Part shown: positions 1-64,000 of the stretch, piece after piece
Position numbering within the stretch: the first letter of the stretch is position 1
Layout: each line of letters opens with the position of its first letter
Assembly (NCBI RefSeq): GCF_026151205.1
Contig: NC_087080.1
Span: 1,318,268-1,382,267, forward strand
Direction of reading: 5' to 3'
From: Bolinopsis microptera
Lineage: Eukaryota; Ctenophora; Tentaculata; Lobata; Bolinopsidae
DNA length: 64,000 nt
Notes under the pieces: generated by a model
Told to the model about the DNA's origin: nothing
The model's input: only the letters and a program-made list of their open reading frames with translations
Databases searched by the model: none
Translations under genes and position numbers: made by a program

Positions 1-11
1 TTTAAGGGGTA

Positions 12-111
12 NNNNNNNNNNNNNNNNNNNNNNNNNNNNNNNNNNNNNNNNNNNNNNNNNNNNNNNNNNNNNNNNNNNNNNNNNNNNNNNNNNNNNNNNN
101 NNNNNNNNNNN
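12..111. other. assembly gap (100 N)
   Basis: A run of N separates the first 11 bases from the rest. Any 5' exons of the SNAPC3 gene could lie in or beyond it. Confidence 0.99.
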
Positions 112-299
112 AAATTTTAATTAATTTTTAAAAGCCTGCAGCAGCAACAAGTTAGTTACCATGGTTACACTAATAATTACACATAATTACCATGGTTACA
201 CTAGTAATTACACCCCATGGTTTAGCAACAAGTTATGAAGTTAGTCCTTCTGGACATTTTACTAAGAAACGTCTGATCATTATTTAATCAGCTGATTAT

Positions 300-1615
300 A
301 GGTGACATGAGACCAAATTGAGGTACTGGAAGTCAAAATCCCGGAGAAAATGGAAAATCATATTGTCCCAATCTCTGTCCCATTTTCAGTTTTTGAGGAT
401 GAAATTTCCAGGACCGAAATTTTACAGTTTTGACTGATTTTTTCACCTGCAACTAATTAGTAAGTCAACTATAGATGCCAAATGACACGATTGAGGTGCT
501 GGAAGTTTGATTTCGGTCGGAGGAAGCCCACAGCAGACCGCTTGACAAGACGAAAAGTTGTATTTTCAAAATCCTGTCCCATTTTCAAATATGAAATTTC
601 TTGAACACAAATTTGACAGAATGGATAAAATTTTTGCCTGGAAACCAATTAGTCATTTTATTGATGATGGTATGAAACCAAATCGAGGTACTGGGAGTTA
701 AAATGCCGAATAAAATTGCAAAGTCATATTGTCCCAATCTCTGTCCCATTTTCAGTTTTTGAAGATGAAATTTCCAGGACCAAAATTTTACAGTTTTAAC
801 TGATTTTTTCACCTGCAACCAATTAGTAAGTCAACTATAGATGCCAAATGACACGATTGAGGTGCTGGAAGTTTGATTTCGGTCGGAACAAGCCCACAGC
901 AGACCGCTTGACAAGACGAAAAGTTGCATTTTCAAAATCCTGTCCCATTTTCAAATATGAAATTTCTTGAACACAAATTTGACAGAATGGATAAAATTTT
1001 TGCCCGGAAACCAATTAGTCAGTTTATTGATGATGGTATGAAACCAAATTGAGGTACTGGGAGTTAAAATGCCGAATAAAATTGCAAAGTCATATTGTCC
1101 CAATCTCTGTCCCATTTTCAGTTTTTGAAGATGAAATTTCCAGGACCGAAATTTTACAGTTTTGACTGATTTTTTCACCTGCAACCAATTAGTAAGTCAA
1201 CTATAGATGCCAAATGACACGATTGAGGTGCTGGAAGTTTGATTTCGGTCGGAGGAAGCCCACAGCAGACCGCTTGACAAGACGAAAAGTTGTATTTTCA
1301 AAATCCTGTCCCATTTTCAAATATGAAATTTGTTGAACACAAATTTGACAGAATGGATAAAATGTTTGCCCGGAAACCAATTTATCAATTTATTGATGAT
1401 GGTATGAAATCAAATTGAGGTACTGGGAGTCAAAATGCCGAATAAAATTGCAAAATCATATTGTCCCAAGAGATGAAATTTCCAGGAGAGATGAAATTTC
1501 CAGGACCGAAATTTTACAGTTTTGACTGATTTTTTCACCTGCAACCAATTAGTAAGTCAACTTTAGATGCCAAATGACACGATTGAGGTGTTGGAAGTTT
1601 GATTTCGAGAGAAAG
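300..1615. repeat. 366-bp tandem repeat, about 3.5 copies
   Basis: Blocks starting near 318, 684, 1050 and 1416 repeat the same text at a 366-bp spacing, each with a 'GAGGTACTGG' start, a 'CCAATCTCTGTCCCATTTTC' stretch and an 'AGACCGCTTGACAAGACGAA' stretch. The fourth copy is shortened and diverges after about 1,600. The short open frames on the minus strand recur at the same 366-bp offset and are by-products of the repeat. No gene is visible here. Confidence 0.9.
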
Positions 1616-1789
1616 CATTAGAAAATGAAATCTAAATTTTCAAATTCTGTATCATTTTAAACGAATATAATATCTCAAAATGATCTTTAAAAGTTATCCA
1701 GTCAAAATTGCATCAAACAGTGCAAGTGACTATCATATTATGCATACACAACTCCAATATAAAGCGAATGAACTAAGAGATGATATTCC

Positions 1790-1970
1790 ATAGTTACCAT
1801 AGTTACACTACTAGTAACCATAGTTACACTACTAGTAACTATAGTTACACTACTAGTAACTATATATAGTTACACTACTAGTAACTATAGTTACACTAAT
1901 AATTACACATAGTTACACTAATAATTACACATAGTTACACAACTAGTTACACATAGTTAACCACCTCATC
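1790..1970. repeat. GTTAC-rich short repeat (about 20-bp unit)
   Basis: Imperfect copies of 'ATAGTTACACTACTAGTAAC' and 'CTAATAATTACACATAGTTA' fill this stretch and run up to the C-rich tract before the SNAPC3 splice acceptor at 1979-1980. The unit shares the GTTAC/GTAAC core that recurs in other arrays of the window. Confidence 0.8.
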
Positions 1971-1980
1971 CCCCCCCCAG

Positions 1981-3648
1981 ACATCTCATTAGAAGAAGCG
2001 GAGATATACGATGAACTACTCAGTCCCAACTCCCTCCTCGGAGATATAATTCCCCCTGCTAACGATGATTTCTACGACGAGAAGAAAGATAAGCTGATAC
2101 CCAAAGAGCTGCATGCATACAAGTTCTTCAAAGAAATACAGATAAACAAACAAAGGCAACATCCACTCAAGAAGCAGATGACTGTTAACTATTTCAGACC
2201 TTTTGAGAAAGAGAATATTGCTTTGGATTATGATACTCAAATGTCGGTAAGTTTACCAGCCAGCCAGAAACTAGTGCTCCTATTTAAATATACTCATATC
2301 CGTAGTATAGCTTATAGCACTTTTAACTTTACCCGTCTCTAACCGAACACATAATCTTTCTTTCTTATCTAACTAAACACTTTCTCTTTCTTTCTAAACT
2401 AACTAAACACTTTCTCTTTCTTTCTTCTGTAATCAAACACTTTCTCTTTCTTTCTTCTCTAATCAAACACTTTCTCTTTCTTTCTAAACTAACTAAACAC
2501 TTTCTCTTTCTTTCTTCTCTAATCAAACACTTTCTCTTTCTTTCTTCTCTAACCAAACACTTTCTCTTTCTTATCTAACTAAACATTTGTTCTAACTTTC
2601 AGTTGGATGATAAAGAGTTAGTAAAGACTCCAGAGTTAGTTTTACAAATAGCCATGTACAAGGAAGCTAAGATGGTTAAAACTAAAGGAGTGTTCGTGTT
2701 AGCTTCTCAGACTATTGCAGAGTTTGTGGATGCTATTGACTGTACTATGGATCTAGCTCTGTGCTGGCAAGACAACTGGTTACCATAGTTACACTACTAG
2801 TTATTTAACTAATAACACACTATTTTCTTCAATTCTTCAATTTTCTTTACATTACGACAATCCACATTATTCTACTTGACATTTATAAGGTTACTTTCAG
2901 TAAGATCTAATTGTGGCTGTCTTCATTTAAGTGACAATCCACTTACACTAGTAGTTGCACTGCTAGCAACCATAGTTACACAACTAATTGCCATGGTTAC
3001 CATTTCAGTGATAATCCAATGTTAGAAGACGTTGACTGGAACTCTAAAACCAGGACCTCCTCCGCAATCTTCCTGGACGACACTATTTATATAGACAAAC
3101 GTAACCCCGGTTACGTGGATTACTCAGTGGAGATTATAAAGTTTCTAGAAATGCACGCGGGCAATTTAAACCGTGGTCAGCAGCCCATTACTAAAACTGA
3201 GGACATATCCGAAACAAGGTTTATGGATCTGGAGCTTCACCTGGGACTGCCCTATGTATTCATTCACCAGGGAGGCTGTGAACATTTGATAGTGATAGAG
3301 CAGATCAGACTGTTTCACCCGGGGGATGACCCGCGCGTAGTGAACTATCCGCGTCAAGTTTTCCGCAGCGGGCCGCGCAGATTATCCTGTGGTATTTGTA
3401 ATGAGCGGTTTGCACGGTGGATCACTTTCAACGACGAAGACGCTCCCAGTAGTCCATGTTACTTTTGTTTTGAGTGTTTCTACATGCTCCACTACTCAGC
3501 AGACTGTGAGAGGCTGAATGATTTTAACGCGTATGTTTATTTGGAGAATATGGACGATAGGGTAGGTTACCAGGTGGCTTTGCAGAAGTTTAAAGACAGT
3601 GTTAAAGTACCGGAATTAGTCAAGAAAGAGGTAGAAAATAGTAGTTGA
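1981..3648 (+). CDS. SNAPC3: snRNA-activating protein complex subunit 3 (SNAP50), 5'-partial, three visible exons
   Basis: SNAPC3 is a core DNA-binding subunit of SNAPc, the nuclear complex that recognises the proximal sequence element of snRNA genes for RNA polymerases II and III. Exons are 1981-2246, 2603-2778 and 3009-3648. Each is bounded by AG/GT, and the phases join (0, then 2+1). The last exon shows the family's conserved C-terminal region: a 'LGLPYVFIHQGGCEH' stretch, then a Cys-rich zinc-binding end with CGIC, 'CYFCFECFYMLHY' and the 'W-I-T-F-N-D-E-D-A-P' run. The fold, the order of the motifs and the position near the C-terminus fit the family. The stop is TGA at 3646-3648. The start codon and upstream exons are not seen, so the 359 visible residues are partial. 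The first visible intron holds a 30-bp minisatellite. Assignment is from recognised motifs, not from a search. Confidence 0.88.
2340..2590. repeat. 30-bp CT-rich minisatellite in a SNAPC3 intron
   Basis: About eight copies of 'AAACACTTTCTCTTTCTTTC' plus a variable 10-bp linker occur at a 30-bp spacing. The array runs up to the acceptor at 2601-2602 and may serve as, or be selected as, an extended polypyrimidine tract. Confidence 0.9.
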
Positions 3649-3952
3649 TAAACTGGAGTTATTGTTTTTAGATGTTTTTAAAAGTTTGACCGAATATTCA
3701 CAATTTTTAACTTAATTTTATTATTTACTTAATTTTATTATTTATAATTTTATTGACCGATATTTATCCCGCACAGTATTTTTAATTAGAAAAATTTCAG
3801 GATACACACCAATTAAAACAAAAATTTAATGCCTAATACTAGAATGCTGATTATAATTAACTGTATCGGTAGAGTAAAATAATTTGGCTGATAACATTTC
3901 ATCATCAATAGCGACTATGATACGTCAATCTTGAATGAACTAAAAGTTACTA

Positions 3953-6900
3953 ATGTTGCGAACAGTTCAACAGTCGCTTTGTTGCCATGGTAACCGCTGT
4001 CTGTCTAACTTTGCTCCTGCTCAGAGAATCATTGTAAGTAAAGTTCCATATTTTACAAGAATGACGGATAATAATCACAACACCTATAATCTAGGTATAC
4101 TTTTAAAGCCTGACTTAGGGGTCGTTCATATATTACGTAATCACTTTTTGGAACATTTTTACCCCCCCCCCCTCCGTTATCAGTTTTACACATTGCTATT
4201 GTGTCAAAATTACACTAGCGGAATCATGCGGAACCCCCCCCCCCCCCCCCCCCCCCCAGCCTCCTCAGCTGATTACGTAATATTATGTGAACGACCCCTT
4301 ATTAACGTTTTTATTCTCTAATTTCAGGGTCACGAGAAGAACCTCTGGGTGGAATACTCCGCTCTAGCTATAAAACACAAAGCAGTGAATCTAGGACAGG
4401 GGTTTCCTGATTTTACTCCGCCTGAGTTCCTCAAGGAGGCCTGGAGTGATGCTGTCAACGTGCCCAGTGCTCATTGGTTAGTCTTATTATTAGTCCTACT
4501 CGGTTAGATGTTTTCACTTCGAGTATGTTTTCACTTAGAGTATGTTTTCACTTAGAGTATGTTTTCACTTCGAGTATGTTTTCACTTCAAGTATGTTTTC
4601 ACTTAGAGTATGTTTTCACTTAGAGTATGTTTTCACTTCGAGTATGTTTTCACTTCGAGTATGTTTTCACTTCGAGTATGTTTTCACTTAGAGTATGTTT
4701 TCACTTAGAGTATGTTTTCACTTAGAGTATGCATTATGATAACATTGAATAAAGTGCTCTTTGAAACTAACTCACTGGTCAGGTACACAAGAGGTCAAGG
4801 CTACCCCCGGCTAGTTAACGCACTGTCAGAAATGTACAGTCCCGAACTCGGACGTCAGATAGACCCCATGACAGAGATAATGACATCTGTAGGAGCGTAC
4901 GAGTCTCTCTACGCTGCTCTTACTGCCTTTACTGATCCTGGGGATGAAGTTAGCGAGATATTATTTTTAATTAATTATTAAGTAAAACAACTTATATTAG
5001 TTATTAAATAAAACAACTTGTTATTATTTCAGTCCCGTGTCTTTGTCATCTTTAACAGAGTTGGTGGTATGAATGATGAATTGTAAGCTATTTACTGAAA
5101 CTAAATAAATTTCACAAAATGTCATTATTATAATAATATGTTAAATATTTAAATATTTAAAACCACAATATTTCTCAGGTGATACTGATAGAACCCCACT
5201 TTGATAGTTACTCAGTAGTAGTGGAAGTTTGCGGAGGTAAGCCTGTGTACGTCCCCCTAAAACCAGACGGAGACCCTACAAACGCAAACAACTGGGTCCT
5301 GGACAAGGCTGAGTTTGAGGGAGCGTTCACCAGCAAGACAAAGTTACTGATGGTGAATACTCCTCACAACCCCATTGGCAAGTTGTTTAGTGCGGAGGAG
5401 ATGGAGTTTATTGCAAGGACCTGCGAGAAACACAATGTTATCATCGTCAGTGACGAGGTTTGTTGTACCGTCTTTCTTCAAGGTTTCATTTGTAAAACCC
5501 CTTATTTTATATCCCATCCCTTAATCTTATCCCATCCCTTGGCCTTATCCCGTCCCTTATCCCACCCTTTTATCCCACCCCTTATCAGTATCCATTATCC
5601 CATCCCATCCGTTATCCCATCCCTTGTCCCATCCCTTATACAGTTATACCATCCCTTATCAGTAACCCTCATCCCATCCCTTATCCCATCCCTTATCAGT
5701 ATCCCTTATCCCATCCCTTATCCCATCCCTTATTACTTTATTAAGTCCCCCGGAGGGGTATATAATTCCCCCTCACTAGGTATATGAGCGCTGTGTGTTC
5801 CCTGGGCACGTGCACCATCGTATAGCTAATGCGCCGGGAGGGTGGGAGCGCACTGTAACTGTGGGTAGCGCTGGGAAGAGCTTCTCAATGACAGGGTATA
5901 AGTTGGGATGGGCCATTGGGCCTGAGGAGCTGATCTCTAAACTGCAGACTGTACATCAGACTGCTGTCTACTCGGCTCCTACTATCTTACAGGGTAATTA
6001 ACATAATACAGGGTAATTAACATAATACAGGGTAATTATTATATATATTTAATTATTATTTTAGTTAAAATAATTATGTTAACGTGATTCTTGCAGGGTC
6101 TTCAGTTTCCATTATTTTTCAAACACTTCTTCTTTTAAACCTTGAACTTAAGGAATTGTAGTGTTGCTTACTAACTCTTCTAGAGGTGATAGCGCGATGT
6201 GTAGAGAGGGAAATAGAACTTAAAGGACAAGAGCAATCTTATCACTCCCAATTATCAAAGGTATTTCACTGCTGAACTTAGTCTGTGATGGAAATTTTAT
6301 TCTGCGAAATATGTTTAATTTCGTCCTCAACGTCTTGGTCGTTTATTTTCGTAATATTATGTTCTTTAAACTTACATTTTTTGTCGCAGTGTCTTATAAA
6401 ATTTATTTAACCTATCCCCTCCGATTTCAACTAATACGCCGTACTGTGAATAAACGTATCCCGTTAGATAATGGAGAAAGGCTGTAGCGAGATAATATCA
6501 GCGTGCGGAGATGCGGGGTTGAGTGTGGTAGAGCCCTTTGGGGGTTACTTTATCCTGGTCGATACTTCACCTCTGGGATTGGAATTTGATACTTCTCAGG
6601 TATGTGGCGGAGATATTGGTGTATTATATTTGAGTATCGTTTGTATTAAATTTGTGCGGTTTTACTGTGGAGTTTTCATGCATTGAGCTTAAGCAGGTAG
6701 GCAATATTGTGGGCATTAAATATTACTGTTCTCGTGATATGCTTAACCCAGTTGTTCAATGTTCACATGTACTTTTAGTTAACATGTACCAACTACCCAG
6801 GTTGCATATGATATACAATGTGCCCAATGGTTAACGGAACACATGAAGTTAGCTGGTATTCCCCTGAGTCTCTTCTTCGGTAAAAACAAGCACCTTTCCG

Positions 6901-6986
6901 AGAAATACCTGCGTCTCTGTTTTGCTAAATCCGAACAGACTTTGAAGATTGGAGGTGATATTATTAGAGATATTGTGGCAAAGTGA
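3953..6986 (+). CDS. KYAT: kynurenine aminotransferase / cysteine-S-conjugate beta-lyase, eight exons, 427 aa
   Basis: This is a PLP-dependent fold-type I aminotransferase that converts kynurenine to kynurenic acid and can cleave cysteine S-conjugates. Exons are 3953-4033, 4328-4476, 4783-4948, 5179-5457, 5780-5993, 6184-6260, 6468-6599 and 6801-6986. All have GT-AG borders and compatible phases, giving 427 residues (the animal family is about 420-455). Seen motifs are 'NLGQGFPDF' in exon 2, 'YTRGQGYPRL' in exon 3, 'NTPHNPIGK' with Asn196, 'SDEVY' with Asp224 and Tyr227, 'GSAGKSFSMTGYKLGW' with the PLP Schiff-base lysine at about 258, and 'YLRLCF' with the substrate-carboxylate Arg at about 404. 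The N-terminus (start at 3953) is Arg/Gln/Cys-rich and lacks acidic residues, so a mitochondrial presequence is plausible. I cannot decide between orthology to KYAT1 and KYAT3. Introns 1, 2 and 4 carry a MITE and two minisatellites. Confidence 0.93.
4117..4299. mobile_element. MITE with AGGGGTCGTTCA termini, in KYAT intron 1
   Basis: The outer ends are inverted: 'AGGGGTCGTTCA' at the left and 'TGAACGACCCCT' at the right. Inner inverted stretches 'TTACGTAATCA' and 'TGATTACGTAA' follow, then C-rich runs. A second, diverged member lies at 11960-12125. Many animal genomes hold short elements of this general type. It has no coding capacity. Confidence 0.85.
4500..4736. repeat. 17-bp minisatellite in KYAT intron 2
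   Basis: About 14 copies of 'TATGTTTTCACTTAGAG', with the variant CTTCGAG, follow directly after the exon 2 donor and fill most of the intron. Confidence 0.93.
5500..5735. repeat. 'TATCCCATCCCT' array in KYAT intron 4
   Basis: Irregular pyrimidine-rich copies of a roughly 12-bp unit (TTATCCCATCCC) fill the intron between the exon 4 donor at 5458 and the acceptor at 5778-5779. Confidence 0.88.
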
Positions 6987-7059
6987 ACAACTTGTTTTAG
7001 AGTTTGATTAAATGAATTATTATTATTGAAAAGGGAGATAAAGTATAAAATACTTGCCA

Positions 7060-8160
7060 AACACAGGATTAATAAGAGGTATGTTATTTTTAGTGATTTT
7101 TAAGTTTATTTCAGAAATGCTGTAAAGACATATTATTATATTTTATATCCAAAAACTTTTTCTTTAGCCAAATTTCTTTTATTGTTATCTATAGTAATTG
7201 GAATTGTTGTGGTAATTGGCGCTAGGTACGGTGTGATGTTTGACTGTTTCACAGGAAGCATTTTACCAACAACAGTTACCAACCTGTGGCTGATTTTATA
7301 AAATGCTCTGAAAAGATAGGTTAAATTCTTAAGATATGTAAATCTATGCTTACCTTATCTCTTGAAGATCAGTGGACATTCAGAATCAGAACAGAATGGC
7401 CAGATTGTAGATTGCTCAAATGCCAGCTAAACCTGCCGAAAATGGTGCGACAAATGGCAAATTCTGTGAAGGCAGGTGGAAATGTTTACTTTTTGTAGCG
7501 CGCGGTGACGTTTTAGTGAGGTTAATATTATCCTTACCACTTGGTGCACAAACTTAATTCGCGCGCATTTTAGCGATTCGATCACGGACCACGGTATGTA
7601 GAATGTGCATGGCAGCATTTATCGTTTAAAATCATCCCACCGGCCATTTTGTAGAGATTCTAGTAAAACAATTACTATCCATTTTTGTAAAACAATAACG
7701 AATAAAAACAAAAGGTCGGAAGTACCAGAAAACTTAGCGACAACCTCATTTTTTCGGTAAATTTCTGTCCTAAGCTTCGACATGAACTTATCACCAGTCT
7801 AAATGGATTAATGCCCATTCCTTTGATGTTCTAGGTTGACTGTAGCATTTTACTTGCTAAATAAAAGGTCCCGAAATTGAAGCAAGCTTATTGGTCCTAT
7901 TACTTTTGCACGCTAAATTGATACTGAAATAGCATCTTAAAATGTGTTCAAGTACCATCTGTATAATATTCTCAGGAAATTCCAAACCTATCCAGCGTCC
8001 TCATAGTTTTGATATCGGACAAATATGTTGTCTTAAGTAAAGAGTATTATTGAACACAGGAAATTTAAACAATTTTAAAAGTTAGTACGTAACATTAACA
8101 ATAAGCCGACTCTAGAATCTGAAGATCAATATCACCAGATATAATGGATCTGTTAAAGTT
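7060..8160. other. intergenic, nothing recognised
   Basis: This AT-rich stretch lies between the convergent 3' ends of KYAT (+) and the lectin gene (-). It holds only short random open frames, and no repeat or RNA gene was recognised. Confidence 0.6.
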
Positions 8161-8165
8161 CAATC

Positions 8166-11100
8166 TTAAACTTGACCGGGGAAGAATGGTGGGTCTGCTC
8201 CTAATCTGTCAACTTCCAACTCTATATTCTTAGATTCGTCAAGGGGCGTCCACTCCGGGCTCTCGTTTACAGCATCTTTCTTGTTTTCATTACGGTCTTT
8301 TTTACCTCCTTTCTTGGATGCCTTTCGGTTTGATTTTGCTGATTTCTTTTCTGCTTTTGCATCTTTTTTGGCGGATTGCTTATCTTGTTTGACTTCTTTT
8401 TTAGCTGCCTTCCATTCTTTCTTTTCATCTTTCTTTGCTGCCTTCTGTTCTTTCTTTTCGTCTTTATTATCTGCCTTTAGTTCTTCTTTTTCAACTTTCT
8501 TCGCTGCCTTCTTTTCTTTCTTTTCATCTTTCTTCGCTGCCTTCTGTTCTTTCTTTTCATCTTTATTATCTGCCTTTAGTTCTTCTTTTGTGTCTTTCTC
8601 CGCTGCCTTCTTTTCTTTCTTTTCATCTTTTTTCGCTGCCTTCTGTTCTTTCTTTGCATTTTTCTTCGCTGCCTTCTGTTCTTTCTTTGCATTTTTCTTC
8701 GCTGCCTTCTGTTCTTTCTTCGAATTTATCTTCGCTGCCTTCTGTTCTTTCTTTGCATTTTTCTTCGCTGCCTTCTGGTCTTTCTTTGCCTTTTTCTTTG
8801 CCGCTTTTTCTTCCTTCCTTTCTGCTTTCTTGGTTGCTTTGTTTTGTTTTCTTTCGGCTTTTTCGGCCTTCTTAGCAGCCTTTTTATATGCTTTCTCTTG
8901 CTTTCTCTTTCTCCTCTCATTCTCTTTTTCATCGCTTAATCTTTTCTTAACTTCATCTTTTCTTAACACTTCTATTTCCCATGCAGCGTTGGCTTCTTCC
9001 ATCTCTTTGTTAACTGAAGATAAAAATGATTTTTATTGGTTCTAATATTCCAAAATTACTAGCGCCTCTCAATCTTTCAAATCCCTTCGTTTCCTCTTGT
9101 AGGAATTACAGTATATTACATTATGTGTTTATAAGTATAAGTGTTCATAATGTTACAAAACTATAATAACATGATATTGAACTCACTTGCGACACCGTGT
9201 GGGTTGCACTGGCAAGCGTACGGTCTATTCCAGTCATTCCCATAAGAATCGTCCCACTCACCCCAACGACTAACAGCTGCGTAATCTTGGCCTGATAGAA
9301 TTGGGGCCATATTAATATTCAGTAATACTCAGTAATATTCAGAAATATTCAGTCAGACTGTTTTTTGTGTGCGATGTTCGTATGTATAGTATAACATTGA
9401 TAATCTAGTTCCAAATCAAAACAAGTGATTGAAAATAGAAGTTTTCCAAATAAAACAGGATCTTACTTCCTTGTTCTTTAGTTTTTTTGTTGTCGTGCTG
9501 ATTTTTGGCCCAAGGTATTGAGAACTTGATGGGTTCCCCATCATAAAACTCAAATTCTCCCGAATCCTTCAAATCTGTCGCACCAATCCAAACCTGTGAG
9601 AAGTTTACAAGTTTACCATCGTTACAAACTGTTATTTGCAAAGCCAACGGCCTTGGCTTATAGACAACTGTGAAATGTGGACGATAAACTGCAATGTTTA
9701 TATCGGAAAATCACCAAGTAACTTCATGTCATTACTCTTTTACACAAAATTACACACAATAAAAAAAAACAGGTATTTCTGACGCTCATACCCAATTCTC
9801 GTGATGGAACTTCTTATCGTACCGATGATCGTCATAAACTGTTTTAACCGCCTCCACTAGCAGGTCGTTTTCTGCTTTGTTTCTGATCTTGGCAAAATAG
9901 AATCCGCGTCTCTCGCAGTCTGACTTGGCTTCGTGCCATGTTTTAAGCTCAGGGAATACAATGTAGTGGACCGGGACTGAAATATTTTAATTAATTTTCT
10001 AAAATGAGTTAACTCACTCAGGCTCACATTCTTTGCCTGATTGGAACTTTCCATTTGCTCTAAGAAAATGAAAGGTGCTGAAATTATCTTAAAATGCTGA
10101 AATTATGCGAAATAATTTCATCGAAAAGCTCTAATAATAATATTAATAAGGTTAATAGTAATAAAAGACATTTAATTAAAGAGTTTACCATTGAATTTGC
10201 AGATGTAAGGATGGAGTGCTGACTTGACCTTGTCATCCCAAACCCCACTCGAGTCCCCTTCTAGAACTTTCCTAAAGATTGTAGCAGCGGTCTGGTAATC
10301 ATCCTCAACTTTTAACATGTCCGGCTGGATCTGTTCGTCTGAACTCCTCCTCTGAGAGTGGCATTAGTTTTTAACAGTAAGTGTTGTGGAGGATTTAGCG
10401 GCTCGCTTACACAAACCAACATTTTTATCTCTTTTGAAAATAAATGAACAGAAAACTTGAACCCAGGTTAACTGAAACTCGCTGCTTTGCTGGAGGATCA
10501 GGAATGACAAAAAGATCTCCTCTCTGTGGGGTGGTCACACAATGTGATGGCCTTGTTAAAGCTTAACAAATCTCAACATAGGTGACATAGGTTAACTGAC
10601 CGTCATCCAGTTTCCGTAGCTAGTATGGTCGAGTGTAGTGCCGTCAGTCCACTCCCAGTCCTCCTGCATCCACACCAACTTAGCAGCTCCTTCTGGCCGG
10701 GCCTCTGTCTTCTTCACTTTCTCTAGCCCTATCCAGGCCCAGTTAGAGGCACCTTCGTATCTTGTTCCCTGTGTACTTAGTGTTAAGTATTTTTGTGAAG
10801 TAAACTATGCACGTTTAACGTTCTGCCTTATTTTAACGTGCTATTAATTGAATTATTAATTGATTTATTAATTGATTAGTCGGTCTACTAATTGACTAAT
10901 TGATTTAAAACCCCAAAAACTAACGAACCTCAAGTTCTTCTCCCCCGTAGGCGTATTGAAACATGAGAGTAGCGATCTTATTCTCCATTTCACTGTGCAA
11001 ACTAGCCAGCTTCCTGCCTCCTGGTGTTGGGAAGCCTGGACAACATTTGCTTTAATTATTATTAGCTAGGTACAAGGTAGGTCACTAGGTATGTAAATGT

Positions 11101-12459
11101 AATCAAATTTATCAATTTTTAACGAAAATATTTTCACAGTAATACTAATGTGTTTTAGCTAAAAAAAATTATAGTCCCCGCAATTTTTAAGTTTAGAGGA
11201 ATAACTAACCAATCCAAGAGCTGTTTTCACATTTCTGTTTCGCTGTTTCGTAGTCACTCAAATCCGTATGAACAGAAAACCCGCATGCTGCAATTATCTC
11301 CGTAATTAACGAGTTAATCACGATAATCAGAATAACTATGAAGGGGTACAAACAGTACAACTAGAAGACTTAAATTAAGTGCACCCCTATTTACCTATTA
11401 GGCACGTACCCCTATATATTTGGCACTAGGCGCCCTATTTGGCACTAGGCGCCCTATTTGGCACTATGCGCCCTATTTATGATTTAGCACTAGGCACCCC
11501 TATTTGGCACTAGACGCCCTATTATTATTTGGCATGGCACTAGGCGCCCTATTTGGTACTAGGCGCCCTATTTGGCACTAGGCGCCCTATTTGACACTAT
11601 GCGACCTATTAGTATTTGGCACTAGGCACCCCTATTTGGCACCAGGCGACAGGCATTGTTCGATTTTGCAGACCTTGTAATCAAACGCAACATATTAAAA
11701 TACATTAGAAAAGTAAGCATAACTTACTAGCGTGAGCGCTGAATTGCTCAGTAGATTTGTCTAATCTACTCAGCTCATCTCGGGTGTTCTCTATCAAGGG
11801 TGTCCAGATAGCGTTCCTTATCTTTTCCTCCAGCCTCATCTCCTGCTCCTCCTCCTCTCTGCAGAGTACAGTTTAAAGTTTTGTTAAGTTCGATTATTTA
11901 GTAATAATGAATAAATAAAAATCTAGTCGTGTTGTCAATATTATATATATACATTATATGGAGTCGTTAACATGTTACGTAATCACTTGTTGGACAATTT
12001 TAACCCCCTCCCCCAGCTCCGTAATCAGTTTTACACGTCATAGCTATTGTGACAAAATTACACTATCGTAATCATTTGGAAACCCTCTCCTCCCTCGGCT
12101 GATTACGGAATATGTGAACGACTCCATATTGTTCTGTCTTTCTTCCATCTCTCTTCCATCTTTGTTTCTGTCTAGTTCTAATGTACCGTCACAATAGTGA
12201 CTTTAATATAACGTTTGAAGATTATCATTGATCCGACTCGATCACTTAATATAAATCACTAAACATATTTATTTATTTATGATAAACATTACTATTAGCC
12301 TATAGTTATGTTTTACAATACAATTAGCCGTGTTTTTATTTAGAAAAGTATAGAAAAAATGTTGAATAATATTATTTATACTTTTATAGTAGAATAAGCA
12401 ACTTACGTTAGGGAGATGGCAGATGCCACTGCGAAGAGAACGATCAAAAGCAACAACAT
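8166..12459 (-). CDS. secreted tandem C-type lectin-domain protein with long Lys/Ala/Glu tail, eleven exons, 668 aa
   Basis: Exons on the minus strand are 12459-12407, 11858-11728, 11287-11210, 11035-10929, 10768-10601, 10351-10189, 10059-10018, 9976-9792, 9593-9467, 9291-9187 and 9013-8166. All are GT-AG with matching phases and total 2,007 nt. Residues 1-15 form a hydrophobic signal peptide (MLLLLIVLFAVASA). Residues 18-60 are a Glu-rich, probably coiled-coil spacer. CTLD1 (about 62-233) shows 'LASLHSEMEN', 'WAWIGL', 'WEWTDGTTLDHTSYGNW', a QPD triplet and 'GVWDDKVKSALHPYICKF'. CTLD2 (about 248-386) shows 'TWHEAKSDCERRG', 'VWIGATDL', a QHD in the place of QPD, and 'WDDSYGNDWNRPYACQC'. Residues 387-668 are a tail built from KKEQKAAKK-like units. 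QPD suggests galactose-type binding for CTLD1; CTLD2 may not bind sugar. It probably acts outside the cell. Confidence 0.87.
8280..8960 (-). repeat. in-frame Lys/Ala/Glu repeat within the lectin last exon
   Basis: Units of 10-11 codons reading KKEQKAAKK with N/A or D/E linkers repeat about 20 times. The antisense frame also stays open (254 codons, Phe/Ser-rich), but that is a shadow of codon bias and not a gene. Confidence 0.9.
11405..11650. repeat. 20-bp 'TTTGGCACTAGGCGCCCTAT' array in lectin intron 2
   Basis: About ten imperfect copies, some separated by short AT inserts, lie between lectin exons 2 and 3. Each carries the palindrome GGCGCC. Confidence 0.88.
11960..12125. mobile_element. 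MITE related to the one at 4117, in lectin intron 1
   Basis: The ends 'GGAGTCGTTAACATGTTACG' and 'ATATGTGAACGACTCC' are inverted and resemble the KYAT intron element, including C-rich internal runs after TTACGTAATCAC. The flanks ATAT/ATAT may be a target duplication or part of the ends. Confidence 0.75.
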
Positions 12460-12479
12460 TATTCACCGGACTTACTAAC

Positions 12480-13330
12480 TAAATCCTGCGTTTCTCCTAT
12501 AGTAGATAGTTGCTGTTTGAGAGCCGTACTTTTAATCTCATGGAATTAGTGTTAAAATCTATGGCAGTTTCTCGGCAGATTGTGCACATCATTTTGCGGA
12601 ACTTCTTTTCGATTACTTTTACATCACATTGGATCACGGTTACAGGTTAGGACTGTGAAGATTGGAGAACTTGATGATGTCTGACGGAAAACAACTTCAT
12701 TGTTCAACTTTGCTGCACAAAGTCTGGGCGTGGTTTATTTAATTACTTCGACTGTTGTGTTACAATGGTAACTATGGTAACTATGCAGGTAACTATGGTA
12801 GGTGTTGTCGACGGTCACAGATGCAAAATATAAGGGCTGTGGGTGCGGAATCGCACTATTGACCGCATAATACCGCATTATTCGTCCTAGTATCAGAGTT
12901 ATGTACTTCAACTTGGTAATATTAATAACGACTATGTCTAGGTTCAAACGTTTTTTCATGACGTAAAATTAAATACTTTTAAACTCAAGAAAAACATATT
13001 TTTCTTCCGAAAAATATTCCCAATAAAGTTGTTTACTATTATTATCAGATTGTAATAAATGCATTGACTTTTAATACTATCGATATTTTATTTAAACAAA
13101 GGAAAAAGAGTGAATTTATTAAATACTTTTCAAACTTTACAGAGTACAGCAATTACAACGTATGAAATAAACTCGAATAGATTATTGCCCCCGTCTGTAA
13201 AATCTGACGGGAGACCAAACACGGTACTGCACAGTAAAACGTGCCCGCAATTACATGGCCCCGGCCGATATGATTTTTAAAAGTGTGAAACAAATTGTGA
13301 TAAAATAAATGTGTGGTGAAGCTAATGTGA
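12480..13330. other. upstream region of the lectin gene, nothing specific recognised
   Basis: This lies 5' of the lectin gene. It contains short GTAACTATG repeats near 12765-12800 but no recognised gene. A promoter is expected here, but I could not pinpoint one. Confidence 0.5.
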
Positions 13331-13336
13331 AACAGT

Positions 13337-14248
13337 TCAAATTTCTTCAGACGAGGCTGATACACTGTTCTTATCAGAGCTGACAATCTTATTGTTCCTT
13401 ATGAAATGAACTCTGTTAGGCTCTGTTTTCCTCTTCTCTTTCAATTCCTCCCAGAGCTTCTTGTAAGCTCTCCTTTCTTCCACTGATCTGTCTGGGCAAA
13501 TGTAGATACTTTTATAGCCCTCTTTTGTGCGTAGTAGTTTCGCTTTTCGCAGCACCTGAGTAACCATATCAGAGCTATTTAGAGATAGTTTAGTAGGTCG
13601 TATTAATGTGCCGGCTCTCTTCAAACCAACTCTACAACAGTCACGAAATGAAGGTTTCTCGTTTATCTCACCAAGAACTTCAGCAACTTTGTTTTCTAAC
13701 TTCTCGCCGTTGGATTCACTTATTCCGTAGATTACGACGTTTCTGCTTCTTTCATCCTTTTCAGCTATTGTCTTAACTGCAGTACAGATCTTCTTTGGCG
13801 TAAGAGCAGCTGCACAAGTCTTCTTCAGGGCAGAAGAATATGATTTCATCTCTGTCTGCACAGTTGTTTGGACAGACTTGAGTTCTTCGTCCTTCTTTTC
13901 AATGAGCTGCTTCTGCAAATCAATGACAGTTTTCTGCTCCGCGATTAATGAAATGTTCTGTTTATCTACTCTCTCCGCAGCCATTTGCAAATGAGGAGCT
14001 GCATAACGATTCAAAATGAAACAAACAGTTTGCAGCCAATCACACAGTTTTTCTTTCGAAACTGATTGCTTGTTCAGGTTTTTCAATACTAGATCTCCGT
14101 ATTCCTTAACATCCAGTTCATGGCACATTTCATTGAAAACACTGTTTGTAGCTCTCGCTACCTGATCTGCATGTCTGGCACTAAACAGATCATCATTATC
14201 GGGGTCATCGACCAAATGCTTCGTATGTTCATGGTATGAGTACTGCAT
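13337..14248 (-). CDS. LINE ORF1-like protein, 303 aa
   Basis: The single open frame has a central coiled coil (about residues 95-150, Glu/Lys/Gln heptads) followed by 'RSRNVVIYGISES' (about 180), 'RPTKLSL', 'LRTKEGYKSIYICPDRS' and 'RRAYKKLWEELKEKRK'. This is the arrangement of the RNA-chaperone ORF1 proteins of many non-LTR retrotransposons: a coiled coil followed by an RRM-like domain. The frame is intact. It lies 3' of the reverse transcriptase fragment at 14691-16098 on the same strand, the opposite of the usual ORF1-ORF2 order, so the two probably belong to different insertions. Confidence 0.7.
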   Translation of the reverse strand: MQYSYHEHTKHLVDDPDNDDLFSARHADQVARATNSVFNEMCHELDVKEYGDLVLKNLNKQSVSKEKLCDWLQTVCFILNRYAAPHLQMAAERVDKQNISLIAEQKTVIDLQKQLIEKKDEELKSVQTTVQTEMKSYSSALKKTCAAALTPKKICTAVKTIAEKDERSRNVVIYGISESNGEKLENKVAEVLGEINEKPSFRDCCRVGLKRAGTLIRPTKLSLNSSDMVTQVLRKAKLLRTKEGYKSIYICPDRSVEERRAYKKLWEELKEKRKTEPNRVHFIRNNKIVSSDKNSVSASSEEI

Positions 14249-14690
14249 CGTGTATATTCCAATGTACAGTTCTTGACAAAAGAATAACTTTTCAAGCTTG
14301 ATTGTAATCCCACGACAGATTGGAATTTAGTCACTTTATTCACGTTAGTCGTTTATACACAGATACACATATAATAATGTGTTGGAATGGTATGTTGTAA
14401 TTTGTAAAGTTATAATAATATTGAATACTCTCTTGTCTATTATTATTACATCGAGATGGCAGGGCCTACTCTCATGCTGTCTATAGGTGATGATTAACTC
14501 TGAAAAACTGGGGACAACTGGGGAATGATCCCAGAACCTCCACATATCGTCATATCGCGTGCCTTGCTTTACCTATTGATGTTATTAAATTATTATTAAT
14601 TATTAAATCAAAGTTCTAAACAAGGGATAGTTTAAAAAACAACGCCCAAGTCTAATCTTTCCCTAAAACAAAAACTAAAAATTAAAAACT

Positions 14691-16098
14691 TCATTGCAAT
14701 TTCCGCCAATATCTCTTGTCATAACTCAAATTACGGAGATAATGCAGGTCAAAGATATTATTTAAATAAAGATTTCTTTTACATAAATCATGCACAATCA
14801 GCGAGAATAGATTGCTTTGGGGTCTTCCTCTTCTCCCTGGTAAGTCCAGTGTATTGATGGCAAAAATGAGGGAAGAAAACGCTGGTCCGTCAATAGGACC
14901 CCGCAAAACATGTCCTAACATTCTCCACCGACTACGGGCCACTTTTTCTGACAATGGTTCAGCATTGCAGCGTTTATACAAGTTTTTGTTGGAGATGACT
15001 CCTGGGTACTTTATATTCAAAATAGTGCGAAGATGTCTGCGGTGAACAACATCTAGTTTTTCAAGGAATATTTTGGGGACGGCCCAACAGGATGAGTTGT
15101 ACATAAGAACCGATACGACTAAAGCATTATACAGTATTAGACGTTTGTTTAGGGGCAGTTTATCACTCCAGGCCTTCTTGTAATTGTTAAAGGCAGCATA
15201 TCCCAGGTTTATGCGACGCTGAATATCAGCTTTGCTACACAAGACGGACCCTAGAGTGATACTTTTCCTCCATGCTTCATTCCCCGACACTAATTTTCCA
15301 TCACTGTCGACTTCACCCGTACTAGCTAAATAAACATGAGTGAAGTCCGTTTTGTCTTCATTGACAAAGAGGTTCCATTTCTCGAGTATAGCTGTTGCCT
15401 GGGGCAAAATAGCTCTCAAGTTGTCTTCCTCTTCATCATTGAAGTCAACATCATCAGCATATTCAGTGTCAAGTGGAAGGCCAGCAATAGTAATCGGGGG
15501 GATCGGCCTATCTAAACTGATTGTTATAGTCCATCTAAGTTCATTCAAAGCACCAGCCAAGACAAGGGTGAACAGACAGCCGGATAGACAGTCACCCTGG
15601 AAAGCTCCAAGGAGACTTAAAAACTCGGCTGAAAGAACTCCATTTACCTTCACCCGTAGCTTTGTGTTGGACAACAACAACCGGACAATCCTCAGCTCAT
15701 CCTCAGTACAGCCACACAGTTTCAGGAGTTCAAGAATCGTAGTGCGTTTGATCGTGTCAAATGCACTAGACATATCAATGCCCATGCGATGATACTCCCA
15801 TTTCTTTCTTTGGACAACTGACAGTAGAACTCGCTGACACCAAACAATATCAGCACAAGAACGAGCGCGTTTATATGCGCACTGCCATGGACCAGTGAAG
15901 GCGTTCACTTTTTCTTCTATCCTTTTAAGAGTAGCCATAGACAGAATTTTTCTGGCTGCATTGGACAAGGTGAGTGGACGTAAATTCTTCAGAGGACCAA
16001 TAGGTTTTTTTGGCTTCTGTAAGGGTGTTATAGTAGCCTCTCCAATGGAAATGGGGAAAGTATGTGTCTCGAAACAACTGTTGATGATTCCAGCATAA
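14691..16098 (-). pseudogene. non-LTR retrotransposon reverse transcriptase, 5'-truncated
   Basis: Read on the minus strand, the segment starts inside the RT domain with 'KNLRPLTLSNAARKIL', then 'CAYKRARSCADIVW', 'DMSSAFDTIKR', 'GAFQGDCLSGCLF', the catalytic 'EYADDVDF' (YADD), and the C-terminal 'LGHVLRGPIDGP' region typical of LINE ORF2. It stays open for at least 425 codons (15968-14691), and similarity continues to about 16,098. The endonuclease domain and 5' half are missing. This is a dead-on-arrival type copy. Confidence 0.88.
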
Positions 16099-16199
16099 TG
16101 TTCATGGACTGTACTATTAGAGTACTGATGTAATAATAATAAATAAATGTTTCACAGCTTGGCAATTGATCGGTGTAGTTGGTGTTGTACAGTGTACAC

Positions 16200-16567
16200 G
16201 AGCGTGCTAAATCACTCTACAGTCGATCTTCGAGATTTTTCTAAAACGGCACCCGGCAGTTGAAACCAATTTGAATCGATGTATTTTTGGACGCTGATTT
16301 CGAATCAACCCCCATGACAATGACATAGGGTTAAAATGCTCCCCTGGCGAGATATTAGCGAAAAACTGTCTAGATCACGTGATATGACCGTATAAGGAAG
16401 CTGGTCTAATTTTTGTTAGGGTTAGAGTTTCAGTGTATGCTTTTCTTAAAGATTGGGTTAGGGTTAGGGTTGGGATCAGATTAGAGGACTAGGATTTCGA
16501 ATAGTCATTTAGGGCCAGCTAGAGAACGTGTTTAAAAAGTCACGTGACAGTCGAGTGTAGAGTGATT
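16200..16567 (+). mobile_element. 360-bp MITE family A, copy 1
   Basis: The ends 'AATCACTCTACAGTCGA' and 'TCGAGTGTAGAGTGATT' are near-perfect inverts. The inside holds TCACGTGATATGACCGTATA and telomere-like GGGTTAGGGTTAGGG. Relatives lie at 19050-19235 (-), 46860-47228 (+) and 48137-48500 (-). Confidence 0.88.
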
Positions 16568-17369
16568 ACCTTATCGGACCTTATTTGGACGGACATTACT
16601 TGAACGCTGGAGGCCCTAGCGTTCATCTTAATGTCCGTTCAAATAAAGTCCGTTCAATTAATGTCCGTCCAAGTTAAAGTCCGTTGACATTTTTTCAAAA
16701 AATTTTCCATTTCGAACTTTTTGTCCAGAATATGACAACTTTAAGAACTTTATTGTGCCGTAAGTTAACGACGGAAAGGTTCTCCTTGGTCTTCCGGAGG
16801 CACAGAAAACTTTACTTGTTCCAGCCTCTAGATATTACGGTAAATCGTGTTGCCAAGGACATTGTCCGACGTTGTTATAGCTCATATTACTCAGGGGAGG
16901 TAATGAAACAGATAAGTGATCGGAAAGCTCCACGAGATGTTAAGGTTAACCTTAAGTTGTCTAAGATAAAACCACTTCACGCCGAAGGGCTTGTAAAAGT
17001 TAACACTGAAATGCAGGACCGGGGTAGTTTGATAAAAAAAGGTTTCCATATAAAAGCTAGAATTCACTGATGCTTTAAGCATGGACTATTTCATGCACGA
17101 AAACCCATTTGATGAAGATGATATGTGATATTAGAAACTGATAATGTACACATATTTTAACATTTTTACTGCTCAATGACTGCTTTTCTTACTTACTGTA
17201 TAAAAAATGGATTTAAAAATCATTTGCTGAAATTAAAAAAACGTCAAATTTTTTTTTTTAATTCGGATTTTTGATGGTTTTGAATGCCTTCGAGCGTTCA
17301 TATTAATGTCCGTTCATAATTATGTCCGTTCATGTAATGTCCGTCCAAATAAGGTCCGATAAGGTAATC
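16564..17369 (+). mobile_element. pogo/Tigger-like element with 35-bp TIRs, 806 bp
   Basis: The first and last 35 bases are perfect inverted repeats starting 'GATTACCTTATCGGACC'. Subterminal copies of 'TGTCCGTTCA' flank the inside on both ends and could be transposase sites. The left TIR overlaps the end of the adjacent MITE by a few bases. The internal ORF is a transposase remnant. Confidence 0.88.
16684..17070 (+). pseudogene. C-terminal remnant of a DDE (jerky/Tigger-type) transposase, 128 aa
   Basis: The segment 'LFQPLDITVNRVAKDIVRR' with following 'LKLSKIKPLHAEGL' resembles the end of the DDE_1 superfamily endonuclease domain of pogo/Tigger transposases (the 'QPLD.SVN..FK' region). The catalytic Asp residues and the DNA-binding N-terminus are absent, so the element is non-autonomous. 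Confidence 0.7.
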
Positions 17370-17600
17370 ATCACCCCAGTGTACACACTGCACTGATAAT
17401 AATATCACGTTGTACGTGTAATGTAAATAGTGTGGATGTATGCGAATATATAATCTACAAACTGAATACTAGTCTATATAATACTATATAATAGTCACGA
17501 GTGAAACTCATTGAAAGACATAACATAAGACACCTTGTATTGTAGCTTAAATTTAATTATGTGTAAAAAAGAACATTTGTGTTAGGCAACGTTATTATAC

Positions 17601-18493
17601 AGGGTGTCCCAAAAAATTCGCCCCATTGAGAAAGCCTCCTCATTTCCTCAATTTTCCTTTAATGGTACTCATGTCTTAGTATGTTTACCTAAAAGGGTTG
17701 GGACTGGGAGATTTGTTTGTGACTTCTGAAAACTTAAGCAAACTATTTTGCCAAGAGGAAAAGGACTTTTGTCATGAATTTAATTGTAAACTGTTCCTTT
17801 TTGTTTCATCTAACTTCCGATCAACGCAGTTAATGCATGAAACCCAAAAATGAACAATAGGCCGAATTTGCATAAATTATGCAATTTTTTATTCGAAAGT
17901 CGCTAGTCGTTGATTTTCTAGCTTTAATGGTCGCACATGTTCCTTGATAAGTGTACTGACAGATCAAGCTAGCCAAAAATTCAAAATAATATGAAAATAG
18001 GGCAAAATTAAGCCGTTGAAGGTTAAAAAAGTTGTATCACGTGGTGACCCCCACGGTCGCTTCACTGTAGAGTTTCGACGATACAGGGGGAGCCGCGCAC
18101 TCGTGCGCGGCGGGTCATACAACGTATGACAAAAAAAGGGTGTGGCCCAAAAATGCCCCCAAAACATGCTGGACCATATCAAAAACCTCCATTTCAGTTC
18201 TCATTGTGAAGAAGACTTTCAATTGTGTCTGTATATGCCTGGTTTATAACTTGGGGCAGACTAAACGTTTCAAAACTAGGATTCCATCATGGACGAAAAC
18301 GATCACCTATTCTGGGATCACACCAAGATTTCTTCGCATATCTTTATCATCGAAAAAATGTTGCCCATCAAGTTCATATGAGACTCCCAATGGTCCTAAA
18401 AAAGTCTCCTAACCCTTTAGAAAATCATACTAAGAGATCAAAACCAATGAGTTAAACTGAGAAAATTAGGAGGGTTTTTTATTACACCCTGTG
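17601..18493 (+). mobile_element. mariner-like non-autonomous element (ACAGGGTGT ends)
   Basis: Left end 'ACAGGGTGTCCCAAAAAA' and right end '..TTATTACACCCTGT' are inverted, with further diverged inverted similarity for about 90 bases inside. ACAGGGTGT is a typical terminus of Tc1/mariner-group elements. No transposase could be read. Confidence 0.65.
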
Positions 18494-18945
18494 GCTGTAC
18501 TACTGACTACGCTGCTGAATAATTCAACCTGCGCGAACTGAAAATTTGGGAATTGTTTAGCTTAATTGCAGTGCTTTTTGACTCAAAATTTGTCGCAGTA
18601 AAAAAAACGTTCCAGGTAATACTAATGAGGTAATAGGCATGAGGTGTGGAATCGCACTATTTACAAAAATGACCGCACCTACATTGTACATGTTGCCTTC
18701 ATTGACGGAGTCAACCATGTCAGGAAATGAATGTTCACTAGCTGGATTGTTCTCAAAATATTGTCTCGCAAGGCATTCCACATTACTAGGATTGTCACCA
18801 ACATATTATCTACAAGGTACACGCTTAGGTACTGATAAAATCATGGACAATCATTGGAAGTTGGAACTTATACTTATAGTTTCATCATTTAATCCTTGTC
18901 ATACGTTGTAGACCTGCCACGCACGAGTGCGCGGCTCACAGGATC
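18088..18945. mobile_element. inverted-repeat element with self-palindromic ends
   Basis: The arms at 18088-18130 and 18897-18945 are inverted copies (CGCGCACTCGTGCGCG core, then CAACGTATGAC). Each arm itself contains a 9-bp stem palindrome, GCCGCGCAC-TC-GTGCGCGGC. Its span crosses, rather than nests with, the mariner-like element ending at 18493. Confidence 0.65.
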
Positions 18946-19049
18946 GAGGGCCAAAGTGCAAAGAAACTGCTGCTAACTGCTGCTAACTGCTGCTAACTGC
19001 TGCTAACTGCACTGCTAACTCAAACTGCTGTTAAGTTAGCAGCAGAAAA

Positions 19050-19235
19050 TTATACCAACTTCCTTATATGGTCATATCACGTGATCGAGACAGTTTTTCG
19101 CCGATATCTCACCCGGGGAGCTTAACCCTATGACTATAAGTATGTCATGGGGGTGAATTGGAATCAGCGTCCAAAAATACATCGATTCTAGTTGGTTTCA
19201 ACTGTCAGGGGCGCTTTTAACACGGTCGCATAGAC
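19050..19235 (-). mobile_element. MITE family A, copy 2, truncated
   Basis: It shares the TATATGGTCATATCACGTGA and AAAAATACATCGATT stretches with copy 1 in the opposite orientation. The inner half with the GGGTTA runs is missing. Confidence 0.8.
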
Positions 19236-19605
19236 TCCAAGGTTGATTTTGCAGAATATGAAAGTTTTTGTGGATTATATTTAATCGGTCACGTCAAACT
19301 CAACATGATGAGAATGTCATAGTCATTATTTTATTAAATTAATACTATTATAAGTGTGAAGTAAAACAAAAATTAAACATTCAGAGATTTAATCGAGTTT
19401 TTCAAAAATGTTTTGCTTTACTTAGCTTTTCAATTCAATTTCAACAAATGTTCCAATGCACAATAATGAATAAGCAACACAAATGCCTTTTAAGCAAAGT
19501 ACATTTAATCCCCCGCAGCATATTAAAATTGTTTATTATTAATTTCCAGTGTCCAGCTCTTTTTAGGATTCCGATTACTCCTCTAAGTTTCGTTTTCTTC
19601 ATCAC

Positions 19606-20643
19606 TTAAACTTCTCCGGAAATCCTATTTCTGCAAATTTTCCCTCTTCTGCCCGGAGGACACATTTGTTGTCGCTCCTCTATCTCCACAAGTCCCTGCA
19701 TTCTCCGTCTGCAGTGTCTGCCCTCCCTCCCTCTCGGACACATAGACTGTCGCTCTTTCAACTCCTCTACCTCCTCTACCTCCTCTACTGCTGTGTTTGT
19801 CTCCTCTACCTCCTCCACTGCTGTGTTTATCTCCTGTATATCGGTCAGATCTATCACAGAGTCGTCTTCAGCACTGAAACAGTGTTAATGTAAAGGAAGG
19901 AAAACAGCTGTTAGTTATGGAGTTCGGGCATTATATAGTGTACTGGGGGTCGTTTACTTATATATTGAGGGGGGGGGGGGGGGGGTTAGCGAGGTGTTTA
20001 CTTATTTATTGAGGGGGGGGGGGGGGGGTTAGCGAGGAGTTTACTTATTTATTGAGGGGGGGGGGGTTAGCGAGGAGTTTACTTATTTATTGAGGGGGGG
20101 ATTAGCGAGGAGTTTACTTATTTATTGAGGGGGGGGGGGGGGGGGGTTAGCGAGGAGTTTACTTATTTATTGAGGGGGGGGGGGGGGGGGGTTAGCGAGG
20201 AGTTTACTTATTTATTGAGGGGGGGGGGGGATTAGCGAGGAGTTTACTTATTTATTGAGGGGGGGGGGGGGGGGGGGGTTAGCGAGGAGTTTACTTATTT
20301 ATTGAGGGGGGGGGGGGGTTAGCGAGGAGTTTACTTATTTATTGAGGGGGGGATTAGCGAGGAGTTTACTTATTTATTGAGGGGGGGGGGGGGTTAGCGA
20401 GGAGTTTACTTATTTATTGAGGGGGGGGGTTAGCGAGGAGTTTACTTATTTATTGAGGGGGGGGGGGGGGTTAGCGAGGTGTTTACTAATTTATTGAGGG
20501 GGGGGAGGGGGAGCTAGCGAGGAGTTTACTTATTACGTAACCCAGCTGCGAGGAGCACCTCGCCCGATGTTTTGTCAAACATACCTGACATCTTGAAGAG
20601 TAGTGAGAACAAAAAGGGTCACACTCAGAATAACAGTCAGCAT
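19606..20643 (-). CDS. secreted Cys-peptide precursor A, two exons, 108 aa
   Basis: Exon 1 (20643-20585) encodes 'MLTVILSVTLFVLTTL', a clear signal peptide, and ends with a phase-2 GTATGT donor. Exon 2 (19873-19606) follows a TTTCAG acceptor. It encodes an acidic spacer with EEVEE repeats, then two copies of a peptide fitting RQ-x-M-C-P-x-G-x2-G-x2-C-R-x-R, and stops shortly after. The two cysteines are eight residues apart, so a one-disulfide loop is likely. Preceding Arg residues (KERQ, EERQ) could be processing sites, with Gln becoming pyroglutamate. The same architecture, intron phase and motif occur in precursor B at 37133-38731. Role unknown: neuropeptide, antimicrobial, venom-like or matrix peptide are all open. 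Confidence 0.75.
19960..20525. repeat. G-run minisatellite in the precursor A intron
   Basis: About 13 copies of 'TTAGCGAGGAGTTTACTTAT' plus TTATTGA are joined by runs of 7 to about 20 G. It occupies most of the 711-bp intron (19874-20584). On the transcribed strand of the minus-strand gene the runs read as C tracts; the plus strand could form G-quadruplexes. Confidence 0.95.
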
Positions 20644-20933
20644 ATTGGCTAACAAAAGACAAGGGTAAAAGGGTTGCGCAAAGTATAATGCTGGGAACTG
20701 GAGATTCAGGACGGAACTGTACGCTTTTAAACAACTGATCCAGGACTGTGATATAAATCCGATCAAAAAGTAATCTCATGGGATTCACATTACAATAACT
20801 ACTAGTACAATAACTTGATAGCTATGGAACTTCTGGAGCGTTTACTCGTTAGAGAGCAGATTTACAATTTCTTTTCTTCAGGAATATGGGTAAATTCATT
20901 AAATATGCGATATGAATTAGATTATTATGCGTG

Positions 20934-23900
20934 ATCTGCGTACAGTACACTGATTGGTTAATAGCAGTCACGTGTTCTGCGTACAGTACACTGATTGGTT
21001 AATAGCAGTCACGTGTTCTGCGTACATTACACTGATTGGTTAATAGAAGTCATGTGTTCTGCGTACAGTACACTGATTGGTTAATAGCAGTCACGTGTTC
21101 TGCGAACAGTACACTGATTGGTTAGTTGCAGTCACGTGTTCTGCGTACAGTACACTGATTGGTTAATAGCAGTCACATGTTCTGCGTACAGTACACTGAT
21201 TGGTTAATAGCAGTCACATGTTCTGCGTACAGTACACTGATTGGTTAATAGCAGTCACGTGTTCCGCGTACAGTACACTGATTGGTTAATAGCAGTCACG
21301 TGTTCTGCGTACAGTACACTGATTGGTTAATAGCAGTCACGTGTTCAGCGTACAGTACACTGATTGGTTAATAGCAGTCACGTGTTCTGCGTACAGTACA
21401 CTAATTGGTTAATAGCAGTCACGTGTTTTGCGTACAGTACACTGATTGGTTAATAGCAGTCACGTGTTTTGCGTATAGTACACTGATTGGTTAATAGCAG
21501 TCACGTGTTCTGCGTACAGTACACTGATTGGTTAATAGCAGTCACGTGTTCTGCGTACAGTACACTAATTAGTTAATAGCAGTCACTTGTTCTGCGTACA
21601 GTACACTGATTGGTTAATAGCAGTCACGTGTTTTGCGTATAGTACACTGATTGGTTAATAGCAGTCACGTGTTTTGCGTATAGTACACTGATTGGTTAAT
21701 AGCAGTCATGTGTTCTGCATACAGTACACTGATTGATTAATAGCAGTCACGTGTTCTGCGTACAGTACACAGATTGGTTAATAGCAGTCACGTGTTCTGC
21801 GTACAGTACACTGATTGGTTAATAGCAGTCACGTGTTCTGCGTCCAGTACACTGATTGGTTAATAGCAGTCACGTGTTCTGCGTACAGTGCACTAATTGG
21901 TTAATAGCAGTCACGTGTTCTGCGTACAGTACACTGATTGGTTAATAGCAGTCACGTGTTCTGCGTCCAGTACACTGATTGGTTAATAGCAGTCACGTGT
22001 TCTGCGTACAGTACACTGATTGGTTAATAGCATTCACTTGTTCTGCGTACAGTACACTGATTGGTTAATAGCAGTCACGTGTTCTGCGTCCAGTACACTG
22101 ATTGGTTAATAGCAGTCACGTGTTCTGCGTACAGTACACTGATTGGTTAATAGCAGTCACATGTTCCGCGTACAGTACACTGATTGGTTAATAGCAGTCA
22201 CATGTTCCGCGTACAGTACACTGATTGGTTAATAGCAGTCACGTGTTCTGCGTACAGTACACTGATTGGTTAATAGCAGTCACGTGTTCTGCGTACAGTA
22301 CACTGATTGGTTAATAGCAGTCACGTGTTCTGCGTACAGTACACTGATTGGTTAATAGCAGACACCTGTTCTGCGTACAGTACACTGATTAGTTAATAGC
22401 AGTCACGTGTTCTGCGTACAGTACATTGATTGGTTAATAGCAGTCACGTGTTCTGCGTACAGTACACTGATCGGTTAATAGCAGTCATGTGTTCTACGTA
22501 CAGTACACTAATTGGTTAATATAGCAGTCACGTGTTCTACGTACAGTACACTAATTGGTTAATAGCAGTCACGTGTTCTGCGTACAGTACACTGATTGGT
22601 TAATAGCAGTCACGTGTTCTGCGTCCAGTACACTGATTGGTTAATAGCAGTCACGTGTTCTGCGTACAGTGCACTAATTGGTTAATAGCAGTCACGTGTT
22701 CTGCGTACAGTACACTGATTGGTTAATAGCAGTCACGTGTTCTGCGTACAGTACACTGATTGGTTAAAAGCAGTCACGTGTTCTGCGTCCAGTACACTGA
22801 TTGGTTAATAGCAGTCACGTGTTCTGCGTACAGTACACTGATTGGTTAATAGCATTCACTTGTTCTGCGTACAGTACACTGATTGGTTAATAGCAGTCAC
22901 GTGTTCTGCGTACAGTACACTGATTGGTTAATAGCAGTCACGTGTTCTGCGTACAGTACACTGATTGGTTAATAGCAGTTACGTGTTCTGCGTACAATAC
23001 ACTGATTGGTTAATAGCAGTCACGTGTTCCGCGTACAGTACACTGATTGTTTAATAGCAGTCACGTGTTCTGCGTACAGTACACTGATTGGTTAATAGCA
23101 GTCACGTGTTCTGCGTACAATACACTGATTGGTTAATAGCAGTCACGTGTTCCGCGTACAGTACACTGATTGTTTAATAGCAGTCACGTGTTCTGCGTCC
23201 AGTACACTGATTGGTTAATAGCAGTCACGTGTTCTGCGTCCAGTACACTGATTGGTTAATAGCAGTCACGTGTTCTGCGTACAGTACACTGATTGGTTAA
23301 TAGCATTCACTTGTTCTGCGTACAATACACTGATTGGTTAATAGCAGTCACGTGTTCCGCGTACAGTACACTGATTGGTTAATAGCAGTCACGTGTTCTG
23401 CGTACAGTACACTGATTGGTTAATAGCAGTCACGTGTTCTGCGTACAATACACTGATTGGTTAATAGCAGTCACGTGTTCTACATACAGTACACTGATTG
23501 TTTAATAGCAGTCACGTGTTCTGCGTACAGTACACTGATTGGTTAATAGCAGTCACGTGTTCCGCGTACAGTACACTGATTGGTTAATAGCAGTCACGTG
23601 TTCTGCGTACAGTACACTGATTGGTTAATAGCAGTCACGTGTTCTGCGTACAGTACACTGATTGGTAAATAGCAGTCACGTGTTCCGCGTACAGTACACT
23701 GATTGGTTAATAGCAGTCACGTGTTCTGCGTACAGTACACTGATTGGTTAATAGCAGTCACGTGTTCTGCGTACAGTACACTGATTGTTTAATAGCAGTC
23801 ACGTGTTCTGCGTACAGTACACTAATTGGTTAATAACAGTCACGTGTTCTGCGTACAGTACACTGATTGGTTAATAGCAGTCACGTGTTCTGCGTACAGT

Positions 23901-26488
23901 ACACTGATTGGTTAATAGCTGTCACGTGTTCTGCGTACAGTACACTGATTGGTTAATAGCAGTCACGTGTTCTGCGTACAGTACACTGATTGGTTAATAG
24001 CAGTCACGTGTTCCGCGTACAGTACACTGATTGGTTAATAGCAGTCACGTGTTCTGCGTACAGTACACTGATTGGTTAATAGCAGTTACGTGTTCTGCGT
24101 ACAGTACACTGATTGGTAAATAGCAGTCACGTGTTCCGCGTACAGTACACTGATTGGTTAATAGCAGTCACGTGTTCTGCGTACAGTACACTGATTGGTT
24201 AATAGCAGTCACGTGTTCTGCGTACAGTACACTGATTGGTTAATAGCAGTCACGTGTTCTACGTACAGTACACTGATTGGTTAATAGCAGTCACGTGTTC
24301 TGCGTACAGTACACTAATTGGTTAATAGCAGTCACGTGTTTTGCGTACAGTACACTGATTGGTTAATAGCAGTCTAGTGTTCTGCGTACAGTACACTGAT
24401 TGGTTAATAGCAGTCACGTGTTCTGCTTAAATTACATTGATTGGTTAATAGCAGTCACTTGTTCTGCGTACAGAACACTGATTGGTTAATAGCAGTCACG
24501 TGTTCTGCGTACAGTACACTGTTTGGTTAATAGCAGTCACGTGTTCTGCGTACAGTACACTGATTGGTTAATAGCAGTTACGTGTTCTGCTTAAATTACA
24601 TTGATTGGTTAATAGCAGTCACGTGTTCTGCGTACAGTACACTGATTGGTTAATAGCAGTCACGTGTTCTGCGTACAGTACACTGATTGGTTAATAGCAG
24701 TCACGTGTTCTGCGTACAGTACACTGATTGGTTAATAGCAGTCACGTGTTCTGCGTACAGTACACTGATTGGTTAACAGCAGTCACGTGTTCTGCGTACA
24801 GAACACTGATTGGTTAATAGCAGTCACGTGTTCTGCGTACAGAACACTGATTGGTTAATAGCAGTCACGTGTTCTGCGTACAGTACACTGATTGGTTAAT
24901 AGCAGTCACGTGTTCTGCGTAAATTACACTAATTGGTTAATAGCAGTCACATGTTCTGCATACAGTACACTGATTGGTTAATAGCAGTCACTTGTTCTGC
25001 GTACAGTACACTGATTGGTTAATAGCAGTTACGTGTTCTGCGTACAGTACACTGATTGGTTAATGGCAGTCACTTGTTCTGCGTACAGTACACTGATTGG
25101 TTAATAGCAGTCACGTGTTCTGCGTACAGTACACTGATTGGTTAATAGCAGTCACGTGTTCTGCGTACAGTACACTGATTGGTTAATAGCAGTCACGTGT
25201 TCTGCGTACAGTACACTAATTGGTTAATAGCAGTCACGTGTTCTGCGTACAGTACACTGATTGGTTAATAGCAGTCACGTGTTCTGCGTAAATTACACTA
25301 ATTGGTTAATAGCAGTCACGTGTTCTGCGTACAGTACACTGATTGGTTAATAGCAGTCACGTGTTCTGCGTAAATTACACTGATTGGTTAATAGCAGTCA
25401 CGTGTTCAGCGTACAGTACACTGATTGGTTAATAGAAGTTACGTGTTCTGCGTACAGTACACTGATTGGTTAATAGCAGTCACGTGTTCTGCGTACAGTA
25501 CACTGATTGGTTAATAGCAGTCACGTGTTCTGCGTAAATTACACTGATTGGTTAATAGCAGTCACGTGTTTTGCGTACAGTACACTGATTGGTTAATAGC
25601 AGTCACGTGTTCTGCGTAAATTACACTAATTGGTTAATAGCAGTCACATGTTCTGCATACAGTACACTGATTGGTTAATAGCAGTCACTTGTTCTGCGTA
25701 CAGTACACTGATTGGTTAATAGCAGTCACGTGTTCTGCGTACAGTACACTGATTGGTTAATAGCAGTCACGTGTTCTGCGTACAGTACACTGATTGGTTA
25801 ATAGCAGTCACGTGTTCTGCGTAAATTACACTAATTGGTTAATAGCAGTCACTTGTTCTGCGTACAGTACACTGATTGGTTAATAGCAGTCACTTGTTCT
25901 GCGTACAGTACACTGATTGGTTAATAGCAGTCACGTGTTCTACGTACAGTACACTGATTGGTTAATAGCAGTCACGTGTTCAGCGTACAGTACACTGATT
26001 GGTTAATAGCAGTCACGTGTTCTGCGTACAGTACACTAATTGGTTAATAGCAGTCACGTGTTCTGCGTACAGTACACTGATTGGTTAATAGCAGTCACAT
26101 GTTCCGCGTACAGAACACTGATTGGTTAATAGCAGTCACGTGTTCCGCGTACAGTACACTGATTGGTTAATAGCAGTCACGTGTTCTGCATACAGTACAC
26201 TGATTGGTTAATAGCAGTCACGTGTTCTGCGTACAGTACACTGATTGGTTAATAGCAGTCACGTGTTCTGCGTACAGTACACTGATTGGTTAATAGCAGT
26301 CACGTGTTTGCGTACAGTACACTGATTGGTTAATAGCATTCACGTGTTCTGCGTACAGTACACTGATTGGTTAATAGCAGTCACGTGTTCTGCGTACAGT
26401 ACACTGATTGGTTAATAGCAGTCACGTGTTCTGCGTACAGTACACTGATTGGTTAATAGCAGTCACGTGTTCTGCGTACAGTACACTG
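20934..26488. repeat. 41-bp satellite, about 135 copies
   Basis: Head-to-tail units at a 41-bp period contain 'ACTGATTGGTTAATAGCAG', 'TCACGTG' and 'TTCTGCGTACAGTAC'. Every unit therefore carries an inverted CCAAT box (ATTGG), a GTTAAT and, in most copies, a CACGTG E-box. Single-base variants are shared by non-adjacent copies (for example GTAAATTACAC, GCGTCCAGT), a sign of higher-order amplification. No spacers occur, so it is not a CRISPR array, and no ORF exists. Confidence 0.97.
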
Positions 26489-26512
26489 AAAAAGTATTGT
26501 ACTTTTTCAGTG
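26484..26512. other. perfect 13-bp stem palindrome at the satellite end
   Basis: CACTGAAAAAGTA, a 3-base TTG loop, and the exact reverse complement lie where the last 41-bp unit breaks off. Confidence 0.9.
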
Positions 26513-27440
26513 AGGTAACACAATAAAGCTGTGTATCATTGCGATGTTATGTGGTATGTATTATATATACAATTATGTGTTATCTTTTAATAACAATGAT
26601 AATCTGCACTTGTGACTATCACTTGTATAATATAGCCTCTATTGGGGTTCGTGGTGGTATCAGGTTGCCATGCCGCCATGGTGATGTGGTTATTATAGTC
26701 GGTAGTTCATCATCATCACCACTGGTTATGCTTTTAGTTTAATAAACTTTCTATTGATGATGTTGTTATGCTTTTAGTTTTCCAGTCGTAGTTCTGTTTG
26801 TCACAAATTATAGGCGCTGGTTTTTGACACAACAAAAACATGTTGGAATATCACGTGACAGGGGGGTTTGTAAAATCGTAGTATAATTTCTAAACACTAG
26901 TATATCTATTAAAGTGTTAATACGTGATTATGCAACGGATCCCGAAGGACATTCTGATTTCTGCGGCGTTTTACATAATGAACGAGTAGCTTTGAAACAA
27001 TTGAAAAATAATTAGGCACCACTAATTGACCACTAATTTACCACTAATTTACCACTAATTTACCACTTAAGATTTAGTGACTGACCTCATCTCGATTACA
27101 GACCACAAAAAACCGTTTCTCCTGCAAAGTTCACCTCATCAGTAATTACTTTTTAATTACTCAGAATATTTTTGCTAAGTAAGTAGATTGCTGGAAACGT
27201 AAGAATTCTCAATTTCTAACTGTAGTTACTTTGTAGACGTGAGTTCATGGCTGAATTCTCCAAAGACGGACTTAAGATTAGTGTTCTTATAAGTTAGTTC
27301 CGTGTTTCGCACGTGTTTCGCACGTGTTTCGCACGTGTTTCGCACGTTAACTGAACTTTGTCGTTGGGAAAATATTGATCTTTTTAACTTAAACTCTGAC
27401 GTATATCAGAGATCCCTATTTCGCTATTTAGTACATAATA
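26513..27440. other. intergenic, nothing recognised beyond short repeats
   Basis: Holds four copies of 'GTGTTTCGCAC' near 27300-27345 and three of 'TTTACCACTAA' near 27035. No gene is supported. Confidence 0.55.
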
Positions 27441-27447
27441 TACAATG

Positions 27448-27653
27448 TACAGTAAAACTTTAACTCTGATTTACCACGCCCCAATTTACTGCAAACCCCG
27501 GTTTACCGCGGGCATTTCCTTCCCCAAATAGGACTTGACAATGTGATCAAGTTGACATACATTAAATCAACAACAAAAAACCCAATTCCTCGAACCCCGA
27601 TTTACCGTGTAGACTTTCCCAAAAACTCAGCGGTAAATAGTAGTTTTAGTGTA
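27448..27653. mobile_element. short MITE with TACAGTAAAACT ends
   Basis: 'TACAGTAAAACT' at the left and 'AGTTTTAGTGTA' at the right are near-perfect inverts, with GGTTTACCGCGG inside. The CAGTAAAAC-type ends resemble Tigger/pogo termini. About 206 bp, with no coding capacity. Confidence 0.55.
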
Positions 27654-27714
27654 GTAAGGAGTTGTAGTAGTTTTGAGCTGAATGTTTTGAGCTGAATGGG
27701 ATGGTTGTCTGTAT

Positions 27715-27920
27715 TAGGGTGTCTTTTGCTTCCTCTTTTGCTTCCTCTTTTGCTTTCTCTTTTGCTTTCTCTTTTGCTTTCTCTTTTGCTTTCTCTTTTG
27801 CTTTCTCCTTTGCTTTCTCCTTTGCTTTCCCTTTTGCTGTCTCTTTTGCTTTCTCCTTTGCTTTCCCTTTTGCTTTCTCTTTTGCTTTCTCTTTTGCATT
27901 CTCTTTTGCTTTCTCTCGTT
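27715..27920. repeat. 12-bp 'TTTTGCTTTCTC' array
   Basis: About 17 copies with small variants. Arg/Lys/Glu/Ser-rich frames on the minus strand and Leu/Ser- or Phe/Ala-rich frames on the plus strand are artefacts of a unit whose length is a multiple of three. Confidence 0.9.
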
Positions 27921-28142
27921 TTGAAGTTATCTTGCTCTTTTAATCGCTGATTACGCTGATCAAAAGTCACTATACAGGAAGATAGTGCATCTTTCTTAGT
28001 TACTAAGAGCCCCTTGCTGTAGTTCCTGTAGTTACTGCAGCAATAGTTACTGTAGTAACAAGTACTTGCTGTAGTTACTGTAGTTACTGTAGTAACAGTT
28101 TGTTACTTCGAGGATACCGTTACCGTAGTAACTGTAGTTAGG

Positions 28143-31100
28143 ATGCCGTTACCGTGGTCAGAAGTGTGCGACCCCTCAGATGGATACACTCCCCGGTGGA
28201 GTGGAACTGAGGAGTTTATAGAGGACATTACCTACAGAATATGGGAGAAAGGGGACCGGGAATTTATAAAGGAAACGTACAGTGATACCTGTCCTGTAAT
28301 AGCTTTATCAGGTTGTTATAAAGGAAACGTACAGTGATACCTGTCCTGTGATAGCTTTATCAGGTTGTTATAAAGGAAACGTACAGTGATACCTGTCCTG
28401 TAATAGCTTTATCAGGTTGTTATCTGTAGTGATACCTGTCCTGTAATAGCTTTATCAGGTTGTTATCTGTAGTGATACCTGTCCTGTAATAGCTTTATCA
28501 GGTTGTTATCTGTAGTGATACCTGTCCTGTAATAGCTTTATCAGGTTGTTATAAAGGAAACGTACAGTGATACCTGTCCTGTAATAGCTTTATCAGGTTG
28601 TTATAAAGGAAACGTACAGTGATACCTGTCCTGTAATAGCTTTATCAGGTTGTTATCTGTAGTGATACCTGTCCTGTAATAGCTTTATCAGGTTGTTATC
28701 TGTAGTGATACCTGTCCTGTAATAGCTTTATCAGGTTGTTATCTGTAGTGATACCTGTCCTGTAATAGCTTTATCAGGTTGTTATAAAGGAAACGTACAG
28801 TGATACCTGTCCTGTAATAGCTTTATCAGGTTGTTATCTGTAGTGATACCTGTCCTGTAATAGCTTTATCAGGTTGTTATCGTTACAGTGATACCTGTCC
28901 TGTAATAGCTTTATCAGGTTGTTATCTTACAGTGATACCTGTCCTGTAATAGCTTTATCAGGTTGTTATCTTACAGTGATACCTGTCCTGTAATAGCTTT
29001 ATCAGGTTGTTATTTTACAGTGATACCTGTCCTGTAATAGCTTTATCAGGTTGTTATCGTTACAGTGATACCTGTCCTGTAATAGCTTTATCAGGTTGTT
29101 ATAAAGGAAACGTACAGTGATACCTGTCCTGTTATAACTTTATCAGGTTGTTATCGTTACAGTGATACCTGTCCTGTAATAGCTTTATCAGGTTGTTATC
29201 GTTACAGTGATACCTGTCCTGTAATAGCTTTATCAGGTTGTTATCTTACAGTGATACCTGTCCTGTAATAGCTTTATCAGGTTGTTATCGTTACAGTGAT
29301 ACCTGTCCTGTAATAGCTTAGCTTTATCAGGTTGTTATAAAGGAAACGTACAGTGATACCTGTCCTGTTATAACTTTATCAGGTTGTAATCGTTACAGTG
29401 ATACCTGTCCTGTAATAGCTTTATCAGGTTGTTATCGTTACAGTGATACCTGTCCTGTAATAGCTTTATCAGGTTGTTATCTTACAGTGATACCTGTCCT
29501 GTAATAGCTTTATCAGGTTGTTATAAAGGAAACGTACAGTGATACCTGTCCTGTAATAACTTTATCAGGTTGTTATAAAGGAAACTTACAGTGATACCTG
29601 TCCTGTAATAGCTTTATCAGGTTGTTATAAACGTACAGTGATACCTGTCCTGTAATAACTTTATCAGGTTGTTATCGTTACAGTGATACCTGTCCTGTAA
29701 TAGCTTTATCAGGTTGTTATCGTTACAGTGATACCTGTCCTGTAATAGCTTTATCAGGTTGTTATCGATTGTGCTCTTAGTAAGATGAGATTGAGAACTA
29801 ACACATATTATACTGCCGTTTACAGCAGTATACTATCAATATACATTCTCCCTGCTTCAATATTGGTGACTAAATTCTCCGAGCAGAAAGTCTTATGTTA
29901 TATTCGGTTAGGATGCAATTATTTATGAGTCGGATTGTTTATTATTAAAATTTGAGTTGAAAGTAAGTTTTAAGTTAACTTGCAGGTAACTGTGAGGGAG
30001 CAGACACGATACTAAAAAACACTACAGTAACTATAGTAACTGTAGTTAACTATAGTAACTATAGTAACTATAGTAACTATAGTAACTATAGTAACTATAG
30101 TAACTATAGTAACTATAGTAACTATAGTAACTATAGTAACTATAGTAACTGTAGTTAACTGTAGTAACTGTACTCTGTAGTTAACTGTAGTATCTGTTGC
30201 TATAGTAACTGTAATAACATGTTGTTACTTTGACAGGTAACTGCGAGGGAGCAGACACGATACTAAAGAACACTACAGATCTACTGGAACAGTTCCCTGA
30301 CAGAACGCTCTACCCCTGTGATATACTGTGGAACGGTAACAACACAGCGGGTTACCACTCTTCCCAACTCATCAGTACAAAGTGCACTTATCATCACACT
30401 AACTCTGCGGGGAGTCAGTACAGTTGGGCCTCTCACCTCAAGCAAGCTCGGATATGGGTTAGTAATTATAGAAATTATAGAAATTAGAAAGATCTGTACA
30501 GTTAAACACGTGTGTCAGATCAAAACTGAAGATTTAAAAGAAAATAATCTCAGTAATCAAACAGAAAATAAAAGGAACGATTTCAAGATGAACTCTGATT
30601 ACTGAGACTTCAAAAATCACAGCTTACTTTTAGGAAATCTTTCACGAAATAAGTTGCAAGTAACATTTCTAGTCTCAAGAATGTGGGTCTCTTCGAATTA
30701 TTCACTGTAGTAACTATAGTATTAGTAACTATAGTAACTATAGTATAACTATAGTAACTATAGTAACTGTTGCTATAGTAACTGTAGTAACTGTAGTTTA
30801 CTGTATTAGCTATAGTAACTGTTGCTATAGGAACTGTAGTAACTGTTGCTATAGTAACTGTAGTAACATGTTGCTATTTTGACAGGTAATAGTACACCGT
30901 ATAGTAACTATAGTAACTGTAGTAACTGTTACTATAGTAACTGTAGTAACATGTTGTTACTTTGACAGGTAATAGTACACCGTGTAGTAACTATAGTAAC
31001 TACAGTAACTGTAGTAACTGTTGCTATAGTAACTGTAGTAACATGTTGTTACTTTGACAGGTAATAGTACACCGTGTAGTAACTATAGTAACTATAGTAA

Positions 31101-34100
31101 CTGTAGTAACTGTTGCTATAGTAACTGTAGTAACATGTTGTTACTTTGACAGGTAATAGTACACCGTGTAGTAACTATAGTAACTGTAGTAACTGTTGCT
31201 ATAGTAACTGTAGTAACATGTTGTTACTTTGACAGGTAATAGTACACCGTGTAGTAACTATAGTAACTATAGTAACTATAGTAACTGTAGTAACCGTTGC
31301 TATAGTAACTGTAGTAAAATGTTGTTACAGGTAATAGTACACCGTGTAGTAAAGGACGGTGTGATATTGCGGGAGTGGGTAGTGAGTGATAACAAGAGTC
31401 TGTACCAGCAGTTAAGAGTGAACCAGGAGGAGGTGGCTACACGTTGCGCGGAGAAGTGGCTCAAGGATAAACTGGATCCGGAGAAGAGCGAGTTTTGTCA
31501 TCTCAGGTTTAATTTTAAAATTTAAATTTTCAATTTACAGTTTTATTCCGCATATTTTCAATTCTGATCGAATTTATTGCATCTCATTCAAGTTTTTTTC
31601 ATTGAACTGATGTTTAGCCAAAACGAGTCCATTTTGGTAATTACATGTAAAATTCCTGTTTAATTCTTAATTCCTATCATCTCAGTTGGCTGGCAGCAGA
31701 GTTCCAGCGGGTTCAGAACACGGGGAGTATCGGAGGGGACATCAGGTTAAACCTGCAAAACATAACACCCGCTCAGCGGCCCATGTATCAGTACTTAGGT
31801 CAGAGGGTGGCTAAAATTTACCACAGAGCGTGGGGACCTGAGGGGATGGGGTCCCGGGGCAAGTTTGAGGAGCTGGTGAAACTATTGTACCACCCTCACG
31901 CCAGGTTTGAAACTATTGTACCACCCTCACGCCAGGTTTGAAACTATTGTACCACCCTCACGCCAGGTTTGAAACTATTGTACCACCCTCACGCCAGGTT
32001 TGAAACTATTGTACCACCCTCACGCCAGGTTTGAAACTATTGTACCACCCTCACGCCAGGTTTGAAAATATTGTACCACCCTCACGCCAGGTTTGAAACT
32101 ATTGTACCACCCTCACGCCAGGTTTGAAACTATTGTACCACCCTCACGCCAGGTTTGAAACTATTGTACCACCCTCACGCCAGGTTTGAAACTATTGTAC
32201 CACCCTCACGCCAGGTTTGCAACTATTGTACCACCCTCACGCCAGGTTTGAAACTATTGTACCACCCTCACGCCAGGTTTGAAACTATTGTACCACCCTC
32301 ACGCCAGGTTTGAAACTATTGTACCACCCTCACGCCAGGTTTGAAACTATTGTACCACCCTCACGCCAGGTTTGAAACTATTGTACCACCCTCACGCCAG
32401 GTTTGAAACTATTGTACCACCCTCACGCCAGGTTTGAATCTATTGTACCACCCTCACGCCAGGTTTGAATCTATTGTACCACCCTCACGCCAGGTTTGAA
32501 ACTATTGTACCACCCTCACGCCAGGTTTGAAACTATTGTACCACCCTCACGCCAGGTTTGAAAATATTGTACCACCCTCACGCCAGGTTTGAAACTATTG
32601 TACCACCCTCACGCCAGGTTTGAAACTATTGTACCACCCTCACGCCAGGTTTGAAACTATTGTACCACCCTCACGCCAGGTTTGAAACTATTGTACCACC
32701 CTCACGCCAGGTTTGAAACTATTGTACCACCCTCACGCCAGGTTTGCAACTATTGTACCACCCTCACGCCAGGTTTGAAACTATTGTACCACCCTCACGC
32801 CAGGTTTGAAACTATTGTACCACCCTCACGCCAGGTTTGAAACTATTGTACCACCCTCACGCCAGGTTTGAAACTATTGTACCACCCTCACGCCAGGTTT
32901 GAAACTATTGTACCACCCTCACGCCAGGTTTGAAACTATTGTACCACCCTCACGCCAGGTTTGAATCTATTGTACCACCCTCACGCCAGGTTTGAATCTA
33001 TTGTACCACCCTCACGCCAGGTTTGAAACTATTGTACCACCCTCACGCCAGGTTTGAAACTATTGTACCACCCTCACGCCAGGTTTGAAAATATTGTACC
33101 ACCCTCACGCCAGGTTTGAAACTATTGTACCACCCTCACGCCAGGTTTGAAACTATTGTACCACCCTCACGCCAGGTTTGAAACTATTGTACCACCCTCA
33201 CGCCAGGTTTGAAACTATTGTACCACCCTCACGCCAGGTTTGAATCTATTGTACCACCCTCACGCCAGGTTTGAAACTATTGTACCACCCTCACGCCAGG
33301 TTTGAAACTATTGTACCACCCTCACGCCAGGTTTGAAACTATTGTACCACCCTCACGCCAGGTTTGAAACTATTGTACCACCCTCACGCCAGGTTTGAAA
33401 CTATTGTACCACCCTCACGCCAGGTTTGAAACTATTGTACCACCCTCACGCCAGGTTTGAAACTATTGTACCACCCTCACGCCAGGTTTGAAACTATTGT
33501 ACCACCCTCACGCCAGGTTTGAAACTATTGTACCACCCTCACGCCAGGTTTGAAACTATTGTACCACCCTCACGCCAGGTTTGAAACTATTGTACCACCC
33601 TCACGCCAGGTTTGAAACTATTGTACCACCCTCACGCCAGGTTTGAAACTATTGTACCACCCTCACGCCAGGTTTGAAACTATTGTACCACCCTCACGCC
33701 AGGTTTGAAACTATTGTACCACCCTCACGCCAGGTTTGAAACTATTGTACCACCCTCACGCCAGGTTTGAAACTATTGTACCACCCTCACGCCAGGTTTG
33801 AAACTATTGTACCACCCTCACGCCAGGTTTGAAACTATTGTACCACCCTCACGCCAGGTTTGAAACTATTGTACCACCCTCACGCCAGGTTTGAAACTAT
33901 TGTACCACCCTCACGCCAGGTTTGAAACTATTGTACCACCCTCACGCCAGGTTTGAAACTATTGTACCACCCTCACGCCAGGTTTGAAACTATTGTACCA
34001 CCCTCACGCCAGGTTTGAAACTATTGTACCACCCTCACGCCAGGTTTGAAACTATTGTACCACCCTCACGCCAGGTTTGAAACTATTGTACCACCCTCAC

Positions 34101-35879
34101 GCCAGGTTTGAAACTATTGTACCACCCTCACGCCAGGTTTGAAACTATTGTACCACCCTCACGCCAGGTTTGAAACTATTGTACCACCCTCACGCCAGGT
34201 TTGAAACTATTGTACCACCCTCACGCCAGGTTTGAAACTATTGTACCACCCTCACGCCAGGTTTGAAACTATTGTACCACCCTCACGCCAGGTTTGAAAC
34301 TATTGTACCACCCTCACGCCAGGTTTGAAACTATTGTACCACCCTCACGCCAGGTTTGAAACTATTGTACCACCCTCACGCCAGGTTTGAAACTATTGTA
34401 CCACCCTCACGCCAGGTTTGAAACTATTGTACCACCCTCACGCCAGGTTTGAAACTATTGTACCACCCTCACGCCAGGTTTGAAACTATTGTACCACCCT
34501 CACGCCAGGTTTGAAACTATTGTACCACCCTCACGCCAGGTTTGAAACTATTGTACCACCCTCACGCCAGGTTTGAAACTATTGTACCACCCTCACGCCA
34601 GGTTTGAAACTATTGTACCACCCTCACGCCAGGTTTGAAACTATTGTACCACCCTCACGCCAGGTTTGAAACTATTGTACCACCCTCACGCCAGGTTTGA
34701 AACTATTGTACCACCCTCACGCCAGGTTTGAAACTATTGTACCACCCTCACGCCAGGTTTGAAACTATTGTACCACCCTCACGCCAGGTTTGAAACTATT
34801 GTACCACCCTCACGCCAGGTTTGAAACTATTGTACCACCCTCACGCCAGGTTTGAAACTATTGTACCACCCTCACGCCAGGTTTGAAACTATTGTACCAC
34901 CCTCACGCCAGGTTTGAAACTATTGTACCACCCTCACGCCAGGTTTGAAACTATTGTACCACCCTCACGCCAGGTTTGAAACTATTGTACCACCCTCACG
35001 CCAGGTTTGAAACTATTGTACCACCCTCACGCCAGGTTTGAAACTATTGTACCACCCTCACGCCAGGTTTGAAACTATTGTACCACCCTCACGCCAGGTT
35101 TGAAACTATTGTACCACCCTCACGCCAGGTTTGAAACTATTGTACCACCCTCACGCCAGGTTTGAAACTATTGTACCACCCTCACGCCAGGTTTGAAACT
35201 ATTGTACCACCCTCACGCCAGGTTTGAAACTATTGTACCACCCTCACGCCAGGTTTGAAACTATTGTACCACCCTCACGCCAGGTTTGAAATTATTGTAC
35301 CACCCTCACGCCAGGTTTGAAACTATTGTACCACCCTCACGCCAGGTTTGAATCTATTGTACCACCCTCACGCCAGGTTTGAAACTATTTTACCACCCTC
35401 ACGCCAGGTTTGAATCTCCACAAACAAACAGCACCGATTGTACGGGGTGGACGGAGTTGACTTGCTTGTATGATACGTTTATTCTTGGTGGCCAGCAGGG
35501 TAAAGAAGTGATCATGACACTGGACTGGGTCATCATTAAACCTGGTCACGACAGAAGGAAGATTTTAACGAACGGAGCCACACCAAACGCCTGGAGATAC
35601 CCCTATCCTGAGGATGTTAACCTCCAAATGGAGCTGGAGAGTAAGTTTGCCAACTCTGACCAGGTATCAGAGTCCTTCACCATGTCTATAAGATGGTGTT
35701 TGGTGGGCTACCAGAAGCAAGAAAACCCTGATATTTTAGTGCCGTTGGTGCTGTTGGCGGAGTCGCATTTGGATTGTGTGGGTTTCAGAGTTATACGGGA
35801 CATTACTGTTTACGATAGGGTGGCTGTAGATGCCCAGGTTAAGCTAACTACTGAAGTTGTTCATAATGTAATAATATAA
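28143..35879 (+). CDS. two-domain SnoaL/NTF2-like protein of bacterial type, five exons, 418 aa
   Basis: Exons are 28143-28311, 30237-30457, 31331-31506, 31686-31904 and 35408-35879; phases 1, 0, 2, 2 all join, giving 418 codons. The first half has 'RIWEKGDREFIKETYSD', 'LLEQFPDRTLYPCDILWNG', 'HSSQLISTKCTYHHT' and 'KDGVILREWVVSDNKSL'. This is the pattern of bacterial SnoaL-like (NTF2-fold, polyketide-cyclase-like) proteins that often carry two such domains. The second half, 'LVKLLYHPHARFESP' to 'FRVIRDITVYD', fits the second domain, with an insertion of about 35 residues. Bacterial relatives are usually hypothetical or ester-cyclase-annotated, so the substrate is unknown. Horizontal acquisition followed by intron gain is an inference. 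Exon ends border large tandem arrays. The present C-terminus (VHNVII) comes from array sequence; the last array copy reads VHNVQF before a stop. Confidence 0.75.
28265..29765. repeat. array of about 32 copies of the exon 1 end plus 5' splice site
   Basis: Each unit (about 43-54 bp) contains 'GTGATACCTGTCCTGTAATA', then 'GCTTTATCAGGTTGTTAT'. The first copy is the true 3' end of exon 1, with donor CAG|GTTGTT at 28311/28312. Linkers alternate among AAAGGAAACGTACA, CTGTA, CGTTACA and CTTACA. Every copy therefore carries an intact-looking donor. Confidence 0.95.
29978..30236. repeat. decayed copy of exon 2 start followed by TAGTAACTA array
   Basis: Positions 29984-30022 repeat the first ~38 bases of exon 2 behind their own AG (CTTGCAG|GTAACTGTGAGGG). 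They run into about 15 copies of 'AGTAACTAT', then a second acceptor (TTTGACAG) and the true exon 2 at 30237. Confidence 0.85.
30710..31330. repeat. array repeating the exon 3 acceptor, six to seven copies
   Basis: Units of about 80-100 bp end in 'GTTGTTACTTTGACAGGTAA' followed by 'TAGTACACCGTGTAGTAA', which is the acceptor and first six codons of exon 3, then TAGTAAC repeats. The last copy, with acceptor at 31329-31330, continues into the real exon. Confidence 0.92.
31905..35407 (+). repeat. intron 4: exactly 113 copies of a 31-bp unit derived from the flanking exon
   Basis: The unit 'GTTTGAAACTATTGTACCAC' plus CCTCACGCCAG repeats head to tail with rare single-base variants (GAATCT, GCAACT, GAAAAT, GAAATT). 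Splicing after CCAG at 31904 and before G at 35408 restores the frame LVKLLYHPHARFESP. The interval is 3,503 bp = 113 x 31. The period is not a multiple of three, so the array must be removed for the full protein to be made. Confidence 0.95.
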
Positions 35880-36700
35880 TAACTGTAGTAACTATAGTAA
35901 CTGTTGCTATAGTAACTGTTGCTATAATAACTGCTATAGTAACTGCTATAGTAACTGTAGATGCCCAGGTTAAGCTAACTACTGAAGTTGTTCATAATGT
36001 AATAATATAATAACTGTAGTAACTATAGTAACTGTTGCTATAGTAACTGTTGCTATAGTAACTGTTGCTATAGTAACTGTTGCTATAGTAACTGTTATAG
36101 TAACTGTAGATGCTCAGGTTAAGCTAACTACTGAAGTTGTTCATAATGTAATAATATAATAACTGTAGTAACTATAGTAACTGTTGCTATAGTAACTGTT
36201 GCTATAGTAACTGTTGCTATAGTAACTGTAGATGCCCAGGTTAAGCTAACTACTGAAGTTGTTCATAATGTAATAATATAATAACTGTAGTAACTATAGT
36301 AACTGTTGCTATAGTAACTGTTGCTATAGTAACTGTTGCTATAGTAACTGTTGCTATAGTAACTGTTGCTATAGTAACTGTTGCTATAGTAACTGTTGCT
36401 ATAGTAACTGTTGCTATAGTAACTGTTGCTATAGTAACTGTAGATGCCCAGGTTAAGCTAACTACTGAAGTTGTTCATAATGTAATAATATAATAACTGT
36501 AGTAACTATAGTAACTGTTGCTATAGTAACTGTTGCTATAGTAACTGTTGCTATAGTAACTGTTGCTATAGTAACTGTTGCTATAGTAACTGTTGCTATA
36601 GTAACTGTTGCTATAGTAACTGTTGCTATAGTAACTGTTGCTATAGTAACTGTAGATGCTCAGGTTAAGCTAACTACTGAAGTTGTTCATAATGTTCAGT
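35831..36700 (+). repeat. array repeating the last coding segment and stop codon, six copies
   Basis: Copies of 'GATGCCCAGGTTAAGCTAAC' and 'TACTGAAGTTGTTCATAATG' begin near 35830, 35950, 36108, 36230, 36444 and 36653, separated by TAGTAACTGTTGCTA repeats. The first is the end of exon 5. The last continues into unique sequence (TTCAGTTTTGACATT). Confidence 0.93.
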
Positions 36701-36704
36701 TTTG

Positions 36705-37030
36705 ACATTTTTCAGAGGCGAGGTTTGTAGAACTTTTGAACAATTGGGATAGGAAATTCAGATGTTTAATATACTTTCGATTTAATTGATATTTTTATGG
36801 GCTGCTGCACTTTACTTGAGTAAATTACAAGTTTTTAATGAACCCAATCGAAACAAAATAATTTGACATTGTATTGAAGATGAAAATGTATAATATATTA
36901 CAGGAATGAAATTTTAAAAGAACTCAGCACAATAAAATCAACATTATACTATTATAGTTGAATTAAAAATAAATAACCATTCGTTATTATCATAGCTTTC
37001 ATTCCCGAATCATAATTTATCCGTGAAGAC
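36705..37030. other. intergenic, nothing recognised
   Basis: AT-rich sequence between the convergent 3' ends of the SnoaL-like gene and precursor B. Confidence 0.6.
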
Positions 37031-37132
37031 TTGCCTACTTTAATAGTTCTCACTGACATTATAACTTTAACGTCTCCATTTCTTTCTTTCCAGATTTCAC
37101 CCCCAGCACACGTTTTCTACATTCCTTTCCCT

Positions 37133-38731
37133 CTATTCCCCCTGGAGCATACGTTTTCTACATTTCTTACCCCCTTTTCCTTCTGGGCACATCACTTGTC
37201 GTTTCTCCACAGAGCCTTGTTTCATACGTTGTCTACAAGCTCTACCCCCTTTTCCTCCTGCACACATCACTTGTCGTTTCTCCACAGCGCCTTGTTTCAT
37301 ACGTTGTCTACAAGCTCTACCCCCTTTTCCTTCTGGGCACATCACTTGTCGTTTCTCCACAGAGCCTTGTTTCATACGTTGTCTACAAGCTCTACCCCCT
37401 TTTCCTTCTGGGCACATCACTTGTCGTTTCTCCACAGAGCCTTGTTTCATACGTTGTCTACAAGCTCTACCCCCTTTTCCTCCTGCACACATCACTTGTC
37501 GTTTCTCCACAGTGCCTTGTTTCATACGTTGTCTACAAGCTCTACCCCCTTTTCCTCCTGCACACATCACTTGTCGTTTCTCCACAGCGCCTTGTTTCAT
37601 ACGTTGTCTACAAGCTCTACCCCCTTTTCCTCCTGCACACATCACTTGTCGTTTCTCCACAGAGCCTTGTTTCATACGTTGTCTACAAGCTCTACCCCCT
37701 TTTCCTCCTGCACACATCACTTGTCGTTTCTCCACAGCGCCTTGTTTAGTACGTTGTCTACAAGCTCTACCCCCTTTTCCTTCTGGGCACATCACTTGTC
37801 GTTTCTCCACAGCGCCTTGTTTCATACGTTGTCTACAAGCTCTACCCCCTTTTCCTTCTGGGCACATCACTTGTCGTTTCTCCACAGAGCCTTGTTTAGT
37901 ACGTTGTCTACAAGCTCTACCCCCTTTTCCTTCTGGGCACATCACTTGTCGTTTCTCCACAGAGCCTTGTTTAGTACGTTGTCTACAAGCTCTACCCCCT
38001 TTTCCTCCTGCACACATCACTTGTCGTTTCTCCACAGCGCCTTGTTTCATACGTTGTCTACAAGCTCTACCCCCTTTTCCTCCTGCACACATCACTTGTC
38101 GTTTCTCCACAGAGCCTTGTTTCATACGTTGTCTACATTTCTTACCCCCTTTTCCTTCTGGGCACATCACTTGTCGTTTCTCCACAGAGCCTTGTTTCAT
38201 ACGTTTTCTACATTTCTTACCCCCTTTTCCTCCTGCACACATCACTTGTCGTTTCTCCACAGAGCCTTGTTTAGTACGTTGTCTACAAGCTCTACCCCCT
38301 TTTCCTTCTGGGCACATCACTTGTCGTTTTTCCACAGCGCCTTGTTTCATATGTTGTTTTCTGCATTTCTTACCTTCTATTCCTTTTTTTCTTGCGCACA
38401 TCATTTGCGCCCTACAAGCTACTGGTCCATCAGCACAGGGAAATTGTCGCTCTTCAACCTGCTCCCGCAACTGCTCTCGCACCTGCTCTACATCTTCTAA
38501 CTGCATTTCTTCCTCAAATAACTCCTCGACACTGAAATGTAATTCATCGTAACACAGCGTATGTGATAACGAGCAATTACAGCTGCAATCACAAATAACC
38601 TTTTTAAAAGTTTTCGACGATAAGAATAACATGACATTCTGTAAAATAAAACCGGATGATTAATAATACCTTGCACCCTGAGCAGAGGATAGTGCTAGGA
38701 GGGTCAGACCCAGAATCACAGTTATCTGCAT
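37133..38731 (-). CDS. secreted multi-copy Cys-peptide precursor B, two exons, 486 aa
   Basis: Exon 1 (38731-38670) encodes 'MQITVILGLTLLALSSAQG', a signal peptide, with a phase-2 GTATTA donor. Exon 2 (38531-37133) starts behind TTTCAG with an acidic spacer (VEELFEEE, EDVEQ). A divergent four-cysteine first unit follows, then 16 copies of a 25-residue unit. Each unit has VEKR, then Q-V-M-C, two variable residues (PE or AG), GKGG, a second Cys eight residues after the first, and R-x-R. Lys-Arg before Gln is a classic prohormone-convertase site and would expose Gln for pyroglutamate formation, so about 16 disulfide-looped peptides per precursor are predicted. Architecture matches precursor A 17 kb upstream, on the same strand. 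The last unit is shortened and runs into an early stop, and decayed repeat sequence continues below 37133. Function unknown. Confidence 0.82.
37150..38400 (-). repeat. 75-bp coding repeat of precursor B
   Basis: Units recur at exactly 75 bp (25 codons), 16 full copies. Differences cluster at the PE/AG dipeptide, RA/KK before the second Cys, M/T and S/A/T. Long open frames on the plus strand (489 and 346 codons) are the antisense of this repeat. Confidence 0.95.
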
Positions 38732-38750
38732 ATCTAAAATACTGTCATGT

Positions 38751-38978
38751 TATCAATTAACAAGGAATTTAACATTCTGTTTCGGTTTGGTAGGTATAAA
38801 TCAACAAAGAATTTAACATTCTGTTTCGGTTTGGTAGGTATCAAAGTATCAATTAACAAGAAATTTTACATTCTGTTTCGGTTTGGTGGGTATAAATTAA
38901 CAACGAACGTAACATTCTGTTTCGGTTTGGTAGGTATAAATTAACAACGAACGTAACATTCTGTTTCGGTTTGGTAGG
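38751..38978. repeat. short array with 'TCTGTTTCGGTTTGGTAGGT'
   Basis: Five copies of about 45-55 bp (AATTTAACAT then the quoted stretch and ATAAAT) lie just upstream of precursor B. Confidence 0.88.
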
Positions 38979-39212
38979 TGGATAGTGTTGATCCTCAGAT
39001 TGTAGTCAAATTAAAAGCTCAGCGGTTAACTCCTATATTACAGGGACAAAAGGAAATCGTGGCATGTACGGGATTGCGATTTTTTTCCATTATTTGCGAC
39101 AAATTTTATATGTCGTCTGTTATAAAAAATGACGAAAAATCGCGGTATCGCGATTTTTGGCCAAAATAATCGCGATTTTCTTTTGTCCCTGCTATATTAC
39201 TGCTAAATTACT

Positions 39213-41070
39213 GCTAAGTCCGATAAGGTACTTGGTGGTATAAGCTCACTGGTGACAGATAAGGTACTTGCTGGTATCAGCTCACTGGTGACAGATAAGG
39301 TACTTGGTGGTATCAGCTCACTGGTGACAGATAAGGTACTTGCTGGTATCAGCTCACTGGTGACAGATAAGGTACTTGCTGGTATCAGCTCACTGGTGAC
39401 AGATAAGGTACTTGCTGGTATCAGCTCACTGCTGACAGATAAGGTACTTGCTGGTATCAGCTCACTGGTGACAGATAAGGTACTTGCTGGTATCAGCTCA
39501 CTGGTGACAGATAAGTTACTTGGTGGTATCAGCTCACTGGTGACAGATAAGGTACTTGCTGGTATCAGCTCACTGGTGACAGATAAGGTACTTGCTGGTA
39601 TCAGCTCACTGCTGACAGATAAGGTACTTGGTGGTATCAGCTCACTGGTGACAGATAAGGTACTTGCTGGTATCAGCTCACTGGTGACAGATAAGGTACT
39701 TGCTGGTATCAGCTCACTGGTGACAGATAAGGTACTTGCTGGTATCAGCTCACTGGTGACAGATAAGGTACTTGGTGGTATCAGCTCACTGGTGACAGAT
39801 AAGATACTTGCTGGTATCAGCTCACTGGTGACAGATAAGGTACTTGGTGGTATCAGCTCACTGGTGACAGATAAGGTACTTGGTGGTATCAGCTCACTGG
39901 TGACAGATAAGGTACATGCTGGTATCAGCTCACTGGTGACAGATAAGGTACATGCTGGTATCAGCTCACTGGTGACAGATAAGGTACTTGCTGGTATCAG
40001 CTCACTGGTGACAGATAAGGTACTTGGTGGTATCAGCTCACTGCTGACAGATAAGGTACATGCTGGTATCAGCTCACTGGTGACAGATAAGGTACTTGCT
40101 GGTATCAGCTCACTGGTGACAGATAAGGTACTTGCTGGTATCAGCTCACTGGTGACAGATAAGGTACTTGGTGGTATCAGCTCACTGGTGACAGATAAGG
40201 TACTTGGTGGTATCAGCTCACTGGTGACAGATAAGGTACTTGCTGGTATCAGCTCACTGGTGACAGATAAGGTACTTGCTGGTATCAGCTCACTGGTGAC
40301 AGATAAGGTACTTGCTGGTATCAGCTCACTGGTGACAGATAAGGTACTTGCTGGTATCAGCTCACTGGTGACAGATAAGGTACTTGCTGGTATCAGCTCA
40401 CTGGTGACAGATAAGGTACTTGCTGGTATCAGCTCACTGGTGACAGATAAGGTACTTGGTGGTATCAGCTCACTGGTGACAGATAAGGTACTTGGTGGTA
40501 TCAGCTCACTGGTGACAGATAAGGTACTTGCTGGTATCAGCTCACTGGTGACAGATAAGGTACTTGGTGGTATCAGCTCACTGGTGACAGATAAGGTACT
40601 TGCTGGTATCAGCTCACTGCTGACAGATAAGGTACTTGCTGGTATCAGCTCACTGGTGACAGATAAGCTACTTGCTAGTATCAGCTCACTGGTGACAGAT
40701 AAGCTACTTGCTGGTATCAGCTCACTGGTGACAGATAAGCTACTTGCTAGTATCAGCTCACTGGTGACAGATAAGGTACTTGGTGGTATCAGCTCACTGG
40801 TGACAGATAAGGTACTTGCTGGTATCAGCTCACTGGTGACAGATAAGGTACTTGCTGGTATCAGCTCACTGGTGACAGATAAGGTACTTGGTGGTATCAG
40901 CTCACTGGTGACAGATAAGGTACTTGCTGGTATCAGCTCACTGGTGACAGATAAGGTACTTGGTGGTATCAGCTCACTGGTGACAGATAAGGTACTTGCT
41001 GGTATCAGCTCACTGGTGACAGATAAGGTACTTGCTGGTATCAGCTCACTGGTGACAGATAAGGTACAGA
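39213..41070. repeat. 36-bp satellite, about 51 copies, open in one frame
   Basis: The unit 'GACAGATAAGGTACTTGCTG' plus GTATCAGCTCACTGGT repeats with point variants. One frame stays open for 610 codons (TDKVLAGISSLV), but the period is a multiple of three and every recurrent variant (GCT/GGT, GTG/CTG, CTT/CAT, GTA/CTA/TTA/ATA) changes the residue. Protein selection is therefore not supported. Confidence 0.95.
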
Positions 41071-41089
41071 AGTTATGGCGCTAAAATGT

Positions 41090-42720
41090 GCTTTATATCG
41101 CGAGAGCAATCTCATGGAAAACTTATCTGGATATAAATGAGCTGGTGGTGGCTGCAGATCTCATTATAAGTTAAATACAGCGTTGAGATATCAAATTTAT
41201 GATTCGCAGAGGCCGACTAAATAAGATTTTAGAGCATAAAATAAAATATTGATCTCGGAAAGTATAAATGAAAATTAAAAACAGGATGAAACTGATCGCA
41301 AGAGAATTTGTAATACGCACACTACACGGTAACTCATTGTTTGCTTGATTAGCACTCTCTGACTCTCCCATTACGGAGAGACGAGCCACGGTTTGCTAAT
41401 AAAATATCTGTGAGCAGGATTCAAGCATATTGATTATTTTCCGCTGGTAGTTTAAGTTTAGTACCTTATTTTATATTATAGTAACCAGTTTAGTAACCAT
41501 GGTAACCAGTTTAGTAACCATGGTAACCAGTACCGGCTCTCTGAGATGAAATTTAGGACAGGTGTAGTACAAGTTTATCTCTGACGAGATAATCTTTACG
41601 GCTCATAGTGTAGAACTTATCAAAACTCAAAAGAGTAAATTGAAATACATGTGGAACAGCACTAGGAGATCAAGTGGTGCCTGCTTTAGTCGTGTAGAAA
41701 TGAAGCAAACTCAATGAACCGTAAAACCGGAAAAGTAACAGGCCTCAAGAAGTTACTTGAGCATTTATAGAAATTACTTTATCGGAATTTTGATTAGGAA
41801 AAGCAAACTCAATAATCCATGTTCCGTGTTTATTATATGATTTGTTGTACTTAAGCCTGATGAGAGACTGTTTATTAGTGGACACTGGACAGTCATTATA
41901 ATTATGTCCTACCAAAGTGAACAGTAATCTGTGACTACCAAATTAATCAGTGATAGCGTAATCCTGTTTAAATAGTGAGGTACAAAAGAAGAGTACGCAC
42001 CTTGCGTTGACAAAAGTAAAAGATATTTCGTATGCCAGGCAAGGTGAGTGTGGTTTTTACACTCGGGAGTACCCACTAAGACTATATAAGAGGGTAATTT
42101 TCTTTACGCTGCCAGACTCTCCCTCCTTGACACGACATCACAGCCCCACAACCCCAGGTAACCTGGTAACCTGGTAACTTGGTAACCAGACTCTCCCTCC
42201 TTGACATTACCCCAAGTTATGTTTTAGTCAGGATGCCGTAAACTTCAATATTCATATAATTACATTGTCTTCACCCCCTGGACTACATCACCATGACAAG
42301 TGCGCGTCCGTAATCACAGAGATTAAACTACCAAAGAGGCAAAGACTAGCCTCGTAAACTTCTTGCTCTAACCAGAGCCATCTCACTTGCAGTAGCGCGC
42401 GACCGCCGCGTCACGCAGTACGCGTAGATTCATGGCTATGTGAAGTAAACTACCAATTTGAGTTCTAGTTTTCACAATTTCAGGTTGGAGTTGGACAGCA
42501 GGTTTACTAATATAACATACACTGTGGGATTAGAGCAGAGGCGTGGTATTTAACCAATTAACTTATTGAATAATTAAGTGACCAACTTCTTGGTGTAATT
42601 TGCAGAAAGAAGAAACGCAAATTAGGTTTGAAATAACCTTGTGAGCTTACAATACTAATAGGGTTTTAATTTTGTGTTGACCAACCCAAATCACAGAAAG
42701 TTCAGTGACCATTTAGCGCA
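41090..42720. other. no gene recognised
   Basis: Holds short 'AGTAACCATGGTAACC' repeats near 41480-41530 and 'GGTAACCTGGTAACC' near 42156-42190, with one 'CCAGACTCTCCCTCCTTGAC' duplicated at 42112 and 42187. No coding exon is supported. Confidence 0.55.
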
Positions 42721-42722
42721 TT

Positions 42723-42992
42723 GTTGTAGGTTTATAACCTAACAGGATGCGCGCCGAGTTGGACTCGTCGACGGTACAAATATTTTACGAGTATCAGCCG
42801 TTAAGCGCATCGTTACCACACCAATTTTTTTTCGAGAACAGTATAATATTATGTTATAATTAAATTTAAAGAAATAACGCAAAAATTAACGGGTGATACT
42901 CGTAAAATATTTGTTCCATATATTTAATTAGTTAATTGGACCGTCGACGAGTCCAACTCGGCGCGCGTCCTGGTAGGTTACAAACCTACAAC
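42723..42992. mobile_element. foldback element, 270 bp
   Basis: Arms 'GTTGTAGGTTTATAACCT' with 'GCGCGCCGAGTTGGACTCGT' and CGACGGT (42723-42774) are inverted at 42939-42992. A second inverted pair (AATATTTTACGAGTATCA and its complement) lies further in at about 42777 and 42893. The centre is AT-rich. Confidence 0.85.
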
Positions 42993-43138
42993 ACAAAAAC
43001 CGCTATTCATTAAAACATCCTGCTTCATATTTTTAAGTGGTTGGAACTAAACGACTTTTTGAAAACACAGCCACAGTAAAATTGACAATTGTGGAGTATC
43101 AGTAACCTGGGAAAACAGATAAACATAAAGATGCGGCG

Positions 43139-43612
43139 GAATGACATGCTAAAAGAGAGCCTGGTGACGACTGTTAACTGTTATACCTGGTAACCTGGTA
43201 TCCCGGTAACCTGGTAACCTGGTAACCTGGTAATCCCGGTAACCTGGTAACCTGGTTACCTGGTTACCTGGTTACCTGGTTACCTGGTTACCTGATTACC
43301 TGGTTACCTGGTTACCTGGTTACCTGGTTACCTGGTTACCTGGTTACCTGGTTACCTGGTTACCTGGTTACCTGGTTACCTGGTTACCTGGTTACCTGGT
43401 TACCTGGTTACCTGGTTACCTGGTTACCTGGTTACCTGGTTACCTGGTTACCTGGTTACCTGGTTACCTGGTTACCTGGTTACCTGGTTACCTGGTTACC
43501 TGGTTACCTGGTTACCTGGTTACCTGGTTACCTGGTTACCTGGTTACCTGGTAATGAAATGCTAAAAGCGCCGCCCAGTGGCCTGGTGACGACTGTTAAC
43601 TGTTATATCTGA
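43139..43612. repeat. 8-bp GGTAACCT/GGTTACCT array with strand switch, between 48-bp direct repeats
   Basis: At 43183-43252 the unit reads CTGGTAAC, and from about 43253 to 43550 it reads CTGGTTAC, its reverse complement. About 45 copies are present. Similar flanks ('CATGCTAAAAG', 'GCCTGGTGACGACTGTTAAC') occur on both sides (43146-43188 and 43558-43605). Confidence 0.93.
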
Positions 43613-43614
43613 GC

Positions 43615-44100
43615 AAGGGACATTAAAATCTCTCTGTTGAGTGACCCTGTAAACCGTGTTTACCAAGAAAACAACAGCACAGCGGGTTCTCTCAAACTTT
43701 AAAAGCTTAGTTCAGTAACCAAGAACATTAGTTTAAAGATAACAATGGGAAGTGAAGAAAACCATTGTTTTCTGTTGCAGTATTGTCGTTACTTTTAAAG
43801 TTCTGTTGTTTTCATGTAACCCGTTTTGTGGCAAGCAAGATTGTTATTGGGGTGGTTTATTTCAATGGTAAACTTTGTGAGGGTGGTCAAGTCTTTAGCC
43901 TTATTAAAGTATTAAAGTATTAAGTAGGAGTGAGATCTTTAGGCTTTGTTTTGGATCCTGGACTTGGAGCGAGAACGTTAGGCTTTGTTTTGGATCCTGG
44001 AGTGAGATTGTTAGGCTTTGTTTTGGAGACTGGTAAGCGTCAGGATCGGCAACAGTAACTTAGTCTGAAAACCCTCAATCGGTAAATAGCAATATAAATG
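43615..44100. other. no gene recognised
   Basis: Contains three diverged copies of 'TTAGGCTTTGTTTTGGATCC' near 43939-44030. No coding exon is supported. Confidence 0.55.
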
Positions 44101-44199
44101 GGTGGGCGACAATTGACCCCTCGACAATTGATCCCTCGACAATTGAATATTGATCCCACGACAATTGACCCCATGACAATTGACCCCCGACAATTGACC

Positions 44200-45632
44200 C
44201 CCTGACCCTGACCCTGACCCTGACCCTGACCCTGACCCTGACCCTGACCCTGACCCTGACCCTGACCCTGACCCTGACCCTGACCCTGACCCTGACCCTG
44301 ACCCTGACCCTGACCCTGACCCTGACCCTGACCCTGACCCTGACCCTGACCCTGACCCTGACCCTGACCCTGACCCTGACCCTGACCCTGACCCTGACCC
44401 TGACCCTGACCCTGACCCTGACCCTGACCCTGACCCTGACCCTGACCCTGACCCTGACCCTGACCCTGACCCTGACCCTGACCCTGACCCTGACCCTGAC
44501 CCTGACCCTGACCCTGACCCTGACCCTGACCCTGACCCTGACCCTGACCCTGACCCTGACCCTGACCCTGACCCTGACCCTGACCCTGACCCTGACCCTG
44601 ACCCTGACCCTGACCCTGACCCTGACCCTGACCCTGACCCTGACCCTGACCCTGACCCTGACCCTGACCCTGACCCTGACCCTGACCCTGACCCTGACCC
44701 TGACCCTGACCCTGACCCTGACCCTGACCCTGACCCTGACCCTGACCCTGACCCTGACCCTGACCCTGACCCTGACCCTGACCCTGACCCTGACCCTGAC
44801 CCTGACCCTGACCCTGACCCTGACCCTGACCCTGACCCTGACCCTGACCCTGACCCTGACCCTGACCCTGACCCTGACCCTGACCCTGACCCTGACCCTG
44901 ACCCTGACCCTGACCCTGACCCTGACCCTGACCCTGACCCTGACCCTGACCCTGACCCTGACCCTGACCCTGACCCTGACCCTGACCCTGACCCTGACCC
45001 TGACCCTGACCCTGACCCTGACCCTGACCCTGACCCTGACCCTGACCCTGACCCTGACCCTGACCCTGACCCTGACCCTGACCCTGACCCTGACCCTGAC
45101 CCTGACCCTGACCCTGACCCTGACCCTGACCCTGACCCTGACCCTGACCCTGACCCTGACCCTGACCCTGACCCTGACCCTGACCCTGACCCTGACCCTG
45201 ACCCTGACCCTGACCCTGACCCTGACCCTGACCCTGACCCTGACCCTGACCCTGACCCTGACCCTGACCCTGACCCTGACCCTGACCCTGACCCTGACCC
45301 TGACCCTGACCCTGACCCTGACCCTGACCCTGACCCTGACCCTGACCCTGACCCTGACCCTGACCCTGACCCTGACCCTGACCCTGACCCTGACCCTGAC
45401 CCTGACCCTGACCCTGACCCTGACCCTGACCCTGACCCTGACCCTGACCCTGACCCTGACCCTGACCCTGACCCTGACCCTGACCCTGACCCTGACCCTG
45501 ACCCTGACCCTGACCCTGACCCTGACCCTGACCCTGACCCTGACCCTGACCCTGACCCTGACCCTGACCCTGACCCTGACCCTGACCCTGACCCTGACCC
45601 TGACCCTGACCCTGACCCCGACCCTGACCCTA
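44200..45632. repeat. (CCCTGA)n = (TCAGGG)n array, about 238 copies
   Basis: An almost perfectly pure 1.4-kb hexanucleotide array, preceded by 'GACAATTGACCCC' copies (44108-44200) and ending CCCCGACCCTGACCCTAAC. TCAGGG differs by one base from the animal telomere repeat TTAGGG, and the final CCCTAAC is a TTAGGG unit. The long Gly-Ser and Val-Arg frames on the minus strand are artefacts. Confidence 0.98.
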
Positions 45633-45649
45633 ACATCAGTGACAACATT

Positions 45650-46500
45650 AATGTATAACACTGAGGAATGGATATTATTGGTGGAGTTTTAGAGATTATT
45701 AAGATCTAATTATCTGACTGTTAAGTGTTGTCATGGTAACTGAGAGGAAGACGTGTTGTAATTGTGATATTTAATGTGTCTTGCGATAGTCAAGTGTGAG
45801 GCTTTTAAGTTTTAAAATTATTAAATCTAAAAACTTAAAAAATTACATCATACATGAATTTTAAACCTCACTTATTACATTTTATAACTTATATATTATA
45901 TAATCCTACGGTAAACCTCAAACCTGGTAAGTTACCTCCAATAACTGCCTAAAAGCAATGACATTTATATAAAAGAGTTTGTAAAGCTCCTTTCCCAGTC
46001 ATGTTCAACATTATTATATAACAGTATATCTCAAAGCACGCTATACATCCAATCAGAGGGCCCCAATACGACCCAATACGAGCACGTGACGCTCTGGTTA
46101 GCCAATAGGAACACTCGAAATACGACCACGTGACTCATGTTAGCCAATAGGATCACTCGAAATTAGTACCGAGAAAGACGGTGTAAAGCTGTAAGCAGCA
46201 ACACTGCAAGTTAATATTGCGGGGTATTGTGTACTTTTTTATTTCTGATACTCTTTTACATTAAACTACTTTAGTGGTGATAAGTTTTACTTCGTTTAGT
46301 TTGTGAACAGTGCGGATGTTACTTAAGCTTATTTCAGTTGTATGAATCAAATTTTGTTATTTTAATTTTGTTCAATTGTATTTTTGTTGTTTTCTTGATA
46401 ATCAAAAGCTTCGAACAATGACTATCCGAAATATAAAATTTCAGTTTAGAAATGAAAAAATTAACCTTTTCAAATTTTAGGGAGAGGCTAAAATTAATGT
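45650..46500. other. no gene recognised
   Basis: Two adjacent copies of 'GTTAGCCAATAGGA' with CACGTGAC (46080-46155) pair a CCAAT box with an E-box, the same combination as the 41-bp satellite. No coding exon was seen. Confidence 0.5.
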
Positions 46501-46511
46501 AGTAATTTATA

Positions 46512-46785
46512 GTTATACCAGATGTTACCATAGCAAAACGTTACCAGATGTTAACCCATAGCAACACGTTACCAGATGTTCCCATAGCAACACGTTACCA
46601 GATGTTACCATAGCAACACGTTACCAGATGTTACCATAGCAACACGTTACCAGATGTTACCATGGCAACACGTTACCAGATGTTACCATAGCAACACGTT
46701 ACCAGATGTTACCATAACAACACGTTACCAGATGTTACCATAGCAACACGTTACCAGATGTTACCATAGCAACACGTTACCAAAT
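46512..46785. repeat. 26-bp 'CCAGATGTTACCATAGCAAC' array, about ten copies
   Basis: Head-to-tail units of ACGTTACCAGATGTTACCAT plus AGCAAC with small variants. GTTAC occurs twice per unit. Confidence 0.93.
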
Positions 46786-46859
46786 GTATTGCGAGGTGAT
46801 TACACAGAACTGCAAACTGCTTGTAAATCATGTACCTTGGTCAAGGACACATTCTGATA

Positions 46860-47228
46860 GAACAGATCGAATATTTGATCTTCGAAATTATTCTAAAATC
46901 TTTTGAAACCGATATAAATCGATGTATTTTCGGACGCTTATTTCAAATCACCCTCCATGACATAGGGTTAAAATGCTCCCCTGACGAGATATTGGCGAAA
47001 AATTGTCTCGATCACGTGATATGACCGTATAAGGAAGTTGGTTTAATTTATCGTTAAGGTAACTGTTAGTGTTAGAGTTTCAGCATATGCTTTTGTTAAG
47101 GATTGGGTTAGGGTTAGGGTTTGGATCAGATTAGAGGGTTAGGGCTTCGAATAGTCGTTCAGGGCTAGCTAGAGAACGGGTTAAAAAAATCACGTAACAG
47201 TCGAGTGTATCTGTGTATAGTGATTCAA
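46860..47228 (+). mobile_element. MITE family A, copy 3
   Basis: Shares 'AAATCGATGTATTTTCGGAC', 'GATCACGTGATATGACCGTA' and 'GGGTTAGGGTTAGGG' with copy 1 in the same orientation. The left end is degraded. Confidence 0.87.
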
Positions 47229-47344
47229 TCACCATCCACAAATGTGCAGAAGTAGAGTTATCATAGTTACCATAGTTACCATTATAGTTACCATAGTTAC
47301 CATAGTCTAGATTAATCATTATTAGTATTATATGGTAAATAAGT

Positions 47345-47652
47345 TAAATCAATCCCCCAATCATGGTGACTAATAGTTAAGTTTACCCCCCAATCATGGT
47401 GACTAATAGTTAAGTTTACCCCCCAATCATGGTGACTAATAGTTAAGTTTACCCCCCAATCATGGTGACTAATAGTTAAGTTTACCCCCCAATCATGGTG
47501 ACTAATAGTTAAGTTTACCCCCCAATCATGGTGACTAATAGTTAAGTTTACCCCCCAATCATGGTGACTAATAGTTAAGTTTACCCCCAAATCATGGTGA
47601 CTAATAGTTAAGTTTACCCCCCAATCATGGTGACTAATAGTTAAGTTTACCC
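47345..47652. repeat. 33-bp 'CCCCAATCATGGTGACTAAT' array, nine copies
   Basis: Units add AGTTAAGTTTACC. Open on the minus strand only because 33 is a multiple of three. Confidence 0.93.
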
Positions 47653-47659
47653 CCCCCCC

Positions 47660-48130
47660 CCCTAATTAGCTATTTAATGTGTACGTTATTCTTGATTTGT
47701 AACGTGAGCCACGTCTCAACGAAGGTCCACATTAATTTAGCATAATCAGTCTGTGAAAATGGTAGTAGTAGTAGTAGTAGTAACCATGACAACATCAGTC
47801 TGTGCAAATGGTGCTCTCGATCCACATCTAGTCTACAACAATTGTGGACAGAAGAATGGAATTAGTTTGAAATGTCTTTACATAAACCTTTACAGTTATT
47901 TGCGTTGTTAATCTCATTCCTTTAAATCGGCCAGTAATTTTTTCCTTTTCACCCTTTTGAAAAAAGGCAATAGTGAAAGGTTATGAATGGACGTTTTTGC
48001 AGAAAATCGTGGATTTTGGAGATTGCAGTAGGTGGGTTTGAACATGTCGTGGGTACTTCCGTATGTTACCATGCAACGAAAAAGTTGCGCGCGTGCGAGG
48101 ATTGCTTGCGGAGATGTGATGTATAGGGAT
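47660..48130. other. no gene recognised
   Basis: Sequence between an array and a MITE. Contains a short (GTA)n run near 47762. Confidence 0.5.
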
Positions 48131-48136
48131 GATGAT

Positions 48137-48500
48137 TAATCACTCTACACTCGACTGTCACGTGACTTTTTCAACCCGTTCTCTAGCTGGTCCTGTACGA
48201 CTATTCGAAACCCTAACCCTCTAATCTGATCCCGACCCTAACCCTAACCCAATCCTCAGCAAGAGCATATGCTGAAACCCTAACCCTAACGAGAAATTAA
48301 ACTAACTTCCTTATACGGTCATATCACGTGATCGAGACAGTTTTTCGCCAATATCTCGTCAGGGGAGCATTTTACCCTTATGTCATGGGGGGCGATTCGG
48401 AATCAACGTCCGAAAATACATCGATTGAAGTTGATTACAACTGTTGGGAGTCCTTTTAGAACAATCTCGAAGATCGACTGTAGAGTGATTTAGCACGCTC
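48137..48500 (-). mobile_element. MITE family A, copy 4
   Basis: Well preserved, with inverted ends 'AATCACTCTACACTCGA' and 'TCGACTGTAGAGTGATT'. Inside are CCCTAACCC runs and TCATATCACGTGATCGAGAC. The outer flank TTAGCACGCTCG matches the outer flank of copy 1, so the element extends past the TIR. Confidence 0.9.
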
Positions 48501-48504
48501 GGAT

Positions 48505-49430
48505 GTATAGATAGCCTGTGATCTATGAATGCGCGGCGCAACTGTGTTTTACTGTATACGATGTAATGTATAATATTAGGTTATAAGCCCAATTTGTCCG
48601 TGGCACGCGTAGTATATCCACCAGCGGGCTATATTTTGTCATCTGAGCACTCGCAGCCCGATGTTACAAGACACAGTGCGCGTCCAGCCCGCTTAAAATA
48701 CAGCACGCGAGCAGACGACACTTAACGTGACAAGTAAAAATACAGCCAATATAGCCCACATGAAATTTGTCCAGTAGCGATATATTTTTTTGTCCGGTAG
48801 GGCTGATGATACATCTCGTGAGCAGATGACATGAAATTTGAACACTGAACAGTGTTATTGATCCACACTTACACACTACACAGTACACTTTAATAGTTCC
48901 CACGGCAATATGTGGATGTAAAGAATGTATCAACTCTGAACTCTGAGCTGATCACCTTATATCACGCAGGTTGCCATGATTGGCTCATAATTAACACGTG
49001 ACACACTGTTACTATGGTTACCAAATTCGTGGAGACGTTAAGTCTAAGCCGGTGATATTTTTCAGTATCGATAATTGTTTTGTGTTTACCATTTTCAGTT
49101 CACTATTTCAGTTGATAAACCTTGAAATTTAGGCCGACATTTTACGTGTTATTCTATTGTGTTCCCGAAAGATATTTTGCCCTGTTTTTGTTTTGAAACT
49201 GCCATTTAAATTGATGTTATAAATTTGATCTTTAACTTTCATATTCAATGTCCATGATCAGACTGTGATCTCGAGCTCTCTGGGTTACTACTTTTGATTG
49301 TCCAGTCACTCAGTAGCTGCTACAGAAACTCTAGTAACTGGTTACCCGGGTAACACTGGTTACCCTGGTAACTGATAATGACAACTCACGTGGTAGTAGC
49401 AGCTGCTCTGTGGCGACTGGCGGTGCTTGT
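48505..49430. other. no gene recognised
   Basis: Contains repeated 'GAGCAGATGACATGAAATTT'-like and GCCCG motifs near 48640-48850 that look like degraded mobile sequence. No coding exon. Confidence 0.5.
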
Positions 49431-49435
49431 TCTGG

Positions 49436-49690
49436 TTCCAGGGAGGGAGAGAGGTAGAGAAGTAGAGAGGGAGAGAAAGAGAGGGAGAGGAGGAGAGAGG
49501 GAGAGGAGGAGAGAGGGAGAGGAGGAGAGAGGGAGATGAGGAGAGAGGGAGATAAAGAGAGAGTGATAGAGGGAGAGAGGGAGGTAAGGAGAGTGGGAGA
49601 AGGAGAAAGGAAGATAGGGCGAGAGTGAGAGAGTGAGAGAGGGTGAGAAGGAGATAAGGAGATGAGGGAGAGAGGGAGAGAGGGCCTATA
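49436..49690. repeat. GA-rich low-complexity tract
   Basis: Imperfect GGGAGAGAGGGAGA runs. Purine-only on the plus strand and a candidate for triplex DNA. The Leu/Ser frame on the minus strand is an artefact. Confidence 0.9.
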
Positions 49691-50013
49691 TTTTGATCGT
49701 TTACAATAAAATTATATGTACATGAAACAATGAGCTGAAACATTGTTTGATAGCGGCCGGTTTTTCGTTCTATAGTCAGTCATTTTGGCCTGTTCTACAT
49801 CTTAAACTAAAAGCAACATGATTTTCTCGTAAAATTTCTGAAATCTTGTACATTAATTTGCTGTGATTGTTGGAAACTGAAGCTTCGTGATAAACGCCCA
49901 CTTGTGGATATATTACATTGTTGATATATTTGCATTTATAAAACTTAGTAAATGATCATCTAATTAGTGGCATTACAACTACACTTGAGAAGCGCCCGCT
50001 CATGGATATACAC

Positions 50014-50187
50014 GATATCATTCCTCGCCATGAGGGCGGAACTATCGTATAGCACTCGGGCCCGTTGGGCCCTCCGTGCTATACGAAAATATCTCCGCCT
50101 CGGGCTGGCGCCCTCGTGGAGATATAAAATATTGCACGCGCACGCGCGTGCAATATTTAGTACTGCCCTCAAGGCTGCGGTGATATC
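50014..50187. repeat. multi-hairpin palindromic element
   Basis: Outer arms GATATCAT..GAGGGC (50014-50037) and GCCCTC..GTGATATC (50165-50187) enclose three consecutive palindromes: 50046-50085 (CGTATAGCAC stem), 50089-50125 (ATATCTCC stem) and 50128-50157 (14-bp stem AATATTGCACGCGC with a 2-base loop). The whole can fold as a cloverleaf. Confidence 0.88.
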
Positions 50188-50519
50188 TATATGTATTGAT
50201 GTGTACACGAGTATAGTTTACCTTTGCTTACAATTTAAGTTATTTGCTTTACAAGTTAAGTTCTTTGGCAATTGGATTGAATTTCAAGTGTTTCCTGTAC
50301 TTAATGCACAATTTATCAATATTATTATCATGAAGATTGAAGTGAGCTGATTGGAGCTTATATGTTATACTTAAGTTTATAGTAAATGTGAAATGGAAAC
50401 CTAGCGTCCGCCAAAACGAAACAACGGGCGCAATTCTTGTTAAAAGAATATTTTAGGGATTACTTGCACCATATTTTTTTCTAAATATAACGATACTACC
50501 ACTTCATAGTTCATATGGT

Positions 50520-50990
50520 AATCTAGTAACCTGGTAACCTGGTAACCTGGTAACCTGGTAACCTGATAACCTGGTAACCTGGTAACCTGGTAACCTGGTA
50601 ACCTGGTAACCTGGTAACCTGGTAACCTGGTAACCTGGTAACCTGGTAACCTGGTAACCTGGTAACCTGGTAACCTGGTAACCTGGTAACTTGTTAACCT
50701 GGTAACCTGGTAACCTGGTAACCTGGTAACCTGGTAACCTGGTAACCTGGTAACCTGGTAACTTGTTAACCTGGTAACCTGGTAACCTGGTAACCTGGTA
50801 ACTTGTTAACCTGGTAACCTGGTAACCTGGTAACTTGTTAACCTGGTAACCTGGTAACCTGGTAACCTGGTAACCTGGTAACCTGGTAACCTGATAACCT
50901 GGTAACTTGTTAACCTGGTAACCTGGTAACCTGGTAACCTGGTAACCTGGTAACTTGTTAACCTGGTAACCTGGTAACCTGACTAAATCG
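50520..50990. repeat. 8-bp GGTAACCT array with GTTAACCTGGTAACTT variants
   Basis: About 58 copies. Its minus-strand reading continues into a LINE fragment at 50985-51060. Confidence 0.95.
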
Positions 50991-51060
50991 CTGGTCAGCA
51001 GTTTAGGATGTCTGATGCAGTGTCCCGCCATTTTTAATCTCCTGCTTCGTAACTTATAAT
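50985..51060 (-). pseudogene. LINE ORF2 C-terminal fragment
   Basis: The minus strand reads 'LRSRRLKMAGHCIRHPKLL' then TSDLV, matching the 'LKLVGHCIRRPELLIGDLV' segment at 60130-60200. This is a short relic of the same LINE family, abutting the GGTAACCT array. Confidence 0.75.
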
Positions 51061-51176
51061 ATATAACTTGTAATATATAACAAAGAAAACCCTCATTCGC
51101 AATGAACACATTTATAATAAAACCTGAACACTCAGCAGGGAGTGTCAACAACTGCAGAGCTCCATCCCTGCTGGAG

Positions 51177-51846
51177 TTACCATAGTTATCATAGTTACCA
51201 TAGTTACCATAGTTACCATATTTACCATATTTACCATATTTACCATAGTTACCATAGTTACCATAGTTACCATAGTTACCATAGTTACCATAGTTACCAT
51301 AGTTACCATAGTTACCATATTTACCATAGTTACCATAGTTACCATAATTACCATAGTTACCATAGTTACCATAGTTACCATAGTTACCATAGTTACCATA
51401 GTTACCATAGTTACCATAGTTACCATAGTTACCATAGTTACCATAGTTACCATATTTACCATATTTACCATAGTTACCATAGTTACCATAGTTACCATAG
51501 TCACCATAGTTACCATAGTTACCATAGTTACCATAGTTACCATAGTTACCATAGTCACCATAGTTACCATAGTTACCATAGTTACCATAGTTACCATAGT
51601 TACCATAGTTACCATAGTTACCATAGTTACCATAGTTACCATAGTTACCATAGTTACCATAGTTACCATAGTTACCATAGTTACCATAGTTACCATAGTT
51701 ACCATAGTTACCATAGTTACCTTAGTTACCATAGTTACCATAGTTACCATAGTTACCATAGTTACCATAGTTACCATTGTTACCATTGTTACCATAGTTA
51801 CCATAGTTACCATAGTTACCATAGTTACCATAGTTACCACTACCAC
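51177..51846. repeat. 9-bp CATAGTTAC array, about 74 copies
   Basis: (CATAGTTAC)n with scattered CATATTTAC, CATAGTCAC and CATTGTTAC variants. Tyr/His/Ser and Met/Val/Thr frames are artefacts. Confidence 0.97.
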
Positions 51847-51899
51847 CTTATCTTTCTATTTTGCGAGAACTATTGTAAAGCTGAGTGCATTGCGTGATC

Positions 51900-52600
51900 G
51901 AGCAAAACTTTGCCGGCTGGGATGTCCTTATTTGGTCAAATTATACCGCTTGCTAGATCGCTTGCGGTTCTCTAGAACCCGCGGTGATCATTTTATTTCT
52001 GTATTTTATTACAGGTCAGTTTTTTCGCGACAGTGAAAGGTTATAATGGTCTTTAATAACCGGCCATTACGTGAACAACTCGTTCAATCAGAGGATGGAT
52101 TATTTTGAGTGTTATTTTTGATCAATTGTCAGAATCATGAGACAGTTCTTACGTCAAATATAACGTTAAAGCTTTATTTTTCTCAACAGCTTTACTATTT
52201 TTATATCTATTGAAAGCAATTTTGAAAGATTTTATTTTTTGTTTGACTGCGCTACTATTTTTGAATTAAATTGCAAAAGGTTTTTATGGATGAAACTTTG
52301 CTTGTTGAAGCATTTTTATATTTGTTTAGGTATTTTTTATATTGCATATTGACGCGTAGTGGATGGTAATGGTTCAATTGGTTTCAAGCACAGGTCGCTC
52401 TCAAATCCAAAGATAAGCAGTGACCTTCGGTGCTTAAAGCCTCCACTAATTTATTTACCACTGATGTCGGTAGAGTTAGACTCTGCCGTAAAAAAAAATT
52501 GTTCTATCAACTAATTGTTTTTTAATTACTTTAAGGTCGGATATACTAGATTTAAATATATAATTGTTCTATCAAATAATTTTACTTACATATTTTTAAC
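51900..52600. other. upstream of the acidic-protein gene, nothing recognised
   Basis: AT-rich, no open frame of note. A TTAACACACTAG at 52598-52609 could be a splice acceptor for the following exon. Confidence 0.5.
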
Positions 52601-52627
52601 ACACTAGTTAGAAGAACTTACAATGAC

Positions 52628-54868
52628 ATGAGTTACAAGAGCCTTGGTAACCTGGACAGTTTGGACATGAGTTCCAGTAACCTAGGTAACCCTGACCCTA
52701 ACGAGGAGGTCCCTCCTCCCAGTCCTCCCCCACAATCTGGTTGCTTCACCTGTCTCGCCTGCAGCCTGGTCGGCAAGATAGACACGGAGCTGGCTGCTGT
52801 AAGACGGAGAATGTTCGTATCTTCTGAAGGGAGCTCCCCGGACCAAATGGATCCTCCTCCCCCGCGAGTGTTTACTTCAGAGACTTTAGATAGGAAGCTG
52901 CAGAGTCTGACCTCCAGTGAGCATTCCTCTGACACAGATAGTGAGGGTCCGTGTAATATCCAGGGTCTACTCAAGACCAGTGGAGGTGGTAGTAACCATG
53001 GCAACAGTGGAGGTAGTAGTAACCATGGCAACAGTGGAGGTGGTAGTAACCATGGCAACAGTGGAGGTGGATACCCCAGCAGGGATGGAGCACTGTCCGA
53101 CTATCTGCCAGATGATCATGACGTGTTTTCTCCTGTCCTGGTCAGAGAGTCTCCCTCTATCGTCATTGAGTTTATTGATGATACGAGGCTCATGAAGGAG
53201 ACAGTTGCGTCAGAAGGCTGTGAAATAAAGTCAAAGTCTTTGACCGATGACAACACACCATTAGAGGATATTGAAATAGTGGTTGATGATGTCGCAGAGA
53301 TCCATTCACATGAAGTAGATGGTCAAGGTGATGTAAGTTTGCAAAATAATGATGAGTCGGAGGATCAGATAAAACAGTTGGAAGATTTTTTCAACGGTTC
53401 GGATGGATCAGGAGATATGGTGACTGATGAAATACTTCAAGAAATTGCGGTTTCCCTGGATGAGGAAAAAGATAAAACTATCTCATTGGACAGTGATTTG
53501 CTTCAGTACATTGAACAGCAACTTCACAGGAACAGAGACACGGAGACTCCGTCTCAAGATCCAACAGAACCGTCTGAGATCTCCGAGATTCCAGAACCAA
53601 TTGAAACTGGGGTGATAGGGTTAGATGATGAGGCGAAAGGTTCGGATAATCAAGAGGAGGACGAGTATAAAGCATTTAGAGAGCGGGCTTCTGAGTTTCT
53701 TGTTAATGTCACGTGCACTTCTGTTGCTACGGAAACAAGACCATGTTCAACCATGGACGACTGTGGAACTGAGCAAATTCAAAGTGAAGTTTCAGATGGC
53801 AGTGTTGAAGAGGAACTCTTTGAAAGTTCAACTACATATTTTGATCAGGGCGTGGAAACAAGTCGATTGGAAAAAGGATTGTTCGATGATGAAATTGAAA
53901 ATTGTGATGAAGTTGAAACTGAAATGGACTTACGAGATACTAGAAATTCTCAATCGCCTGATACCAAAATTGCTCGCGAACTAACAAATGTAGTTTTGTC
54001 GAACGTAACCCAAGAAGATAATATTAACCATAGTAACCAAAAAGATCTTGATTCAGCTGTCGAGTGTGCCCAGGTAGAATCAGACGAAGTTTTATGTAAT
54101 TCAGCAGCTGATTCTTTAGCCCAGGTTTCAATTCATGAAGCTGCTAATATCGTTGTTTGCGAACCTATTGACTCTCCCATTCATGGTTCAACTGACGAAG
54201 CTGAATTTGATTCTCCGACAGAAGGAGATCCTTCTACTCAGATGATCACACAAAATGAAACATACGATTTATCAGGATTTGGTGAGCCTCTTGCAGACGA
54301 GATCTTGCAAAATGAAGCCGAGGAAGAGAATATGTTACCTGAATCACGACATCATCACCACGAACTTGACTCGGTGAACCCAAACAAAACTTCTGTCAAA
54401 ATGGACATACAGAGCGACGTTACTGTTGATGATAGTCAGATAATGGTAGATGGATCACAGTACCTTACAACTGGTCACGATGAAATAGAACCTGAATTAA
54501 TCTCCTCAGGTCCAATGTTCACCCCACCTGAAGAAGAAGAGAACTGTCCACTGCTGTCAAGTGAGGTAGTGGAGGTGAACGAGAAATGTAGAGAGTGGAT
54601 CAACTCAACTTCCTCCTGTGATGAGATATTTCACAGTTTTGAAACGAAGACAGACCGTGAGGACCAGGTGGAGACTGATGGTCGAGACATATCCCTGGAC
54701 ATGTTACATGAGAGAGCGAGGAACCTGGGAATAACAATAGAATTGGCAGGAGGATGTGGAGGGCGCAATGAGGAGAAGATCCAGAGCCCATCGAACTTGA
54801 GGAGAAATACGAGCCAAAGAAATATTAGAGCAAACTCCCGAGACGGACTATCATTGATCCAACGATAG
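52628..54868 (+). CDS. acidic, largely disordered protein of unknown function, 746 aa
   Basis: One uninterrupted frame from ATG at 52628 to TAG at 54866-54868. No domain is recognised. The N-terminus has Asn/Ser/Leu-rich GNLDSL/GNPDP repeats, a Pro run and a 'CFTCLAC' cluster that could be lipidated or metal-binding (inference). A Gly/Ser/Asn/His stretch follows, with three copies of a 10-residue GGGSNHGNSG-like repeat at about residues 117-147. Most of the rest is Glu/Asp/Ser-rich. A short Arg-rich C-terminus follows 'MLHERARNLGITIELAGG'. In the frame one base behind the main one, 'EDPEPIELEEKYEPKK' and later 'QPLILLGDLNKTPNFVL' look protein-like up to about 55,200 but are broken by stops. 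A frameshift or missed splicing near the 3' end is therefore possible. Confidence 0.7.
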   Translation: MSYKSLGNLDSLDMSSSNLGNPDPNEEVPPPSPPPQSGCFTCLACSLVGKIDTELAAVRRRMFVSSEGSSPDQMDPPPPRVFTSETLDRKLQSLTSSEHSSDTDSEGPCNIQGLLKTSGGGSNHGNSGGSSNHGNSGGGSNHGNSGGGYPSRDGALSDYLPDDHDVFSPVLVRESPSIVIEFIDDTRLMKETVASEGCEIKSKSLTDDNTPLEDIEIVVDDVAEIHSHEVDGQGDVSLQNNDESEDQIKQLEDFFNGSDGSGDMVTDEILQEIAVSLDEEKDKTISLDSDLLQYIEQQLHRNRDTETPSQDPTEPSEISEIPEPIETGVIGLDDEAKGSDNQEEDEYKAFRERASEFLVNVTCTSVATETRPCSTMDDCGTEQIQSEVSDGSVEEELFESSTTYFDQGVETSRLEKGLFDDEIENCDEVETEMDLRDTRNSQSPDTKIARELTNVVLSNVTQEDNINHSNQKDLDSAVECAQVESDEVLCNSAADSLAQVSIHEAANIVVCEPIDSPIHGSTDEAEFDSPTEGDPSTQMITQNETYDLSGFGEPLADEILQNEAEEENMLPESRHHHHELDSVNPNKTSVKMDIQSDVTVDDSQIMVDGSQYLTTGHDEIEPELISSGPMFTPPEEEENCPLLSSEVVEVNEKCREWINSTSSCDEIFHSFETKTDREDQVETDGRDISLDMLHERARNLGITIELAGGCGGRNEEKIQSPSNLRRNTSQRNIRANSRDGLSLIQR

Positions 54869-54869
54869 A

Positions 54870-57800
54870 AGAGACTCCAGATTTTAGAAGCATCCACCCT
54901 GCCAGCAGTATATCCGATGACCCCGCGGGGACTTACGATAACAGCTGATAATTTGTATCTGAAGTTGATGAGGAACAAACCAAGACTGAGCCTAGTCCAG
55001 TAATCCAGAGACACTGGAAACCCTCTGTGACTGGATGAGGACGACATGTCAGCGCCCTGAGGTCCCCGAGGTATCAGCGGTCTGACCAACCTCTGATCCT
55101 CCTAGGAGATCTGAACAAGACCCCCAACTTTGTGCTCCCTGCCATGGAGTTACTTCTCTGGACTGGCATTTCTAAAACTTTAAACGGAACAAAAGTCTAG
55201 AAACGATCACTCGAGTTCGGATCCTGGAACCCCGAGGCAGACTCCGGGTACGCACGTGCAGTGCTCCGACTCACGCCCTTAACATGAGCACGACCTCGGT
55301 AAGGAGGTGATGAGGGCCGTGTTTGGGATTGAGGCAGGCAGGCTTTAGATGTGGGGTTAATAGAAGCATTTAGAAGTTCTAGAAGTTCTAGAAGGTTCTA
55401 AAGGTTCTAGACGGTTCTGAGTAATTGAGCATGGCTGCGCGCATCATGTACTCTGTTTTTTAGGATAATGTGTCATCGTGTTGATTGAAAGGTTGAAAAT
55501 CAGTAAAATTGACGATTGTACAAATCGTCCGATACAAGATGCTAATGATAATAAATTGAAAAGGTATACTTACCCTGTATCTAAGAGTTGGACGAAATCT
55601 TTCTATTGAACACATAGGCAATCACGCGTAATTTTTTCGGCTGGTTTTTTTAAATTTTCAATTCAACCAACGATGGCACAAATGCATTTAAAGTTAAACA
55701 ATGATTTTTGGGTCACTTGTAGAACTTGGCTGTGACATTGAATGTTTGGCAGGATGATCACTTATCTGAGAAGTAACACGTGTAGAAGGTGTTTTACCTT
55801 TTAAAGTAGCAATAGAATATCATGCAGCCAGCAATGATTTATGTAGAAAATCATTTTAATTTGGATCTGATTCTTATGCCTGATTTCCCAAACCTAGCAA
55901 TGAATATTTTGCCTACGTTGCTTGCACTTGTATAAAGTCTGTTGAAGCATTAGTACGGCGTTGCCTGCGACATGCTAACCACACCATACTAGAAAGCTTG
56001 CTTTAAAATTAATTACATAAGAACCTGATTCTTACGGATTCTTAATTATAATTACTAAGCTGCGAAGCGGAAACAACACGTTAGTATTTAAAGATTGCTT
56101 TAACTGCCGTGATTTGCCCGAAGTGACTTGTTTGAAAATCTATCAACTGCTGATTTGGAAATGTATTCTGGCTTCGTTTTTTTCTGCTGCTATACACACC
56201 GCAAGTTTTTTATTTATTCTGGTTTACCTCTGCATTCTAATTCTTGCCCAACATTTTTCGCTGATTTTGACTTTTGCTTCGATCTTATTTCTGCGCCCCT
56301 GTTATCTTTCCGACAGTGGATTTGAAAGTCTAATAATGCATAATATGGTGTAGTAACAGTTTGTTTTTACTCATTCGTTGAAGCTGATTTTAAAACTCCA
56401 TCTAGAATATTATGCTGAATTTAACTGATCAAACTTTAAAACCTGTGTTTTTGGTTTAATCCACTGTTCTATTATATAGGACTATATTGCGTTATCACTT
56501 CATACAAAATATGGATGTCATATATTATGTAGGTGGTAAAAGTAATCTCTTTGGAATGGTTTACTGTGTCCAGCAATGCTGGTCAAATAACCGTCCTGAT
56601 AAGGTAAATAAACACAAAAACACTTAAATAAAAAACAAAAAAGACGGTTTTTCCGAATTTTCTGATGGCTTATACCTTGCGTGAAAGAGTATGTCATCCA
56701 AGGGCGGTGGGTTTTCTCAAAATCATCAGAACTTAAACAACATGGTTATTAACCACGTACCATTATTAGACAGGACGTGTTAGTTGCAAGTACCGAGCAA
56801 TAACACCTCTCCCATGTCATGATATTTATGCTTTATTTCCTCCAAGATATTACTAATTTTAGGAGCTTCTTTGAATTGGCTAGAACATTAAACAGGAGCC
56901 CCGGTTATATATTGACCGATATATTTTCAAGCATTAATTTATTTTTTTAGCTCAGTATTCTTGATAGCCTTTCTGGATGACTAAGTTCAAACACTGCTGA
57001 TATAAATTATCTTAAAGCGGTGTCCATTAAATTTCAATTTATTATGATTATTATATAAGAAGAGTCCGTCTCAGAAGTTCTGAACTCACTATTAAGTATT
57101 GGAGCGTCTTAAAACTTGGTTTTAAAGGGAAATTATAGTTTTGTTGGAATTTAATCTTCATCCAGTTTTATTTTATTTGTTGCGGTATAATGGATTATAA
57201 TTCAGACTTTCAAGTTTGGTGGGATAAACAAATGATATCAACAATGTAGAGTAAGATATAAATCGACTAATAGGTATATATTTAATAACACAAACCTGAC
57301 TTAAAATGATTACTTTTTTAATTATTTGGATATTCAATATTATAAATAATAAATCAACGTTTACATGTCAGGCCATGGCAAAATTACAATGACATATTTT
57401 ATATACTAATTGATAAATGGTACTGCAATATAAGTTTGCTTAATGTTTTGGCCGGATGAAAACTATAACTAAAAGAGAAAAAAAAAACTGATTTCACATA
57501 AATAATCAATTCGGCTGAACCAACACATAGCAAGAGCCACATTAATGTATGGGCCGTTCTAACAAAATTGAATGCAAACAATAACAAGAAATCAACATAT
57601 CAGTAAATAATCATAAGCATTTTGTTTCTTACAATTCCGTCACAACTGACATATAGAAGAAAAAAAGAAGAAGACAAGCGGAGAGGATATTGGACGGACA
57701 GAATAGTAACCAACAAAAACACATTCTGAACTCATAAGAACTGATGAGCTAATCAGCCAGACTGTATCGGCAGCCCAGAGGTTACTTGATCGTTTTGGCC

Positions 57801-57960
57801 CTTAAAGTAGAAATCCGCTCTGACTGCCGATACATACTGTAGACTATTACCATTTCAGCATAAACAATGGAAGTAAGTTTTATATAACAATGGAAGTAAT
57901 TTTTTTAAATACACTAATTACATATCTTAGTCGCAAAAGTCTTATGAAAGTCTTAAGGCA
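54870..57960. other. long non-coding stretch
   Basis: Holds 'GAAGTTCTAGAAGTTCTAGA' copies at 55373-55420 and AT-rich unique sequence. I see no supported exon, RNA gene or transposon. Confidence 0.55.
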
Positions 57961-57968
57961 ATCACCTT

Positions 57969-58063
57969 TCAAAGTCTTTCTCTAACTACGGTGTAGGCGA
58001 ATGGAGTGTCTCGATCTTTAACTAACAGTTGGCCGTCAACGAATGGTGGAGGAAGTCCTGGGT
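57969..58063 (-). CDS. probable terminal coding exon of an unidentified gene
   Basis: Behind TTGTTTTCAG on the minus strand (phase 1 entry), the exon reads 'PGLPPPFVDGQLLVKDRDTP' and ends FAYTVVRERL with TGA at 57971-57969. The strong acceptor and protein-like composition support an exon. Upstream exons would lie above 58070, but I could not identify any. Confidence 0.4.
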
Positions 58064-58069
58064 CTGAAA

Positions 58070-59570
58070 ACAATATCTTAAAACCAATTTAATAACGTAA
58101 CGAATTGAAAACTACTTGTAAATTGGCAAACGTGTAAATATAGTTACAAAAATGAATGTCAAGTCTTGCTCTATGATACAACATTTATCAATTCATATGT
58201 CTGGTCTTCGACCTCCTTTCCGCATTCAACGCTTCAACTTAAGGGGGGGGTTCACCCTGATATTGTTGTGAAACTTGGTTTCGAGATAGCAGTTGACCAC
58301 TAACTATAGACCTAGTGACCGAACTTTTGAGGGGGTCCCGGACCCAACCGCAAACGGTGCCCGCGGGGCCAGCCACGCCCTATTTTAGTTTTTCCCCCCT
58401 CCCCCCCCCCCAACCAAATTAGGCCCAATTTAGCCAAATACCCTGAACATGCCAAATCCAGATTTTAGGTAATCTACCTTGTAGGCTAGTGATTCCCTGA
58501 ACTCGTATATGAATTTTCATCAAGATGGACAAAAAATGACTGAGTTATGAGCACAACCAAGGACCCTATTTGGGCATACGCACCAAATTTTGATCGAGTT
58601 TGGCCCATAAATTGGTCAAATATCCAATATTTTTGAATGAAACTACTTAATATGGAAGGTAGTCCTATACTACCACATAACTTTTATTTTATGCCACCCT
58701 TACCTACTTTATTTTATTCTTATGAATCATGTATATTGTAGGTGCATGACAGGCGCAATCTGAGCTGACCACAATTCCGAGTTTAAAGAACGGCCCTTTG
58801 TTTCCGAGGTTCGATTTTTAAGCCCCTCGTCACAACAGCTACAATCGCTTACTACTGGACGATCATAAAGACCAGGTCGCGTAAGCTTTTGTAGGCCCGA
58901 CTGTACATTGAGCCAGTTACGCAATCGTTTAAATTAAGAATATTTACGCATATGTGAAACCACCTAGACAAGGGACCCAGTCTGTACCGAGGATGCACCG
59001 GAGGGGATTGGCACTCCTGGGTGCCACCTGACGGTCCTGGCCAATAGAGTGGACTTAGCTGTCACAACTGGAACTTTTTTTCGCTTGCTTGCAGTACACA
59101 TAAGTATATCGTATCTCCTAAATGATTATATTTCCATAATACATGGGTAATTTTCACTTTGTGGGGTTCAAAAAGATAAGATACTAGCTAGGTGTGGACT
59201 GTCGTCCCCTTACCACCCTGTTTCACTTGCCTGGTGACGTATTTCCAGTCCTGGGGGTGACCAACTCCAGGTAGTGAACACCAGGTAGCCCGAAAACACA
59301 GCCGACTAGAGGGTACCAAGGCAGTGTGTTAATTCACATTTCGTTAGACACGGGGTCTTCAGTTACTCTCCATCAGTGTTGTAATATGATTTAGCGTGTT
59401 CTTAGATCCTCCTATACTGTTACACTCCACCTGGGATTAGGATAATTATTATTATAAAGGACTCCATTTTCCCAAATTGGAATATATATCTACTACTCTA
59501 TGCAGACGTTGTAACTGAACTAACCGTCTCGGCTGACGAAGGAGAATCAATTATTCTTGGCGCCCGATCA
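58070..59570. other. no gene recognised
   Basis: Contains C/G-rich runs near 58240 and 58390 and a GC-richer block at 58970-59340. No coding exon was convincing. Confidence 0.5.
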
Positions 59571-59604
59571 AGCTGGTACCGACAATAGCAAGTAACAACA
59601 CGGT

Positions 59605-59925
59605 ATTAGCAGGAATCCTCGTAGATATGTGACATTAATTGAGAATAAGGAACTACGATGTTGTACGTCACAACATGGCCTGATGACGTCACAACATGGC
59701 CTGATGACGTCACAACATGGCCTGATGACGTCACAACATAGCTCACTGTACAACTCCTCGTAGATATGTGACATTAATTGAGAATAAGGAACTACGATGT
59801 TGTACGTCACAACATGGCCTGATGACGTCACAACATGGCCTGGTGACGTCACAACATAGCTCACTGTACAACTCCTCGTAGATATGTGACATTAATTGAG
59901 AATAAGGAACTACGATGTTCAACTA
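59605..59925. repeat. nested repeat with five TGACGTCA palindromes
   Basis: Three copies of a block beginning 'CTCGTAGATATGTGACATTA' (59618, 59756, 59874) each end in 'GGAACTACGATGTT'. Between them, 21-bp units 'TGACGTCACAACATGGCC' place the CRE octamer at 59684, 59705, 59726, 59823 and 59844. Confidence 0.9.
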
Positions 59926-59949
59926 TAGACTGAAGGATATCTGTAAATC

Positions 59950-60360
59950 CAAACTCTTAAAGAGTCTAAATTGCTCATAGAGGCTTGTGAGTCAGTACTA
60001 CTCTACGGATCAGAAACCTGGACACTGACAAAGGCTCAAGAGAAACGTTTGGACGGGACATACACAAAGATGCTGCGTATGGTGCTGGGTATCTCATGGA
60101 AGGACAAGGTCTGTCAAACAAGTTAGGAAACTGGAAATTAAAATTGGTGGGACACTGCATCAGACGTCCTGAGCTACTTATCGGTGATTTGGTCTTATGG
60201 GAACCTATGCATGATAGAGAACAGCAAGGCCGACCAATACAAAGCTACTTGTATATGTCACTGAAGGATGTTCATGGGACTAACTCTAAAGAGGAACTGC
60301 GAACCCTGATACGGGACAAGGATATATGGAGGGGGTTGTCTGAAGTAGATCGGACTTTGT
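59950..60360 (+). pseudogene. LINE ORF2 C-terminal region, frameshifted
   Basis: Reads 'LLYGSETWTLTKAQEKRL', 'TYTKMLRMVLGISWKDK', then, after a frame change, 'GNWKLKLVGHCIRRPELL' and 'SLKDVHGTNSKEELRTL'. These are typical of the region after the RT domain in non-LTR elements. The RT domain itself is missing and it runs directly into the Penelope-like element. Confidence 0.8.
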
Positions 60361-60365
60361 TCCGA

Positions 60366-62004
60366 CATAATATGTATATATATACCACTAAACTACAGAA
60401 AGTCCTCAAGAAACTACACACCGACAAGAAGATCACGACCGACCTATACCACAAGATGCGCAACCTACATCCTAGATGGCCTCAACTTTACAGACAACCT
60501 AAGATACACAAACCCGGCGCACCTATCCGTCCCGTAGTAAGCTTCTACAACACCCCCCTACAAGCCCTCCACAAAGTCCTCGCTTCTTTTCTCAAACCCC
60601 TAGCCCAGAACCCCTTACGCCTCAAAGACTCTTCCGACTTCAAACACCGCTTCGACTCCTCTCTCAATCCATCCTTCCACTACCACGCCTCCTTAGACGT
60701 CCAATCCTTGTACACCTCCTGTGACATGCGCCTAGTAGCCCTCAAAACTGTCATCTCCTCCTTTGAACAGAACCCCTCTCGTCTTCCCCTCAATGTCACC
60801 ACCACCACCATAGGCTCCCTTATCAACTTTTGCCTTGACAACTCATACCTTGAATTCAACTGCTCCTTCTACTCCCAAGACGAAGGTGGTACAATGGGAT
60901 CCCCCCTCATTGTTGAACTAGCTGAAATCCGCCTTGCTGAAATCGAGACCTTAGATTTATCCTCATGTCCTGACCCTCCGAACACTTACTCCCATTTTTT
61001 TGACGACGGCCTTGGATCTTTCAGAGACAGAAACCACGCAGAATCCTTCCTTACATTCCTTAACTCCCTTAGCTGAAGACCTCAACTTTACCCAAGAACA
61101 TCCCTCTACAGACGGAACTATACCCTTCCTTGACGTTCTCATCCACCCTGACAAATCCACATCAGTCTACAGAAAACCCACCCACACCAACCTCTACACC
61201 AAGTACTCCTCCTGCACCACCAACTCATCTAAGAACGCAGTCATCCGATCACTGACCAGAAGAGCCCACAACATCTGCTCACCCCAACACCTTGACGACG
61301 AATTCCAGACAGTACGACACGTTTGCCTCCAGAACGGCTTCCCTCCTCACCGCATCACTACCATCATGGACGAAGTACAACGGAAATTCACCAACCCCTC
61401 TCGCCACTAATCCCTAGCCTCATTCAACTGACAGACCCGTGAACATGCCCTTAGTGTTTCTCTTCCTTTCCATCCCTCCCTATCGAAACCCATCTCCAAG
61501 ATACTCGGACAACACGACATCAAAGTCACCCACTCCTCTGCTACCTCCCTCCGCAACCTCCTCACCAAAACGAAGACCACACCCCCTACTCACCTCACTC
61601 CCAACACCATCTACGAAATTTCCTGCTCACAGTGTCCCTCCAAATACGCCGGACAGACCTACAGACCCTTGGTCCACCGCATGAAAGAACACGAACGATG
61701 TTACAGACTCAACAACGCCATCGACGAATCCACAGACAGAATCAAATCAGCCCCTGCACATCATGCCCTGACCACCGGCCACACCATCTCCTGGAACAAC
61801 ATCGAAGTCCTCAAATCCCTCACCTCACGCTCCCAACTTGACCTCACAGAACATGCAGCTATACAAATACGACAACCAGCCATGAACAGAACAGACCGCG
61901 CACCCAAATGTAGTTCTCTCTGGGACCCCATTCTTCCTAAAATTGCCAAATCCTTAAAGTCCAGACCATCTGGCATTTCCTTCTCAACCTCAACAGAAGA
62001 CTAA
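60366..62004 (+). mobile_element. Penelope-like element, decayed, with RT and GIY-YIG endonuclease
   Basis: The RT part (to a TGA at 61074) has 'YRQPKIHKPGAPIRPVVS', 'SLDVQSLYTSCD', 'EGGTMGSPLIVELAEI' and 'HFFDDGLGSF' (DD catalytic pair). After a frame change (61050-61410) it continues with 'FLDVLIHPDKSTSVYRKPTH'. After another, at 61440-62004, 'IYEISCSQCPSKYAGQTYRP' with 'RMKEHE' is the Cys-containing GIY-YIG nuclease typical of Penelope-like elements. At least two frameshifts and stops make it non-functional. Confidence 0.9.
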
Positions 62005-62137
62005 ATTTTTATTGACATTGTACTGTAATTTTCACTTTCTCACCCACACCCCTCCCACCCTCCATCCCTGACGCCACTCAATCACATATAAGCATTGTCC
62101 ACCACATCACATTCAGCTGACGACGATTAACACATGT

Positions 62138-64000
62138 TTATTGAAAGCTTCTACAAGTTAAATCATCGTATCTCTTATATGTTTCTAACCCAACTCCACT
62201 CAATTGTATATAATATATATTTATATATGGGTTAATAAGACCTGCATAAGCCAGGGTAACGGCCCATAGCAGGGTAACCAGGATGGCCCAGTAGCCAAAA
62301 ACTTGATTAACTAGCAAAGATAAAAAGGTAACAATAGGTAATAAATAGCTAACAATACTATACCAGTATTTAAGATGCATAGTCCAGAAAGATCAAACTG
62401 GGTTGCCCCTTAGTCTTAGTTAGTCTTAGTTAGTCTTTTGAGAGAATCCATAGATGACTGCCGTATTCTTCTCTCTGTTTCCTTTCTTCTATGTGTTGTT
62501 GTAACCTAACTGTAACGTGGAGTTAAAGAAATGTCTTGTATGGTATACTATGGTCCTGAGAGGTAACACGTTAAAAGATTATCTTAAAGGGCGGTAGAGG
62601 TCAATGTAACAAATAGTACAGCAAGACAAAGGGAGCTTCATTACACGCTCTGAAGAAGGGGAGGGGAGTTCCGACATAGTAGTAGTAGTACTCTTATTAT
62701 TCCTAGATCTAACATGCTGAGATTAATAGAAAAAGTAATCTACCTCTAGAACGAACCTAACACGCATGATGGTTTTAGGAATGGTCATCTAGTTTAGGAG
62801 GAATCTTATCAACAAAACTGCAACATGTATTCGTGTCTGGTTGAACCTGGATAGAAATTACTTATTACTAGCTGCATTGATTTAGATGAATGGAGGAAAC
62901 TGGAATAGACAATTGAAAACAATATTATTATAAATTCACCTGCATAAGCCAGGGGAACGGCCCATAGCAGGCTAACCAGGATGGCCCAGTACCCAAAAAC
63001 CTGATTAACTAGCACGGATAAAAAGGTAACAATAGGTAAAAATAGATAACAATACTATACCAGTATAAAATGTATAGTTTAGAAAGATCAAACTGGGTTG
63101 CCCCTTCTGTTAGTCTTTTGAAAGAGTCCATAGATGACTGCCGTATTCTTCTCTCTGTTTCCTTTCTTCTATGTGTTGTTGTAACCTAACTGTAACGAGG
63201 AGTTAAAGAAATGTATTGTATGGTATACTATGGTCCTCAGAGGTAACAAGTTAAAAGATTATCTTAAAGGGCTGTAGAGGTCAATGTAACAAATAGTAGA
63301 GCAAGACAAAGGGAGCTTCCTTACACGCTCTGAAGAAGGGGAGGGGAGTTCCGACATAGTAGTAGTAGTACTCTTATTATTCCTAGATCTAACATGCTGA
63401 GATTAATAGAAAAAGTAATCTACCTCTAGAACGAACCTAACACGCATGATGGTTTTAGGAATGGTCATCTAGTTTAGGAGGAATCTTATCAACAAAACTG
63501 CAACATGTATTCGTGTCTGGTTGAACCTGGATAGAAATTACTTATTACTAGCTGCATTGATTTAGATGAATGGAGGAAACTGGAATAGACAATTGAAAAC
63601 AATATTATTATAAATTCACCTGCATAAGCCAGGGGAACGGCCCATAGCAGGCTAACCAGGATGGCCCAGTACCCAAAAACCTGATTAACTAGCACGGATA
63701 AAAAGGTAACAATAGGTAAAAATAGATAACAATACTATACCAGTATAAGATGCATAGTTCAGGAAGATCAAACTGGGTTGTTCCTTCTGTTAGTCTTTTG
63801 AGAGAATCCATAGATGACTGCCGTATTCTTCTCTCTGTTTCCTTTCTTCTATGTGTTGTTGTAACCTAACTGTAACGAGGAGTTAAAGAAATGTCTTGTA
63901 AGGTATACTATGGTCCTGAGAGGTAACAAATTAAAAGATTATCTTAAAGGGCTGTAGAGGTCAATGTAACAAATAGTAGAGCAAAACAAAGGGAGCTTCA
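62138..64000 (-). repeat. 680-bp tandem unit, three copies, cut by the window end
   Basis: Long identical stretches recur at 680 bp (for example the identical minus-strand frames at 62809-63015 and 63489-63695). The first copy (62138-62700) is more diverged. Each unit contains a minus-strand exon-like stretch, 'NQVFGYWAILVSLLWAVPLA', ending YAG at a GTGAAT or GTCTTA donor. Confidence 0.92.
62259..62380 (-). CDS. signal-peptide-like first exon in the 680-bp unit, copy 1
   Basis: From ATG at 62380, 'YLLPIVTFLSLLVNQVFGYW' leads to AVTLAYAG and a GT donor (AG|GTCTTA). The strongly hydrophobic stretch followed by small residues fits a signal peptide or membrane anchor. Copies 2 and 3 keep the second half but read from an internal position. 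No downstream exon is seen on the minus strand below 62138, where the Penelope-like element lies. Function not recognised. Confidence 0.35.

What the first reader, a model, noticed from the sequence alone, without database searches (positions are those of the whole stretch)
31885..35425. Intron made of exactly 113 copies of the exon junction
Intron 4 of the SnoaL-like gene contains nothing but a 31-bp unit whose sequence is the end of exon 4 plus the start of exon 5. Its length is exactly 113 x 31 bp. Each unit carries both a usable donor (AG|GTTTGA) and acceptor (CACGCCAG|G), so removing any whole number of units restores the same protein. This looks like intron birth by tandem duplication of a coding AGGT segment, followed by satellite-scale growth. 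Intron gain by tandem duplication has been proposed before; an intron that is still a pure array of this size would be unusual.
Basis: partly seen in the sequence, partly recalled or inferred. Interest (0 to 1): 0.88.

Follow-up and report, generated by a model that had tools for sequence, protein, structure and literature searches.

The report
Intron built from 113 exon-junction copies
One intron of an animal gene is an almost pure array of 113 copies of the coding sequence it interrupts, so the way that intron was born, by repeated copying of a stretch of gene, can still be read directly.

Summary
Splicing six exons gives 418 aa that align end to end, without gaps, to an unnamed homologue, P0002, at 87.6%. 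Three paralogues encode the protein in one unbroken frame, and a relative's ORF on a 618-kb contig runs through the sites of introns 2-5. Each unit is exon-4 end joined to exon-5 start with nothing between, so no intron was there when duplication began. Birth by tandem duplication of a coding AGGT segment is well supported; splicing is inferred, since no RNA was available.

One claim is wrong: removing "any whole number" of units does not restore the protein. With 1-7 units left (those tested) translation stops after residue 273.

The gene holds other gained or growing introns: intron 5 is a second junction array, intron 3 a dispersed element with a 9-bp direct repeat, and introns 1-2 carry exon-edge arrays. 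Intron gain by duplication and exon-edge minisatellites ("mirages") are known; my searches showed no purer or larger case. New variant of a known kind.

The parts
28143..28311 (+). exon 1 (from ATG)
28312..30236 (+). intron 1, 1925 bp; 5' part is an array of exon-1 end plus donor (TRF 28278-29765), 3' part holds a second copy of the exon-2 start at about 29,985
   Evidence: 31 exon-1 hits, 1 exon-2 hit; 66% exon-like
30237..30457 (+). exon 2
30458..31330 (+). intron 2, 873 bp; units repeat the acceptor plus the first 22 nt of exon 3
   Evidence: 5 exon-3 hits; 13% exon-like
31331..31506 (+). exon 3
31507..31685 (+). intron 3, 179 bp; copy of a dispersed element, bounded by direct repeat TCATCTCAG
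31686..31904 (+). exon 4
31905..35407 (+). intron 4: 113 tandem copies of the 31-bp exon4|exon5 junction unit
35408..35837 (+). exon 5
35838..36663 (+). intron 5 (or optional 3' array): the uninterrupted exon5|exon6 junction occurs 6 times in all, spaced by CTATAGTAAC-type satellite
36664..36705 (+). exon 6, ending ..HNVQF stop as in homologue P0002

Best explanation
Intron 4 is a spliceosomal intron born from coding DNA. SHOWN: the coding sequence carries a short imperfect direct repeat (TGAAACT / TGAATCT) 31 bp apart, around a proto-splice site CACGCCAG|GTTTGA; the 31-bp segment stands in 113 extra tandem copies; without them the gene encodes an intact protein matching P0002. INFERRED: slippage or template switching at the short repeat made the first copies, and unequal exchange then expanded them (variants recur with a 17-unit shift; 65 successive units are identical). 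INFERRED: one extra copy would shift the frame and meet TGA, and 31 nt is too short for an ordinary animal intron (recalled), so the viable state probably needed two or more extra copies at once, or cover from the paralogues. INFERRED: the outermost donor (exon 4) and acceptor (last unit) are used. Each partial excision rebuilds a CAG|GTTTGA junction, an acceptor joined to a donor as in recursive-splicing ratchet points, so stepwise excision could also run to completion. With 1-7 units left the frame stops after residue 273, so incomplete products would be truncated and probably degraded.
For: Exact 113 x 31 array, 100 of 113 units identical; the whole intron is exon-like, and 110 of 113 joined-exon matches cover the junction with at least 5 bp on each side. 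Spliced product of 418 aa aligns 418/418 with P0002 without gaps. Paralogues L010, L011, L012 with single frames of 417-419 aa. P0004, on a 618,211-bp contig and so genomic, reads ungapped from residue 65 to 416 through the sites of introns 2-5. 20 of 21 rows over 35% local identity are ungapped at the junction. Pairwise dN/dS with paralogues about 0.17 (dN 0.205-0.21, dS 1.22-1.26). Short repeat at the 31-bp shift, 6 of 10 bases matching. The last unit alone carries a G>T that adds a pyrimidine before its acceptor. The donor matches 6 of 9 bases of CAG|GTAAGT, as do those of introns 1, 2 and 5; intron 3 has 5 (consensus recalled).
Against: No transcript was available, so splicing is unproven; P0002 may be cDNA or genomic and belongs to an unnamed source. 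P0015 has a gap near the junction, and over all rows only 35 of 48 that cover it are ungapped; at the sites of introns 2 and 3 only 22 of 92 and 22 of 86 are (the gapped rows are mostly distant). The paralogues could be retrocopies, so their lack of introns alone does not prove the ancestral state; their protein also ends earlier, at a TAG. dS is near saturation and dN/dS averages over both lineages; a very recent break would not show. Copy number rests on one assembly.
Confidence: 0.75

Rival explanations
1. The array is a recent break, not an intron: a minisatellite grew inside an exon, this allele or gene is dead or truncated after residue 273, and the paralogues do the work.
For: The array is young in its present form (65 identical units in a row); three paralogues with intact frames exist; 1-7 retained units give a stop; no RNA available.
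Against: The other exons show no frame break and GT/AG sites are present at all five introns; pairwise dN/dS about 0.17, though a recent break would not show there; the unit carries both splice signals. Exon-like copies also fill parts of introns 1, 2 and 5.
Confidence: 0.18
2. An older intron stood at this site, was lost precisely, and the array grew in the healed exon (loss before gain), or an exon-edge array overgrew and erased it.
For: Arrays in introns 1 and 2 take in one exon edge with adjoining intron sequence, so arrays do grow on introns here.
Against: No non-exon DNA in the 3,503 bp; the close relatives examined read through the site.
Confidence: 0.04
3. Copy number or purity is an assembly artefact: a real but shorter or more varied junction array was inflated or homogenised by the assembler.
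For: 65 identical units in a row would suit consensus smoothing; the authors of an amphioxus study describe one exon-edge array as aberrantly assembled in the draft genome (PMC3087553, passages).
Against: 13 variant units, four of which recur at +17 units, keep real structure; the only N run in the window is at 12-111.
Confidence: 0.03

Closest known systems
[quoted passage not shown] ATP2A1, potato RdRp; PMC4974935 and PMC3443670, passages)
   Same: A coding segment with AGGT is duplicated and supplies donor and acceptor; the protein is unchanged.
   Different: In the passages I saw, the cases involve one or a few copies; here 113 near-pure copies fill the intron, and the source junction is visible in every unit.
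24-bp repeat introns in fission yeast (SPOG_01682, SOCG_00815; PMC3629103, passages)
   Same: Introns made of tandem copies of an exonic segment with a proto-splice site, with some EST support.
   Different: Introns across four and two duplicates (as told in PMC4974935, passage) against 113.
Minisatellite 'mirages' of amphioxus Adh3 and globin genes (PMC3087553, passages)
   Same: Tandem repeats that take in exon-intron boundaries; matches introns 1 and 2 here and the TRAPP-like gene in L038. The authors proposed them as a source of introns.
   Different: Those units span an existing boundary (6 and 3 units in two haplotypes of one globin gene); the unit of intron 4 spans an exon-exon junction with no intron in it.
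Variable tandem repeats in human segmental duplications (PMC2812944, passages)
   Same: Roughly 30-bp units; at exon-intron boundaries they can form novel introns.
   Different: About 4 repeats on average, and most such introns also have transcripts that keep the repeat.
Cryptococcus CNN00420 repeat-expansion introns (PMC2395259, passages)
   Same: Repeat expansion adds introns.
   Different: There whole pre-existing introns are copied; here the unit has no intron.
Introners (PMC9860276, passages)
   Same: Intron 3 and apparent introns at three other loci hold one dispersed element, with a flanking direct repeat of 7-9 bp in two of the four.
   Different: The element has a short-repeat tail, more like a non-LTR element than the cut-and-paste transposons named there; mechanism not shown.

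Membership tests
[quoted passage not shown]
   113 of 113 units
[quoted passage not shown]
   L010-L012 and P0001-P0006, P0008 read through; P0001 and P0004 lie on contigs of 9,653 and 618,211 bp; the others lie on contigs of 1.3-1.8 kb that may be cDNA
[quoted passage not shown]
   418/418 ungapped alignment with P0002
[quoted passage not shown]
   no RNA data
Mirage minisatellite (exon-edge array) | Tandem units include an exon edge and adjoining intron sequence | tested here: met
   introns 1 and 2 and L038
Mirage minisatellite (exon-edge array) | The same, for intron 4 | tested here: not met
   the unit holds exon sequence only; it works alike but is not a boundary array
Mirage minisatellite (exon-edge array) | Length instability between alleles | not testable with these tools
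   one assembly only
Recursive-splicing ratchet point | Acceptor immediately followed by donor | tested here: met
   CACGCCAG|GT at every unit join, GTTTGA in 111 of 113 units; definition from the start of the abstract of PMC8605326 in a search listing
Recursive-splicing ratchet point | Stepwise excision in cells | not testable with these tools
   no RNA data
Introner (intron 3) | Same dispersed element forms introns in several genes | tested here: met
   window intron 3, L021, L022, L127 as apparent introns; of 16 other copies fetched (L021-L031, L127-L131) these three had coding flanks, the other 13 were not translated; only some of the listed copies were fetched
Introner (intron 3) | Target-site duplication | tested here: inconclusive
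   9 bp in intron 3, 7 bp in L022, only 5 bp in L021; not computed for L127
SnoaL-like polyketide cyclase (Pfam PF07366) | Score above the curated cut-off | tested here: not met
   15.2 bits against 28.4; paralogue 19 bits
SnoaL-like polyketide cyclase (Pfam PF07366) | Near full-length homology to bacterial ester cyclases | tested here: met
   P0017, P0020 and P0026 at 29% over about residues 13-407 of the window protein, 32-33% to the paralogue; named loci largely gammaproteobacteria (best 80 of 134)

The most novel reading that the evidence does not exclude
This animal lineage gains introns now, by satellite-scale growth of coding DNA: an exon junction turns into a minisatellite in which every unit is a recursive-splicing ratchet point, so introns of any copy number can be excised stepwise and copy number drifts freely between individuals. 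Exon-edge arrays, junction arrays and an introner-like element acting in one gene would make it a place to watch introns being born by three routes.
Probability: 0.3. Interest if true: 0.87.

Novelty: new variant of a known kind. Interest (0 to 1): 0.72.

Why it matters
How spliceosomal introns arise is an old question, because source sequences are usually erased by the time a gain is found. Here the source is present in 113 copies and the empty state in three paralogues, so each step (first duplication, expansion, choice of splice sites) can be tested. It also bears on how splicing copes with 114 near-equivalent junctions where only one net outcome gives the protein.

Tried and rejected
Coding array: rejected, 37 stops in each frame. 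Dispersed satellite: rejected, the unit junction was found only here. RNA gene: no Rfam match at gathering threshold in 26,000-38,000. Unique part of intron 1 as a dispersed element: one match, itself. Shared 3' end of introns 1 and 2 as an introner: 6 places with up to 2 mismatches, all in this gene. Viral-contig scan with P0002: no relative. Naming the organism: Wnt genes are present (17 matches, none in the 14 control genomes), which to my knowledge means an animal; of 12 kynurenine aminotransferase hits the nearest (73%) is unnamed, six are named animals at 48-53%, one bears the name Dentiscutata erythropus (a fungus, recalled) at 49%. Genome size and scaffold lengths resemble a ctenophore assembly (PMC10232365, passages), which is a resemblance, not proof. 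Bacterial transfer of the gene: possible, but the bacterial rows sit across a very long branch, so I do not rely on it. A kinase-family survey meant to find many introns gave mostly single-frame domains and did not serve. ORFs near arrays were prepared for a Pfam scan (479 ORFs) but that scan was not run; I judged by eye the list (111 distinct array-crossing ORFs counted, window ones left out of the printout) and tested one of them by Pfam, the TRAPP-like one, as a 54-residue piece.
Full report
WHAT IS THERE. Between the last base of exon 4 (31,904) and the first of exon 5 (35,408) lie 3,503 bp, 113 units of 31 bp and nothing else; 100 units are identical and 13 differ by one base. All 113 begin with GT and end with CACGCCAG. 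Variants at units 11, 18, 19 and 22 recur at 28, 35, 36 and 39, a 17-unit shift, and units 45-109 are identical, so growth has been recent and probably blockwise. In the whole assembly (264.65 Mb, 232 contigs) the exact junction pattern gave 100 matches, all here, which is the number in the array.

THE GENE. Six exons (28,143-36,705) give 418 aa that align 418/418 without a gap to P0002, 87.6% identical. P0002 comes from one 1,754-bp contig; whether that is cDNA or genomic DNA is unknown. P0002 also ends in HNVQF, which the window reaches only through the last copy of the 3' repeat. The family name is weak: Pfam SnoaL scores 15.2 bits against a cut-off of 28.4, but bacterial proteins, several named ester cyclase, are homologous over almost the full length. 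In a tree of 55 rows (window, three paralogues, 51 of the 91 database homologues) the window gene pairs with P0002 (100/100), next to the paralogues and P0001 (94/85), with the bacterial rows across a very long branch.

NO INTRON BEFORE. Three paralogues, two on contig C8 and one on C10, encode the protein in one frame of 417-419 aa; the aligned protein ends at a TAG about 12 residues before the window protein does. They could be retrocopies. Independent of them, P0004, on a 618,211-bp contig and therefore genomic, reads ungapped from residue 65 to 416 through the sites of introns 2-5. Of 21 rows above 35% local identity that cover the intron-4 junction (three are the paralogues), 20 are ungapped there and one (P0015) is not; over all rows it is 35 of 48. 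At the other sites the all-row counts are 86 of 87 (intron 1), 22 of 92 (intron 2), 22 of 86 (intron 3) and 13 of 15 (intron 5); for introns 2 and 3 the read-through evidence therefore rests on the close relatives. The strongest argument is internal: the unit is exon 4 end plus exon 5 start with no intron in it, so when the first duplication happened the junction was whole.

HOW IT STARTED. In the sequence with the array taken out, TGAAACT and TGAATCT lie 31 bp apart. Slippage or template switching between them yields exactly this unit, and six units carry the exon-5 version of the variable base. One added unit shifts the frame and meets TGA; 31 nt is, from general knowledge, below the usual lower size of animal introns. 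So either several units came at once or a broken intermediate was tolerated, which three paralogues would ease. This is inference.

A CORRECTION. With 1 to 7 units left (those tested) translation stops after residue 273, in the same place each time, because the next GTTTGA is read as GTT TGA. Only net removal of all 113 works. There are 114 near-equivalent junctions and a single good outcome: first donor, last acceptor, or a series of steps that adds up to the same. Since each step rebuilds CAG|GTTTGA (GTTTGC in two units), the array has the form of a row of recursive-splicing ratchet points. The last unit, whose acceptor must be used, is the only one with a G>T that adds a pyrimidine before it (15 against 14 of 20); one case may be chance. 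The donor is of the same quality as the gene's other donors, 6 of 9 consensus bases.

THE OTHER INTRONS. Intron 5 repeats the uninterrupted exon5|exon6 junction: six copies in all, four junction-spanning hits inside the intron, with CTATAGTAAC satellite between; but reading on from exon 5 gives HNVII and a stop, nearly the same protein, so it need not be spliced. Intron 3 is a dispersed element (41 matches, the query itself included, in each of two capped searches) bounded by TCATCTCAG on both sides. The same element sits as an apparent intron in a subtilase-like gene (L021; Pfam 17.2 bits, below its 21.8 cut-off), in an ORF that looks to me like a seven-helix receptor although its only Pfam matches are two Mad3/BUB1 models below cut-off (L022), and in an ORF whose only match is a DUF below cut-off (L127). 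Thirteen other copies were fetched but not translated. Introns 1 and 2 carry arrays that include exon-1 end and exon-3 start, the type called mirages in amphioxus. They share a 3' end found in 6 places, all in this gene. Intron 1 may be older: P0006 has unrelated sequence upstream of that site.

IS IT WIDER? In 14 random 10-kb stretches of the genome, tandem repeats cover 14.1%, against 38.4% of the window. By eye I found one clear exon-edge array there: 11 copies, the real one included, of the start of the last exon of a TRAPP-like gene in L038 (TRAPP Pfam match E 1.7e-8, above cut-off). This is a lower bound, not a rate.

WHAT IS KNOWN. Tandem-duplication intron gain is an accepted model (PMC4974935, PMC3443670, passages). 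Small multi-copy cases exist in fission yeast (PMC3629103, passages) and in human segmental duplications, about 30 bp x 4 (PMC2812944, passages). Exon-edge minisatellites are known in amphioxus (PMC3087553, passages). In my searches (open-licence papers only, listings plus the passages cited) I saw no intron that is a pure array of its own junction on this scale. That is absence from those searches, not proof. I file it as a new variant of a known kind.

WEIGHT. Observation certain; origin well supported; splicing inferred. Pairwise dN/dS near 0.17 says the protein has been kept, but dS is near saturation and a very recent break would not show.

Noticed in passing
31507-31685; L021, L022, L127: One dispersed element with a TTTAATTCCTG-type repeat tail forms an apparent intron at four loci; introner-like in an animal genome.
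   Followed up: partly
L038 20-617: 11 tandem copies (the real one included) of acceptor plus last-exon start of a TRAPP-like gene: an exon-edge array in another gene.
   Followed up: partly
5988-6038: A kynurenine aminotransferase-like gene has 2.7 copies of a 19-bp unit covering its exon end and donor.
   Followed up: partly
30021-31317 and 35892-36653: TAGTAAC-type satellites lie in introns 1, 2 and 5 of the gene; related GTTACC-type arrays occur elsewhere in the window (e.g. 51175-51839).
   Followed up: no
20930-26489: 41-bp satellite of about 136 copies, the longest array in the window.
   Followed up: no
44200-45631: Six-base repeat CCCTGA, about 239 copies, 99% matches.
   Followed up: no
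37133-38659 (-): 508-aa open frame with about sixteen 25-residue repeats; period 75 bp keeps the frame, so possibly a coding minisatellite.
   Followed up: no
39203-41084: 36-bp array open over 625 codons on both strands.
   Followed up: no
14691-16151 (-): 486-aa open frame that looks like a non-LTR reverse transcriptase (by eye only).
   Followed up: no
G000, PF00069 search: Many of the scored protein-kinase domains lie in one unbroken frame, suggesting many intron-poor genes in this genome.
   Followed up: no
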